NCBI RefSeq assembly: GCF_921293095.1 | Contig: NC_060258.1 | Coordinates: 1,054,001-1,118,000 of the forward strand | Length of the DNA stretch: 64,000 nucleotides | Direction of reading: 5' to 3' | Source: Ischnura elegans | Lineage: Eukaryota > Arthropoda > Insecta > Odonata > Coenagrionidae | Shown here: piece by piece, positions 1 to 64,000 of the stretch | Layout: each line of letters starts with the position of its first letter | Numbering within the stretch: position 1 is the stretch's first letter | Made by a program: the position numbers and the translations under genes | The notes under the pieces: model-generated | Database searches by the model: none | The model's input: the letters and a program-made list of their open reading frames with translations, nothing else | Told to the model about the DNA's origin: nothing

Positions 1-1100
1 GAAATGACAGAAGTGGCTGTGGGACCATCGTGGGAGGCAACAACGAGGTACTTAATTCCTTGATCGAAAATCCAGGGAACAATTCCAGTTCAAACGAAGA
101 TTCATATAATTGCGTCAACTGCAGAGATGTGTTCAACAACAAAAAGGAGCTAATGAAACACATGAAAATTCATTTTGTTGCCCGTAATTTTGATGCTGCA
201 GCAGAATCATCAATCGTAGATGTGTCATTAGAAGCACATCCATCAAGCGGACACAGCAGTTCTTGCGAGCCTACCATCTCAAAGGGTTTAGAAGAGCTGG
301 ATAGGAAAATGCTAGAGCCCATGCAAAAAGAAAATTTGCTCAACAAGGAAACCAGTGGAGGAAAAGGGGATGAGAAAAACATAAGACGATTCACGAGAAG
401 TTTCACAGTAGGAGAGAAATCAACTACACAAAGTTTATCTTCAAAGTCATCTAGCATTAGAAATGTACGCAATCACGTGGGTCCGAGAGAGGAAGATAAA
501 CCCTATTCATGCAGCGAGTGCACTGAGTCCTTCACTCAGAAAAGGGACCTCACCTTACACAAACTTAAACACACAAGAGGGAAAAGGTATTCTTGTAGCA
601 CTTGCAGGAAATCTTTCACTCGTAGAGGTCATCTCAATATTCACTCGCGAATACACACGGGAGAGAAGCCTTTTATATGTAAGGTTTGCAGCGAGTCCTT
701 CTCTAGGAAAGACGTTCTCTACGCGCACGTACGTAAACACACAGGAGAAAGGCCCTATTCATGCAACGTGTGTGAAAAGTCTTTCCCGATTAAGAGTAAC
801 TTAGTTAGACATGTACGCACGCACACGGGAGAGAAACCATTTTCTTGCAACGTGTGTGAAAAGTCTTTCTCGAGTAGTAGCCACTTAGTTAGACATGTAC
901 GTATTCACACGGGGGATAAACCGTATTCTTGTAGCATTTGCTGCAAGTGTTTCACTCAGAAGAGTATTCTCGACAGTCACACACGAACACACACGGGAGA
1001 GAAGCCTTTTTCTTGCAGTGAGTGTGAAAAGTCTTTCTCGCATAAGAGCGACTTAGTTAGACATATTCGTACGCACACGGGGGATAAACCGTATTCTTAA
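1..1100 (+). pseudogene. Truncated C2H2 zinc-finger gene copy (duplicate of the last exon of the ZAD gene)
   Basis: The frame is open from the left window edge, so the 5' part lies outside the window and the GTG at 30 is not a real start. It aligns codon for codon with the last exon of the gene ending at 57731 (base 1 corresponds to about 56134). It keeps one isolated finger (CVNC...HMKIH), a Ser/Thr-rich spacer, and seven tandem C2H2 fingers with TGEKP-type linkers. The eighth tandem finger is cut by TAA at 1098-1100, where the paralogue has a Cys codon after KPYS. All Cys and His ligands in the seven fingers are preserved, so a short DNA-binding protein could still be made. I call it a pseudogene because the array is shortened against its paralogue (13 tandem fingers) and further finger sequence follows out of frame. 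A functional truncated gene is the alternative. Confidence 0.8.
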
Positions 1101-1623
1101 GGGGTAAATTGTCAATATGCAAGAAATCTTTCACTCAGCCATCATCTCAAAAGTCACATTCGAACACACGCGGGAGAGAAACCTTACTCCTGTAGCATTT
1201 GCTGCGAGCATTTCACAAAGAGATGTTCTCTCGACAGTCACATGCGTTTGCATATAGGGGAGAGAGGCATTATTCATGACACGAGTGTTAAAATTCTTTC
1301 TCAAATAAGAACCACTCGGTGACACATTTTCGTATACATTCGAGAGAGAAGCCTTAGTCGTGCAGAATGTTCTTGAATGAAAATTCTTTTCACAGAAGAA
1401 GCAATGTGGTGGGACACATGCAAACGCACGCAGAAGAGACCTTTTTCACGCAGAATCCGCCAAAATAATCTTTCACTCAGAGTCGTTCACGTAAAAGTCA
1501 CATGCGAAACAACACGTAGGAGAAACCCTTCTCGTGCGGCGAATTATAGTGTCCCTCTCGACAAAGAGCCTCTTAGTACATTTGTACAAAAAAAACGGGA
1601 TTTGCTTTATTTCTGCAACGTCT
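1101..1623 (+). pseudogene. Fossil zinc fingers beyond the stop, copy A, 5' part
   Basis: After the stop, finger-like DNA continues in shifting frames: KSFT-like motifs, linkers that decode as HTRERNLT or CTR-like remnants, and C-x2-C stubs such as CSICCEHF near 1191-1215. It is collinear with 57600-58070 in copy B. It is no longer an open frame. The series is interrupted at 1623 by the inverted-arm element and resumes at 4946. Confidence 0.75.
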
Positions 1624-2455
1624 CACAGTGGGCTAGAATCGAAAAAAGCTGGCCAAAACCTCAAAATCGATTTTTTTGAGCTAGGAAGTTGAAACTTCGC
1701 ACACACATTCTCAAATAAATTGTGCATAACTGCCCAGATTATTTCGGTCCTGTGTTTTCACTTTAACAATATATGTGAGGTCAAAGTTGAGCAAATTTAG
1801 CGAAAAACGACCACCCTCGATTTTTTCTGAAAATTGCCGACTTTATCCTCGTGCAGTGGTTTTATAAATAGTTTTATCGACAAAACTGTAATACCATCTT
1901 AATTGACACTTCTTATTCTTTCATTTGAAAGGCTTTTAAAGATTTTGTTTCATCAATAACAATAGATACATAACAAAATGGCGGAGCCTGTTTTCAACCC
2001 ATTTTTTTACATAAACGTAGAAAAAAAGTAGACATTGTCACCGGCTTACACTAAGTAACTTATATCATGTCGTTCTTTGAAGCTTCTACATTGTGAATCT
2101 AAAGTCAAACCTTGCACCAATTTGCAACCCCGAATTTTAAATCGTTTTTTCGAACGCACGGACGACTCCGGTTCTGGCCGGCGGCGGCGGAGAGTACGGC
2201 GACGCGGCAAGCGGGTGGATGCAATATGGTCTCATTCACTTTTATGTGTGGATAACAGATATATTAGTGACAGAAAATAATCACCAGAAAGTAAAATTTA
2301 TAAATATTGCTACGAATGACTCTCATTATGAAATCGCTGGGCACTGCAAGAGGTGCACTGAAAGGTTTCTTTCTTTGAGTGCATTCCATGGAGAATGGAC
2401 TTAAATCGCGTTCTTAAAGTGGGGAAACGGACTTTTACTAACTAATAAACTTTTT
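1624..2455 (+). repeat. Left inverted arm of the CACAGTG element
   Basis: It is the reverse complement of 4117-4945. The outer part is AT-rich. Near 2150-2220 it carries a short GC-rich stretch of CGG-rich sequence encoding an Arg-rich run. Short ORFs inside (for example 2077-2280 and 2219-2404) have mirror twins in the right arm and are unlikely to be genes. Confidence 0.9.
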
Positions 2456-4116
2456 CAAAATAACAGTTAATATATTCCTTAAACGTGATAGAAAATGGCT
2501 CAATACAGCACTTGATTTTGCCGTATTTTGCCAAATCAAGTACTGTCTTGGTGCTTGAAGAGTTCATTATTCTTATTTAGTTTATATTCTTGATTTAAAG
2601 CAATTAATAACTATTCCTTATGCAGCACAATTTACATGTTGCTCTAGTTTAGCCAGTGCAGATGGACGTCAATTCATGTTTTCAGGGTTGTATCGAAAGA
2701 ACGAATAGGAGGAAAACGAATGCAAAAGGAAGATACAGTGACCATCCTCGGAGGCAAGAAGAACTCTTGCCAAGTGGATAAAATGCAACCCCGAATATTA
2801 TGTTATGTCAGATTAAGAGGCCCTCTCAATAAGTAATTGTGTCCATGCAGCTCACCAAATTTAGGTGCAAGAATCTTCGAAAATCTGAAATGCCAGGGAT
2901 ATAATATTAACCCCAGCGATGAGAGAGTGACGCGAGCATATGATTTCATTTACCCGAGTGAAATTATTGTAGCAGAGGTTATATTAGAAGTTTCCAAAAA
3001 TTGTTCTGTTCTCTTACTGCAACTCGAATCTTAACGTGCATTTCCACAGATCCTAGTTTCGCGTCGCATATAAAGTGCACTTTAATTTGAAAACACGGCT
3101 TTGATAGCAGTGAGGACATGCGAAATATAATTGCACGTGGGAACGAGGGCCTATGTCTCATGAATTATTGCTCGTGAGCACCTTTGTGCCTTCTTGTTTA
3201 GGTAAAAAATGCTGTTCGTTAGGCGAAGCATGAAACAGGCACGAGTATTCAAAAGTCATCACAATTATTCTAGATTTCCTCTCCAAATACATAATTTGAT
3301 TTTCTCTCTCTCTCTCACTGACGCTTTAAATACAATTATGGTATGCCACCAACCGTGCATAAGGTCTTCATTCAAGGAGCTGACATTGCAACAGAGTCCA
3401 TTCTTAATTGCGACAACTGACAGGGGAAGCAATATAGGCACGATATAAGGACGTGAGAAAGTTCCGTGAACGGTTGACTAGAAAAGTGGCACGAGTGGCC
3501 ACAAATAGGGATTTATTTCGAAGACAACTCCTAATGTCATAACTGATAATGACAAAAATTATGCCAATTAAACTGGAGGAAACACACAGCTTACCGAACA
3601 ATGTAATGGATCTGTTTTTGAAAAAGGAAAACATTGCTTTAGCTCAGACAGTGAAAGTGATAAAAACTCGTCAGATAGTGAATGAAAAACAGTAACCTTT
3701 TATTGTTGACAGTGCTAATTGCAGAATGTTAGTTGGGAAAAGCGTAAATTGTGTTGTTTTTGTTTATGTTATGTTTGTATGGTAAAATATTCCTGAAAAA
3801 TAACCATTTTGTCAGCAGCGCAGTTTTAAGAATAATGACGTTGATATATAGGTAAGAGATTTAAATCAATACTTTATATTGAGCATAAGACATAGATTAA
3901 AATCAACTGTTATTCTTAGAAAGAATACATTATTCGATGTGAGTAATATGCCTTCCGAAGCTTTTAAAGTTAAAAGGAGTTCAAACCAAAAACAAGTTCG
4001 AGGACTCGGCACTACAACAATACTATAAAACGACCGTTGTCCGAATGCCTTTAAATATGTATGGCAGGTTAGGAAGTGGAGGCCATAGATCATCGAGGGC
4101 TCTTGCCTAGAAATAG
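2456..4116. other. Unique core between the inverted arms, with exon-like fragments
   Basis: The 1.66-kb core matches nothing else in the window. No transposase motif is visible. Several short open stretches look codon-like: after a TTTTCAG near 2687 (47 codons to 2834), 3441-3542 (RERLTRKVARV region, basic), a Ser/Asp/Glu-rich tail ending in TGA near 3685 (SSDSESDKNSSDSE), and MPSEAFKVKR at 3948-4028. They lie in different frames. They could be decayed transposase or captured host exons; I cannot identify them. Confidence 0.4.
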
Positions 4117-4945
4117 AGCTTATTAGTTAATAAAATAGTCCGTTTCCCACTTTAAGAACGCGATTTAAGTCCATTCTCCATGGAATGCACTCAAAGAAAG
4201 AAACCTTTCAGTGCACCTCTTGCAGTGCCCAGCGATTTCATAATGAGAGTCATTCGTAGCAATATTTATAAATTTTACTTTCTGGTGATTATTTTCTGTC
4301 ACTAATATATCTGTTATCCACACATAAAAGTGAATGAGACCATATTGCATCCACCCGCTTGCTGCGTCGCCGTACTCTCCGCCGCCGCCGGCCAGAACCG
4401 GAGTCGTCCGTGCGTTCGAAAAAACGATTTAAAATTCGGGGTTGCAAATTGGTGCAAGGTTTGACTTTAGATTCACAATGTAGAAGCTTCAAAGAACGAC
4501 ATGATATAAGTTACTTAGTGTAAGCCGGTGACAATGTCTACTTTTTTTCTACGTTTATGTAAAAAAATGGGTTGAAAACAGGCTCCGCCATTTTGTTATG
4601 TATCTATTGTTATTGATGAAACAAAATCTTTAAAAGCCTTTCAAATGAAAGAATAAGAAGTGTCAATTAAGATGGTATTACAGTTTTGTCGATAAAACTA
4701 TTTATAAAACCACTGCACGAGGATAAAGTCGGCAATTTTCAGAAAAAATCGAGGGTGGTCGTTTTTCGCTAAATTTGCTCAACTTTGACCTCACATATAT
4801 TGTTAAAGTGAAAACACAGGACCGAAATAATCTGGGCAGTTATGCACAATTTATTTGAGAATGTGTGTACGAAGTTTCAACTTCCTAGCTCAAAAAAATC
4901 GATTTTGAGGTTTTGGCCAGCTTTTTTCGATTCTAGCCCACTGTG
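4117..4945 (-). repeat. Right inverted arm of the CACAGTG element
   Basis: It mirrors the left arm almost base for base. The two 61-codon ORFs at 2219-2404 and 4165-4350 translate identically, and the 67-codon pair at 2077-2280 and 4289-4492 differs by one Gly/Ser. This near identity implies recent insertion or arm conversion. Confidence 0.9.
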
Positions 4946-4950
4946 CGTCT

Positions 4951-5360
4951 GCAGCAAGTCTGTCACGCCATGATGCGACCTAGTAACCCATTCGTACACA
5001 CACTAGATAAACCTTGTCAGTGTAGCATTTGTTGGAAGTGTTTTGCAGGGAGTGGTTACCTTGACAGATATACATACATGCTCACACGTGTGAGCGCAGC
5101 CTTGTTTATGCATAGTCCGCATCACGTCCAACACTGCAAACAGTGGCCCTGACCCACACATGTGTAAACGTACAATTGTGATGTATTATTATTATTTCGT
5201 ATTTTGCACTAAGTCTCTCACTGTTATTTCTAATCCCAACCTCCACACGCGCTCTAAATTGAGAGACTATTCATGTTGTGTATGTGCGTGGTTTCACTCT
5301 GATAAGTCACGTTTACGCATGCAACATTTTCTTGCGGACAGGATAATTTAAATAAATGTA
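4951..5360 (+). pseudogene. Fossil zinc fingers, copy A, 3' part
   Basis: Continuation of the fingers interrupted at 1623. Remnants include CSICWKCFAGSGYLDRYTYM near 5020-5080 and KSLTVISNPNLHTRSKLRDYSCCVC near 5205-5290, each with stops or missing ligands. Collinear with 58075-58490. An AATAAA-like ATAAATG follows at about 5352. Confidence 0.7.
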
Positions 5361-8300
5361 ACAAATGTTCCAATTAAACCTAATGCAAAGCTACACGGAG
5401 GAGTGTAATGGTTAATTTTCGCCTGCACAACGAGAAATGAATGATGATATTGTGTCGATGGGCCATCTACATGTTTCTATGAAATGCGTGCCCAGTAATG
5501 TGTTTCTGGATTTTCGTAATGAATATTGAAAGAGAGTAGTTGCAGAAAAGGGCACACCCAGGCTATCAGATTAGGATGAAGCAGCCTACACTACACATTT
5601 TTGTTTAAACACGTCCACAGTATTTACTCCAATGTTTCTGGCTTTAAGTCCAGTCTTAATTGGCATCTTCTAATTGCTTCCGAATTTTCTTAGAATTAAT
5701 CATGTGTTCTTTGAATATTCTTTGTATAAATAATTATTCTTGTCCACATTTTGTAAATAATGTGATATCAGGGCACAATAAAAGGCTTATGGCCGAGTTT
5801 GTTAATTTAATGAATTCAGCATGTCATTTATTTTCATTGTTAAAAGATATGCAATTTTATTCCTATTTCTCTGTTTTCACTCGCGGCTGAGCGATTCGTC
5901 ACGATTTGTCGGAATGCACCGTCAATAGGACAGCAAGGAAAATCGTGGGCCATTAACCTTAGAACGGTGAAGTCGCGAGAAAAGCCAGCAATGGAGGTGG
6001 AAGATGTACAAACATTGGCAGAGTAAATGGGGATGTTATCGGAGGGTGGGAGAGTAAGCCGAGGACAGAAGGTGGATGCTAGGTGGCGCTGAGCGGACTT
6101 GCAGTGTTTGGTAGTGAGAAAATGATTCACATGACACGTCGGACGCAGCCAAAAGTAGTACTGCGGAGTGAGCGAGCACGGGATTCACCAATGTACAAAC
6201 TTTGGCCGCAATCCGTTCAGCCGTATGAAAACGCATAGCAGGTAGCAAACAGATATCCTCTTTTACGTGCAAAAAAAGATGAAGAGCATCCTGGCATTAT
6301 CACATCGCCGAGGAATGCCACACGTTCCTCCTTCTCAGAAGCTAGGTCCACATTATTATAATTAGAATTTATGCTACTTTGTACACAAATGTGGTTAAAC
6401 AATTTATCTCAGGAAAATAAAGAAACGTCCAGTCTACTTTAAAATTTCAATACCTTTTCAGAATGTAGATATGCATTTTAGGTTAACTAGAGGTTTCCCC
6501 TTTCTCCACTCACAAAGATTACATGATGTTACATTAGAGGGTGACCTTGCACAATTTGTCACCTCCACAGATGCCATTGGGTGTTTATATTTATTTATTG
6601 CCAAGGCCAACAATCTTTTTATGGATAGTTACTTACATTATGCTTACATTCCACTGTAAAATAAAATTAACGTAATTTGAAAATTAAATGTACTATACTC
6701 ACATAAATGTATGTGGCCAAAATATTAGATCAGTCATCTTTAGATAAACAACGAGAACTGACCCCAGTGCATGGCGTCTGATATATCGGATAAGATAAAA
6801 GTTATTAACATATTGAGAAAAAATTCAATAAAAAATAATTTAATTACCCTGTGGGACGACTGAAAGTTCTTTGAATGCCATATCTTACATAAATCCTTCT
6901 TAAGTCGATACATTCAAGTAGTCAGCTGAAATATTACCAGCGCAGTAAAGACAGACATCCATGTCAACTTAATATAGTATCACTATGTAGCGCATGTCAA
7001 TTGGAGCCCAGAAAGAAATTATATACGGAGGTTCGACGAATCGGACGCTATGCACTATTGAGTTATACCTTAAGCTGCGGAAACGTTTTTAAATGGTCTG
7101 CATTGTGATTGCGGGGAGAACGTGTGTTAACATTTGACCAATTTTCTCGCCACTGGCAGCCATATCTTAAGATTTCAACGTCGTCCTTTCCGCGGTCGCT
7201 TGAACTCGGCCAAACGTATACCCTTTTTTCTGAACTGACGGCGGCTGACCGTGAGCTTGCTCGAAACCCACCCACTCTTCTAGCCAATGACAGAAGAAAG
7301 TGTGGAGGAGCCCGCAGTCTCTCTCCGAGCTCCTTGCAGTGCTGATCCCTCTCCAGCTCGCGGTGTTGCCAAATCTAATCCGTTGGAACCGCACAGCGTT
7401 CGTCCTAGAACCATCCGCCGCTCCCGAAAGTACCGTTATTCCCAAGGCTGGCAACGCCGGTCGGCCGGATGGAGGGGAAAAGGGAAGGGGATGGAGGAGA
7501 AAGGAGAAGTGGAAGGGGCAGCGCTTCTGATGGTCTATTTTCCACCCAGCCGCCATCAGTTCGGAAAGAGGGTATAGTGGCAGAGAGCACAAAGGTGTCT
7601 TTCGGGGACTGGATACCCTCATCACGGGGAGCGCTGCCCGGATTTTCCCTTCTCCGAGAGGGAAAGAGCTCCCTACTTTCCGCGGCGCATTCACGATGAA
7701 AACAATTCCAACGATTCCTAGCATTTCCTAGGAATTTATTTATGTTGCTGTTGTACATTAGCCAGGGAAACTTATTTGAATGTATAGGTCTCTCCTTCTT
7801 GTACTATCGGCGGTGGATCTTTCGTCCCCGCGTAATTACCAAGGACATATTACATATACGGTCTGTCGCTAGGGGGTAGGGTGGGCAGTCCCGAATTAAG
7901 AGGGTTTATCACCTGCCAGACACACACTCGGGGTCGACGGAAAAATATCTTTCCCGCTCAGGTCCCGCACACAGTGGCAGAAAAATGTTGACGCTCCCGC
8001 AGTTAAAGGTTTAAAGCTACCGGCTGCGTCCGCCGAAGATGAAGATGTTGTGTCAACATTTAATCATTAAGTTAAGCTGCGACATACGCAAGTATATATG
8101 TCGAATAAGCAGTCGTGGAGAAAAGGTAGCAGTGATTCAAGCAGATATGAGCCTATCCCTGGGCAAGATAGGCCAACTAAATAATACACAAAGCATTTGG
8201 AAATGCCGCGATTTGGCGATGGGAGGCTTCTAAATATGCCTCGCATCATCTGGAGGAGAAGGCAGCGGGCCATCTTGATATGAGTAAAGGCAGGGGCCAC

Positions 8301-8740
8301 GGTGGTCAGTACAGCGACACATTTCACTGCAGGCGTGAGAACAGTTACGTGAACGGCTGTAGTAATGCGATGAGGAAGGCAAGGGGAAACAACCACATTA
8401 TTATCCCGAGGAGTCGCCGTCTCTCCAACGTTAAATTATCACTCACGATGGAATTCTTTTGGGTAAAACATTCCGGAGGTAAAAGTGGTCCCCCATTCTG
8501 ATCTCCGGGAGGAGACTGCCCGAGAGGGTTTAATGGTCACCTGCGATAAGTTTTGAAGATAGGTATAGTGGCGGATAAATTGACGCACAGCTCATCAGCG
8601 TCTGAATGCGGGCAGTTCAGGAACGACTTGTCTTCCAAAAAATCCTAGCGTTTTCAAAGTCAACCTTGTTCGTGCTTCGCGATGGCGGATAAACGAAATT
8701 GTCTATTTTGGTGGGCCTTTAGTGCGTTTCCATTCTGCAT
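5360..8740. other. Duplicated downstream flank, copy A; no gene recognised
   Basis: 5360-6820 and 7845-8740 are collinear with 58490-60010 and 60005-60900. I see no supported coding region. Open frames here, such as 8280-8501, are shared with copy B but contain no recognised domain. They may be upstream parts of the Penelope-like relic that follows. Confidence 0.6.
6820..7845. other. Copy-A-only block containing a GC-rich island
   Basis: Copy B passes directly from a poly-A stretch (near 60005) to GGACATATTACAT, whereas copy A carries about 1 kb between the same two points. The inner part, about 7100-7720, is clearly more GC-rich than its surroundings and opens several long frames on both strands at once, as GC-rich DNA does. 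A CCAAT lies near 7283. No domain, terminal inverted repeat or target duplication is evident. It could be an inserted element in A, a deletion in B, or a promoter-like CpG patch. Confidence 0.45.
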
Positions 8741-9250
8741 TCAAGGATGTACGCATCCAAGACATCGGAAAAAGGTGCGAGGATTCTGGAAAAATACGGC
8801 ATAGTGCACTTTTGTGACTTTGTCGTGTTCTGCAAGAATCCTGTGGCAAGGAGACAGACGACCCCATATGAAAGGCCTAGTGCCATTCAGATATATAGAC
8901 GAATAAACCGAGTCGAGTGCTCTTGCGGAGACTCGTGCATGTGCCAAACATCACGAGCCTTGAAATGCAGAATGAAAGAACACCAAAGAGCTACCAAGAA
9001 TAGATAATTTTGTTTGTCCGCCATCGCCGAGCATATATGGGGAAGGCCAATGCACAACGTGTACTTCGGAAACTCATCACCAGACAGAGGCAATAATTTC
9101 CCCGGCTGATTAAAGAGGCTATCGAAATAGCCAAAACACCAAGCTTCAACAGGGAGGACAGCTACTCGCTCTCCATTGCCTCGAAGAAACTCTTCCCCAA
9201 ACCAGCAAATTGCCTTAGCTTGCCGCATCTTACCATAATCAAGCCTTATA
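8741..9250 (+). pseudogene. Penelope-like element C-terminus with GIY-YIG-type endonuclease remnant, copy A
   Basis: The + strand reads IYRRINRVECSCGDSCMCQ then TSRALKCRMKEHQRATKNR before a stop near 9006. After frame breaks it continues with PRLIKEAIEIAKTP then SFNREDSYSLS. The pattern of CxCG, a GQT/R block, KxRxxEH, then KEAIEIxK...NREDxY is that of the endonuclease tail of Penelope-like retroelements. The Tyr-Ile-Gly core is mutated (CMCQ). It is a dead, 5'-truncated fragment, and the reverse transcriptase part is not recognisable. The same relic is in copy B. Confidence 0.65.
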
Positions 9251-9965
9251 TAAGACTGCAAAACATCTGCATCCGTCACTTCAAACCTGAAGACGCCTGC
9301 AGCATCGCTGGCGAAACTATCGTTGAAAGAAGAATCGGCGCTGAGGGCAAGTTGGAAGCCAAGCTGCACCAAGAGGCTAATATTACTTGGACTGTTCTCT
9401 CCCCGTTACGGAAGCGGCTTTCTCCGCTCCTTACTTGTTGGACCACAGCCAGTAAACAGGTGGGGGACTGCGCTGTCGGTTCGCTGCCTGTTTATTACTT
9501 TTGTTTTACTGCTGACATTTAACGTGTATGATTTACGTATATGTATTGCTAACATTCTACGGAAGAAAACTGTATATATCAATTTTCAATTGATCCCCCG
9601 GTTTGGAAGTTAGCAGAGGTTTGCGTTGTATACAACACATCCGTTAATTTTAGTGGTAAAAACAGCTTGTTTTCGGCTAACTACTAGTGATAGATGTGGC
9701 TTCTTCATATCAAGATTGCAGTTATAGGAACGAAAACTACGGTAATGTCAAGCGCTCAAATTAGGGAAACTTGATTTTACGCGCATAAAACGGGTACTTT
9801 TGGGGAAAAAATATTAAGAACTGAAAATACGATGACGCCGAAGATTTTTTGTGACAGGCCGACACAGAAATGAATTCTCTTTCGTATGATCTTTTTTGCA
9901 TTGAAGTTGATTGATTCGTTTAGACGCTAGAGCTCCTCAAACTAGGGTATCTTGCTTTTTTACAG

Positions 9966-10205
9966 ACAGTACATGAGCTAAAAATGATGCAAGACCCTTT
10001 GAGAATAATGGCAATAAAATACACGTATCAGGAGGTCACATTCTCTCCAGATCACCCCGTGATTAGGAAGAGGAAAATTCTCGAGCTCCTGAAGGAGAAT
10101 GAAGAATGTAGCCCGAGGAAGTGCAAATGGAGCATGCTATCCCCGTAAACGGTAACGAGGGGGCTGATGAAGATACATAATTCGAATCGATTGATGCAAG
10201 AGGAC
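9966..10205 (+). pseudogene. Unidentified exon-like ORF, copy A (broken)
   Basis: A pyrimidine tract and CTTTTTTACAG acceptor end at 9965, followed by an open frame homologous to 62146-62385. The frame breaks at TAA 10146-10148, where copy B reads a Glu codon. I do not recognise the product. Confidence 0.45.
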
Positions 10206-10525
10206 CGAATTCTTTCCAACACAAATGAGACTCCCTCTTCTACATACAAGAGGGAAAATTTGAATGAAGTTCAAGAGCAAGCATGAGCAAAAAATGGCTG
10301 TTCTCGAGCGATTGCACTTTCTCTAACCAAAGTTGAAAATAAGTCTGTTTCTTTGCCCATCCCTGCCTGATTATGATGGTGACTCTATTGAAAACTTGAA
10401 TTTATCTTTTTGAGACTGTGTATGGAGAAACTCCTGAGAATATTCAGAGTATTGGTATATTTTTAGTGAAAAACATAGTACCTGGGTGTAATGTACAATC
10501 CATCAGACATTGTCCAAGTGTCATG

Positions 10526-11578
10526 GTCCTTCTATGCAGGGACTGTACGTTAAACCTCATGCAGGCAAGCCTGATATTTTTACATGGTTGGGCACTTGGC
10601 GTACTTTAACCACGATTTTATATGATAACACTCGTTTTTTTTTTAAATTTATCTTTCTTTGTAGAAATTACTTCAAGCTGGTACATTCATAGTTGAGACT
10701 GATATGTCGGTACAGATTTGATACACATCCGGTTGTGCGGCATAATTTATTGGCCAAAGGTGTTGAGTCCCTATTGTCGATCGTGAAAAAATCTGCTACG
10801 ATACTTAGAGCTTTGAAAAATCACACTGTAGACAGTTAAAGTAAAATACGGGAATACACGAGGCCAATTTAGACCAGAATGTAAGTACAATGATGAAATC
10901 CTTGGTTTTCGAAGACTGGCGAACTTTATTCGCCAACAAGCTACATAGCTCGAGTGTTAATAGTATGTATTTGCATCCTGCCGTATATGCAACACACAAA
11001 TTCACTGTTGTATCGCCGCGCAGTCTGGTGCACAGGAAAATGAAAAGTCAAAGCAGCGGCCCCTTCTGTTTGGTGCAAGCCGGCAAAATTGCATTGAGGG
11101 AAAATAAGTAATACTCGATAATACGAGCGAAAATTCCGGTATGTATCACGGAATCAGTAATTTAAGGAAACGGTATAGTTGGGTTTCAAAGAGAGAAGAC
11201 ATCGTAACATAAAGTACTTTCCCTGTACTTTTCCTCTCTTGCAAAAATACACAAAATGTATGAATACATTACAGACATGAGAGTTTTTTACCACTAGAAT
11301 TGTTAATGGCGTCTGTTGATGGATAATGGCACGCAATTCACAAAACGTTTTTAAAGATAATACTAGAAGTAACATTGTTGTTTAACATTTTTCATACTTC
11401 TTAGGTTTTATTTTTTTGCGTGCTTATGTTAAGTTTCCTTTCTTTGGTTTAGTTATGGGATTCGTGGGTTTTTAAACATTTTATTGAAGTTTAGAATTGA
11501 AAAATGTGTGGAGTCGATATGCTTCCATATGAAAATAATGGAAACCTTTAAGTGAAATTAAAAGTTAAATAGTGCAAT
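10526..11578. other. AT-rich intergenic DNA
   Basis: No coding region, terminal repeat or domain is recognised. The short open frames at 10890-11111 and 11154-11375 show no codon structure or splice context that I would support. Confidence 0.5.
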
Positions 11579-12260
11579 TTAATACTTTGCGTGACATGGA
11601 CGTAATATTACGTCCTGCTAATCCTTCTGAGGATTACCATGGACGTAATATTACGTCTTTCCATTTAATTGGCTTTGTATGAGTGAAGCCGTTATATTTC
11701 CCCCGTGGTACTTTCCCAGTTTACTGCTTAGTGGTTCTGTTTTTTTTCAAAAATCAACTGCTCGATAGAAAAAGAGTTCATTTTATGTCTTGAGGACGAA
11801 AAGTCCTCTATAGCTACCGGCATCCTCATCTTTGGCCACTTAGTGTGAAAATTCTTTGGGCCAATCGAATCGTTCGTTAAGGGTGCATTAACCCTTTCTG
11901 CCATTCAGGATTTATAATGCTTTGCTTGAAAAAATGCTTTTTAATGATTTCTTTGCTTTAAATAGTTCAAATTGATTGTATAAAAAAATAATTACGCATG
12001 TAATGGCGGTACATCATACGTTGCAACTTTCTTATTTTTCAAAAACAGTAGGTTTTCATTGCTAAATTATATATTTAAAAATTAACAATACATGTTATTC
12101 AACTCATTCGTAAATAAGAACAAAGTCCATTTTTATTTAAATGAACATCGATATAAACATATTTTTGATGCTAATGTTTTAAAAAATGTACGAATATAGT
12201 AAAAAATGATGGATTTTTCAGTAGGGCTTTAACTTTAGCAGCCGGTACCCGAAGTGTTAA
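11579..12260 (+). mobile_element. TTAA-bounded non-autonomous element with AATATT palindromes
   Basis: TTAA stands at 11579-11582 and 12257-12260. The ends read TACTTTGCGTG inward from the left and, reversed, CACTTCGGGTAC from the right, so weak inverted ends sit beside TTAA as in piggyBac or Kolobok elements. Near the left end are a perfect 18-bp palindrome GGACGTAATATTACGTCC (11598-11615) and a near copy 43 bp later (11641-11658). It also holds a GAGGAC-GAAAA-GTCCTC hairpin near 11790. No ORF. A second copy lies inverted at 22062-23352. Confidence 0.7.
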
Positions 12261-12375
12261 AGGGGAATACATATTTAACCCAAATATCAAGGAGTTATTC
12301 CGCTATTTTTGACATTTTTTTCATTGAAAGTAGCGCAATGATAAAATATATCACTCCATCGCAAGTGGGCGAAGA

Positions 12376-14263
12376 ATAGGGTAGTTTCCTTCATCAAAGA
12401 AAACGATAGGCATTGATTGCGATTCGTTACCCACCATTAGTGTATTCATAATACACAAATTATTTGGTTTTTGAAATACCGGTTTAGACGAATGGCAAGG
12501 GTCAAATTTTATCCTCAATTTGAAAAGGCCAGATTGGCACCCATGCGATTCCACTCCGCGTGACGTCACAGGGACCTAGTTTCAACACGAGAGGATAGGA
12601 GTTATACATCGTTTGAGGTTACCAATGCATGCATGAGGCACAGAGCTCAGGGAAACATGTCTTAATAATCACCTATTAAAACTGGCTAAGGTCGGAAAGT
12701 TTTCTTCGTTTGATAAAGTATTAATAAACCTTTTTTTAGCCAAGCGCTACCATTCAGCAAGATTCTCAGCTATCCGCTAGCATCTTGCGTCCTATCAGCG
12801 CTCAGAGCCTCGATCAGGGTCACTTCACAAGGAGAGAGGGAGAACCAGAAATGCGTCGCGCAGACTTTTCTACTTACGCGTCGCGTTTTTGCGCGCTTGA
12901 AAATTTTCACTTTTCATTTAATCGCGAAAAATAGATATCGTCATTTAAAAATCTAAAAGCGCGAAATACGTACTCCAGGAGTAATAATCTTTCGATTTAG
13001 GCAATAAAAAATAATAGGAAACCACCCTATTGGAATTTTGGTTGAAAATATTTTGAGATGAACCAGCAAGACACCTAATAACCCATCTAATTGGAAATGA
13101 AAGAAATAAAGTACGCGCGAAGTTCGAAAAATGTGGGGCAAATTGATTGGTTCTGTGGTTGAGATAATTCTGTTCAATTCAAGCATCTGTTAGATTCAAG
13201 CTCATCTGGCACTTCATCTTGCGGTCAGACTTATATTCGGTCTTAAGTAGGGCTTGCAAGTTGAAGATGATTGCCATGAAAGTAGTTCAGAAACGATATC
13301 CCACGGCTAATGACAACACCGAAGTAATCCAGTGAGTGACTACGCTTCGAGATTATTGATATATAAAAACAGCAAAAGAAACGTCGCCGCGGGTGAAGGA
13401 AAAATAGTTTAATTTCCAAACTTCAATATACTCCTATGGTAAAAAATTTTAATCCATCCAAATCTAATAAAAAATTGTCCCGTAGCAGATGCAAGTTTAT
13501 ACTTACATATTTTCGTATCATCTCAACAGAAGAAACTATTAATCACCAGCAAAGGCTTATCCATACATTTGGGAGCGCAACTTCCACCAATAGGATAGTT
13601 TACTTCATCAAAGAAAACGAAAGGCATTGATTGCGATTCGTTACCCACCATTAGTGATATTCATAATATACAAATTATTTCGTTTTAAGAATACCGGTTT
13701 AGACGAATGGCAATGGTCAATTTTATCCTCATTTGATAAAGCCCAGATTGGCGCCCATGCGATGCCACTCAACGTGATGTCACACGGACCTAGATTCTAT
13801 ACGAATAGATAGGAGTTTTACATCGTCTGAGATTACCAATGCCTGCATGAGGCACAGAGCTCAGGGAAACATCTCCTAATAATCACCTATTAAAATTGCC
13901 TAAGGTCGGAAAGATTCCTTCGTTTGATTAGGTAGATATTAACAATCCACATTTAAGCCAAGTGCTACCAGCAGGCAGGGTACTCTGCTACCTGCTAGCA
14001 TCCTGCGTCGTATCAGCGCTCAAAGCCTCGCCCCAAGGTCACCTCACTTGCGGCAGCGGGAACGAGAACGACGTCACACGGACTTTTCTCAGCGTTAATA
14101 CTTAGCCGTCGCGTTTTCGGACGCTTGCAAATTTTCACTTTTCATTTATTGGCGAAAAATAGATATCGTCATTAAAAAAATCTAAAATCGTGAAATACGT
14201 ACTCCAGGCGTAACGATCTTTCGATTAAGGCAATAAAAAATAATAGGAAACCACACATTTTGA
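12376..14263. repeat. Direct tandem repeat of an unknown ~0.65-kb unit at 1.21-kb spacing
   Basis: 12380-13032 and 13594-14263 align along their length. Shared blocks include CATTGATTGCGATTCGTTAC, ATGAGGCACAGAGCTCAGGG and AAATACGTACTCCAGG. Both run from a TAGTTT-CTTCATCAAAG start to an AATAATAGGAAACCAC end. Divergence is moderate. No ORF is conserved between copies, so this looks like an interspersed non-coding repeat duplicated in tandem. Confidence 0.75.
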
Positions 14264-16100
14264 AGCCTGAATTTGTTGAAATTAGTTTAAATATTGAAAT
14301 TAACACTTGCAATGTTTCACGATCATAAAATAATTTATGTCGACCTCGGTTTCAATCTTCGCGGTACAAATGGTGCGCAGTGCATTTATTTGACACAATT
14401 GTTTTATTTCAGTTGGGGAATTAATGCCTGTTCTACACGCTCGGATCAGCTCATCCGGCTTAACTCAGCCTAATCGCTCTGCGCGAACCCATTCTTAACG
14501 AGAGGCTTAAGTCGACCCCTCGCCATCTGATGGCAATGACTGAAAGTCTAAGAACACTTGAGAATCGGCGAGCGCTGAAGTATTTCATGGAAAAATTTCT
14601 AGCAAAGCAGATAATTAACGGATTTATTTTGGAAGATCAGTGTAAACCCGAGTTAATATCTGTGGTACTTCTACGGAAGGAGATGAATTTAGAATAATTA
14701 ACATGATTTTTCGTCGGCTAAGGCGATAATACTTCCTCAGGTTTTGTTACCAGTTAAGTAGAGAATTTCGAAGTTTTTGCATCGAAAAATGTCATAAATG
14801 TATATTTGGTATATTATGACTCCATTTATTAAATATTACGAATGTTTTGGATCATTAATGGAATGGCTATGAAGGTGACCGCGAGAAGATGGCAAGAACG
14901 CTGACGAGAAGGCGACGACGGTAAAGGCTTTCAAATTTTTTGTTATTTTTTATTTTGGAACGTATTATAATATTCCAGTAAGGACGTTGGTCTCATCCGC
15001 AATCCCATTTCGAGCACCTCCCGCTAACTTTGTCATTTATGAGCTCAGTGAGAAGAACCACACTCAGAAGAAAACCGAACGCAACCAAATACACGCGCCA
15101 TGTGTGAGAGAGAGAGAGGTGATGACAACAGCGCAGCGTTTTACTTAAGCTGGGAGTCCCAGGCGAGATGATCCGACCCCCTCGGCTGAGCCGTGGCAAC
15201 GTCTCTAAGGGGAGAGAGGAGATGGAGACACTTGAAGAGGAATGAGAACGGAATAGAGATAGCGGGGTAAGATGACGATTGGGGAAAAAACAGAGAAAGT
15301 TGTAGTGGGAGTTGGTAAGGGGGGAAATGCAGCGTTTTTTTGGGGTCAACAAAATTTTCTCAGAAACATTCCAACATCCACGTGACGGCGGTCTTCCTTT
15401 CCGGTGGAATTGGGGGGTGTTGTTTCGGGAGGGAGTGCATGCATGAATGGTTGCGGTGCCGTCGGAGGAGGCAGGCAGCCGGTCGGATTAGCGGTCATCC
15501 TAAGAACCTAAAGGTTATTCTGAGGGCGCAGGGGGGTGGCTGGGCTGTTGGGTTCACAGTATGTCGTACAATAATCTACATAATACCCTGCGAGCCACCT
15601 CTAGGGGGTTTGGCAGGGGGTGACAAATCACCAACATGCAGCATGCAAGAGGACCGCCACATGCACACCACACGGTCACAGAAATATTTCGCATACTAGT
15701 AAAATATACATGCTTATTCATAAAAAAAACTTGCATGAATTTACTCTAGGAATAACTAAGCATTAGCAAGGTTAGAACTATGAAAAATACATGCAATAAG
15801 TGATCCTAGCAAGCGACGCCACTAATACTATCAATTGAGACAACCTTGCTATCCTTAACACTACGAGGGAAGAATGACATTTTTAATCTCTATGTTTTGC
15901 AGTCTATTTCTTTTATTTTATTCTCATGATCACGTCTACTATAGTACGATGGTAATACATACAGCGGGATGTTTTAACACTTTGAATGGGGGAAGGAGTG
16001 GGGGGAGGTGGATTTGTCGATTCTTCTAGGCACACACTCTATTTAAGATTAATAAGGTAGATCATGCGAAACACAGCTCGCGATCTTTCTTCACGGCGTT
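14264..16100. other. Intergenic region with GC-rich patch at ~15.0-15.6 kb
   Basis: No gene is supported. The stretch 15000-15620 is GC-richer, with a GA microsatellite near 15105-15120. Open frames in it on both strands (14993-15352 and 15340-15699) have low-complexity composition and no domain. Confidence 0.45.
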
Positions 16101-16104
16101 ATAA

Positions 16105-16330
16105 AATCTGGTGAATCGAAAGTTGACGCACTATTTCAAGATTTTAAGAATTTTTTCGACACTGTACCTCACAATGAACTTTTATACAAATTAGAGTCAT
16201 GCGTATTAAACGAAACAGTTGTAAACTGGTTACGTTCTGGACTGGACTTCGTTAGGAAATCATTCAGCCGAAACATTTAGATCAATAAAAAGTACAATTT
16301 TCAAACAATTCCTGTCGGAACGAAAATGAA
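16105..16330 (+). pseudogene. LINE reverse-transcriptase fragment
   Basis: Translation gives ESKVDALFQDFKNFFDTV followed by PHNELLYKLESCVLNE and VVNWLRSGL. This is the region before the catalytic YADD block in Jockey/CR1-like non-LTR retrotransposons (D-F-x-K-A-F-D-T-V-P-H). Frames then break, and no flanking parts are seen. Confidence 0.7.
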
Positions 16331-19150
16331 AGATTTGTACATTTTGGCCTATTTGACGACTTGAATTAGAAATGTTTACAATTTGGAATACGTCACATCA
16401 TTTGTCAATTATTGAGCAAACGTTACCTAAATTTGGTCGCCACAATTCAAAAATATTATTTATGAACAAGCCTTTCATTTCGATTTAAACTTTGGTGATA
16501 ATGGTCTTCAGACGGCTTTAGGATCCAACCAGGCGATGGGAAATGACTTCGGTTGAAAGTTAGACCTGGAAGCAAGTGTTATTCTGGATATTTTCAAGGT
16601 TATCCCTGAACCCTATAATAATCGTACGTTTTTCAATGACTTCTTTTTACACCATGCACACTATTGTTTTGAAAGAAAAAGGATCTTTTGACGCTGGAAC
16701 CCAGCGTGAAAATAGAACAAGGGCGTGTCTGACAGAATATAGCAAAGCCATCGGCATAAAACCGAGAGTAACAGGAAAACAAGCATTCAATGAAGCTGTA
16801 GGTCAGTATTGTTTGATGGAATGATAACTCGGTCGTCACTGTAGACAGCAATACATGTTCTGTGCTTCCATTGGGCACAGGGAAACGTTTCAGTAGGCAA
16901 AAAATACTATTCCACTGCCTCGAGTTATTGGGGAGTGTATTAAATACATGAAAGGTCTGTACGTAATAATGCAAGTAAAAATTACCGCACTAGAATTTGG
17001 GGGGAAAGTAGGTTCTAGTTTACGAACCCATAATTGGTAGGAAATGCAATGTAGTTACAATAACTGTGGGTTGAGCTGGATAAATATAATTTTTACTCTT
17101 CAAATGCATTCATATCATATGCATTACAAAACTGAAAATTATAATAATACCTTTCATTAGCGATTAGATTAAAAAATTTTAAGGATAAGGTGCGTTATGG
17201 AGCACAGCACTAAAAAGCATCATGGCAAATAGGAAGTGTACATCAGGTGGTCCTCCTGCACCTTGTTAGAAAAATTTTCGTGATTGAATCTGATGCACCG
17301 TATGGGATATACTCATTTCAAAGGAAAATAAATCACAGGAACTTTAAGCCATACTAAATTTATTTTATCTCTATGGAGCATGATATGCAATATTGGATAA
17401 AACTTCACAACAGTTTGCAGCAAAAATTTAAAAAAATTTAGTTTAATCACATCACATTCAATGAAATGTTATTTCTCTGAGTGTGCCTTGAATGGTATTG
17501 TAACAGAATATAGTATAATACCACGAAAGAATATAATAAAATTATACCAAAAATATGCATACATTTACAACTGCAAATTGAAAAAAAATCCCATATAAGC
17601 CTTTGTTAAAGTATGACTGAAGATTGCAAAATTTAATTCTACATCACATTGAAATTATGCACCATATATCTGAAATTAATAATCTTTAACGAATATATCG
17701 CACTTCACAATATTATCCCTACATCATTATAGCTGCAAACTACAGGAAAATGTCTGTCAAGTGAATGGGTCAAACAAGGCCAGAGAAATGAAGCAAAACA
17801 AACCAATGTTCACTAAAGGGCTACACAAACATGAGAACATCCAGCATAACATAATTCTAACAAATAGGAAAGAGTGGCATATGTTGCAAATAGATATATG
17901 GGCACGATGACTTTCAGATAAACTGTAGGATTACATTGGTAAGCCAAATTGGTACATTCATTCCATTTACTTATAGCGTAAATGAGATGCAAAGTGATAT
18001 ATAATCAAAAATACAAATATCTCAGCGGCATGACTAGGGAAAGACTGACTAAAATTGTGTGCCCACAAAATTAAAATAGCATGCATCTCAAAATGTAATG
18101 TCCTACCCAATGAAAAAGTGCCATTTAGCAAACATGAAATCAACATAAATGTCTGAGTATAATCATAAGATATTTGTAATGATTACACTAAACACATGAG
18201 TAATTAAGTTAACCCAATTAGACTGAGAGGCTTAAAGAAAATAAATGATAGCAAACGGGATGTTCCTCTTCAGCGCCACATTCATCTCTGAAACAGAAAA
18301 TATAAATTAATGGAATGAAAAGTAGTGCAATCACAAACAAAATGCAATGTCAAAATTAGGTCAATATTCATAGTGAGATAAAATATTACCTCCATTCACA
18401 AAAATGCAATGGCAGAAATTATAGGTAATAATTATTAAATATCTTCCGAGAAGCCCATGCTTTACAAGATTCATTTATTTTATGAGTGAAAAACATTGGA
18501 AGACTTTCCCTATTGTTTGGAATTTACAGATTTATCACTGGATTGATATACCATGGATTTGAATATAGACACTTTTTCTTATATTATTTATCTTTAACTT
18601 CATTATTTATCCATTAGAGTTAGTTAGTTTTGAAGTCACTTTCTTAACCCTAGAACGACGGACTGGGTCCAATGGACCCGGTTGGTAGTTTTGAAAGTTT
18701 ATAATCATGTCAAAAATGCTTGAAATTGAATTTGAAGCTGTGACTTTTCCTAAATGTATGTCTTTTCTTAAACTTATGACATATACGATCTTTAATACAT
18801 GTTACCTTTTAAAAAGAAGTCTGTATCTTGGAATATCAAGAAGTAGAATGTTTGACTAAAATAAATTGTATTTAAATATTTTAATATTACAAAACCCCAC
18901 TCTCATTAAATCAAACTACTTATAGAACACATAGGAGGAACAGATAAGGATTGAGGAGCCAATGTACCAGAAGTTTCATTTCACCTCTAAATGCTTAACC
19001 AATGAGAGGCCCACTTTTGGGAAATCATGGAAAATTAAATTACGAACAAATCTTTCAACTATTCAAAACTTTTTATACATTTACATTTATTAACTACCAA
19101 TTTATATACTAAAATAGCTTCAAATAATGATTTCAATGGTTAAATGAAGA
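16330..19150. other. AT-rich intergenic region
   Basis: No gene is recognised apart from a possible acceptor near 18288 on the - strand. 17165-17300 is an inverted copy of 63590-63700. Near 18645 is a TTAACCCTAGAACGACGG sequence resembling a single piggyBac-type terminus, without a visible partner. Confidence 0.5.
17165..17300 (-). repeat. Dispersed repeat shared with 63.6 kb (inverted)
   Basis: Blocks such as GAGCACAGCACTAAAAAGC and CTGCACCTTGTTAGAAAAA match the reverse complement of about 63600-63690. The match continues through ATTGAATC-GAT and ATGGGATA toward 17325. Identity of the element is unknown. Confidence 0.65.
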
Positions 19151-19171
19151 CCATGATGTAAAGAAAAAACC

Positions 19172-20518
19172 CTAAGAAATAGACGTAGGACCCACCTTTG
19201 CCCTGGCTAGAAGTTTTCCAATCACATTGTTAGAATAGAGAGAGAAGAGGAGAGGGGCTTGCTGCTGCAGAATAGCTCTTCCTTGTGTGCATCCATTATA
19301 AGCAATAAGACGAGGGACAGCTGCCGCAAGCAAACATAACTTTGCCTTTGGTGTCTTCCCATCCAATGCTAATTTGATACACCCATCTAATCCCCCTCCC
19401 CTCTTCCTCCTCTCCTCCAACTCCTCTATAGCCCTCATCCACTCACGCTCTTGTTCCACATCTCCCTTGCTATATGGCCTCCCCTCATTATCAAAAACTA
19501 ATTTTAGGGATAATTGTGAGAGGGCCCAAGCTAACCTAGCACATTGGACACTCTCCCAAACACCAGAAGAATCCTTTGCACCAAAATACACCGTCTCACT
19601 CTCAAAATCACAAAATGATATCAATGCACTCCCATTCCCCTGAGTCCCATCAAAATCCACAACCTTTTCCTTCATCCTTCCAATGCTATAAGAATCATTG
19701 TCCACCATCACCCTCACCCGACCATCCCCACTTAAAAACTTAATAACACAAGCAGTGCATCCATCTCCATCATACAGTCTCTCATACAATCTACGCATTT
19801 CATCAACTCCGTTTCCATACACTATCCGTGTCTTTCGCATCATGGCGTCCACACACTCCTGCCTTGCTCTGGCCGGATCGGATGTAGGTTGACTTAAATA
19901 CACCTCCTTTCCCAAACCACACTTGATAGATGTCACGTCCTCTGCTGTTGACGTAACGGCCCCTTCCAGACAATGCAACAGTACATCGCATCCACACACT
20001 TGCGCTTTCAGTTCCTCCAACGATGAGCTCAGCTGTCGCACAAGAGATTTCATCTCTCGCCTCAATGAGTCCACAGAGGACTTGAGAGATGCAATATCAC
20101 ATTCTGGGCTAGCCACGGGTGTCACATGATCAGTGCTTCTACTTAAAGATGCTTCCAGACGATGCAAAATAACTTGGTCCCTCCTGTGAACCAACGTAAC
20201 CAAATTCAGAACTTTTGAGCGTTCTGCATCATCAGGGAACTGCCGCACCATCTCCTCAGCTGAAGACAACGCATTCTGTTGACTTTCATTTGTAATGTCT
20301 GTGTCAGCTCCTCTTGCCAATAGCTCCTGCACCCAATCAGCTTTTCCAAGTCCCACTCCAACATGCAAGAGTGTTTTCTCCTTTATCATTCTGCTATTCA
20401 CATCTTCCAACTTGTCCAGTAGGTCTTTATGCTGGAGGAATGAGCCAGTCACCAATCCAGCAAGAAGCCTCTCCTCAACAAATTGCTCAGCATTGCTGTT
20501 AGAAATGTTGCTCACCAT
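19172..20518 (-). CDS. Ankyrin-repeat-containing protein of unknown function, 448 aa
   Basis: A long single-exon frame on the - strand with an in-frame TAA upstream of the ATG, so the start is well placed. Residues about 40-90 form an ankyrin-like unit: KTLLHVGVGLGKADWVQELL, then ARGADTDITNESQQNAL. Residues about 143-172 are heptad-like (SLKSSVDSLRREMKSLVRQL), suggesting a short coiled coil. The C-terminal half (about 205-448) is a globular-looking, Trp/Cys-containing region I do not recognise. No signal peptide or membrane segment is visible. A 5' splice acceptor (CTTTTTCTTTGCAG on the - strand, ending at 20657) suggests an upstream untranslated exon. Near the end, AAG followed by GTGGGT at 19196/19195 could be a donor. 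Joined to the acceptor at 18288, it would end the protein one codon later. Function is unknown; protein binding is inferred only from the ankyrin unit. Confidence 0.75.
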   Translation of the reverse strand: MVSNISNSNAEQFVEERLLAGLVTGSFLQHKDLLDKLEDVNSRMIKEKTLLHVGVGLGKADWVQELLARGADTDITNESQQNALSSAEEMVRQFPDDAERSKVLNLVTLVHRRDQVILHRLEASLSRSTDHVTPVASPECDIASLKSSVDSLRREMKSLVRQLSSSLEELKAQVCGCDVLLHCLEGAVTSTAEDVTSIKCGLGKEVYLSQPTSDPARARQECVDAMMRKTRIVYGNGVDEMRRLYERLYDGDGCTACVIKFLSGDGRVRVMVDNDSYSIGRMKEKVVDFDGTQGNGSALISFCDFESETVYFGAKDSSGVWESVQCARLAWALSQLSLKLVFDNEGRPYSKGDVEQEREWMRAIEELEERRKRGGGLDGCIKLALDGKTPKAKLCLLAAAVPRLIAYNGCTQGRAILQQQAPLLFSLYSNNVIGKLLARAKVGPTSIS

Positions 20519-20656
20519 GATTGGGGAAAAAAGAAATAATTAATTTGAGCAGAAGTGGATTCAGAAGAAGTTGGCTGTATAAAGCAGGCGTGGTGGCAAT
20601 GGTCACGAAGGAGCAACACACGATCTCAGCGTTGGTTCGAAAAGAATAAATGTTGA

Positions 20657-20660
20657 CTGC
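20657..20660 (-). other. Probable 3' splice site in the 5' UTR of the ankyrin gene
   Basis: The - strand reads a T-rich tract then TTTGCAG, about 140 bases upstream of the ATG at 20518. The exon below it has an in-frame stop before the ATG and so is untranslated. The upstream exon was not located. Confidence 0.5.
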
Positions 20661-22061
20661 AAAGAAAAAGAAAAAACATCAAATTACTATCTTAAAATTT
20701 GTCAATAGCAGTGTGGGAAAATAACAACTAGCACTAGCGTGACCCAAGAAAAAATATCTCGCTTACTATGCAATGCAGATTAAAAAGGAAATGATATGGA
20801 ATGGCATTTTTGAAATTCAATTACTTACAACCATCGTTTTTATGAGGAAGTAATTCTGCTGGAGACCAAAATAGATATAGCTACGCCAAAAATGTCGGGA
20901 CAGTTTTCTACCTAGCAGGAGTACCGATCGTTTATTACGGAACCTCTAATAATGAGGGAAGTGAGGTTGGAATGAAATAGAGACGATATGCACAAAAATC
21001 TATGATGTGACATGATAATATGGGAAAATAGGCTGATGAAAAAAGGAGAAGAGAAAGAAATTAATTAGAACAACTGAAGAAATTTGTCAGATGCAGGTGC
21101 TACTTGGCGGAAGTTTGAAATATTTAAAATGAAGACGGTAACACATTTCCTCAATATTTAATGTACAATTCTTGTACCAGATGATGACACTGTGAGCCGA
21201 AACGCATCATACACATTGAAATGTTGTGGAAAAGTGTATTCCTTCCTAAAGTAAGATCATAAGTAATCGTAAGTGTGCCTTTCCTCTTGTATTAAAATTG
21301 AAAAAAGTGTTCCTGATTAACTTCTTAATGGCGAATGCCAGCATAGGTGGAAATACATCATAAAATTATCAATATTTGCTTGGTTACTTTCTGGACGGTA
21401 ATTCATGTATAATATTACTTTTATCAAATGTAACGCAGTCTTATTCCCCATGGTGCCATTCATTGAAAGCATGCTTGCACCAGGTTTTCCTCCTCACTTC
21501 CTTTTCTCTTCTAAGAAATGCAAAATACCTTAGTTCTCAATAATCTTCCCCTTATACACCATCACTTAAATTATGTTACTTTACTTAACCATGGGACTAC
21601 CGAATCGACTGAATAACCTTGAAATATGTTGAAAATGGAAAATAGCCTCTTTTTAAAGATTCCAACTGAAGTACATATGTAATTGGTGATCCTCTTATCT
21701 CCATCATTCCATCTTTACGCTGAAGTGAAGATGTGGCTAGAATGGAGGTATTTTCAAAAGGGCGATGAGCTTCAGGACAAAGCCAAAATTAATGTAAGCA
21801 ATTGGCGGAAGCATCCTATGAAGAAGGTATAGCAAATCCCGTCTACAGGCACCACCGATTCCTCAATTGCCGAGGCGATTATGTCGAAAGGACACCACAT
21901 GTGTGCTCAATGTTTGGCAATGGAATAATTTTTAAGTAATCACTTCGTCTTCTGATCATGACCCATTGGAGGTTGAGAAAAACAGCCCACGTACTTAATG
22001 GAATTTTATAAGCTGTGCAATTCTCATTGTTGACAGTACTTTTTTTACAAGATTGCCATTT
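20661..22061. other. Intergenic region, no feature recognised
   Basis: AT-rich DNA without supported ORF. The phrase GATGATGACACTGTGAGCCGAAACGC near 21180-21207 resembles short conserved tails of some retroelements, but I cannot assign it. Confidence 0.4.
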
Positions 22062-22269
22062 TTAAGCTTTGAGTGCCGGTTGCTAAATTTAAAGCCCTAC
22101 TGAAAAATCCAGCCATTTTCACTAAATTTGTACATTTTTTAAAACATTAGCATCAAAAATATATTTATATTGATGTATACTTCAGTAAAAATGACACTTC
22201 TCTTCTTAATGAATGAGTTGAATAACATTTATTGCTAATTTATAAATATATAATTTAACAATGAAAACC

Positions 22270-22409
22270 TACTGTTTTTGAATATGTCTTCATGTTTCTG
22301 GGCTTCACCGCGTGGATTTTTCTTAATCCACGCTGTGAAGCCCAGAAACATGGAGAAATCATCTAGACAATGCCGTGGAAAACTACGCATCAACTTTACT
22401 GTTTTTGAA
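22270..22409. repeat. 114-bp hairpin-containing insert flanked by 13-bp direct repeats
   Basis: TACTGTTTTTGAA occurs at 22270-22282 and 22397-22409, and only once at the matching place in the 11.6-12.3 kb copy. Between them, CATGTTTCTGGGCTTCAC and its reverse complement form a stem with a short loop around TTTTTCTT, followed by a single-stranded-like tail. The 13-bp duplication suggests target-primed insertion. Confidence 0.65.
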
Positions 22410-22776
22410 ATATAAAATATTGCAACATATGATATACCGCCATATCATGCATAACAATTTTTAATTACTATCAATTCGAACTATTTAAAGCATGGAAATC
22501 ATAAAAAAGCATTGTTCCAAGTAAAGCGTTATAAATCCTGGATGAAAAAAGGGTCACTGCACCCTCAACGAATGGTTCTTTCCACAAAAGAATTTTCACA
22601 CCAAGTGGCCTAAGATAAGGATGCTAGTAGCTGCAAAGGACTTTTCGTCCTCAAGACATTAAGAGAACTCTTATTCCATCGAGGATTTGATTTTTGAAAT
22701 AACAGAATCACTAAGCAATATGGTGGGAAAGTACAATGAGCGAAATATTACGGCTTCACGCGTACAAAGCCAATTA

Positions 22777-23263
22777 CAGTACACTCCCGATTATCCGGGA
22801 TAATGGTGGGGAGAGACGGCACGAATAATCGGAAAACACGGATAACCCAAACTTTCTCTAAAATGTCTTGCAATGTTCATAATTTAACTAAAACAAACTA
22901 TGCATTACTATTCATGCAGTTATTATTATAGAGTGCTTCCCGGACTGAATGAGAGGTTTCTTCGCCAGTTCGCGATCTTTTAACCGGAGCGCGGTCGCGC
23001 ACTGCGAGGCTTGGAAAACAGGAACACGGTACTCCCGTGAATGTAGCTAGCGCGCGATCGCTTCCATTTTACGAAAGGGATTCTAACGGAAATAATAATC
23101 CCGGTCTATCCTATTATTAATTCAGTAATTCCGATGATTTTTCGTCCGATTGTACTTTTTTAAAATAAAGATCGCGGGAAAAATTGAGCGAGAGTGAAAA
23201 AAAAATCATCACAGATAATCCGCAACCCGGATTAACCGCAGCCGGATAATCGGGAGTATGCTG
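22777..23263. mobile_element. Tigger/pogo-type MITE, 487 bp
   Basis: It starts CAGTACACTCCCGATTATCC and ends with GGATAATCGGGAGTATGCTG, flanked by TA at 22775-22776 and 23264-23265. The TIR and TA duplication are those of pogo/Tigger members of Tc1-mariner. No transposase is present. Confidence 0.8.
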
Positions 23264-23352
23264 TAAATAGAAAGACATAATATTACGTCCATGGCAATTT
23301 TCAGAAAGATCTAAAGGACGTAATATTACGTCCATGGCACGCAAAGTGTTGA

Positions 23353-24117
23353 TATAGATTTTTAAATGCAGAATAGCTTCAAAATCCATTTCTGCACATG
23401 GAATTTAAAACAATATTAGCAGGCAGGGCCCCCGCGGCGAAGAAGATAAGATCTTGAGCCCCAGCCGAGGGCCCCAATTACCCCACACCACCCCTGCTTA
23501 TCTTCCTTACATACTCCACTTCTTATCTCCCCCTGATATCCTATTAATCTGCATTGGAAATTTCTCATCGCCAGTGTCTTGGTGCACATGAATTGAAACA
23601 AAAATGGATCATATGGATAACGCCATTGGATATTTCACTTATCTGATTTTTATGGCATAAATTACAATTTAAATTCTTCACCCTCGTGGCCCTATTAACA
23701 TACACAATCTTGTCCTGTTGTTTCAGTAAAATGGAAGTCTATACAGATGTTAGAGGTTGCCTCATATTGTGTAAGTTATACTGGAGCAAAAATTTACTAT
23801 CTTTCACTCATTACACATTGAATATTTTTACTAGAAAAATGGACGGAAAATACAATTGTTTCCTTTTAAAGAGTAAAATTTCCTTAGTTGCACTATGCTC
23901 AGTGCATATCCAGATTTTGGGGAGGAGTGCAGGTGCACGTTTCCTCCTGATTCTTTAAAAAAGACAAGATTTATAATATGGTTATCATTTGTTTGTTTTG
24001 GTTTGAGTATCAATCATAAAATGTCATATTAATAACATTGCTATTGAAATAAAGAGAATATTTTGTACTCTAATTCTGTACGTTGCTCTTAATCCCAAAT
24101 ATAAGAAGACACTGGCG
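23353..24117. other. Intergenic DNA, no feature recognised
   Basis: Contains a short GC-rich piece near 23425-23500 and otherwise AT-rich sequence. The open frame at 23686-23958 lacks codon structure or domain evidence. Confidence 0.4.
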
Positions 24118-25403
24118 TTCACAGGTAGAATATTAATTTAACTGTGATTTAAATGAATATATAACAAGCACTATCTCTCCATAGACATTCTCCTATCTCC
24201 TACGAAATAAACTCAAATACCTCTGGAAGCATCCTTTAATCACAGAAAGCCACAATAATTATTTAAAGGGATATGTAGTTGTAGAAAGGATTGTAAAAAC
24301 ATATTTAGACCAGGGTTTCCACTCAAACTTCATCACAAAATTCACGGTTTTTCCAGGTTTTCACAGTCTAAATGTCATCAAATTCACCATTTTTAGATCA
24401 GGCATTTTAAGCAGAAATGTTGATCATGTACCAATTATCGGCCAAACATTAACTAAAAATGTAACAAATGCAAAAGATGCCTTCAATGCAAACGCAGAAA
24501 TGAAAGCGCTATCTCTTATGACGTCTACTATAGCTAGCAAAATTCAACTTTGGCTAAAGGGTGTGCATGGGAAAATGGAGGGAGCAGGGTGGCAGGAAGG
24601 AGAGAAGAAGTGCCCAATTTTTTGCCAGGGTAAATGTCTTCCAATCGCAGGCTTAAGGTCAATATGCTGTCATGGCACATGGACCAATTAATAATTGTGC
24701 TTCGAATACACGTGTGCAGAAAAATGTGTGGACAGTAACTGCATGTGACTCGGCTTTGAAACATGATCGAAAGAGAGATTTTTCTTTCGATCCGCTAATC
24801 CTAGTTCTACAATCAAGTTTGAGAGATTTCTAAGGTTTCATGGCTATTCCAGGTTTTTTCATGGTAGACGTAATTCAGGGCTTATTCACGGTTTTAAGGT
24901 TTTCACGGTTGAGTGGGGACCCTGTTAGACACATCATCTCATGCCACAAATTAAAATCTGAAGGAAAGCGGGATAGAAAAATAATTTAAAAGGATATATG
25001 TTTTATAATAGTTGTTAGCCATAATTAGTAAATATATTGCAAGTGTGTAAACCGTAGAGTACCCACTTTTTACTTCACTAAGATACTGACTTTATTTAAG
25101 AAGAGGTATGCGGGGGTGGGTGTGAGAAATGCAGTCCAAAGTTTCTTGTTTTACTTTGTGGAACCACGACATTTGAAATGAAGTTTATTCGAATTATATT
25201 CCACAATAACCATTAATATTCAACGAACCATCTCCTCAATCTCATAATACAGCTAGCCTGCCCTTGTTCATTTCGCCATTTTGACTTTGCTCTTGACCGC
25301 TCAGAAAAGAAATTCTCGTATTGAAAGTATCGCCTGTGGACCAGTGCTCTGGAGTACTTCCGTCGGGAGCGCAGTGTACCATTCTTTGAACCATTCCCAA
25401 CGG
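24118..25403. mobile_element. Old, split copy of the PIF/Harbinger-type element at 45.9-46.9 kb
   Basis: 24141-24310 and 24925-25403 align with 46180-46860, for example GAAAGGATTGTAA, AAACCGTAGAGTACC and AGAAAAGAAATTCTCGTA. The terminal GGGTGCGG repeat is decayed. The two parts are separated by a nested hAT-type element. Confidence 0.7.
24311..24924. mobile_element. hAT-type MITE, 614 bp, nested in the Harbinger-type element
   Basis: It begins CAGGGTTTCCACTCAA and ends TTGAGTGGGGACCCTG, flanked by TTAGAC at 24305-24310 and 24925-24930. The inner sequence repeats TTTTCACGG/TTCCAGG-like motifs. CAGGG ends are typical of hAT. The flanking duplication I can see is 6 bp rather than the usual 8. 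Confidence 0.7.
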
Positions 25404-26243
25404 TAACGGAGATGTCTAAATAGTCTTATCCCCTTTCAGAATTATTCTCTATCACCTCACCATGAAAAGTAGCTCACTGAAGATTGTATCTTTAACTTTC
25501 AAACTGAGCGTAATTTTGTTCACGAAAATTCAACTGGGTTATTTAGGATTGTGATAATTGCATATAATGAAATAGAACTTCAGGTGTCACACTTGCTAGA
25601 CTTTTCCATGTTCAGCCAGACCTTGAAATTGATGCCAATCAATTTTTAAAATTTAATTATTTCAGTTGGTACTGTTTCGTTTTGGTTGCTAGGAAAATTT
25701 TGTTTTTCTGCCTCTCTGAAGAAATGAAATAGTAAAATTGGGAATTATGCCATTTCAGGATGTCCTTTATCTCTATTTCATTTTTCTAACAGTTTTTCTC
25801 TCGTAATATTTGCAGAATAATTAAACACATTTTATGCATAAATTATTAGCAAGGCCACCGGCCCAACATTTTCTCCATTTTTACAGTAACATATGGCCTT
25901 TCTAAAATATTTTAAGTAACACCGATTGTTTTAAAAATGATATGGTAGATATTCTCGATAGTAAGATGAGTGTATATGATAGATTTTAACAGCACTTTAT
26001 CCAAAAGCCAAAAATATTTAGATCATAAGAACTGACTAATGCTAACCTCTGATTGAGGCAGTTAAAAAGTTATTTCGTACATATCTTTTTGCGATAGCAC
26101 TACCTCTCGTGGAATAGAAATTGGTGGAAAACATTTGAAATAAATTTTTGGAACAATGTTCTGCAACTATGGAGTAAGTAAGACGTACACTGTGGTGAAA
26201 AACCTTTTTTGGATACAACAAATGAAATACTTGCTCTCCATCC
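25404..26243. other. Intergenic DNA before the piggyBac insertion
   Basis: AT-rich and without recognised coding sequence or terminal repeats. Confidence 0.4.
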
Positions 26244-26247
26244 TTAA

Positions 26248-28800
26248 CCCTCCGTCGGGCGCAGCTGGCTTGAGAGGCCAGCAAAACATTTCTTTGTATG
26301 TCACTTCTACCCATGCCGTCTGATCGGGGCGCCCATTACGATAGTTTCCTAAATGTTGGCGACGGTCAGCACGCCTCAGTTCAGTCCGTCATCATCCGCC
26401 ACCCGGCTGGCCCAGACACCTCCTGGCTCGAGAGGCCGAGTGCGCCCGATTACGTCATAATTTCGAAGGTGAGTTTTTCAAAGATATTTTTATTGGAATC
26501 GTTCAGTTTACTAAGAATAAGTCTTCTTTGTTATAGAAATATGTATTGTATTTATATATATCAGCAGTATTCTGGTCCTGGCCTCTCAGGCCGACTGCGC
26601 CCGGATATGTTATGCCAATAAGTAATTTCCTCTTTCCTGTCTTTGATTCCAGATTTGCTGTTGAAATGGATAAGGTGTTGTTCGATCTCTCCAACCCGAA
26701 TGATATTTCAGAAATAAGACGCATCCTTCTCGATGATGATGCTAACGAAGATCCGGCTTTGGTTGAGGATTTGGGCGAAGAAAGCGACCTTGATTCCCAG
26801 GATGAGGTAGTGCAACGTGAAGACGACTCAGCAACTGAACAGGAAGAAGGGGCAACTGAGGATGAAGAAGAGGAAGACGACATCCGTACGGGTTACTTTA
26901 TTGGAAGAGATAAACATACGAAGTGGACCAGGAAGCCATCTCCGGCTGCTGCTCGTCGGATACAGTGTCACAACATTATTACGCACCTTCCAGGCGTTAG
27001 AGGAGAAGCTAAAAATGCAAAAACCATATTGCAATGTTGGGAATGTTTATTTAGTACAGAAATGTTGGAATTGATAGTCGAAAGCACTAATAAATACATA
27101 GACTCAGTGAAAGACAAATTTGCCAGAGAAAGGGATGCAAAAGGAACAGATGTCATTGAAATCAAGGCATTCATTGGTTTGCTGTACCTGGCTGGCGCTT
27201 ATAGAGGTAATCGGCAGAGTCTGGAGGAGCTGTGGGGAACAGAAGGAGATGGGATTGAAAAATTTGGACTGGCAATGAGCATAAAACGGTTCAAGTTCCT
27301 CATACGCTGTATCCGTTTTGACGATCGGACGAGCCGAGGACAACGGAAAGTGTATGATCGACTTTGCCCAATCCGTGAGTTGTTTGATCATTTTGTTCGT
27401 AACTGTCGAAAAAACTACATCCCAGGAGAAAATGTCACAGTTGACGAGATGTTACCAGGATTCCGTGGGAGGTGCGCATTCAGGCAATATATACCCTCAA
27501 AGCCCTCCAAGTATGGCATTAAGTTATTTGCCCTTGTGGATGCTAAAATGATATACACATATAATTTTGAAATTTACGCAGGAAAGCAGTCAGAAGGGCC
27601 ATTTTCGGTCAGCAACAGGCCAAGTGAGGTAGTGAAACGATTTGCTGAGCCTCTTTTTGAGACAGGGCGTAACATAACCGCGGATAATTGGTTTACGGAC
27701 ATAGATCTTATTAACGATTTGAAGAAAAAGAAATTGTCATACGTTGGGACAATTAGGAAAAATAAATGACAATTACCAGCCAGTTTCGTCAATACCAGAG
27801 GAAGGGCTCAGTACAGCAGTTTGTTTGGGTTCAACAATAATAACACTTTGGTTTCTTATGTACCAAAAAAAGGAAGAAACGTGATTCTCGTGTCTTCACT
27901 CCGCGAAACTGATTCCATTGATGAAACTACTGGAGAGCTGCAGAAGCCAGAAGTAATTACTTTTTACAATATGAGTAAAGGTGGAGTTGATACAGCAGAT
28001 CAAATGTGCTCTACATTCAATGTGAGCCGAAACATAAGACGCTGGCCAATGGTAATTTTTTTTGCCTTTCTCAATATTGCCGGAATTAATTCACAAGTGA
28101 TTTCAATTGCGAATGGCTTAGAACCATTAAAAAGAAGAATCTTTCTAAAAGGTTTGTCTCATCAACTTGTTATTGGACAACTAGCAAGGCGAAGTCTGAA
28201 CACTAGTGGGATGCCGACTCAGCTGCAGGGCCGCTTGAAAAGGTTTTTACCCCCAAGTGAACATGAAAAGTCTCCTTCCCCACCTCCCAAAAGACGCAAG
28301 TGTGGCACGTGCATGGCTGAGAATGGATTTAGGCGAATGACAAATTATGAATGTCAACATTGTCACGAGCCAATATGTCTAAGTCACGTAAAACCGCTTT
28401 ATCAGACCTGCTTTTCAATTGCTTCTTTGATAGGCTAAGTGCCAGACTGCGACCATGATTACGGTGTAGAGTAAAGCTTCCACATCTAGATAAGCTGTAT
28501 GTTACTTTTGTTTCCAGTTTTTTCACCTTATGTATACTTTGTTTGTTCATTTTTAAATTTCAACTTGTGTCAAATTAGCGATTTTGGATGTTTCAGTTTC
28601 ACTTTAATTTTAGTAATTAAACTGGTTCTTTTTCAAAATATTTGGTATATTTGTTCTTCTAAGACCCTAACCCAGGTGATCCTGTTTGTGTTTTAAAATA
28701 AAATTGATTAGGGGAGGGGAGGACGGGGAAAATACGTGAGCGGCCTCTTAGGCCGAGTGCGCCTGATCTTGTGTCGTTTTGAGGTGCGCCCGACGGAGGG
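26248..28800 (+). mobile_element. piggyBac-family transposon, 2553 bp, nearly intact
   Basis: The ends are CCCTCCGTCGGGCG and its exact complement CGCCCGACGGAGGG, flanked by TTAA at 26244-26247 and 28801-28804. The length is typical of autonomous piggyBac elements. Subterminal motifs of the form GAGAGGCCGAGTGCGCCCGA occur near 26428, 26583 and 28745 and are probable transposase-binding repeats. A donor (AAG/GTGAGT at 26469) and an acceptor (TGATTCCAG ending 26652) suggest an intron in the 5' UTR. Perfect ends and one lesion in the ORF mark a recent insertion. Confidence 0.95.
26666..28438 (+). pseudogene. piggyBac transposase with a single nonsense codon
   Basis: The frame from ATG 26666 (MDKVLFDL) spans 591 codons to TAA 28438, interrupted only by TGA at 27767-27769 (codon 368). 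Length matches the roughly 590-residue family norm. An acidic N-terminus (codons about 20-75) precedes the catalytic core. The DDD residues are visible in their usual contexts: D260 in TVDEMLPGFRGR, D340 in ITADNWF, and D442/D445 in GGVDTADQM. The C-terminal cysteine-rich zinc-binding domain (CGTC...CQHC...C...H...C) is complete. The TGA stands where relatives usually have a basic residue, so a single C-to-T change (CGA to TGA) is likely. The first 367 codons keep two catalytic Asp residues but lack the rest, so this copy should be inactive on its own, though its ends could be moved in trans. Confidence 0.92.
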
Positions 28801-28948
28801 TTAACGTATATGATGTTTAATCTCTGTTGGTCGATTGTATAAGATAAAATGTTTCACTTGAAAGGCATGCTCAATTAAAGTAAGGCAATCATGCAGTAAT
28901 GGATAATTCAAAGAAAAGCATGGAATAAATGTATTTGAAACTACTTAC

Positions 28949-29028
28949 CCAATAGATTAGGCAAAATGGTTGAAATCTGTAAATGCTCCTTCCTTGGCTC
29001 TCCTATTTCCAATACAGAGAAGGCATTC
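28949..29028 (-). other. Orphan coding-like exon
   Basis: The - strand shows TTTTACGGTTCAG as acceptor, an 80-nt stretch that reads NAFSVLEIGEPRKEHLQI then STILPNLL, and a consensus donor GTAAGT at 28948-28943. The next acceptor on this strand that keeps a frame is at 18288, which would make the ankyrin gene nested in a 10.7-kb intron. I do not recognise the peptide. It may be an exon of an otherwise unseen or decayed gene. Confidence 0.35.
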
Positions 29029-30370
29029 CTGAACCGTAAAATAAATTAAGTTTGTTACTGACATGGGAAAATTTTTATACTTTTTTAAAGCAAACTTTTC
29101 TCTCATGCCTTTTTTAACTCACAGAAATCTCAATCGCAAATGATACAATAACACTTCTCAAATAGCAGGAGTTTAAGAAAAAAATGGTGCATCAATTTGT
29201 CAGATGCTATTTGCACAATATAGGCTCATCCTGTGGCTTAAAAAGAGGCCTTTAAACGCACAGAGAATGGGCTTAACTAATCATTAGTGCCTTATAAAAA
29301 ATGGAAGCATAGGGATTACCAATTTACAATAATGCAAGACATTGCTCTGGCAAAAATAATTGCGATACTCTCAACTGAACGTAATGGATAAGAAGGATAG
29401 ATATAACTTTTTACTTTTTTTCTCCGGATTGGTTGTGATTTGTGGTGAGATTACTGAGACATAGGATCACGAGATGAAGATGAAGGTAAAGGATTCTAAG
29501 CTGAACACACTGGCTAGCCTCTACCCCCACGGGGAATCCAGATACGAAAGCTTGTAGGTGTTGTGCACACGAGCCAACAGTAAAGCAAACTAATGTTCAA
29601 GAACTGCAAATGCTTCTTCATCAGAACAATTTGAAATCCAAACGTAAGCAAGTAATATTAAATAATCACATTCAACAGAGATAACCCATGAACAGCACTA
29701 TCCAAAAAATTAAAGGTAGGTGCCAATTTGTTTATATAATTATTCATAACATAATGATAATATAATCCGTTCCATGGTTGGGAGAAGAAGGTCACTTTAG
29801 CCGGCAGATTTTTACAAGATGAACGAAGAAATGATTTTTCTATAAATAGCTTGAGAAATGAAGGTTATGTGAGGTTTACCAGGTCCTCTAGTAAATATTT
29901 AATAAAAAAAGTTAATTTTTAAGACTTTTATGTCCTTATTACTCCAAAATGAGACCATAGCGATAATTATTTACATTTAAAATAGTAATTTTGAATGTAT
30001 TAGAAATTAAAAAATGCAGTGATCCCTCAGATTGCATGCCAAAATTGCGAAGGCCTGTATAAATGAAAACCCCCTCTGAAATAAAAGTAAAAAATGATCA
30101 GCTCACGAGAAATGACTAATGATGGCCTCTTAGTAAGATGGTACAGAGCTCCCACAAGCTATTTTTATGCACTAATGTTGCGATAAGATTATTTCTCCTT
30201 TAATGTAAAAATGAATATTTCATTAAAATAGAGTTTTAGAAATAGAAATTCTAGTGATGAGTGCTATTACTTTCACGTGGAACATCTTAAGAAGAGGAAT
30301 TGTAAAGGGCACCCAACAATCTTATCAAAGCACAGAAACACAGTTGTGGCTTCAGTTCTTTAGCCATCAA
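29029..30370. other. Intergenic DNA
   Basis: AT-rich with no recognised gene or terminal repeat. Confidence 0.4.
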
Positions 30371-30379
30371 GATCCATCC

Positions 30380-31255
30380 ACCGTCGTGGACTTTCATTGG
30401 ACATTTCCAGATCTGTGTTACAACTCGCTTTAAAAATTCTGAACTTGAAGCCTTATAAAGTGAGAATGGTGCAGGAGCTTCGTGAAGGAGATCATGGCTA
30501 TTGAAACCATTTCAGCAACTGGATGATTGACAAGCTTAATGAAAACCCTTTGATCACATTTCAGGTTAGTATCTTATACATTCAGTTGTTTCATGTTATT
30601 TTTCTTTGCTCTTAATGTCTTTTGATAATATTATATCAACTTGTATGATGTATCTAAATTAAAAATGAAATTCATCCACTGCCTTAATGCTTCAGCTTAT
30701 GCTTACGGTCGAACCAATATTTTTTTAAAATGGTGCTGTGTCTTCAACCCACACACGATATTGGGCGACAAGTAATCCCAAGGCACAGAATGAGTGGTCG
30801 TTAAACTGAAATGGTGTAATGGTGTTCATGGCCATTACAGCTGGCCATGTTTTTGGGACATACTTTTTCGAAAAAAGAACGTGAGGACAGCCACCTATCA
30901 GGCTATGCTGGAGGAAAGCCTTTTCGGGATATTGGGTTTTAAAAACTTCGGAAATGCTGAGGAAGTGTGGTTGCAGCTGGATGGAGCTCCTGCACACAGG
31001 TCTAAGGCAGACCTCAATGTGCTGAAAGAGAAGTTTGGAAATCGGCTGGTGTCCATGGGGACAGAAGTTGAGTGGCCACCAAGAAACCCCAACCTCACTC
31101 CGTGCGATTTCTTTTTACGGGGATTTTTAAAACAGCAAGGGTATAAAAAAACATTTAATAATGTTGTAGAACAAAAAAGAGAGATAATGAGATATGCAGA
31201 GTTTATTACCCCAATTATGCTCGAGGACGTTTTTACTGGATCATTTGTCAAGTGA
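30380..31255 (+). pseudogene. Tc1/mariner-superfamily transposase relic, DD41D-like
   Basis: The 5' part, in broken frames, reads HTH-like sequence including SRSVLQLALKILNLKPYKV and MVQELREGDHG. From 30794 a frame is open to TGA 31253 and contains VWLQLDGAPAHRSKADLN and WPPRNPNLTPCDFFLRGFL. The second Asp (LDGAPAH) and third Asp (TPCDFF) are separated by 41 residues, as in the rosa/Visitor DD41D group. The first Asp region is damaged. Terminal repeats were not found. A dead copy. Confidence 0.8.
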
Positions 31256-31259
31256 ATTA

Positions 31260-32100
31260 AATTATGCCTGGCACGGGAGGGAGGGCACATTGAATAATGG
31301 GTGCTTTATATTTATTTTTATTATTATTTACACATATGACTTTGACTTTCTCATTAATATAAGCCAATATTTTACTTTCATTATAACATACAATTAAGTT
31401 TGAAATTGGCTCAACTCAACCGAACATCCCTTACTTAATCACTAATTAAGTAACATTGAAATGGGAACGGTACCACCCATCAGAACACATTTTAAACCTT
31501 TAATTTAGCATGGTGTTTACCGCTCCATTGTCTTGGGACAACCTTGAAAACCTTCCGGCTAGCGGGTTAATTCCCTGGATATTTTTGTGCCAACCTCAGT
31601 GAATGTGGGCCACCATATGACCTCAGGAGGTTAACGACTTAACAAAATGGGCACTATTCACTCACTTGGTCACCCTTTGGTTGGGGACATTAGTTTCGTT
31701 GATATATCAAAGCATGCCTTCATGATCTTTGACTCCCATTATGACCTACGGAGGTCAAAAAATCAACAATACTGATAAATGAACTGCAAAAATGACTAAA
31801 GCACCCTTATGTTCTTGACCGTGACCTTACTGGGTCAACAGTTGAATTTTTGTGAAGGAAAGTGTTATTTTCGGTTTCTTCGTATCCGAAAACCTAAGAA
31901 TTGATATTCTGATCAATGAAATTCTGACTTTTTCCTATCTCGATTTTTTTTAACATTGAAACTCCATAAGGCGAATTCATAATTTTGCTTTGGGCCCACA
32001 TTGAAAGGTCAAAATTCTAAAATTTTGCTTGAATTCAACAAAACTTAGGACCTTTCCCCATAAGTATGCCAACTTTCATGAATATTTGCTGGAGTGGGAG
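31260..32100. other. Intergenic DNA with repeated GAGGTCAA-type phrases
   Basis: Several spaced ATGACCT/GGAGGT phrases (31617, 31741, 31820) suggest an old repeat, but no unit can be defined by eye. Confidence 0.3.
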
Positions 32101-32122
32101 TTACTAAAATTAGAGGTCAAAA

Positions 32123-32645
32123 ATGACGCACCACCATTGGGACAGTCTGTACAATTACATAAATCTAGGAAGCAAGATGTATAGATCAAAATTCCTGCAA
32201 AAAAGTTTGAGGGAGTTGGTAGTCATTTATAAGAAGAAGATCAGAAACAAAATGATCTCAAATGAGCTGAAAAGTAAGACAGCTTATTTTGCTCATTTAT
32301 CAACATGTGAAAGTGCTATGAAGCAAAGAGAAGGAAGAAGTGGTAGATGTATCATACGTCCGCAGAATAAAGACATTAAAACAAAATTGTCCTGTTGCTC
32401 GTGCAATAATTGGAATTGCGTGAGTAATATGATTTATATTTCCAAGGACTGTAAGAAAAATTCTAAAGATCACTGACGAGGAAAATAAGGTGTAAAAATA
32501 TCAATATGTGTTTATCTTCATTAGGAACCTAGACTACGAAACTTTGATAAGTTACAGAAATATGAGTCAGCACACGGCCAAAAAGGACTACCGTGCTAAT
32601 GCCATGACAACATTATTCACAGTGCATACTGAAGATTCTGAGGAA
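32123..32645 (+). pseudogene. Two exon-like ORF segments of an unknown gene
   Basis: 32123-32418 is open and reads ELKSKTAYFAHLSTCESAMK then QREGRSGRC and LSCCSCNNWNC, followed by a donor GTGAGT at 32419. A second segment, 32525-32645, lies between acceptor TTATCTTCATTAG and donor GTAAGT and reads YRNMSQHTAKKDYRANAM. The Cys-rich CCSC motif suggests a metal-binding fold. The two segments join without a stop only in a short frame, so the pair may be decayed. I do not recognise the family. Confidence 0.35.
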
Positions 32646-33540
32646 GTAAGTAAATTTTGTAGGAGACAGATGAGGATTAGGCTATAAATTTTGGGGGGAA
32701 CACCACCCCCAAGTATAATCTCAGGATAATCCAAGTATTATCAGGTACATATTGGAAGTGTGAACAAAAATGTCTCAGATGGAACACCAGGTCACAGTGG
32801 TCATTGTTTCAGACATGTCAACACTATAATCGAGCATCGTTTTTTCTGGGCAATTGTGAGTCACCTCTGCCATGAGGATGACGCTCTCCCTTCACATTAA
32901 AACTGCAAGTAAAAATTGATTTAAATCATAATGTTTACTTTCAGATGATTAAATGGTAAACTCAAAGTTAAACTTTTCCCTTCTATTAGATTCCTTCACT
33001 ATAAAATCAATTCCATTTTCTCACCTTTATTGTATTGTATTTGGGCACTGATAACAACCATAATTAAATTGTTTATTCTTTTATGGGATGACCCATTATA
33101 GTTTCATTGATGCTATACTTATAGCATAAATCCTGCTAATTTTTTCAATAAAAATATTGTCCAACCCATTTTTTCCAATGTTCGATGTGGTGTCAGGAGC
33201 ACCCCACTTGAGTAACCTCGATCGGGAATCTCGTGCGGGAAACGCCGGGTTATTAACGTTATAATGAGCTAAAACTAAAACCAGACTGAACTGTCTGTGA
33301 TATTTCAAAGAATATAGAATTCAAGATATTTGTTTCATTCAATTCAAACATCAAATTTACGGGTTATAATTGCAAAAATAATCAATTCATGTATTTTGTT
33401 GAATGCTGAACATTTATCACTGCTCTGTCGATCATTGTAAAGGTCCTTTCATAACATTTAATATTATTCATTAAAAACTTTAATGCTCCATTAAATTTTG
33501 ATCTCTAACTGAATTGCTTTTTCGTAAATTTGGCACGTAA

Positions 33541-35700
33541 TACTTTGTTTGAGTCACTAAGCATTATACTTTGCCCTTCGTGGCAAATGATTCATCAACT
33601 ACAAGATTTAGTTACTTTTTCTATTGCTATAATCTGTCTAGCCCACAAATACAAATATTTTGCTAAATTTTTCATTCTCGATGATATGAACTTGAAACTA
33701 TTAAGGCCGGGCTACATGGTACATCAACATGAACAAGTTAATATCTGCTTGCCTGAATCATTTCACAGGGCTTACAATGAAAAAAGAATCAATCACGCTG
33801 AAGAAATTTCCACAGAAAATTTTGCAGACAACATACTGCGTCCAAAATATGACAAATATATCTGAAATCATTGTATTTGATGAGATTTTCAAGCACAGTG
33901 GGCATACAGTGGCAGGTAGGCCATCTCCAAAAGCAACCTACGAAAGGAATGAAAACATATGCAAGAGATTTCAGACTTGTCATGGAAAGCATGCCCATAG
34001 AATGGAATAAAACAATAATTAAGGAAATCAATAAAATGTAACCCCTCACTTACTCCGAAGTAGACAAATTCATACAAGGCATACTCTACAGTTATCTGGC
34101 CTGCCACATTTGAAGTGAATATGTTGTAATAATAATCACTTTCTTCACGCTAAGTTTGCACAGGGGTACCCTCGGAATGGGGAATTCTAATAAAAATGAA
34201 TGATTATGCGATAAAAAAATATCCTTCGTGCTGCAAATTAAAGTGAAAGCAGTTCTTCTCTAAGCTACGTATTTTTTTGTAGAATTTCACTTTGAAAATT
34301 ATACATTAATCTTGCGCTCAAAACGACCCATTGCCATGTTGGCTGAGCGTGACATCAGAGGCCAGTAAACAATAGGTTTAAGTGGTGCCAGTAGACTATT
34401 TGTCCAAGTTTTAGAAAAACCTATGTATCTCTCTATACAATTAATTTTTTATACGTCAATTCCATCATCAGTCATGTGAAATATTTATCCTGAATAATTG
34501 ACAGGTTTAAAGAATGTACGCAAACTGGAAGATGCAGCACCATCTTGACAAATAGCGCTTATTACTTTCTCATCCTCCTCATCCACGGCAATTTCCACAG
34601 TATAAGCTTATTGTTGTCACTTAATGTACTGGTGTCACCTTAGCCTCAACAGTGCAAACGTTCAAATTTATTAACACTTGAACCTAACAACCTGCTGAAA
34701 CACGGTATGTCTCTCTTCCAGACCTTAAGAATGCTAAATAAATCAGAATAAAATATGATCCGTTGTATTTCTCCAAAACGTTAACATCACATATTCCAAT
34801 ATTGCACCACGTACATATTAAAAGCAATGAGTAAATGACAGTAGTTAAATGAGACACAAACCAAGCTTTAGATTATTAGCGAATGAGATTATTGATTTAA
34901 TTTATGTTACATTTCAATTTTGCGGCTTCACAACTCTACACAAAGAAATCTTCATTACTGGAGAAGAAATAAGTTGCCATGTATTAATCTACCTTCAGAA
35001 TGTTCCCAGGATGCGTCTTTATGAAGTCGGAGTCAACCATTGCTCAATACAAACACCGTAAAAACTTTTGAACAATTCACATGTTTTCACACACCCTTCA
35101 CGTTCTGAATCAGTATCGTCGTAGATGTTTGTTACCGTCGTTACTGTTTTGTTATTGCCACAGAGTGAGTCTGCTTACTCGCATTATGATCTCAAAGGGC
35201 ATTTTTGTAGCACGAAATAATTTGGTAATTGTTGCAAACTTTGAAGCTCTCCAGCAACAAGAATACTGAGAATCATGAATTATTTATATTGCATATATAT
35301 ATTTTATATGCAAAAATATTATTTGCATGCAGTAATAACTTTAATTTGATGATTGGTGATTTGGTGATTTACAAATTTCTAATACATTACGTTCATTTTT
35401 ATGACGTCGGCCAACGCAAAAACTTGAGAATAACTAAGTAAATGGGCATAAAAAAATCACATTAACATATGACCTCAAAAATAAATCGAATTTCAACGAA
35501 AAAGACAGCAAATATTTTACACGAACTCCATGGTCATTGACGCCCTAGCTCATAACTGACCAGGCTAGCAAGGTTTAGTTTAGATACCAGACTTCATTTG
35601 TGCATTGCACCACCAGAGGTTTACCTATGCAACAGGCTTATAATCGAAAAATGAGGTATTTCCAACGATGAGTGATATATTATTGAGGTGCATTGCATTA
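33541..35700 (-). repeat. Local duplication unit 1 (with decayed ZAD exons)
   Basis: 33541-34190 and 35340-35700 align with 36650-37320 and 37380-37720, sharing for example CTATTAAGGCCGGGCTACA and GATTTACAAATTTCTAATAC. Unit 1 holds about 1 kb (34190-35340) that unit 2 lacks. Confidence 0.8.
33805..34190 (-). pseudogene. Decayed ZAD zinc-finger exons, unit 1
   Basis: Exon 1 (about 34190-34054) and exon 2 (about 33940-33805) correspond to the ZAD exons of the gene at 38373, with a GTAAGT donor at 34053-34048. The sequence NIFTSNVA, as in the active gene, is kept, but the first Cys pair is lost through a frameshift with an in-frame TAG, and exon 2 is out of frame (CHCMPTVLENLIKYNDFRYI in one frame, MAYLPLYAHC in another). 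Clearly non-functional. Confidence 0.75.
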
Positions 35701-36409
35701 TTTTAAACATGGATATTCAACATGAACTTTTTTCATTCCACATTAATGAAATTTTTGACTCTTTTTCAAATTTAAAGACCATAGATGAAATGTGACCAAG
35801 GGGAAGCCATGAAAGTACCTCTGGGACCCAGTGATTGCTACATGAACTATCACAAATTGCACCTTCAACTATGTAATTCACCACCAATACTTAGAACTGC
35901 CCACAAAGACAGTCATTAAAATAAAACTGCAAAATATTCTAGAAAAAAAGACTTTCCCATTCAAGAAGTTCGTTGCAATCTGTACACCAACAATTTTTTT
36001 TCATGTACTCCAAATTAAATAAACAAAATTGATATTAAAAAAACACATCTCATCAGTAAATAAACTTCAAAAATGGGCGCAAATATGATTCCAGAAATAA
36101 CCTAAACTTTGAGTGCAACAAATTTAAAAACAAACAATTTTCCATGTACTCAAAATTAATTAAACAAAACTGATCAATAAAATAAAGTACAGCCCATTCT
36201 CTAATCCATGAGTCTGATTACAAAAAAACTTATATGTACAGATAATAAGCGTTTCCATAAAGAAGACATAAAATATATCATGAGAATCAAAATCATCACC
36301 TCATATTTTTAACACCTGTTTACACCACACATAAACATATACTAGTTATTGATTTAATGCATGTACGACTTAAGCAGACCAGAATGGAATGTGTACATAT
36401 GCGTTGACC

Positions 36410-36523
36410 ATCCCCTATGAAAAAATTGTATAAAACTGTTTCAAATTTTTATACATTGCCATGGTAATGTATAAGAATGTATAAAAATTTGAAACAGTTT
36501 TATACAATTTTTTCATAGGGGAT
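36410..36523. repeat. Perfect 48-bp inverted repeat with 18-bp loop
   Basis: 36410-36457 (ATCCCCTATGAAAAAATTGT...) is the exact reverse complement of 36476-36523, with GCCATGGTAATGTATAAG as loop. It could be a small foldback MITE. No target duplication is obvious. Confidence 0.9.
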
Positions 36524-36649
36524 ATCAGAACAGGTTCTATTTTCTATTCATGCATTCACGCAAGTTATGTGGTTACACGGTGTATTTTGGCGTTCGTATA
36601 TTTAGACATTAACCCGTACGTGTTAATGTACCGTATAAACAAATACTAT

Positions 36650-37720
36650 GCCCGTCATGGCAAGTGAGTCATCAAATACACGATAAATTACATTTTCAAG
36701 TTATTGCTATAATCTGTTGAAACCACAAATACAAACATTTGGCAAAACTTTTATTCTAGCCCACATGAACTTTGAACTATTAAGGCCGGGCTACACGGTA
36801 AAGTAACACGAACAAGTTAATATCTGGTTACGTGAATGATTTCACATTATTTGAAAGTTATACGAGGCTTCCAATGAAATAAAATAAGATGCACTCACCC
36901 TGAGGTAATTTCTACACGAAAATTTTCTCAGTTCTCCGTCCGATTTATGACAAATACTTATGACATCATTGAATTCGATGAGCTTTTTCAAGCAGTGGGC
37001 TGGCAGGCAGGTCATCTCCAACAGCAACCTACGAAATGAATGAAAACATATGCGCAAGAGATTTCAGACTTGCTGTGCAAAACATGCTCATACAACGGAA
37101 TAAAACAATAACTGAGGAGATCAATAAAATGTAAACCCTCACTTACTTGTAAGTCAACGAAATCGCCTGAGGCATCCTTTACAGTTGTTTGGCTTCCTGC
37201 AATTGAAAAGAATATGTTGTAACAATAATCATTTTTCTTCATGCAACGTCTGCACGGAGTACCCTCAGAATTCCATTCTGAAGACTCGGATAAATTCCCA
37301 GTGGTAATACTCATGTTTTCTCAGCAATAACTCATTTTATCTGTAAAACCAGTTCGCTCCTCAAACCATCCACACAGCACTCAGTGATTTACAAATTTCT
37401 AATACATTATGTTCATTTCTATGACTTACAATAACGCAAAAACTTGAGAATAATCCAGGATAAGGGCTTATAAAGCTCACGTTGACAAGGACCTCAAAAA
37501 TAAATCGCATTTCAACAGAAAAGACATCAAATATTTTCCACGAACTCAATGCTCATTGACGCCTTGCTATTAACTGACCATGATAGCAAGGATTAGCTTA
37601 CATACCGGACTTCATTTGCGTATTGCACTGCTAGAGGACTGCGTATGCAGAAGGCCTAAAATCAAAAAATGAAATATTTCCTACAATAAGTGATATATTA
37701 TGCTAGTTTATTACATTATT
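36650..37720 (-). repeat. Local duplication unit 2 (with ZAD exons)
   Basis: Second member of the pair described at 33541-35700, in the same orientation and about 3.1 kb away. It lacks the middle part of unit 1. Confidence 0.8.
36899..37314 (-). pseudogene. ZAD zinc-finger exon pair, unit 2, partly intact
   Basis: Exon 1 (37314-37147) is open and exactly 168 nt, the same length as the active paralogue's exon 1. It has the first ZAD Cys pair (PCRRCMKKNDYCYNIFF) and a GTAAGT donor. Exon 2 (37028-36899) is 130 nt instead of 126 and its second Cys-x2-Cys pair is deleted (the frame reads AHCLKKLIEFNDVISICHKS). It therefore cannot form the four-Cys ZAD fold. No downstream linker or finger exons are visible on this strand. 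Probably a recent pseudogene. Confidence 0.75.
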
Positions 37721-38372
37721 TGAAAAAAAAATATTTTAAAACTTTTTAAATTCTACATTTAAGAATTTTGAACTCTTTCTCATATTTAAAGACTGTAGAT
37801 GTAACCTGCCCTGGTGGACGACGAAGTTGGGCTTAAATTTTTTTTCCGGCCAGGTGGTTGAATAACCTTTAACCAAACATTTTTACACTACAATTAATCG
37901 AAAATGTGATGTATTTTAAATGAAATGGTCCTTAATTTTTTGAAATGGAAAGAAAATACTCTTCAAACACGGATGTTTGGCCTGCTCTATAGGTGTGCTA
38001 CTGGCGGATAAAATGGCAACTAGAAAACATCGGTTCTATGTACAGAGGTTGATTGTATAGACATATAATAAATGTGAACGTTGTGGATTAATCCTGGCGT
38101 GGATGTTTGTCGGAAGAATTTACTGTCGTGTCATAAATTGTTGAAAAATTTCTCAATCCAAGCTATTGAGTCGTGATATCTTTTCCGTCGATTCATCAAT
38201 TGTTGGATTTTGTGTTCCTTTCGTTTAGCATTCTAAAGTATTATATTTTCACTCATCATCTTAGTCAATGTAGTTCGCTTGTTGGAATTTGTGATCTTTG
38301 TCAATGCTGAGTAGATGATTTCTTTGACGATAAACCTGATTTAAAAGGTAAATAAGATTTTGAATCGAAAAC
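37315..38372. promoter_or_regulatory. Divergent intergenic region, likely promoter of the ZAD-C2H2 gene
   Basis: This 1.06-kb stretch separates the - strand ZAD pseudogene from the + strand ZAD gene. 37380-37720 is shared with 35340-35700. No clear TATA box or initiator can be assigned by eye. The start context is GAAAACATGAG. The promoter role is inferred from position only. Confidence 0.35.
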
Positions 38373-38774
38373 ATGAGTCGCACCATCGGGATTTTCACGG
38401 AATCTTCAGATAGGAATCCAGAAATAGACCTTTGCAGACTTTGCAGGGAGAAGCATGATTGTTTTTACAGCATATTCACTTCAAATGTAGCGTACAATAT
38501 AACTGCGAAGGATGCCCTACATGATTTAGTTGGCTTACAAGTAAGTGGCACATTAAATGTTATCGATTTTATTTTAAATGGTGCTTACTTCATTTCATGT
38601 TGTGATTCCAAACTCTATTGATGTGTAACTTGTTTATTAAAATCTCAGATTACTGTGGGAGATGGCCTGCCCACTACCATGTGTCCACTGTGTTTGAAGA
38701 AACTTACGGAATTCAGTGTTTTCAAAAAGATTTGTTTAGAATCAGACGCAGTTCTTAGAAAAAGTTGCTTCAGG
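38373..38774 (+). CDS. Exons 1-2 of the zinc-finger gene: ZAD domain
   Basis: Exon 1 (38373-38540) encodes CRLCREKHDCFYSIF through DLVGLQ and ends at GTAAGT. A 108-bp intron follows. Exon 2 (38649-38774) begins ITVGDGLP, carries MCPLCLKKLTEF and ends at GTGAGT. The division of the ZAD into 56 and 42 codons is copied in both nearby pseudogenes, which supports the model. Confidence 0.88.
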
Positions 38775-41700
38775 GTGAGTACTTATGGTAATTTCTTATT
38801 TGAAGACTGGTGTAGTATAAGTATTGCAGAGTTAAAGGTGAAACTCTTTGGTTTATGTAGACAAAAGTAGGAATCAAGAATGATATATTTTGCGAAACGT
38901 TTTACGGAAAAGTGTAACAAGTCCACAATCCCGTAAATTTGGTTTTTCCCTATCCGTCAATCGTTGGCAAGGTCCTATTAATGTTGCTGTTGGTGTTACA
39001 ATGGCGACGATTGAAGACATTTTGTCATCTAGTGAAATTAAGTGTGTTATAAACTACGATATCCAGGAAAGAATGGCATTCAACTCACCATTTATCAACT
39101 CAAAAAGGCAATCTACCAACTGCGCTATACCACGCTACCTTTTTAAGTATTTGATTAGGTAATCGGAGATTGTTAAAGGGAACAAAAAAATCCCTGACGA
39201 TTTGCTGCTAAAGATTGAAGTGTCAGAGACCCAGAAATTGGTTTGTCTATGCGTTGTCAAATAAAGTCACAGTTGCACGTAAATATATTACCTTTCATTT
39301 ATAATATATTACCTTCCATTAGCTCGGGGCCCCTTTCTTACCTTTAACTATGATATTATGAGTATCTATGAGGTTATGTGTAACTAAAAATATCTTTGTG
39401 AAGTTTCGGAAATTGATTGTTTATTTTCATGTCATCTTGTATGAATAGATGGTGGTTACAATGAAGGCAAGACTGGCTAAGTATTAGGAATTAATTTAAG
39501 TGCGGAAAAATTAACGCAGAAAACATTTTCATCAAAAATATAAAATTAGTAAGAAAATTAGGAATTTTGAATTGGTATATCTTTTCTGCATTTGTTAAGT
39601 TTATTTTTATTTCGTTTACTATTTTCCAATATTGGAATATAATTTTTATATTTGCATAATCTTTGATTATTTCAATCACAGCATATTTGGCTCGAACCAT
39701 TTCTGTTAGTGCCCTTTTTAAAATTATTTGCGTTTTACTTTTAAAAACAGTTTTTTACACAATCATTTAGAGAAACTATTTTTTTCTAAAAGTTGATTAT
39801 AAAATTTGAAAGTTTTCTATAAATTTTGTGGTTAGCAAGTTTAAATATGACCTTAGCATAAATAAGTTCAAAGGTTACCTGTGTTAGGAAATATATTTTT
39901 TAGGTACTGAGATGTTTATCCTTCATAACGGTCTTTAAAATCTTTGCAAAGGATATGGCATACAGAAGCTTAGTCAGGAGTTATGCCAGGCCAGACTCTC
40001 CTACTTCATCATGGCCGACGTTTCTATTTCGACGAGTTGTCCTGGTGCACTAATGACGATGGACAGCTCATACATCAAAACTTCGGCTTATTGTAAGATA
40101 GAGTTGGAGAACCTAACCCAGTGGAATTCCCATGTAACCTTTGACGATTTTATATGCAGGGAAAACCAGTGATAATTCTTTTTATGGCATGCATGCCTGG
40201 CAAGGTTATTAGGTTATTGCGTTCTTAATTTTTTGGGGGCTATTGGCATAAATAAGGGCTCTAAATTCATGCTCAGAGTAGATTAATTCTTACAATCTAT
40301 TTTGAGGTCTATTCTCTTTAAACCTTTTTTTATTTGTTTTGATAATCTTTTGTGTACTAATTGCATGATATTTGGAATGGGATGCTGTTTTAGTTTGTGG
40401 ATCAATTTTGCTCAATGAGTTTGGAGTGTGTTGACAGAAATATTTTCTTAGTGCATAAGGAATAATTAATGCTTTTTGCTGATTTTTTAATACCTTTGTA
40501 TTTATGCAGGTTACTGTGGTGAGAAACTTTTTCACCTAAATGTAGAGTTAAAGATTTAGTTTGTGATGCGTATTTATTTTGTATTTTAATGGTTGATGTG
40601 ATTAATAACTTATAATTGTGGTTGATTAATGAGGCTCTGTCCACCATGTGATAGAAATGTAGCTATTAGAATATCTTGTGTGTGAGGTGGAAAAGGAAGG
40701 ATGTTGTCCATTTCTATCTGCAGTTTTTCCCCATCATTGTGGCAGAGCTTGAACACGGGAATGGTTTAAGTGTTCATCTTTTGAGGTTATGCATGAATGA
40801 AGCCATTTTCAATGCATTCATATGAGTGCAGCTGCTGATCTGTCAGACCATGTAATATTGAATGCAACAAATAATAATCAGATTATTCAATATCTGGGGA
40901 ATTTGGTGGGTGCATTTAGCCTTTGCATTTGAGTGTTTCTAGTTAGGTTTTAATGTTCTAGGCGTTGTAATGTGAGGTTGAGCATTTCATGCTGTGGAAT
41001 TATTGTTGAATCATTGGAAACACAATTTCCTCGCTTGACAATAAATTCCCATTGCATGCAATCCCTTGGAAATGGCTTGGTGGGCAACTACAAATACAAA
41101 GCAGTCTCTTCTTGAGTATGGCATTGATCTTCATTGAGCAATGCCCCCAATTATTTTCTCTGGAGGTTTTTGGCCTTTCTACACCTAGACAGTGGTCATC
41201 ATTGAAATGATTGTCTTTAAAGCAATGATACCAATCGTATAACAGTGTTTCTCTTATAGCAGTATCTCGGTTAACTTTATGGTGCTCTTTTCTCAACACT
41301 AAGTATCTAATGCTGTGACATATTCATCATGGTTGTTGAGCAGTTTGTTTACCTAATGGCTAAGCTTGAGTCATGATTATTCTGGTAGTTCAAAATTGAC
41401 CAACAATCAGGTCTATAGCCATATATTGACAGACAGTAGGAACTTTGTTTTGAGAATAATACATAATTGCTGTGTGATTGGTTTTGTATATTTTAAGTAT
41501 AATAATAACAGGGTAATTTAAAAATCCATTTCATGAAATAGTTATGGAAGAGAAGATGATTTTGATGTCTGTTTTCTTTCTGCATAGATATTACACCCTG
41601 TATTCTCTTCTAGAGTTTATATTTGAGCATTAACAAGAGGTAAAAGAGCATAATAGGTACATTGAAAACATGCTCCACCTGTTTTTTCCATGACTCTACT

Positions 41701-44700
41701 GTTGAGAAAAGAATAAATAGTGATTTTGGCCTTTTAACAGCTACTACTACAAAAATGATAGTTGCAGAAGCAATTTGAGTGCAAGAATGAAAAACTTGAT
41801 CAATTCATTTTCTTAACTGCAAAAAATTGAATCTTCAGTCTCTCTTCTGATTTCTCATGATTTGAAAAAAAACGGAAAAATGATACATCTGAATAATCTC
41901 CATTCTCTGTCGTGTATTTTGCTGTGAAGGGGCAGCTTCCATTGTCCCTAAGATATTTAGAAAAGACGCTGTGTGAACCTGGAATATCAGGGATCTTCCT
42001 GTTAATTTTTTTTCAGTTTGCACTGTACCTTTTCAGTATTTGATTGACAGGCATGCAGAGACCATGCCATTTTTATATGATAGCAGAGGCAATATGTGTA
42101 ACATTCTTCTTCGTAACGCATAGAGTATTCCATATATGTGTGTTTTAAAGAGATAAAGGTTTATCCCTGTTACTTTGTACGCAGAGTTTTGAAGGAGGAG
42201 GGGCAGATGATGAGGAGTCGGAGCCTTGTGTGGAGACAAAGCACTGCATTCAAGATGTCATTGAAAACACTTCAGAGTTCACATACTCAGCCCAAATGAC
42301 TGAAGTATACATTCCTGTGCCAGACTGTTTATTGCCCAGGGACGATAAGTTGGTAAGTTATAATCTTATTCACAGAGAAAACTGAGTCTAATCACATTCA
42401 GTTTTACAAATTCCTCGGTTGTATGAGGAATGGGGGTTTGTCTGTTATAAATTTAAGAATTTTTGTGGGAAGTCACTGGCATAATGCAACCTTCAGATGT
42501 TGCTCTTTCTAGTAGTGACACATGATGCAGGAAGTGGAACCACACAAATGTTTTTTCATGCAAGTCAATAGCAGTTGTATCGCATTGATAATCTGTTGAC
42601 AGAAATGTCTCTTATCCCGTGGAGTATAATTTTGGATACCCTGGTCAAATCTCTGTTCAAGTCATTAGTAGTGGCTATTACAAGGCAGTGTCTCATGATT
42701 TCCCTCTATTTGTTCAGGCCATCATCCTCCATTGTTTCAACTTAGGAACCAGCATAAACTATTGTGGTTCCTTTTTATAAGCCAAGGTGAAAAATGACCT
42801 CCTTGTTCAGTGGAACCGCGATGTATCGTTCCCACTGTGGTGCCCTTACTGTAAGTGGCCTATATTCTTCTAACCATGTGATGTTGGTGACGCAGCTCCC
42901 CCTCCTTATTTGGACATTAATATTCTAGAGTTTGATCTTTGAGTTGAAAGAATGTCATGATTATTTTTGCCAGCTGGAGTGGTCTCACTTAAAAGAGTAG
43001 TTATCATTATCAAACGAGGTTATTATTGTTTTGGTTTTATTGAGTGATGCCCATTATCCTCTTCTAGATTCATGTAAAACATGAGAATGAAGGTCAACTC
43101 AATGAGTACTATCCCGTGCTGTACACCACAGATCCAGCAGCAATAAAAAGTGATGCCTCAGACCCATTGGCCACTGATGACCTGGTGAGTGTACTTTTGC
43201 CTTGTATAGTTTTATTTTTCTACGGCACAATGTCATTCCTTTATGTATTATTTATTTATACCTCTCAGCAGAAACATACATCATTTAGCCTGCCTGTTCA
43301 ATCATGAACAACTACGGAAGAGCTTTCATGTTTGAATCATTTAAATTAAATGTAATAAACAGATTTGGTGTATTTTGCCTAACTGAACGCTCAACTTTGC
43401 TCACTGAGCAAGTAAGCTCTCTGTCATCTCGGCACTAAGCAGTCATTTGTTATGTGATCATACAAATGCAGTTTCATTTCCGTTTACCATGGAGCGGAAG
43501 GGGGGATGTTAGGAATTGAGAGTTAAACTGAGTACTATATAATTAGGTGCACTGAAACATATTGACTGTGACATCATGATGTAGCTGCTAGCCAGATTCA
43601 ACTACATAACTTGCATTCCTTATGAGAGATTGATGTTCACAGGAATCTAATTGTTGAATATTTGGATTTTGTGATGAAAATGAAGAGGAATTTACTGTGG
43701 GGATGAGGGATATGTTAGACCTTCTTTATCATTTTTGAATTGAGAATTGAGAATTGAGAGTTGAGAGTGATGCAAGTCGATTGCCAAAAGATTAGTGATG
43801 TTAACACTTTCAACGCTGACCATGTAAAACTCAAAATCACCCTGTGCAGCTTCCATTTTTTTTCCTTCCCGTTAACTGCACAGTGGGATAGACACGTGAT
43901 GCAGGTTGCACAGGGTCTGCTTTTTCCCCATGCCACCATTTTCTTTCAATTTTTTGTGTGCGATGTGCCCAAAAAGTACAAGGAAAATGAATTTGTAGTG
44001 TTCTACTAGTATTGCCATTGGTATTTTGCCACTGCCATAGGAAATTTTTGGTTTAGATGGTCATACACTCATGCCTTGCATAGCACAATTTCTATATAGC
44101 GCAGATTTGTTCCTCGGGGAAACATCGTAACGCAGTGTAACTTAATCAAAAAACTTTGTCACTCTAATGATAAAATGTGAGCTTGCGCTTAGTATACTGA
44201 AAGTGAAAAATTTCAATTCTGTTAATACTTCTGCTTTCCTCAAATCATCTTTGTTTATTTATTAATCGACGACCATTGCTGTGCAATGTCCAAAAGCATT
44301 ACTTGACATTGGATCTACATAGTTGGCCTACCGAAGTATTTTATTTTCTCTCCTTAACAGAGTGACAATAGTTAATTTAGATCAATAGATATGCATCGAG
44401 CTAGTGGAAAAGAGTTTTTTTTAAGCAATACGGTATGAGACATAATTTTTGCCGTCATAGGTTATCAGGCAATTGACTTCCAGGTAGAGGATCTATGCTA
44501 AAGCCTTCGATGTCATCGGTATTCACGCGGGAGAAATGGAGTGTTGGCCAAGTTGCGTATGAATATTATAAATACATAAAGGGCCTGCTTTAGTCTCAAA
44601 CACAATGGCATAATTCCCTCCCAGCAGTCGTAGCCCCTCTGTGTCACAGGAATACAGTGCTGCAGTAGGTGACTTTGATAGAGCCGTACAGAGGGAAAAC

Positions 44701-47700
44701 CAAGAGAACAATGTCCAAAAATAGGAATGCAGGTAGAGAAATCAAGAAGTTATCAAGAAAAACCATTAACATAGAAGAGAAATTGAAACAGGTCAATTGC
44801 TTTGAAAATGGAGACCATGAAAGCAATTTTGCATGGAAGTTTAAACTCACGTTTATCTCTTTACTGTTCTGCAGCTGTAAATTTTGAAGCCACCATTTAT
44901 AAATATGTTCCATACTTAGTATCTAATGCATTGGTTCCTTACCTCTGTATTTGTATTCTCAGCTGTGAGTAGATCATTCTTTTTTGTAGAATGCTCCCTG
45001 TGCCTTTACTATTCCAATTGATGTTTCTTTCTTGCTTCATCCATCACTGGTGGCTAGGCTTTCTGTGGCTTATCAATGAACTGGTTACTCTGCTGTGTGT
45101 AGCTTAGCATATCAGTCTGTCTGTAAGGTTGTGAAACATGATAATCAAATATTATTGAAGCCATGTTAAGTACTTGATTTATACTTTAAAGTGGTGACGT
45201 TATCATTTGTTTTTTATATATTTTATCATGGATCTATTCCTTTTTCACCTGAAACAACTTCACATGTTTGCAAGCACTTTTTGAGCAAATAAGTTGTATA
45301 TGGTTCAGTTATTTCCTGGAAAGCTAATGATGTTCTACTTGCATTGCAAATTTTTATTTAGCCCCTGGATGTAAAAATACCACAAGAAAACACCACTTAT
45401 GAGTAGGGATAGGAATTTTTTGGTGGTTTGAGAGGGAGAAAAGCAGTGCTTTGGAATTGGAAATCCAGTTATTTCAAATAGACATTTCGGTGTTTTCTCA
45501 AAAACTGCAAGTTTAAATATATATTTAAATTCGTTTTTATTTCAAAACCTAGAAAAGGGTCAGTACCATAGTTTAACCAAATATATCTCGGTTATGTGAC
45601 ACTTCCCTTGTGGCTGTGTTATGACTGCAGACAATCACCTCAGTGGCGGAACCGGGAAAGTCAGCTGTTGAAGTTGAAAAGTAAGCTGTAATACCTGTCG
45701 GTAGTGAAATGGGGAAGTCAGCTGTTGAAGTTGAAAAGTAAGCTGTAATACCTGTCGGTAGTGAAATGGGGAATGTGACATGTATAAAAATTGCATGCTG
45801 TTTAGTGTGGTTAGTAAGCTTTAATTCTTTCTAATATGTAAATTTTAATCTAAGGGTGCGGTCCGTTGAACGCTACCAATGCTTCGGAGCGCCACCAAGC
45901 GGTCCGTTATTCGCTACGGAGCGCTACAGGTTAGGCTGTGACGTCACGGCAAACGTCATACACCCGTTTCCCGCCTCGCTCCGGACCAGCTCCAGACGCT
46001 CCCCTGAAAACTTGGGTCAGCGGAGGAGCGAGTCAATTTTTGGCGGAAATTCGAAGGGAATGCACTGAGGCAATGGAGAGTTTACTCACGTTGCAGATGA
46101 TGGACGCTGAATGTGGACGCCTTTCTCTTATATAAGTGACTACGAAGTAACGGAGTAGACGCACTTAGTAAATAGATGTAAATTTAATGGTGATTTAAAT
46201 AAATATATAGCAAGAATTAAATATCCGCAAACATTCTCGTATCTCCCCCAAAATGAACTCAAATGTCTTTGGAAGCAGCCTTTACATACAAAAGGCAACA
46301 AAAATTATTAAAAGGGGCGTGTAATATAAAGAAAGGATTGTAAGAACATATATCGACAAATTTACTCATGCCATAAATTAAAATCTGAAGAAAAATAGGA
46401 TATACATGAAATAGATTAATGTTTTTTTAATAGTCGTTAACCATTATAAGTTAATATGTTTCAACTGGGAAAACGGTAGAGTACCTACTTTTTCCTTTAC
46501 TAGGGTAATGAGTTTCATTGAGAAGGGTAGGCGAGGGTTGGTGTGAGAAATACGGTCCAAAGTTTCTTCCTTTACTTTGTGGAGCCTCGATATTGAAAAA
46601 TAAAATTCATTTTAATGACATTCAAACATATTTATTAATATTCAATGATCATAGTCACCTCAATTCGCAATTAAAACCCCATCTTCGATTTCATAATCCC
46701 AGTTTGCCCACCCTCGTTCATTTCCGCCATCTTGACTTCGCTCCTGACCGGTCCGAAAAGAAATTCTCGTAGCGAACGTAGCGCCTATGGACCGGAGCTA
46801 CGGAGCACTTCCATCTGTAGCGTCTGGTAGCGTAAGTAGCATTCATTGGACCGCACCCTAAATTACTTCTTTTACAAATTCCACTGGATCTAGAATAACA
46901 TAGGTAACACTGTAGAGTCAAATCAAGGCACCAGGATAGCTGAGAGTCAATGCCACTCAACATTTTGCATACTTAAACTACATGATCTACTAGATTTTTT
47001 CCCTTCTAATCCCTAGCAATACTGCTTTAACATCTACCTTTAGCTTTCCACGTACAGGATTCTCCACAAAAGATTTCAGTTCGTTGTTGCATGGCATTAC
47101 ATCTATATCATCCAGTTTGGGACACAAACTTATTCTGTTAATTTTCTGCTCAAGTTCTTCAGTGATAATCATTTGTACTATATCAGCTGGGTCAAATACA
47201 TTGATGTACTTAAAAAACTGTAAAGTGGTATCAATAGCCTGAAACTCCAGTAGCTTGGTTACAGCATGGGAAGCTGCACTGGACAGGACTGCACTCATTT
47301 TGCCCCTACTGAACATTGTCCTTCCACAATCCTCTAGCAGTTTAATAACATTGCTCCCTCAACTCCCTCATACAGTGATTTCAAGTGCTTGCTGAATTCC
47401 CCTTAGCTGCCCATCTAGAATAGTACACAAAGTACACAAACACCAAAGTACACACGTCACCAACTACAATGTCCAATGGAGTATCAAGAAGTTCAACAAT
47501 TTTTAGCTAGATCACAAAAACATTTTCTTCTCTCTTGTCCATTATTTTATTGCAAAAAACTATCACCTACTTGTCCTTCAGTTAAGTCATCATGTTGACC
47601 TATCATTGTATTTTAGATCAGGAATATATTTATCCCTTAGTTGACGAATGCAGGAAATTTCTCCAGCACCTGTAGCAAGGTAAAATTATTCAAAGTGGTA

Positions 47701-50700
47701 AATAAAATGTTAGTTTTCCTATTACTATGGAAAGGATTAGAATGCCTTGACTTAATTTACAAAAAGCTGCTGTAATGTTATACTTGCCATCAACGAATTC
47801 ATTCAAAAATAATTAACAGTAGCAGGTGTAACTTTGTGGAAATCCATCATCGCAGGAATAAAAGGGTCAACAACTTTGCTATTTCCACATGGTGATTATT
47901 AGAGATAGACCATGATTTTGTTACAGCGACCTTGATAATTTTACGCTGCAACGAAACCATGGTCGGTCTCAATAAATCACCATGTGGATATAAGAAAGTT
48001 GTTGATCCTTCTTTTCCTGTCATTCAAAAATGGTTTCATGTGCTCATTTTCCAATTTGTAGAGAAGAATGTCATCTTTGAGAAAGTTTCATACTACCCAC
48101 TTTCCAAAATGATGATCAATTTGGTTTTTTTCATGGCAGCAGTTGATGCAGATAGAAATTGATGTTTTTAACTTTAAAGAATATCCATACTTACCAAATT
48201 TTGCAGCAGTTAGATGCTTCGAAGATTTCCAATGTTTTTCAATCGAGTCTTTCCCTTCCCAAGCTACCTGACAATTGCAGAATTTGAACATAACCATACT
48301 TTTATCGATACAATAAAATTCATCTATTTGATACGGAAAAGCCCTGTCCCTTTTCATAATTTTTCATTCCGCACTACAATAACTCGTCAAAATAACTAGA
48401 ATGTCTGACACACCAGCAGCAATACTTAACAATGGACACTGGAAAAACAATTATTTGACAGATATAGCTAAAAGATAGAGATCCAAACAGCAGGTATTCA
48501 GGCACGTGCAGTCCATGGGTGCATTCATCAGGCTAGCACCGGGCTAGCGTACGGTTCTACTCTGGATTTACCACTGAAATCTGATTTTTATGTTCACGGA
48601 GTGACAACAGTTCAAGCGGCATGCTCCAGATTCCTCAACTAATTGAACATTCCATTCGTAATGTTGATAAGAAAAAATTGCATACATTGCTCTTCTATTG
48701 TTCAACTCAGAGAGCAAATAGATGGTTATTCCCTCAGAGTAAGGATGGGAGATTGCCATATATTGCCTAGTATTGCAGCAAATCGAAAACATGCGATGCC
48801 ATCCTCCCGGGATTGTATCATAACATTAGTTATGCTACGAGGAACTGCACTCGTCCACATACCTAAGGAATACTCGCACTTGTGTTAATTTTAATTGAAT
48901 TGAAATCATTCTGTGTAATGTAATGCTTTTTCCTGTGTTTGAAATTATAGTTTCAAAATTTTCCCCAAAAAAATAAAAATTCGTATTTTGGGACACAACT
49001 TGCGACATTTCGCGAGTTCATAAGTCATTTTCCCAGTCACTTTGGGGTATTTTGTAACGTCTTACCTCTACCAGGACACTTTGTGTCTAAATCCGCAAAA
49101 TTAATGATGGCGAAATTTTCCGATCCCTACTCATCAGTTGTCCATGCAAAGTAAATGAACCTTCATATTTTCCCATTGAAGCTATGCAAGCTTTGTGCCA
49201 TAAGTAGTTTATCTACAGATTTCTCTTTTTTGATACTCAGAATGGCCTTCTATTATATCATCTCTGAGTAAGTTTAATTTATTAGTCAAAAGGTTTGATG
49301 TCTCTAAACTGAATTACAAACCAAAATGTACACTTAATTTATCCTCCATTATTGACCCTATTAATTAACCATGAATGTACGTTATTACCTATGAGCTCTG
49401 GATTCTCATGCAAAGTTCTTTCGTAAAATAAGTTACAGTTATGAATAATATTTTATCTGGAGTTCTGCATCTCCAGAAACGATTGGCCTGTGGATCATCA
49501 GGTGGCTTTTGCAGGGATTTTGCGATGAAAATAAGAAGTAACAGGAATATAGTAAAGTGGTAGTTTTAACAAAATAATTATAAATACATATTATAAATTC
49601 CTATCATTAATTACCTTGAGGCAGCTTGCAGGGTAGCATGAAGACTATAGCCATTTGAAACTAACTTTAATTTTATTCGTGTGATGAATTATCAAAAGTT
49701 TTGTTTTAATATATCTGTATCTCAATCATTAATGATGATGATTGGGGTTTATGTTGCAGCCCAATACCTTAACTGCTTCCCAAGGCGAAATGGTGGAAGC
49801 TCAGGGCAGGGGAGCCATGGTGGCAGGCCTAGACTGGACGCTGGTCGGGGCAAAGGAGGAACCATCTCCTGAGGAGAATGACCATGTATGTATAGAATTA
49901 TTGCTATGGAATTTGATGAATTGTTATAGGAGATTGTGGGCAGAAATGTTAATCAAGGAAAACGCTAGGACATTTAGATTTTTACACAGCTTTAAAGGTA
50001 ACCCATTTGATAGAAAGTTGCTAATTACTCGAAGAAGTTTTCTTATCTTAAAAAAAGTGTTTTTTTTTCTTTTCATGTTGTACATTTGTATTGTAGTTTT
50101 CTTGCCTTATAAAATCCTGGGACGGATAAACTAAACCTTATTAGCCCTCCAGTGGGGACGTGGGGCTCCTTGGAGGCCCATAGTGTTTCATGTGTTTGCT
50201 CTTTTTCACATGATGACATAAATTACCTGTGATTGTCAGAAGCTACCCATTATTTTGGTGTCAAATGCCTCACATAGATGCTTGTTATTAACCTGCACAT
50301 GGTTGGCGTTTAATAGCACACAAAAGGAAGTTGGCATGTATTGGTCACGAGCAAACAGTGTTTGGCATGTTTATGCTACTTTTATTGGTACCTCAACAAG
50401 TGGCCTACTTGCTTGCCTTCATTGCAAGAGGGTGAGGTGCAAATGATCTAAAGCTATAGCTTTACAAGTGACCAAGCTCCACTTTTTTCCCTGTGGTGAG
50501 TAACAAAGAGCCGTACTCCTGCAACGCAAGAGTATGGATTCCCAGTTGTACTGTTTATTGGAAGTATAGTGACCCTTCTTCAAATTCCTTTCATCTTATT
50601 TAGGCTGAGGCACAAGTATTTACAGGCAGTGAAACCTATTTGTTTCAAAGTTACTTATAACTGACACAAGTACATATTCTTATCTGAAAGTAAGTCATAT

Positions 50701-53700
50701 TTTCCTCTTTATTTTGTATTTAATTGTTGTAGTTTTCTTGCCTTATATTTTTCTATGTTAAATCTTGGTACCGATGAAGCAAATATCAATATGATATTTA
50801 TTTTACTATAAACTATCCTGTGACCAATAAATCATGCCTCATGAAGATGTTTATTTTACAATATGAAATCCCAGGACTGATAATTCATTGCTCATTAAGA
50901 AAATCAGGTCTCACATTTCAATCAAGCTCTGTAGTGTTGAAGTTCATTGGAAGCTGTCCTCAAATCTCGTCGCATATTAGGTTATATAACCAATGGTTTT
51001 AAAAGTGGAATGCAGTTCAACATATATATACCTAATATAATCCCATAGAAATGGTCTCCCTTTAAGTAGGAGCGGTAGCCCGGTGTTAATGTCCTAGGTT
51101 TGATGTTTACATGTAGCACTTTTCAAAATTTGTTTCTACTTTTCATTTTACAAATGTCAGCTGTTCATCATTTTCTCCATGATTTTCACTGAAAATTTTA
51201 CGAGGGGTGTTTTTAAAGCAAGTACCGTTCTGTCATAAAAAAACAAGTAAATTATTTCTTTAAAAATTAATTTATTCAATTGTAAGGCTACTCTACATTT
51301 CTACATAATTTCCTTTATTATTGAGGCATTTATCGTATCTTGGGACCAGCTTTTGTATGCCATCGTCAAAGAAGCTTGCCGCCTGATTAGACAACTACTG
51401 CTTCACGGTCGTTTTCACTTTGTCATCTTCAGAATGGCGCAGTTCTGCCATTAAGGGTGTGTTGCTAGTCAATTTTTAGACTTGCAGCGATGCAATAAAT
51501 GCAGCAGCGTACTGTGCGACTGTACAAAAAATGCACTGCCCTATTCAAAACAAAAGGCGTGGCATGCTGAGTGCATGTGTCGTTTTGCTCCATGATAATG
51601 AACGTCCACACACAGCAAATCAAACTCAAGACCTTATCACTTCTTTTGGCTTGGTACAATGAAACCACCCTCCATACAGTCCCGTTCTAGTGCCGAGCAA
51701 ACATTTGTTTATGTACTTGAAGAAGCATCTGGCGGATCAGCACCATTCCGATGATGGTGAAGTGAAAACGACCGTGAAGCAGTGATTGTCTAATCAGGCG
51801 GCAAGCGTGTTTAACCATGGTATACAAAAGCTGGTCCCAAGATACGATAAATGCCTCAATAGCATTGGGAATTATGTAGGAAAGTAAAGTATGGCCTTTC
51901 AAGTGAATAAATTATTTTTGAAAAAAAAATTAATTCTTGTTTTTTTATGTCAAAATGGTAGTTACTTTAAAAATGCCCCTCGTAGTTTTCTAAGTGGAAA
52001 TCTTTTTCTGCAATGCAGTGTCAGATTTTATCCCATTTTTTCATTCAGATGCCTAGTTTCCATTATGTAATTTCAGTTTATTCATTGCCAAAGAAACCTT
52101 AATTATTACATGGTATCACATGAAGTAAATTACATCCATTGCAGAGTTATCAAATGAAGTTAATATTACAATGCAGGCAGAACATAAATCAAAGTCCGTT
52201 TACATGTTGAAAAAATGGAATAATATTTAGATCCCTGAAGTGTTGAAAATATTTTTATTTTGGGAGGAAAAATTTGTGCGGAACTTTATATTTTGTTGTA
52301 ATGTTGTTTATAAAAAAGTTTAAATCAATCGTTTCAAAATAAGTCCTGAATCTCTTTTCGTGCATGATTAATATCTTGATGATTACTTCCAGCATACTTT
52401 AAGTGAGGATGGGGACCCATTTGAGAGTTCAGCTACTGCCCATGAGTCTGCATTTGGTGAGTACTCTTACGGGTTGCAAATAACTCTATACTTGGAGGGA
52501 TTGGTGTTAATGTGGAGGATATACAAGTAAATGCTTTTATTTAGCCAACTTTTACTGTGACTAGAGCAATTATTGAAAATTTGACAGTGTCCCATAAGTC
52601 CACAATGGAAGCCATGGATGAGTGCTTTTAAGGGCCTCAAATAGTTGCATACAAGTTAGGCTTAGGTCACTTTCAGATGGCACGGTGCTGTGCTTTAATA
52701 TAATCTAATGTCCCTACCGATGCCTTCATACCAGTCAAATCATGCGGTGTTCTCCACTGCGCCCATTTCTAACCGGCCAGGAACGGCAGCATCAACAGCG
52801 TCAACTGGTCATGAAACTCAGACCGCTTTCAGATGAGAAAACTCTGGATTTCCTTGTGCCATGCGGAGAATGTAGGAAAGTTGAAAGTGGTCTCTTCTGA
52901 AATCGGCCTTATTGTGACTGATTCAGAAGGATGAAGAACCCAAATTAGTCATCCATCCATATTTCCTGTTGTCTTTATTTTAAGTAGTAATTGGATAGGG
53001 GAGAAGTTTTATATTTACTTACTTTTTTGTAGTCATCTGAATCGTTTTTAATAGTCTTCCCTAGCAAAATATTTTGGTTTCACTGAAATTTTTGGGTATG
53101 TAAATCAGAAATGGCTAAGAATTTTTCTTTATTTTCTCTATTTGGCATTTTTGGCAGTCAGAGTCATATTAAATGAATAAAAAGAATGCTGCCTTGCTTC
53201 AAGCATGCTTAGAGACTAGTTTATTGAAAGAAAAAAATTTACTCGTAGTAGCCGCACACCTTTTTTCCAGAAATGCCTGTGAAAAGCGGTGCGAATCCTC
53301 AAAATTATAAACCCAAAAAGCCAGAATGGAGCATTTTGTTTGAGAATTGAGTGTAGAAATGTAAATTTCAGGGTCGATTGAAAATGTAAACATGGAACTT
53401 GGTCAAATGAGGGCAAAAATTAACTTTGCTTTTGGACCATTTTAAATTTGTGGGAAAATTAGCAAAAATCTTTTAAATGAGTGCATTCCTATTCACACTT
53501 TTGTCCTTGGGATTAGCAATGGTGCTTCGTTAGGTTTTACTGACAGCTAGGCATGAAGCTTCCTTGGAGGAGAAAATATGGTTGATATAATATTAAATTT
53601 AGAGGTATGCTCCAGAAATGAAATCAGTTTGGCTAAGCAACAGCCGAATTCTTGATATCAATCAAATAATTCTACATTCAATCTGCATGATAACCTGAAA

Positions 53701-56700
53701 GGCGTGTGGTAGGGGGTGTTAGGACTTCCTCTGTTCTTACATAAAAAGGATATGCTCTATCGGAATTAGGACTAGCGTTTATTAAAATGCCTTACGGCTC
53801 GGGGGAAAAACGAATTCCCCTATCTACCCGTTCCGCAAAACAACTCTTTTAATTTATCGCTTCTATCGGACCTGGAAATATAATGGGGCTCTAATATTTT
53901 GTCCTCCGTGTTGCTTTTAAAGAAATCCAAACTCAACTGTTCAAGAAATCTAAGCCTAGCACGCAGCCTTCGAGTCTCCAGCGGCTCAGTCCAAATTACA
54001 TAACATCTGGGTAATGCTTTCTGTACAAAGGTAGTGGTTTTTGACGAACCACACAGCCTTCCCTGGTATTTTTTTCAGTTTGCTGATCAAGTCTTTCTTC
54101 GCCGGATCCCATACGCTCGTTGCATTATCAAGGTGCGGTCGGATGAGTGCAAAATAGCACCTTTCTTTTACTTTCTCATCTGAAAATCTTCCCACAATAC
54201 GCTTGACAAATCATAATTTCTTCAGGGCTATGCCACAAATATTTCTTATGTGTGTTCCCCACAATTGGTTCAAGGTTATCGTTTCTCCCACGTACTTCAC
54301 TTTGTATGTTGCCTCTATGTTAATACCATCCACTGCATAAACATGGTTATAGATGCACGAATTGAACAAGAAATGTACCGTCATGTATTTTCTCAGATTA
54401 AGTTCAAGTCCCCTCTCTTGGCTCCACAAATGAACGTTGTTTCAGTCCAATGATAGAATTTCATAGAGTGATCACTAATTTCGCGATAGATGACAGGGTC
54501 GTCAGCAAGTAAACGTGTTATACTGCTAATGCGGGAGCAGAGTTCATCAATGTATATAATGAACAGCAGGGAGGAAAAATATATTTTTCCCTTAGCCAAA
54601 ATAATTGCTGAAAGAGAAAGGTCTTTATACGCTGGTGCAAAAAAAAGAAATAAGAGATGAATTCGGAGAGAAATTTTCCCTTGCAAAAGCAAAGCAGGGA
54701 ATTCATCTCTCTTTAGTTCCCAGAAGAATTGACGATAGTGTCATACTGACCCAAAATAATAAATTAGTCCTTGTTCTTTATAAAATGATTCTGATTGATT
54801 TATGATTCTGCCATTGATGCTGAAAGGGATAGCCAAAATAAGTCTTATATGCTTACATCCTACAACAACTAAAATTGATGTTGATCTAGTGGACGTCCAA
54901 TTCTGTGCAAAAACTATACTGCAGGACGTAATACAAGATGGCAGCCGTAGGTCATTCTTTTACTAATTATAGAAAATTTCTGCTTTCATTGCCCTTGTCA
55001 TTTTAGTGGTTCATTAAATATCTTCTCAAGTTTTTAGGAGTGGTTTTCTGCAGAAGAAGGCTTGGGAAATGATTAAACTGCATATAATGAAAAATTCTGG
55101 AAATGCTACTATCCCAACACAAATAAGAGCTCAGGTTTGCGTGCAATACTTGGAATATCTGCCCCCGGTGCCGCTCCAAACCATTGTTTATCTCATGGCA
55201 GTTGGGTATTTTTCACTCAAGGGAGGTTCTTTTGGCTGTTTGTTCATAGTTTTTATTTTTAAATTTTTAATTACCTCTATGAAAACTAATCCAGGAAAAA
55301 TTCAAAATAATTTTTCTAGATACTCATTTGCAGCACCACAAAATTTATTGTGATTGCCATTGTTGGGAACCTTTTTTATTTAGAAAATACTCACCAATCA
55401 TTAAATATTCGATTGAACAGAAAATATTTTTTCCTTTTTAAAGGACAAATTCTTAAAGGGGTCTAATTTTATTCTTTTCCTGCAATTGGAAGTCAAATGT
55501 GTGTGCTTGATTATTTGTATAATGATTTCGTCTTTTTTGTTCTACTACACCCCTGTTGCCCTCGTCATTTTTATGCTATGTGTTCTTTTCCCCTCCATTC
55601 ATTTACATCGAGTCTCTAAGTTCAAGTCCAACTTGGGCAGCAATTGTACCACCTGTTTTTACATTTTTCCATCCATTCAATGGATTTAAAATAGAAGATG
55701 TTATAGTCTTAAATTTCATGTTCGACGGTGTTAGTTGCTATTTAAAATTTTCTTCTAGGGGTCCCGGCTGCCGAAGAAATGCCCGAGCAAACAACATCAA
55801 CTTCATATCTGCTTGCAGAAGGAAATCTAAGGAATCATTCAATTGATGAATGCACTGGTCCCACAGCTTTGGTGACACAAATTGATTCCAAGGCTGGAAC
55901 CTCCCATGAAGAGATAGAGAAAAATCTGATAGATGAAGACTTGGAAAAATGTGGTGCTTCTGATTCTGATAAGATATCAAGTTGCTCAATTCCTGATGAC
56001 AGACAATGTAATATCAAAGATATTGAATCACTTAAAAGCAGCAGAGGTGGAGCCGCAATGGCTGTTGTTGGGGAGAAAAGTGGTTGTGATGCACCAAATA
56101 CCTCGCATAACCTTAGGTTTATCAGAATAAGTAGAAATGACAGAAGTGGCTGTGAGACCATCATGGCAGGCAATGAGAAGATACTTAATTGCTTGATCAA
56201 AAATCCAGGGAACGGTTACAGTTCAAACGAAGATTCATATAATTGCTTCAACTGCAGAGATGTGTTCAACAACAAAAAGGAGCTAAGGAAACACATGAAA
56301 ATTCATTTTGTTGCTCATAATTTTGATGCTGCAGCAGCATCATCAATCGTAGATGTGTCTCTGGAAGCACATCCATCAAGCGGACATAGCAGTTCTTGCG
56401 AGCCTACCACCTCAAAGGCTTTAAAAGAGCTGGAGAGGAAAAGACTAGAGCCTATGCCAAAAGAAAATGTGCTCATGAAGGAAACTAGTGAAGGAAGAGG
56501 GGGTGAGACAAATACAAGACGATTGACGAGAAGTTTCACTCTGGAAGAGAAATCAACTTCACAAAGTTTATCTTCAAAGTCATCTAGCATTAGAAATCTA
56601 CGCCATCACGTGGGTCCGAGAAAGAAAGAGAGACTGTATTCATGCAGCGAGTGCACTGAGTCCTTCACTCAGAAAAAGGACCTCACCGCACACAAACTTA

Positions 56701-57731
56701 CACACACAGGAGGGAAAACGTATTCTTGTAGCACTTGCTGCAAGTCTTTCACTCATAGAGGTCATCTCAATATTCACTCTCGAATACACACGGGAGAGAA
56801 GCCTTTTATATGTAAGTTGTGCAGCAAGTCCTTCTCTAGGAAAGACGTTCTCTACGCGCACGTACGTATTCACACAGGAGAAAGGCCTTTTTCATGCAAC
56901 GAGTGTGAAAAGTCTTTCTTGAAGAAGAGCGACTTAAATACACATGTACGTAGGCACGCGGGAGAGAAACCGTTTTCTTGCAACAGGTGTGAAAAGTCTT
57001 TCTCAAATAAGAGCGACTTAGTTAGACATGCACATACGCACACGGGAGTGAAACCGTTTTCGTGCTACGAGTGTGAAAAGTCTTTCTCGAATAAGAGCGG
57101 CTTAGTTGGACATGTACATACGCACACGGGAGAGAAAAATTTTCCATGCAGAATCTGCAAGAAATCTTTCACTCGGAAGAGTACTCTCAAAAGTCACGTG
57201 CGAATTCACACGGGAGAGAAGCCCTATATCTGCAAAATGTGCAGCAAGTCTTTCACCACGAGGGACAAACTTGTTACCCACACACGCACCCACACAGGAG
57301 AAAGGCCTTTTTCATGCAACGAGTGTAAAAAGTCTTTCTCGATTAAGAGCCTCTTAGTTAGACATGTACGTACGCACTCGGGAGAGAAGCCTTTTTCATG
57401 CAACGAGTGTGAAAAGTGTTTCTCGAAAAAGGACAACTTAATTAGACATATTCGTACGCATACGGGGGATAAACCGTATTCTTGTAGCATTTGCCGCAAG
57501 TGTTTCACTCAGAGGGGTAATCTCAAGAGTCACATGCGACAACACTCGGGAAAGGAGCCTTATATCTGCAAAATGTGCAGCAAGTCCTTCGCTAGGAAAA
57601 GTCAGCTCACCTCGCACATTCGAACACACACGGGAGAGAAACCTTATTCTTGTAGCATTTGCTGCAAGCATTTCACAAAGAGATGTTCTCTCGATAGTCA
57701 CATGCGTTTGCATACGGAAGAGGGGCCTTAA
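38373..57731 (+). CDS. ZAD-C2H2 zinc-finger transcription factor, seven exons, 913 aa
   Basis: Exons: 38373-38540, 38649-38774, 42185-42352, 43068-43184, 49760-49885, 52393-52456 and 55759-57731. Every junction is GT-AG; introns 1-5 are phase 0 and intron 6 is phase 1, and the joined 2742 nt have no internal stop. The N-terminal ZAD has its four zinc ligands at C21, C24, C68 and C71 and in this family mediates homodimerisation. Residues 99-418 are an acidic, low-complexity linker with a SUMO-like VKHE at 157-160. One isolated C2H2 finger starts near residue 419, and 13 tandem fingers with TGEKP linkers run from about 549 to 911. The protein should act in the nucleus as a sequence-specific DNA-binding regulator; targets are unknown. 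The ATG at 55779 in the last exon is internal, not the start. The 3' end is duplicated at 1-10525. Additional alternative exons in the long introns cannot be excluded. Confidence 0.88.
38775..42184 (+). other. Intron 2 of the zinc-finger gene
   Basis: 3.4 kb. A frame at 38890-39162 (ending YLFKYLIR) is open but has no recognised domain. A - strand mariner fragment lies at about 40960-41300. The rest is AT-rich DNA without features. Confidence 0.6.
40960..41300 (-). pseudogene. mariner transposase N-terminal fragment
   Basis: Read on the - strand, LLYDWYHCFKDNHFNDDH, then GVERPKTS, and in a shifted frame ALLNEDQCHTQEETALYL. This matches the paired HTH region of DD34D mariner transposases (WYxxFKxGxFxxED...GRP...LLxEDxCQTQEELA). 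Stops and frameshifts; the catalytic part is missing. Confidence 0.7.
42185..42352 (+). CDS. Exon 3 of the zinc-finger gene (linker)
   Basis: The acceptor is TTGTACGCAG. The exon reads SFEGGGADDEESEPCVETK to the end LLPRDDKL, then donor GTAAGT. 56 codons, phase 0, acidic. No domain. Confidence 0.8.
43068..43184 (+). CDS. Exon 4 of the zinc-finger gene (linker)
   Basis: The acceptor is CCTCTTCTAG. The exon reads IHVKHENEGQLNEYYPV to SDPLATDDL, then GTGAGT. 39 codons, phase 0. VKHE fits the psi-K-x-E sumoylation pattern, common in ZAD-type regulators; use of it is inference. Confidence 0.8.
43735..43775. repeat. GAATTGA microsatellite
   Basis: Tandem (GAATTGA) units grading into GAGAGTTGAGAGTGA, inside intron 4. 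Confidence 0.75.
44065..44885 (+). mobile_element. Tigger/pogo-like element fragment in intron 4
   Basis: The left part, CACTCATGCCTTGCATAGCA followed by TTCCTCGGGGAAACATCGTAA, resembles known Tigger terminal sequence. At 44669-44880 the frame reads SRKTINIEEKLKQVNCFENG and HESNFAWKFKLT, the CENP-B-type HTH of pogo/Tigger transposases. No catalytic core follows. A relic. Confidence 0.6.
45658..45771 (+). repeat. 57-bp exact tandem duplication
   Basis: The unit beginning AAGTCAGCTGTTGAAGTTG and ending GTGAAATGGGG is present at 45658-45714 and 45715-45771 without visible differences. Confidence 0.95.
45854..46858. mobile_element. PIF/Harbinger-type non-autonomous element, 1005 bp
   Basis: The ends GGGTGCGGTCCGTTGAACGC and, reversed, GGGTGCGGTCCAATGAATGC are flanked by TAA at 45851-45853 and 46859-46861. 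A 3-bp TAA duplication with GGG-starting repeats is the Harbinger signature. The ends contain further inverted GCTAC-rich subrepeats. No transposase ORF. An older relative is at 24118-25403. Confidence 0.82.
46990..48357 (-). pseudogene. Decayed hAT-derived / CGBP1-like gene
   Basis: The - strand begins near 48357 with RAFPYQIDEFYCIDKSMVMF then KFCNCQVAWEGKDSIEKHWK and SSKHLTAAKF, a BED-like C-x-C...H-x4-H finger as in CGBP1-type, hAT-derived proteins. Farther on, near 47690, TGAGEISCIRQLRDKYIPD fits the hAT region after the finger. A last open block at 47316-46990 (VTKLLEFQAIDTTLQFFKYI) is in the same direction. Multiple frame breaks separate them. Confidence 0.55.
49760..49885 (+). CDS. Exon 5 of the zinc-finger gene (linker)
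   Basis: The acceptor is TTTATGTTGCAG. The exon reads PNTLTASQGEMVEAQGRG to KEEPSPEENDH, then donor GTATGT. 42 codons, phase 0. Acidic C-terminal half. Confidence 0.75.
49886..52392 (+). other. Intron 5 of the zinc-finger gene
   Basis: 2.5 kb of AT-rich DNA carrying the mariner relic at 51201-51982. No other feature is recognised. Confidence 0.6.
51201..51982 (+). mobile_element. mariner-family relic, 782 bp, with internal inverted duplication
   Basis: The ends CGAGGGGTGTTTTTAAAGCA and, reversed, CGAGGGGCATTTTTAAAGTA are flanked by TA at 51199-51200 and 51983-51984. 51575-51890 encodes the transposase C-terminus in broken frames, including SACVVLLHDNERPHTANQTQ, HPPYSPVLVPS and QKLVPRYDKCLNS (DD34D mariner; the third Asp is replaced). 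51321-51440 is an inverted copy of 51745-51870, so the element folds back on itself. The transposase N-terminus is missing. Confidence 0.85.
52393..52456 (+). CDS. Exon 6 of the zinc-finger gene (linker)
   Basis: The acceptor is GATTACTTCCAG. The exon reads HTLSEDGDPFESSATAHE and SAF, then G/GTGAGT. 64 nt, so the intron is phase 1, matched exactly by the two leading bases of exon 7. Confidence 0.75.
52457..55758 (+). other. Intron 6 of the zinc-finger gene
   Basis: 3.3 kb. Holds the - strand LINE fragment at 53700-54650. No other gene is recognised. The open frame 55069-55353 lacks coding character. Confidence 0.6.
53700..54650 (-). pseudogene. Non-LTR retrotransposon (LINE) fragment, 5'-truncated
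   Basis: On the - strand: LLFIIYIDELCSRISSITRL and LLADDPVIYREISDHS (the YADD block, with the Tyr replaced), then GLELNLRKYMTVHF, KVKYVGETITLNQLWGTHIR, FSDEKVKERCYFALIRPHLD and ATSVWDPAKKDLISKL. This is the fingers-to-thumb part of a Jockey/CR1-like reverse transcriptase. It continues with a decayed C-terminal tail (LFCGTGR...FPRAVRHFNKR) and a GTTAGGACTTCC-like end near 53720. Frameshifts throughout. Confidence 0.85.
55759..57731 (+). CDS. Exon 7 of the zinc-finger gene: isolated finger plus 13 tandem C2H2 fingers
   Basis: The acceptor is ATTTTCTTCTAG. The exon contains an acidic stretch, the isolated finger YNCFNCRDVFNNKKELRKHM, a Ser-rich spacer, and 13 fingers from YSCSECTESF to YSCSICCKHF, ending LHTEEGP and TAA. 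Fingers 5-6 of the tandem run (SNKSDLVRH, SNKSGLVGH) are nearly identical, a sign of recent finger duplication. All fingers keep C-x2-C and H-x3-H. Confidence 0.9.
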
Positions 57732-58500
57732 ATCATGACACTAGTGTGAAAGGTCTTTCTCGAATAAGAAGCACTTAGTGCCACATTTTCGTATGCACTC
57801 GAGAGAGAAGCCTTGGTCGTGCAGAATGTGCGAAAATTCTTTTAAAGAAGAAGCTATCTGGTACGACACATGCAAAAGCACATAGGGAAGAGACCCTTTT
57901 CATGCAAAATCTACAAAAATAATCTTTCACTCAGGAGTCGTTCACTTAAGAGTCACATGCGAAACAGCACGTGAAAGAATCCTATTCGTGTGGTGAATTG
58001 GAATGTCTCCCTTGACAAAGAGCCTCTTAGTTCATCTGTACAAAAAACGAGTTGCTTTATTTCTGCAACGTCTGCAGCAAGTCTGTCACGCCATGATGCG
58101 ACCTAGTAACCCATTCGTATACACACTGAAGACAAACCTTATCAAATGTAACATTTGTTGAAAGTGTTTTGCAGTGAGTGGTTACCTTGACAGATATTCA
58201 TACATGCTCACACATGTGAGCAGCCTTGTTAACGCATAGTCCGCATCAAGTGCATTACTACAAGGAGCGGCCCTGACTACCACATGTGTAAACGTACAAT
58301 TGTATTGTATTATTTTTGCGTATTTTGCAATAAGTCTTTCACTGTTATTTCTAATCTCAACTTCCACATGCGCTTAAAAGTGAGATACTCTATCCATGTT
58401 GTGTGCTTTCCGTCAGAAAAGTCACCTTTGCGCATGCAACATTTTCTCACGGACAGGATAATTCATATAAATCTTACAAATGTTATACTTAAACCTCATG
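57732..58500 (+). pseudogene. Fossil zinc fingers beyond the stop, copy B
   Basis: For about 770 bp after the stop, finger-like DNA continues at roughly the 84-bp finger period with frameshifts and stops: KPWSCRMCENSF, LLYFCNVCSKSVTP, then FCNKSFTVISNLNFHMRL near 58330-58380. Copy A has the same remnants. The ancestral array was therefore about eight fingers longer. Confidence 0.7.
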
Positions 58501-60900
58501 CAAAGCTGCACTTAGGAGTCTAATGTTTAATTTTCGCCTGCACAACGAGAAGTGGATGATTGTATTGTGTCAATAGGGATGATGGGCCATCTACATGTTT
58601 CTATGAAATGCGTGCCAAGTAATGTGTTTTTGGGTTTTCGTAATGAATATTGAAAGAGAGTAGTTGCAGAAAAGGGCACACCCAGGCTATCAGATTAGGA
58701 TGAAGCAGCCTACACTACACATTTTTTATTAAAGACGTCCACAATATATTTTTCCAATGTTTCTGGCTTTAAGTCTAGTCTTCATTGTCATATTCTAATT
58801 GGTTCGGAATTTTCTTAGAATTAATTATTTGTTCTTTGAATATTCTTTGTTAAAATAATTATTCTTGTCCACATTTTGTAAATAATGTGATATCAGTGCA
58901 CAATAAAAGGCTTATGGCCGAGTTTGTTAATTTAATGCATTCAGCATGTCATTTATTTTCATTGTTAAAATATATGCAATTTTATTCCTATTTCTCTGTT
59001 TTCACTCGCGGCTGAGCGATTCGTCACGATTTGTCGGAATGCACGGTTAATAGGAAAGCAAGGATAATCGTGGGCCATTAACCTTAGAATGGTGAAGTTG
59101 CGAGAAAAGGCAGCAATGGAGGCGGAAGATGTACAAACATTGGCAGAGTGAATGGGGATGTTATCGGAGGGTGGGAGAGTAAGCAGAGGGTGGAGAGTGG
59201 ATGCTAGGTGGCGCTGAGCGCACTTGCAGGGTTTGGTAATGAGAAAATGATTCAGAGGACACGTTGGACGCAGCCAAAAGTAGTACTACGGAGTGAGCGA
59301 TCAAGAGATTCATTTATGTACAAACTTTGGCCGCAATCCGTTCAGCCGTCTGGAAACACATGGCGGACAGATAAACATGTATGAAAGATTACATATGAAA
59401 AAGATTAAGCGTATCCTGACATTATCTAATCGCCATAAGTTCCTCCTACAAAGCTAGGTTCACATTTTTATATCTAGAATTTATGATACTTTGTATGCAT
59501 ATGTGATTTTAAAATTTATCTGTGAAAAATAAAGAAAAAGTCTGGACGACTTCCATATTTTAATACCTTTTCAGAATGAAGAAATGCATTTTAGGTTAAC
59601 TAGAGGATTCCTCTTTCTCCACTCATAAAGATTATATGACGTTATATTTGAGGGTAATCTTGCATCATTGTCGCTTCAGAGGTGCCATTGGGTGTTTATA
59701 TTTATTTATTGCCAAGGAAAAAATCTTTTTATGGATAGTTTCTATCAATACGCTTGCGTTCAATCGTTAAATAAAATTTAAAATTAAATTTACTATGCCA
59801 AAATAAAAATTTTTGGCTAAATATAAGAGCAGCCACTGTTAGATTAGCAAAGAGAATTCACCCACTTGCATGGCATCCGATATATCGAACGGCGGTCAAT
59901 TTTGGTAATATAGAAAATAGCGAAGAACAGCTTGAGGAAATATGAAAGAATAAGATCAACCTTAAGGACAAAAACGAGATGTAAGTAATCAATATATTAA
60001 GAAAAAAGGACATATTACATTCGTGGTCCGTCGTGAGGGGGTAGGGTGAGCAGTCCCGGATTATGAGGGTGCACCACCTGCTAGACACACGCCCGGGGTC
60101 GATGGAAAATATCTTCCCCGCTCATGTCCCGCACACTCTGGCAGAAAAATTTTGACGCTCCCCCAGTTAAAGGTTTACAGCCACCGACTGCGTCCGCCGG
60201 GGATGCAGATGTTGTGTTGACATTTAGCCATAAAATTTAGCAGCGACATAAGCAACTTTATGTGTCGAATAAGCAGTCATGAGAAAAGGCGGCAGTTATT
60301 CGAGCAGATTTGAGCCTATCCCTGGGCAAGATAGGCCAACTAAAGAATACACAAAGCCTTTGGAAATGCCGTGATTTGGCGATGGGAGGCTTCTAAGTAT
60401 GCCTCGCATCATCTGGAGGAGAAGGCAGTGGGTCATCTTCATATGAGTAAAGGCAGATGCCACGGTGGTCAGTACAGCGACACTCATATCACTGCAGGCG
60501 AGATAACGTTTACTTGAACGGCTGTAGTGCTGCGATGAGGAAGGTAAGGGGAAACAACCACATTATTATCCCGAGGAGTCGCCGTCTCTCCAACGTTAAA
60601 TTATCACTCACGATGCAATTCCCTTGGGTAAAACATTCCGGAGGTAAAAGTAGTCCCCCATTCTGATGTCCGGGAGGAGACTGCCCGAGAGATTTTAATG
60701 GCCACCTGCAATGAAGTTTTGAAGATATGTATAGTGGCGGAAAAAATTGACACACAGCTCATTAACGTCTGAAAGCGGCCAGTTCAGGAACCACTTGTCT
60801 TCCAAAATTTCCTAGTGTTTAGCGTTTTCGAAGTCAATCTTGGGCGTGCTTAGCGATGGTGGATAAACAAAATTGTCGATTTTGGTGGGCCTTTGGTGCG
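58500..60900. other. Duplicated downstream flank, copy B; no gene recognised
   Basis: Matches 5360-8740 except that the copy-A block 6820-7845 is absent and about 110 bp near 59885-59995 is present only here. No supported coding sequence. Confidence 0.55.
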
Positions 60901-60929
60901 TTTCCATTCTGCATTTCAATGATATATGC

Positions 60930-61440
60930 ATCCGAGACATCGGAAAAAGGTGCGAGGGTTCTGGCAAAACACGGCATAGTCACAAGTGTGTGACTATGTC
61001 GTGTTTACAAGAATCCTGTGTCAAGAAGACAGACGACCCCATATGAAAGGCCAAGTTCCATTCAGATATAAAGGCGAATATACCGAGTCGAGTGCTCTTG
61101 CGGAGACTCGTGCATGTGCCAAACATCACGAGCCTTGAAATGCAGAATTAAAGATCGCCAAAGAGCTACCAAGAATAGATAATTTCGTTTATCCGCCATC
61201 GCCGAGTTATGGGGAAGGCCAATGCACAACGTGTACTTCGGAAACTCTAAACTCATCACCAGACAGAAGTAATAATTTCCCCGGCTGATTGAAGAGGCTA
61301 TCGAAATAGCCAAAACACCAAGCTTCAACAGGGAGGACAGCTACTCGCTCTCCAACGCCTCGAAGAAACTCTTCCTCAAACCAACCAATTGCCATAGTTT
61401 GCCGCACGTTACCACAATCAAGCCTCATATAAGACTGCAA
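60930..61440 (+). pseudogene. Penelope-like element C-terminus with GIY-YIG-type remnant, copy B
   Basis: Same relic as at 8741-9250: VECSCGDSCMCQTSRALKCR at about 61090-61145, then KEAIEIAKTPSFNREDSYSL across a frame break near 61295-61350. Additional indels separate it from copy A. Both copies share the mutated catalytic region, so the element was dead before the duplication. Confidence 0.65.
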
Positions 61441-62145
61441 AACATCTGCATCCGTCATTTCAAACCCGAAGACGCCTGCAGCAACACCGGCGAAACTATC
61501 GTTGAAAGAGGAATCGGCGCTGAGGCCAAGTCGGAAGCCAAGCTTCACCAAGAGGCTAATATTACTTGGACTGTTCTCTCCCTGTTACGGAAGCGGCTTT
61601 CTCCGCTCCTTACTTGTTGGACCACAGCCAGTAAACAGGTAGGGGACTGCGCTGTCGGTTCGCTGCCTGTTTATTACTTTTGTTTTACTGCTGACATTTA
61701 ACGTGTATGATATACGTATATGTATTACTAACATTCTACGGAAGAAAACTGTACATATCAATTTTCAATTGACCCCCCGGTTTGGAAGTTATCAGAGGTT
61801 TGCGTTGTATTCAACACATCCGTTAATTTTAGCGGTAAAAAAAGCTTGTTTTCGGCTAACTACTAGTGATAGGTATGGCTTCTTCATATCAAGATTATAG
61901 TTATAGGAACAAAACTACGGTAATGCCAAGCGCTGAAATTAGGGAAACTTGATTTTACGCGCATAAAACGGGTACTTTTGGGGGAAAAAATTAAGAACAG
62001 GAAATACTTTGAAGCCGAAGATTTTTTAAGTACATGTTACAACAGAGAAATAAATTCTTTTTCGTATGCTATTTGTTGCATTGAAGTTGATTGATTCGTT
62101 TAGACGCTAGAGCTCCTCAAACTAGGGTATCTTGCTTTTTTACAG

Positions 62146-62385
62146 ACAGTACATGAGCTAAAAATGATGCAAGACCCTTTGAGAATAATGGCAATAGAAT
62201 ACACGTATCAGGAGGTCACATTCTCTCCAGATCACCCCGTGATTAGGAAGAGGAAAATTCTCGAGCTCCTGAAGGAGAATGAAGAATGTAGCCCGAGAAC
62301 GTGCGAATGGAGCATGCTTTCCCCGGAAACGGTAACGAGGAGGCTGATGAAGATAAATAATTCGAATCGATTCCAACACAAATGA
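62146..62385 (+). CDS. Unidentified exon-like ORF, copy B (open)
   Basis: It starts right after GCTTTTTTACAG and is open for 79 codons to TGA 62383-62385. The peptide has a charged, helix-prone character: YTYQEVTFSPDHPVIRKRKI, LELLKENEECSPR, WSMLSPETVTRRLMKI. The homologous frame in copy A is broken by one nonsense change. It may be a terminal exon of another gene, part of a retroelement, or chance. I do not recognise it. Confidence 0.4.
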   Translation, partial: TVHELKMMQDPLRIMAIEYTYQEVTFSPDHPVIRKRKILELLKENEECSPRTCEWSMLSPETVTRRLMKINNSNRFQHK

Positions 62386-62682
62386 GACCTCCACTTCTAC
62401 AGAAAAGGGGGAAAACTTGAATGCAGTACAAGAGCAAACATATGCAAAAAAATGTCTGTTCTCGAGCGATTGCAACTTCTCTAATCAAAGTTGAAAATAA
62501 GTCTGTTGCTTTGCTCATCCCTGCCTATTTGTAATAGTGCCTCAATTGAAAACCTGGATTTATCATTTTGAGACTGTGTATGGAGAAATTCCAGAGAATA
62601 TTCAGAGTATTGGTATATTTTTAGTGAAAAACGTAGTACCTTGGTGTAATGGGCAATCCATCCAGGCATTGTCCAAGTGTTA

Positions 62683-63300
62683 TGTTGCCATATAAAGATG
62701 GTCAGTTTTTATTAATACCATATTTTAATACAGAAAAATTAATTAGTTTAACAAATAAATCTACAGAAGAAAGATGCTGATGAAATGTTGTGTCCTAGAA
62801 AATAAAGGTGATGGACCTTCAGATAAGATTATTTTTTTCCACTGTTGACCACTGGCCTTGTATTGTCCATTAGCATTGGCTATTCAACTGTTTTTGTTTT
62901 CAAACCCAAAACCTATTTGAGCATAAAAATTATATGTGGAACCATTTGGATGATAATGCAGTAGTGGGAGAAGCAGGTGAGTTCTCTATAGGATTAGCTA
63001 ATAATTCTTACGATGGAGGGTTTGCTGTATCTGCACATGCCTCCCCCTAGATCTGCCTACGATGAGAAGTTTCGAATCCACACGAAGTTTCATTTTCGGC
63101 TAATGTTTCAAGCCAATAGTTTTATTAACCTTGCAACACCTCGCATACAGAAATCATCTTTGGAATTAATATGTTATTGTTTCCAAACCCTACCCTGAAA
63201 CTTGGATAAATCGAGCATCAAGGGACCAGTTAAAAACTTAGAATTATCCAAAAATTCGACTACAAGATATGCTTCATAAAAAATCCAAAAAATAAAATTC
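62683..63300. other. Intergenic DNA right of the duplication
   Basis: AT-rich, no recognised feature. Confidence 0.4.
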
Positions 63301-63325
63301 TTCTTTCCAATCAAATTTCACTCAC

Positions 63326-63518
63326 TTATTGCCCTATGCTTCCTTGACAAATCAGTGGGGACACTCTTTTGGACTCCCAAAATATCCTGATTGAGAACAG
63401 CTATGCCTCTGGATGGAAGCCGCACTCTATGAACAGCACTTGTCAATGACACCATCATCTTCCTCATCACCCCTAAACAAATGAGGTGCATATATTCCAA
63501 TGGAAACTCTGTCACCAC
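63326..63518 (-). pseudogene. Exon-like fragment of an EnSpm/CACTA-like (tnp2-type) transposase
   Basis: The - strand reads VTEFPLEYMHLICLGVMRKM, then AVHRVRLPSRGIAV and SVPTDLSRKHRA, followed by a donor GTGAGT at 63325-63320. The DYMHLxCLGVxRK pattern with a following P-x-F-x-RKxR block is found in a family of animal EnSpm-like and derived proteins. Only this piece is visible, so it may be an exon of a larger copy or a relic. Confidence 0.45.
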
Positions 63519-63540
63519 CTTAATTCCAGGTATCCTATAG

Positions 63541-63589
63541 GATTTACCATATGGGATTCAATTCAAATGAGTATCCCATATGGTAAATC
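63541..63589. repeat. 17-bp perfect inverted repeat, 15-bp loop
   Basis: GATTTACCATATGGGAT at 63541-63557 and its complement at 63573-63589. A related single arm is seen in the inverted relative near 17300. Confidence 0.85.
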
Positions 63590-63700
63590 GGATTCAATTA
63601 TGATATTTTTTCTAACAAAGTGCAGGGGGACACACTGATGTTCCCTTGCTATTCGCCATGATGCTTTTTAGTGCTGTGCTCTATAGCCCACTTCATCCAT
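63590..63700 (+). repeat. Dispersed repeat shared with 17.2 kb (inverted)
   Basis: Reverse complement of 17165-17300; see the matching blocks there. It adjoins the EnSpm-like fragment and may be part of the same element. Confidence 0.6.
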
Positions 63701-64000
63701 AAAATTTGTAATATAATCCCTAATGAAAACTAGTGATATATTTTTCAATTTTTTAAGCATGTGATATCAATACATTTTAAGAGTAAAAATGAAAATTATC
63801 GAGCTTAACACATGAAAATTTTAATTAAAATGCGGGTTATTCCATGTCAGTTCAGCCAGGCATGGCACCCACCGACTTAGATTTTAACAAAAGTTTTGTC
63901 ACTGGCTCCTATCACCTATCTAATGACCCATGAAAAACATTTCCTCTCTCACTCTCATAGTTTGCAAGATATGAGGAGTCGAAGTTTGAGATTTTTGCTC
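63701..64000. other. Right edge, no feature recognised
   Basis: AT-rich sequence running out of the window without recognised coding or repeat structure. Confidence 0.4.

Follow-up and report, generated by a model that had tools for sequence, protein, structure and literature searches.

The element described here, a 3322-bp transposon, lies in the genome of the blue-tailed damselfly, Ischnura elegans, at positions 1624-4945 of the window, the window being the whole stretch of 64,000 nucleotides that was analysed. The window carries, at 1-10525 (copy A) and 56134-62684 (copy B), a diverged duplication about 56 kb apart with paired C2H2 zinc-finger genes, the two members being 85-90% identical in long stretches and 74% identical in part of the finger region; a strict motif finds 8 C2H2 fingers in the copy A frame and 14 in copy B. 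The C2H2 frame of copy A runs from 3 to 1097 and that of copy B ends at 57728, with the empty site downstream. The insertion sits in degenerate zinc-finger sequence about 520 bp past the stop of the C2H2 frame, which has thus been left unbroken by the element. Other repeats observed in the window include a direct duplication of about 700 bp (12375-13054 and 13589-14288, spaced about 1.2 kb, 83% identical), a pair of inverted arms, each about 270 bp long, around a short loop (51181-51450 and 51730-52002, 82%), possibly another old transposon, and a perfect 48-bp inverted repeat with an 18-bp loop (36410-36523). The features of the element and of its unoccupied target are as follows:

1619-1623, no strand: left target-site duplication CGTCT, present as a single copy at the empty site 58069-58073
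1624-2426, forward strand: left inverted arm of 803 nt without gaps, extending to about 2451 when gaps are allowed
1624-1630, forward strand: left terminal heptamer CACAGTG, found at both element ends
1653-1661, forward strand: A-rich nonamer-like block CCAAAACCT of the left end, 22 nt after the heptamer
3337-3617, forward strand: decayed C-terminal portion of a Transib transposase, left as a remnant with a frameshift and stop codons (E=1.6e-10)
4143-4945, reverse strand: right inverted arm, from the inverted-repeat alignment
4908-4916, reverse strand: A-rich nonamer-like block of the right end
4939-4945, reverse strand: right terminal heptamer CACAGTG
4946-4950, no strand: right target-site duplication CGTCT
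58069-58073, no strand: unoccupied target CGTCT in the paralogous copy B, from the alignment to copy B

The two arms differ at 3 positions over 803 nt ungapped (arm positions 77, 583 and 801); with gaps, about 829 nt are alignable at 99.2% identity. No open reading frame longer than 79 amino acids is listed between the arms of the window copy. The terminal sequence CACAGTGGGCTAGAATCGAAAAAAGCTGGCCAAAACCTC is read at both ends, and CACAGTGGGCTAGAATCG, which is likewise the sequence of both ends, occurs in the window twice exactly and once more with three mismatches, where 0.03 occurrences are expected by chance. The three-mismatch end match at 43879 was considered as another Transib-like element and rejected, as it is not among the paired ends with equal flanks. 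When the window was scanned for CAC...GTG pairs whose ends are alike and whose 5-bp flanks are equal, the element came first at 16/16, against 11/16 for the runner-up. The first-pass annotation had proposed CACAGTG at both termini, a 5-bp duplication CGTCT, an empty site in copy B and an A-rich block about 22 bp inward with a partial match to the nonamer of the V(D)J recombination signal sequence (RSS), and each of these was borne out. Both ends read identically; the duplication lies at 1619-1623 and 4946-4950; the block starts 22 nt after the heptamer, CCAAAACCT matching the RSS nonamer ACAAAAACC at 6 of 9 positions. The flanks joined at one CGTCT match copy B without gaps (60 of 60 in the alignment row that crosses the junction), and the paralogous locus at 56134-60162 shows a single CGTCT there with no further sequence. 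The window contains 11 occurrences of CACAGTG where 5.8 are expected, so that the heptamer alone is unremarkable, while the full set of features is remarkable.

The family to which the element belongs was surveyed in the genome of 1,722,721,009 bases in 110 contigs, from which the loci denoted here by L-numbers were fetched. The 22-bp end, with up to 2 mismatches, gave 3573 matches genome-wide (1758 forward and 1815 reverse), against 1 and 0 for its reversed control. The window copy shares 94-98% identity with the eight copies that were fetched, which makes the family fairly young. Target duplications were sampled in 20 copies with both ends among the 100 exact matches listed of the 3573 (contig C1 and part of C2), four further listed pairs (two on C2, together with L038 and L041) being left out. 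Exact 5-bp duplications were found in 19 of the 20, the exception having one extra base beside the left end, and in 7 of a second set of 8 copies, the eighth showing CGACG/CGTCG; a length of 5 bp, which the first-pass annotation had proposed for checking, is thus the rule. Among the 19 exact copies the duplication is CGNCG in 12, the bases by position being C(18)/G(1), G(15)/A(4), N, C(16)/T(3) and G(19), and an A before or a T after the duplication occupies 26 of 38 symmetrised positions, giving a palindromic A-CGNCG-T context. The heptamer is CACAGTG at all 40 ends of the sampled copies, which were themselves sampled by exact match to this end, and CAGAGTG at 1 of 16 ends in the 8-copy set (L039).

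Several copies show structures of their own. L041 (239-5490) is a window-family copy with a DDE_1-type transposase frame of 619 codons and equal duplications CGATG. The presence of a hAT or other transposase in relatives had also been named as a check, and the fully read copies gave one other type, this DDE_1-type gene, which reads as a passenger insertion. L034, L035 and L036 adjoin a common repeated sequence of about 55 bp that is present near the other end of each copy too; in L034 it stands directly against both ends, inverted and 98% identical over 56 bp, with unequal duplications (CGACG/CGTCG), as would be expected of a chimera formed by recombination between copies. A short derivative of the family, about 1.1 kb long with the duplication CAACG, lies at C1:167331877-167332989.

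The interior of the element points to its origin. The remnant (element 1714-1994, window 3337-3617) matches the C-terminal part of Transib transposase with a score of 47.0 bits, against a best of 24.6 among 200 shuffles of the interior; eight other copies carry the same stretch, and one of its stop codons falls at the expected position of the catalytic glutamate in the alignment as read by eye. The remnant DNA is 67-70% identical over 112-185 bp to the transposase exons of L054, L055, L057 and L058, a group of exon-split transposases, with 70% over 144 bp for the L055 exon, and the closest transposase found, that of L055, agrees with the remnant at 46% over 84 residues.

Transib transposases are abundant elsewhere in the genome. 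The Pfam RAG1 profile gave 12 weak matches in the whole genome (best E 0.011), none over the cut-off, and these pointed to long open frames. One of them, L011 (550 codons), aligns with the HzTransib transposase 6pqn over residues 37-507 (E=7e-117; E=6.6e-86 for a 400-residue part) and, taken as a protein, clears the RAG1 profile cut-off with 34.2 against 25 bits. The catalytic residues of HzTransib are given as D126, D225 and E436 in excerpts from PMC6941560; these correspond to positions 109, 208 and 419 of the 6pqn chain by a single offset of 17, and L011 keeps all three acids in the 6pqn alignment. Protein searches of the genome for Transib transposase returned at least 118, at least 88 and at least 150 matches, the best candidates being scored, and some of the matches sit in open frames of 550-714 codons; in families C and D (L029 and L030) the matches were seen with short open frames only. 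Groups of near-identical Transib sequences were also observed, for example 13 places with equal score and 78% identity to the L055 query, which suggests recent activity of several families.

The ends of these families were compared with those of the window element. Paired ends between equal 5-bp flanks were found for 15 elements: the window element, L041, the outer element of L025, six members of family A and a single member of each of families B to G. CACAGTG is present at all 30 of these ends, the pair search having required CAC, GTG and end likeness only and not the full heptamer; the seven transposase-bearing families with paired ends (A to G) thus have this heptamer. Single ends only were read in L028, L043, L045, L048, L052, L053, L056 and L059; as these were located as CACAGTG sites, the fair count for the heptamer is that of the 30 paired ends. 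No convincing end pair was found for L027, L032, L045, L047 and L048, and L028 has an end pair with unequal flanks (CGCCG/CGTGC); these loci stand outside the 15 pairs. A different heptamer, CACATAG, is found in L049 (670-codon frame) at 1200 and 4058, with unequal flanks ACGCG/AGACG, and in L047 (714-codon frame) at 1223, and CACAGTG is therefore common among the families read and not universal. In L047 and L049 the block ACAAAATTA lies 23 nt inward of CACATAG and is the same as in the CACAGTG families; the scan for CACATAG ends covered spacers of at least 23 nt, a range that misses the known 22-nt ends. Over 39 ends (30 paired and 9 single), 35 show GG(N)(C/T)AAAA, starting 22 nt after the heptamer in 16 and 23 nt in 19, and 4 are off the pattern. 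The best match to the nonamer is 8 of 9 positions, in family C, against 6 of 9 in the window element.

Families M (L055, L056 and L059) and A (L011) share the layout of CACAGTG with a CAAAA block with the window family and, unlike the window family with its remnant, carry transposase sequence; the duplications of family A are CGNCG, as in the window family. In family A the inverted ends are imperfect and some 40 nt long, no long arms being seen; of family M one end was read. This end, in L059, lies 2.1 kb from the L055 transposase, is 76% identical to the window element end over 79 bp, recurs in L056, and is taken as belonging to the element of the L055 transposase.

With the Transib superfamily elsewhere (HzTransib of Helicoverpa zea; hopper and transib2 of Drosophila) the window element has in common the CAC termini, the 5-bp duplications and the transposase homology, and it differs in lacking an intact transposase and in having arms of about 800 nt. 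The target of hopper and transib2 is CCANTGG according to excerpts from PMC3276498, in contrast to the CGNCG-like target of the window family; a GC bias in the target duplications of Transib, ProtoRAG and RAG is described in part of PMC8289069, which also gives the RSS consensus as CACAGTG / ACAAAAACC. The vertebrate 23-RSS has the same heptamer as the window element, with which it also shares an A-rich block at 22-23 nt spacing, whereas the 12/23 pairing of V(D)J signals is replaced by a 22-nt spacer at both ends, with no 12-spacer partner. Such ends are not new in kind, since Transib ends that resemble RSSs, with identical heptamers in some elements, and symmetric spacers of 20-22 bp have already been published (passages of PMC6941560 and PMC8355894, respectively). 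A literature search for Transib in Odonata returned PMC5199201, and one for Transib in Ischnura elegans returned nothing; subscription journals and Repbase lay outside these searches, so that the family may be catalogued elsewhere.

A coding copy with the ends of the window family was looked for among the coding loci fetched, by blastn with the element, and was not found; several of these loci did not show both ends. The comparison gave related ends only, at 86-89% in the outer element of L025, 85% in that of L043 and 76% in L056. Among the matches listed on contig C1 there are 81 exact ends and 30 transposase places, the closest pair being 8.96 kb apart. The 5252-bp locus C1:70998838-71004089 was rejected as an autonomous copy, being a window-family copy with a DDE_1-type frame of 619 codons. 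The 706-codon Transib frame of L043 was rejected as a partner, since an end at 666 intervenes before the outer end at 139 (85% like that of the window element), and the frame was assigned to the inner element; right ends with an exact heptamer were not found for either L043 element. Nesting of Transib in Transib was seen in both loci, L025 having 2025-5333 inside 1456-7781 with CGGCG duplications on both members, and L043 having 666 inside 139. Given the outcome of this search, mobilisation of the family in trans stays an inference.

We are highly confident that the element represents one copy of a non-autonomous Transib family of high copy number, presumably served in trans and with arms that exchange sequence. 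A Transib transposase supplied by other elements would recognise the CACAGTG end together with the CAAAA block about 22 nt inward, would cut at the heptamer, and would integrate the element into CGNCG-like sites, where a 5-bp stagger would yield the 5-bp duplications; the cut chemistry would be as in HzTransib and RAG, by analogy, with a nick, a hairpin on the flank and a blunt element end. The interior represents what is left of an ancestral coding copy, namely the C-terminal remnant, between arms of about 800 nt. The Transib assignment suggested in the first-pass annotation is thus supported by the 5-bp duplications, the transposase remnant in the interior and the Transib-bearing elements with the same end layout. 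Coincidence of the heptamer was rejected, as the duplication, the empty site, the copies and the remnant are all independent of it.

It is very improbable that the element belongs instead to another CAC-ended superfamily of the CACTA/Chapaev type or to hAT, with a coincidental likeness to the RSS. CAC termini do occur in other superfamilies, and heptamer-length matches are common by chance (11 against 5.8 expected); however, the duplications of 5 bp in 19 of 20 copies are neither the 3 bp of CACTA nor the 8 bp of hAT, and the interior holds a Transib remnant. Passages of PMC3276498 give the duplications as 8 bp for hobo (hAT) and 5 bp for the Transib element hopper. Derivation from a RAG-like transposon carrying RAG1L and RAG2L, in which 5-bp duplications and CAC ends also occur (part of PMC7204232), can hardly be credited either: L011 aligns nearly end to end with HzTransib at the E-value given above, RAG1L (6b40) and RAG1 match weakly over about 80 residues (E 0.045 and above), and the Pfam RAG1 profile has no whole-genome match over the cut-off. 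Convergent RAG1L/RAG2L genes between the ends are absent from the window copy, which has no listed open reading frame above 79 amino acids. The term RAG-related accordingly holds at the superfamily level only, and nothing suggests an antigen-receptor-like function.

Returning to the Transib family, the arms of each copy are far more alike than the copies are. Nine copies show 0-2 differences between their arms over 781 positions, L041 shows 0 over 571, and two test copies fetched later show 4 and 0 over 781, against a divergence of 0.1 to 4.2% between the arms of different copies, and for 24 of 24 arms (12 copies) the nearest neighbour is the arm's own mate. Differences from the consensus are present in both arms in 84 cases and in one arm in 6 for nine copies (L041 excluded), and in 120 and 10 cases, respectively, for twelve. 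In eight copies the average divergence is 4.1% for the interiors and 2.0% for the left arms, L034 and L041 being excluded from this comparison. The changes shared by the arms comprise 48 AT-to-GC and 45 GC-to-AT, with no strong GC bias. Independent mutation with cut-and-paste transposition is unable to give this pattern, which implies that the arms exchange sequence, within copies or within the founders of subfamilies. The HiFi reads of I. elegans derive from DNA sheared to 12-20 kb (methods text of PMC9975421), which is longer than the element, and collapse of the arms in assembly is therefore unlikely.

The arm identity within a copy is best accounted for by gene conversion of the paired inverted arms or by template switching from one to the other; the route of exchange may have been either of these or excision-linked repair. 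It is unlikely that near-identity of the arms reflects recent insertion or a few young master copies without any exchange. The copies are 94-98% identical and the family is fairly young, and 75 of the 120 differences shared by both arms recur in another copy, as subfamilies predict; nevertheless, cut-and-paste preserves differences between arms, so that subfamily divergence with both arms alike would still need exchange, and young masters do not account for the changes private to one copy (12 copies), 45 of which are in both arms and 10 in one, or for all 24 arms being nearest to their own mates. Exchange between arms has a counterpart in Galileo, a member of the P superfamily with a P-type transposase and a duplication length different from that of the window family; its ends are unrelated, and its arms are alike within and unlike between copies, as in the window family. 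Excerpts from PMC2775673 describe two copies of Galileo in Drosophila buzzatii with long inverted repeats over 99% identical within a copy and differing by about 7% between copies, and two further, chimeric copies with about 6% divergence within the copy. It is conceivable, as a tentative extension, that the family is a Transib lineage of foldback-like architecture in which arms of about 800 nt repeatedly rewrite each other, each copy being a self-templated palindrome, and that the exchange may be coupled to RAG-type excision and repair, with the same outcome as in Galileo.

These results offer the study of V(D)J origins an insect genome rich in Transib families, of which some have long open frames for the transposase. 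Most of the families read combine the exact RSS consensus heptamer with a CAAAA block at 22-23 nt and one has CACATAG. Cleavage of such ends by vertebrate RAG, and the positions that matter for it, are now directly testable. The arm pattern, in turn, shows sequence exchange between the long inverted repeats of a transposon related to RAG, either in the copy itself or in its founders.
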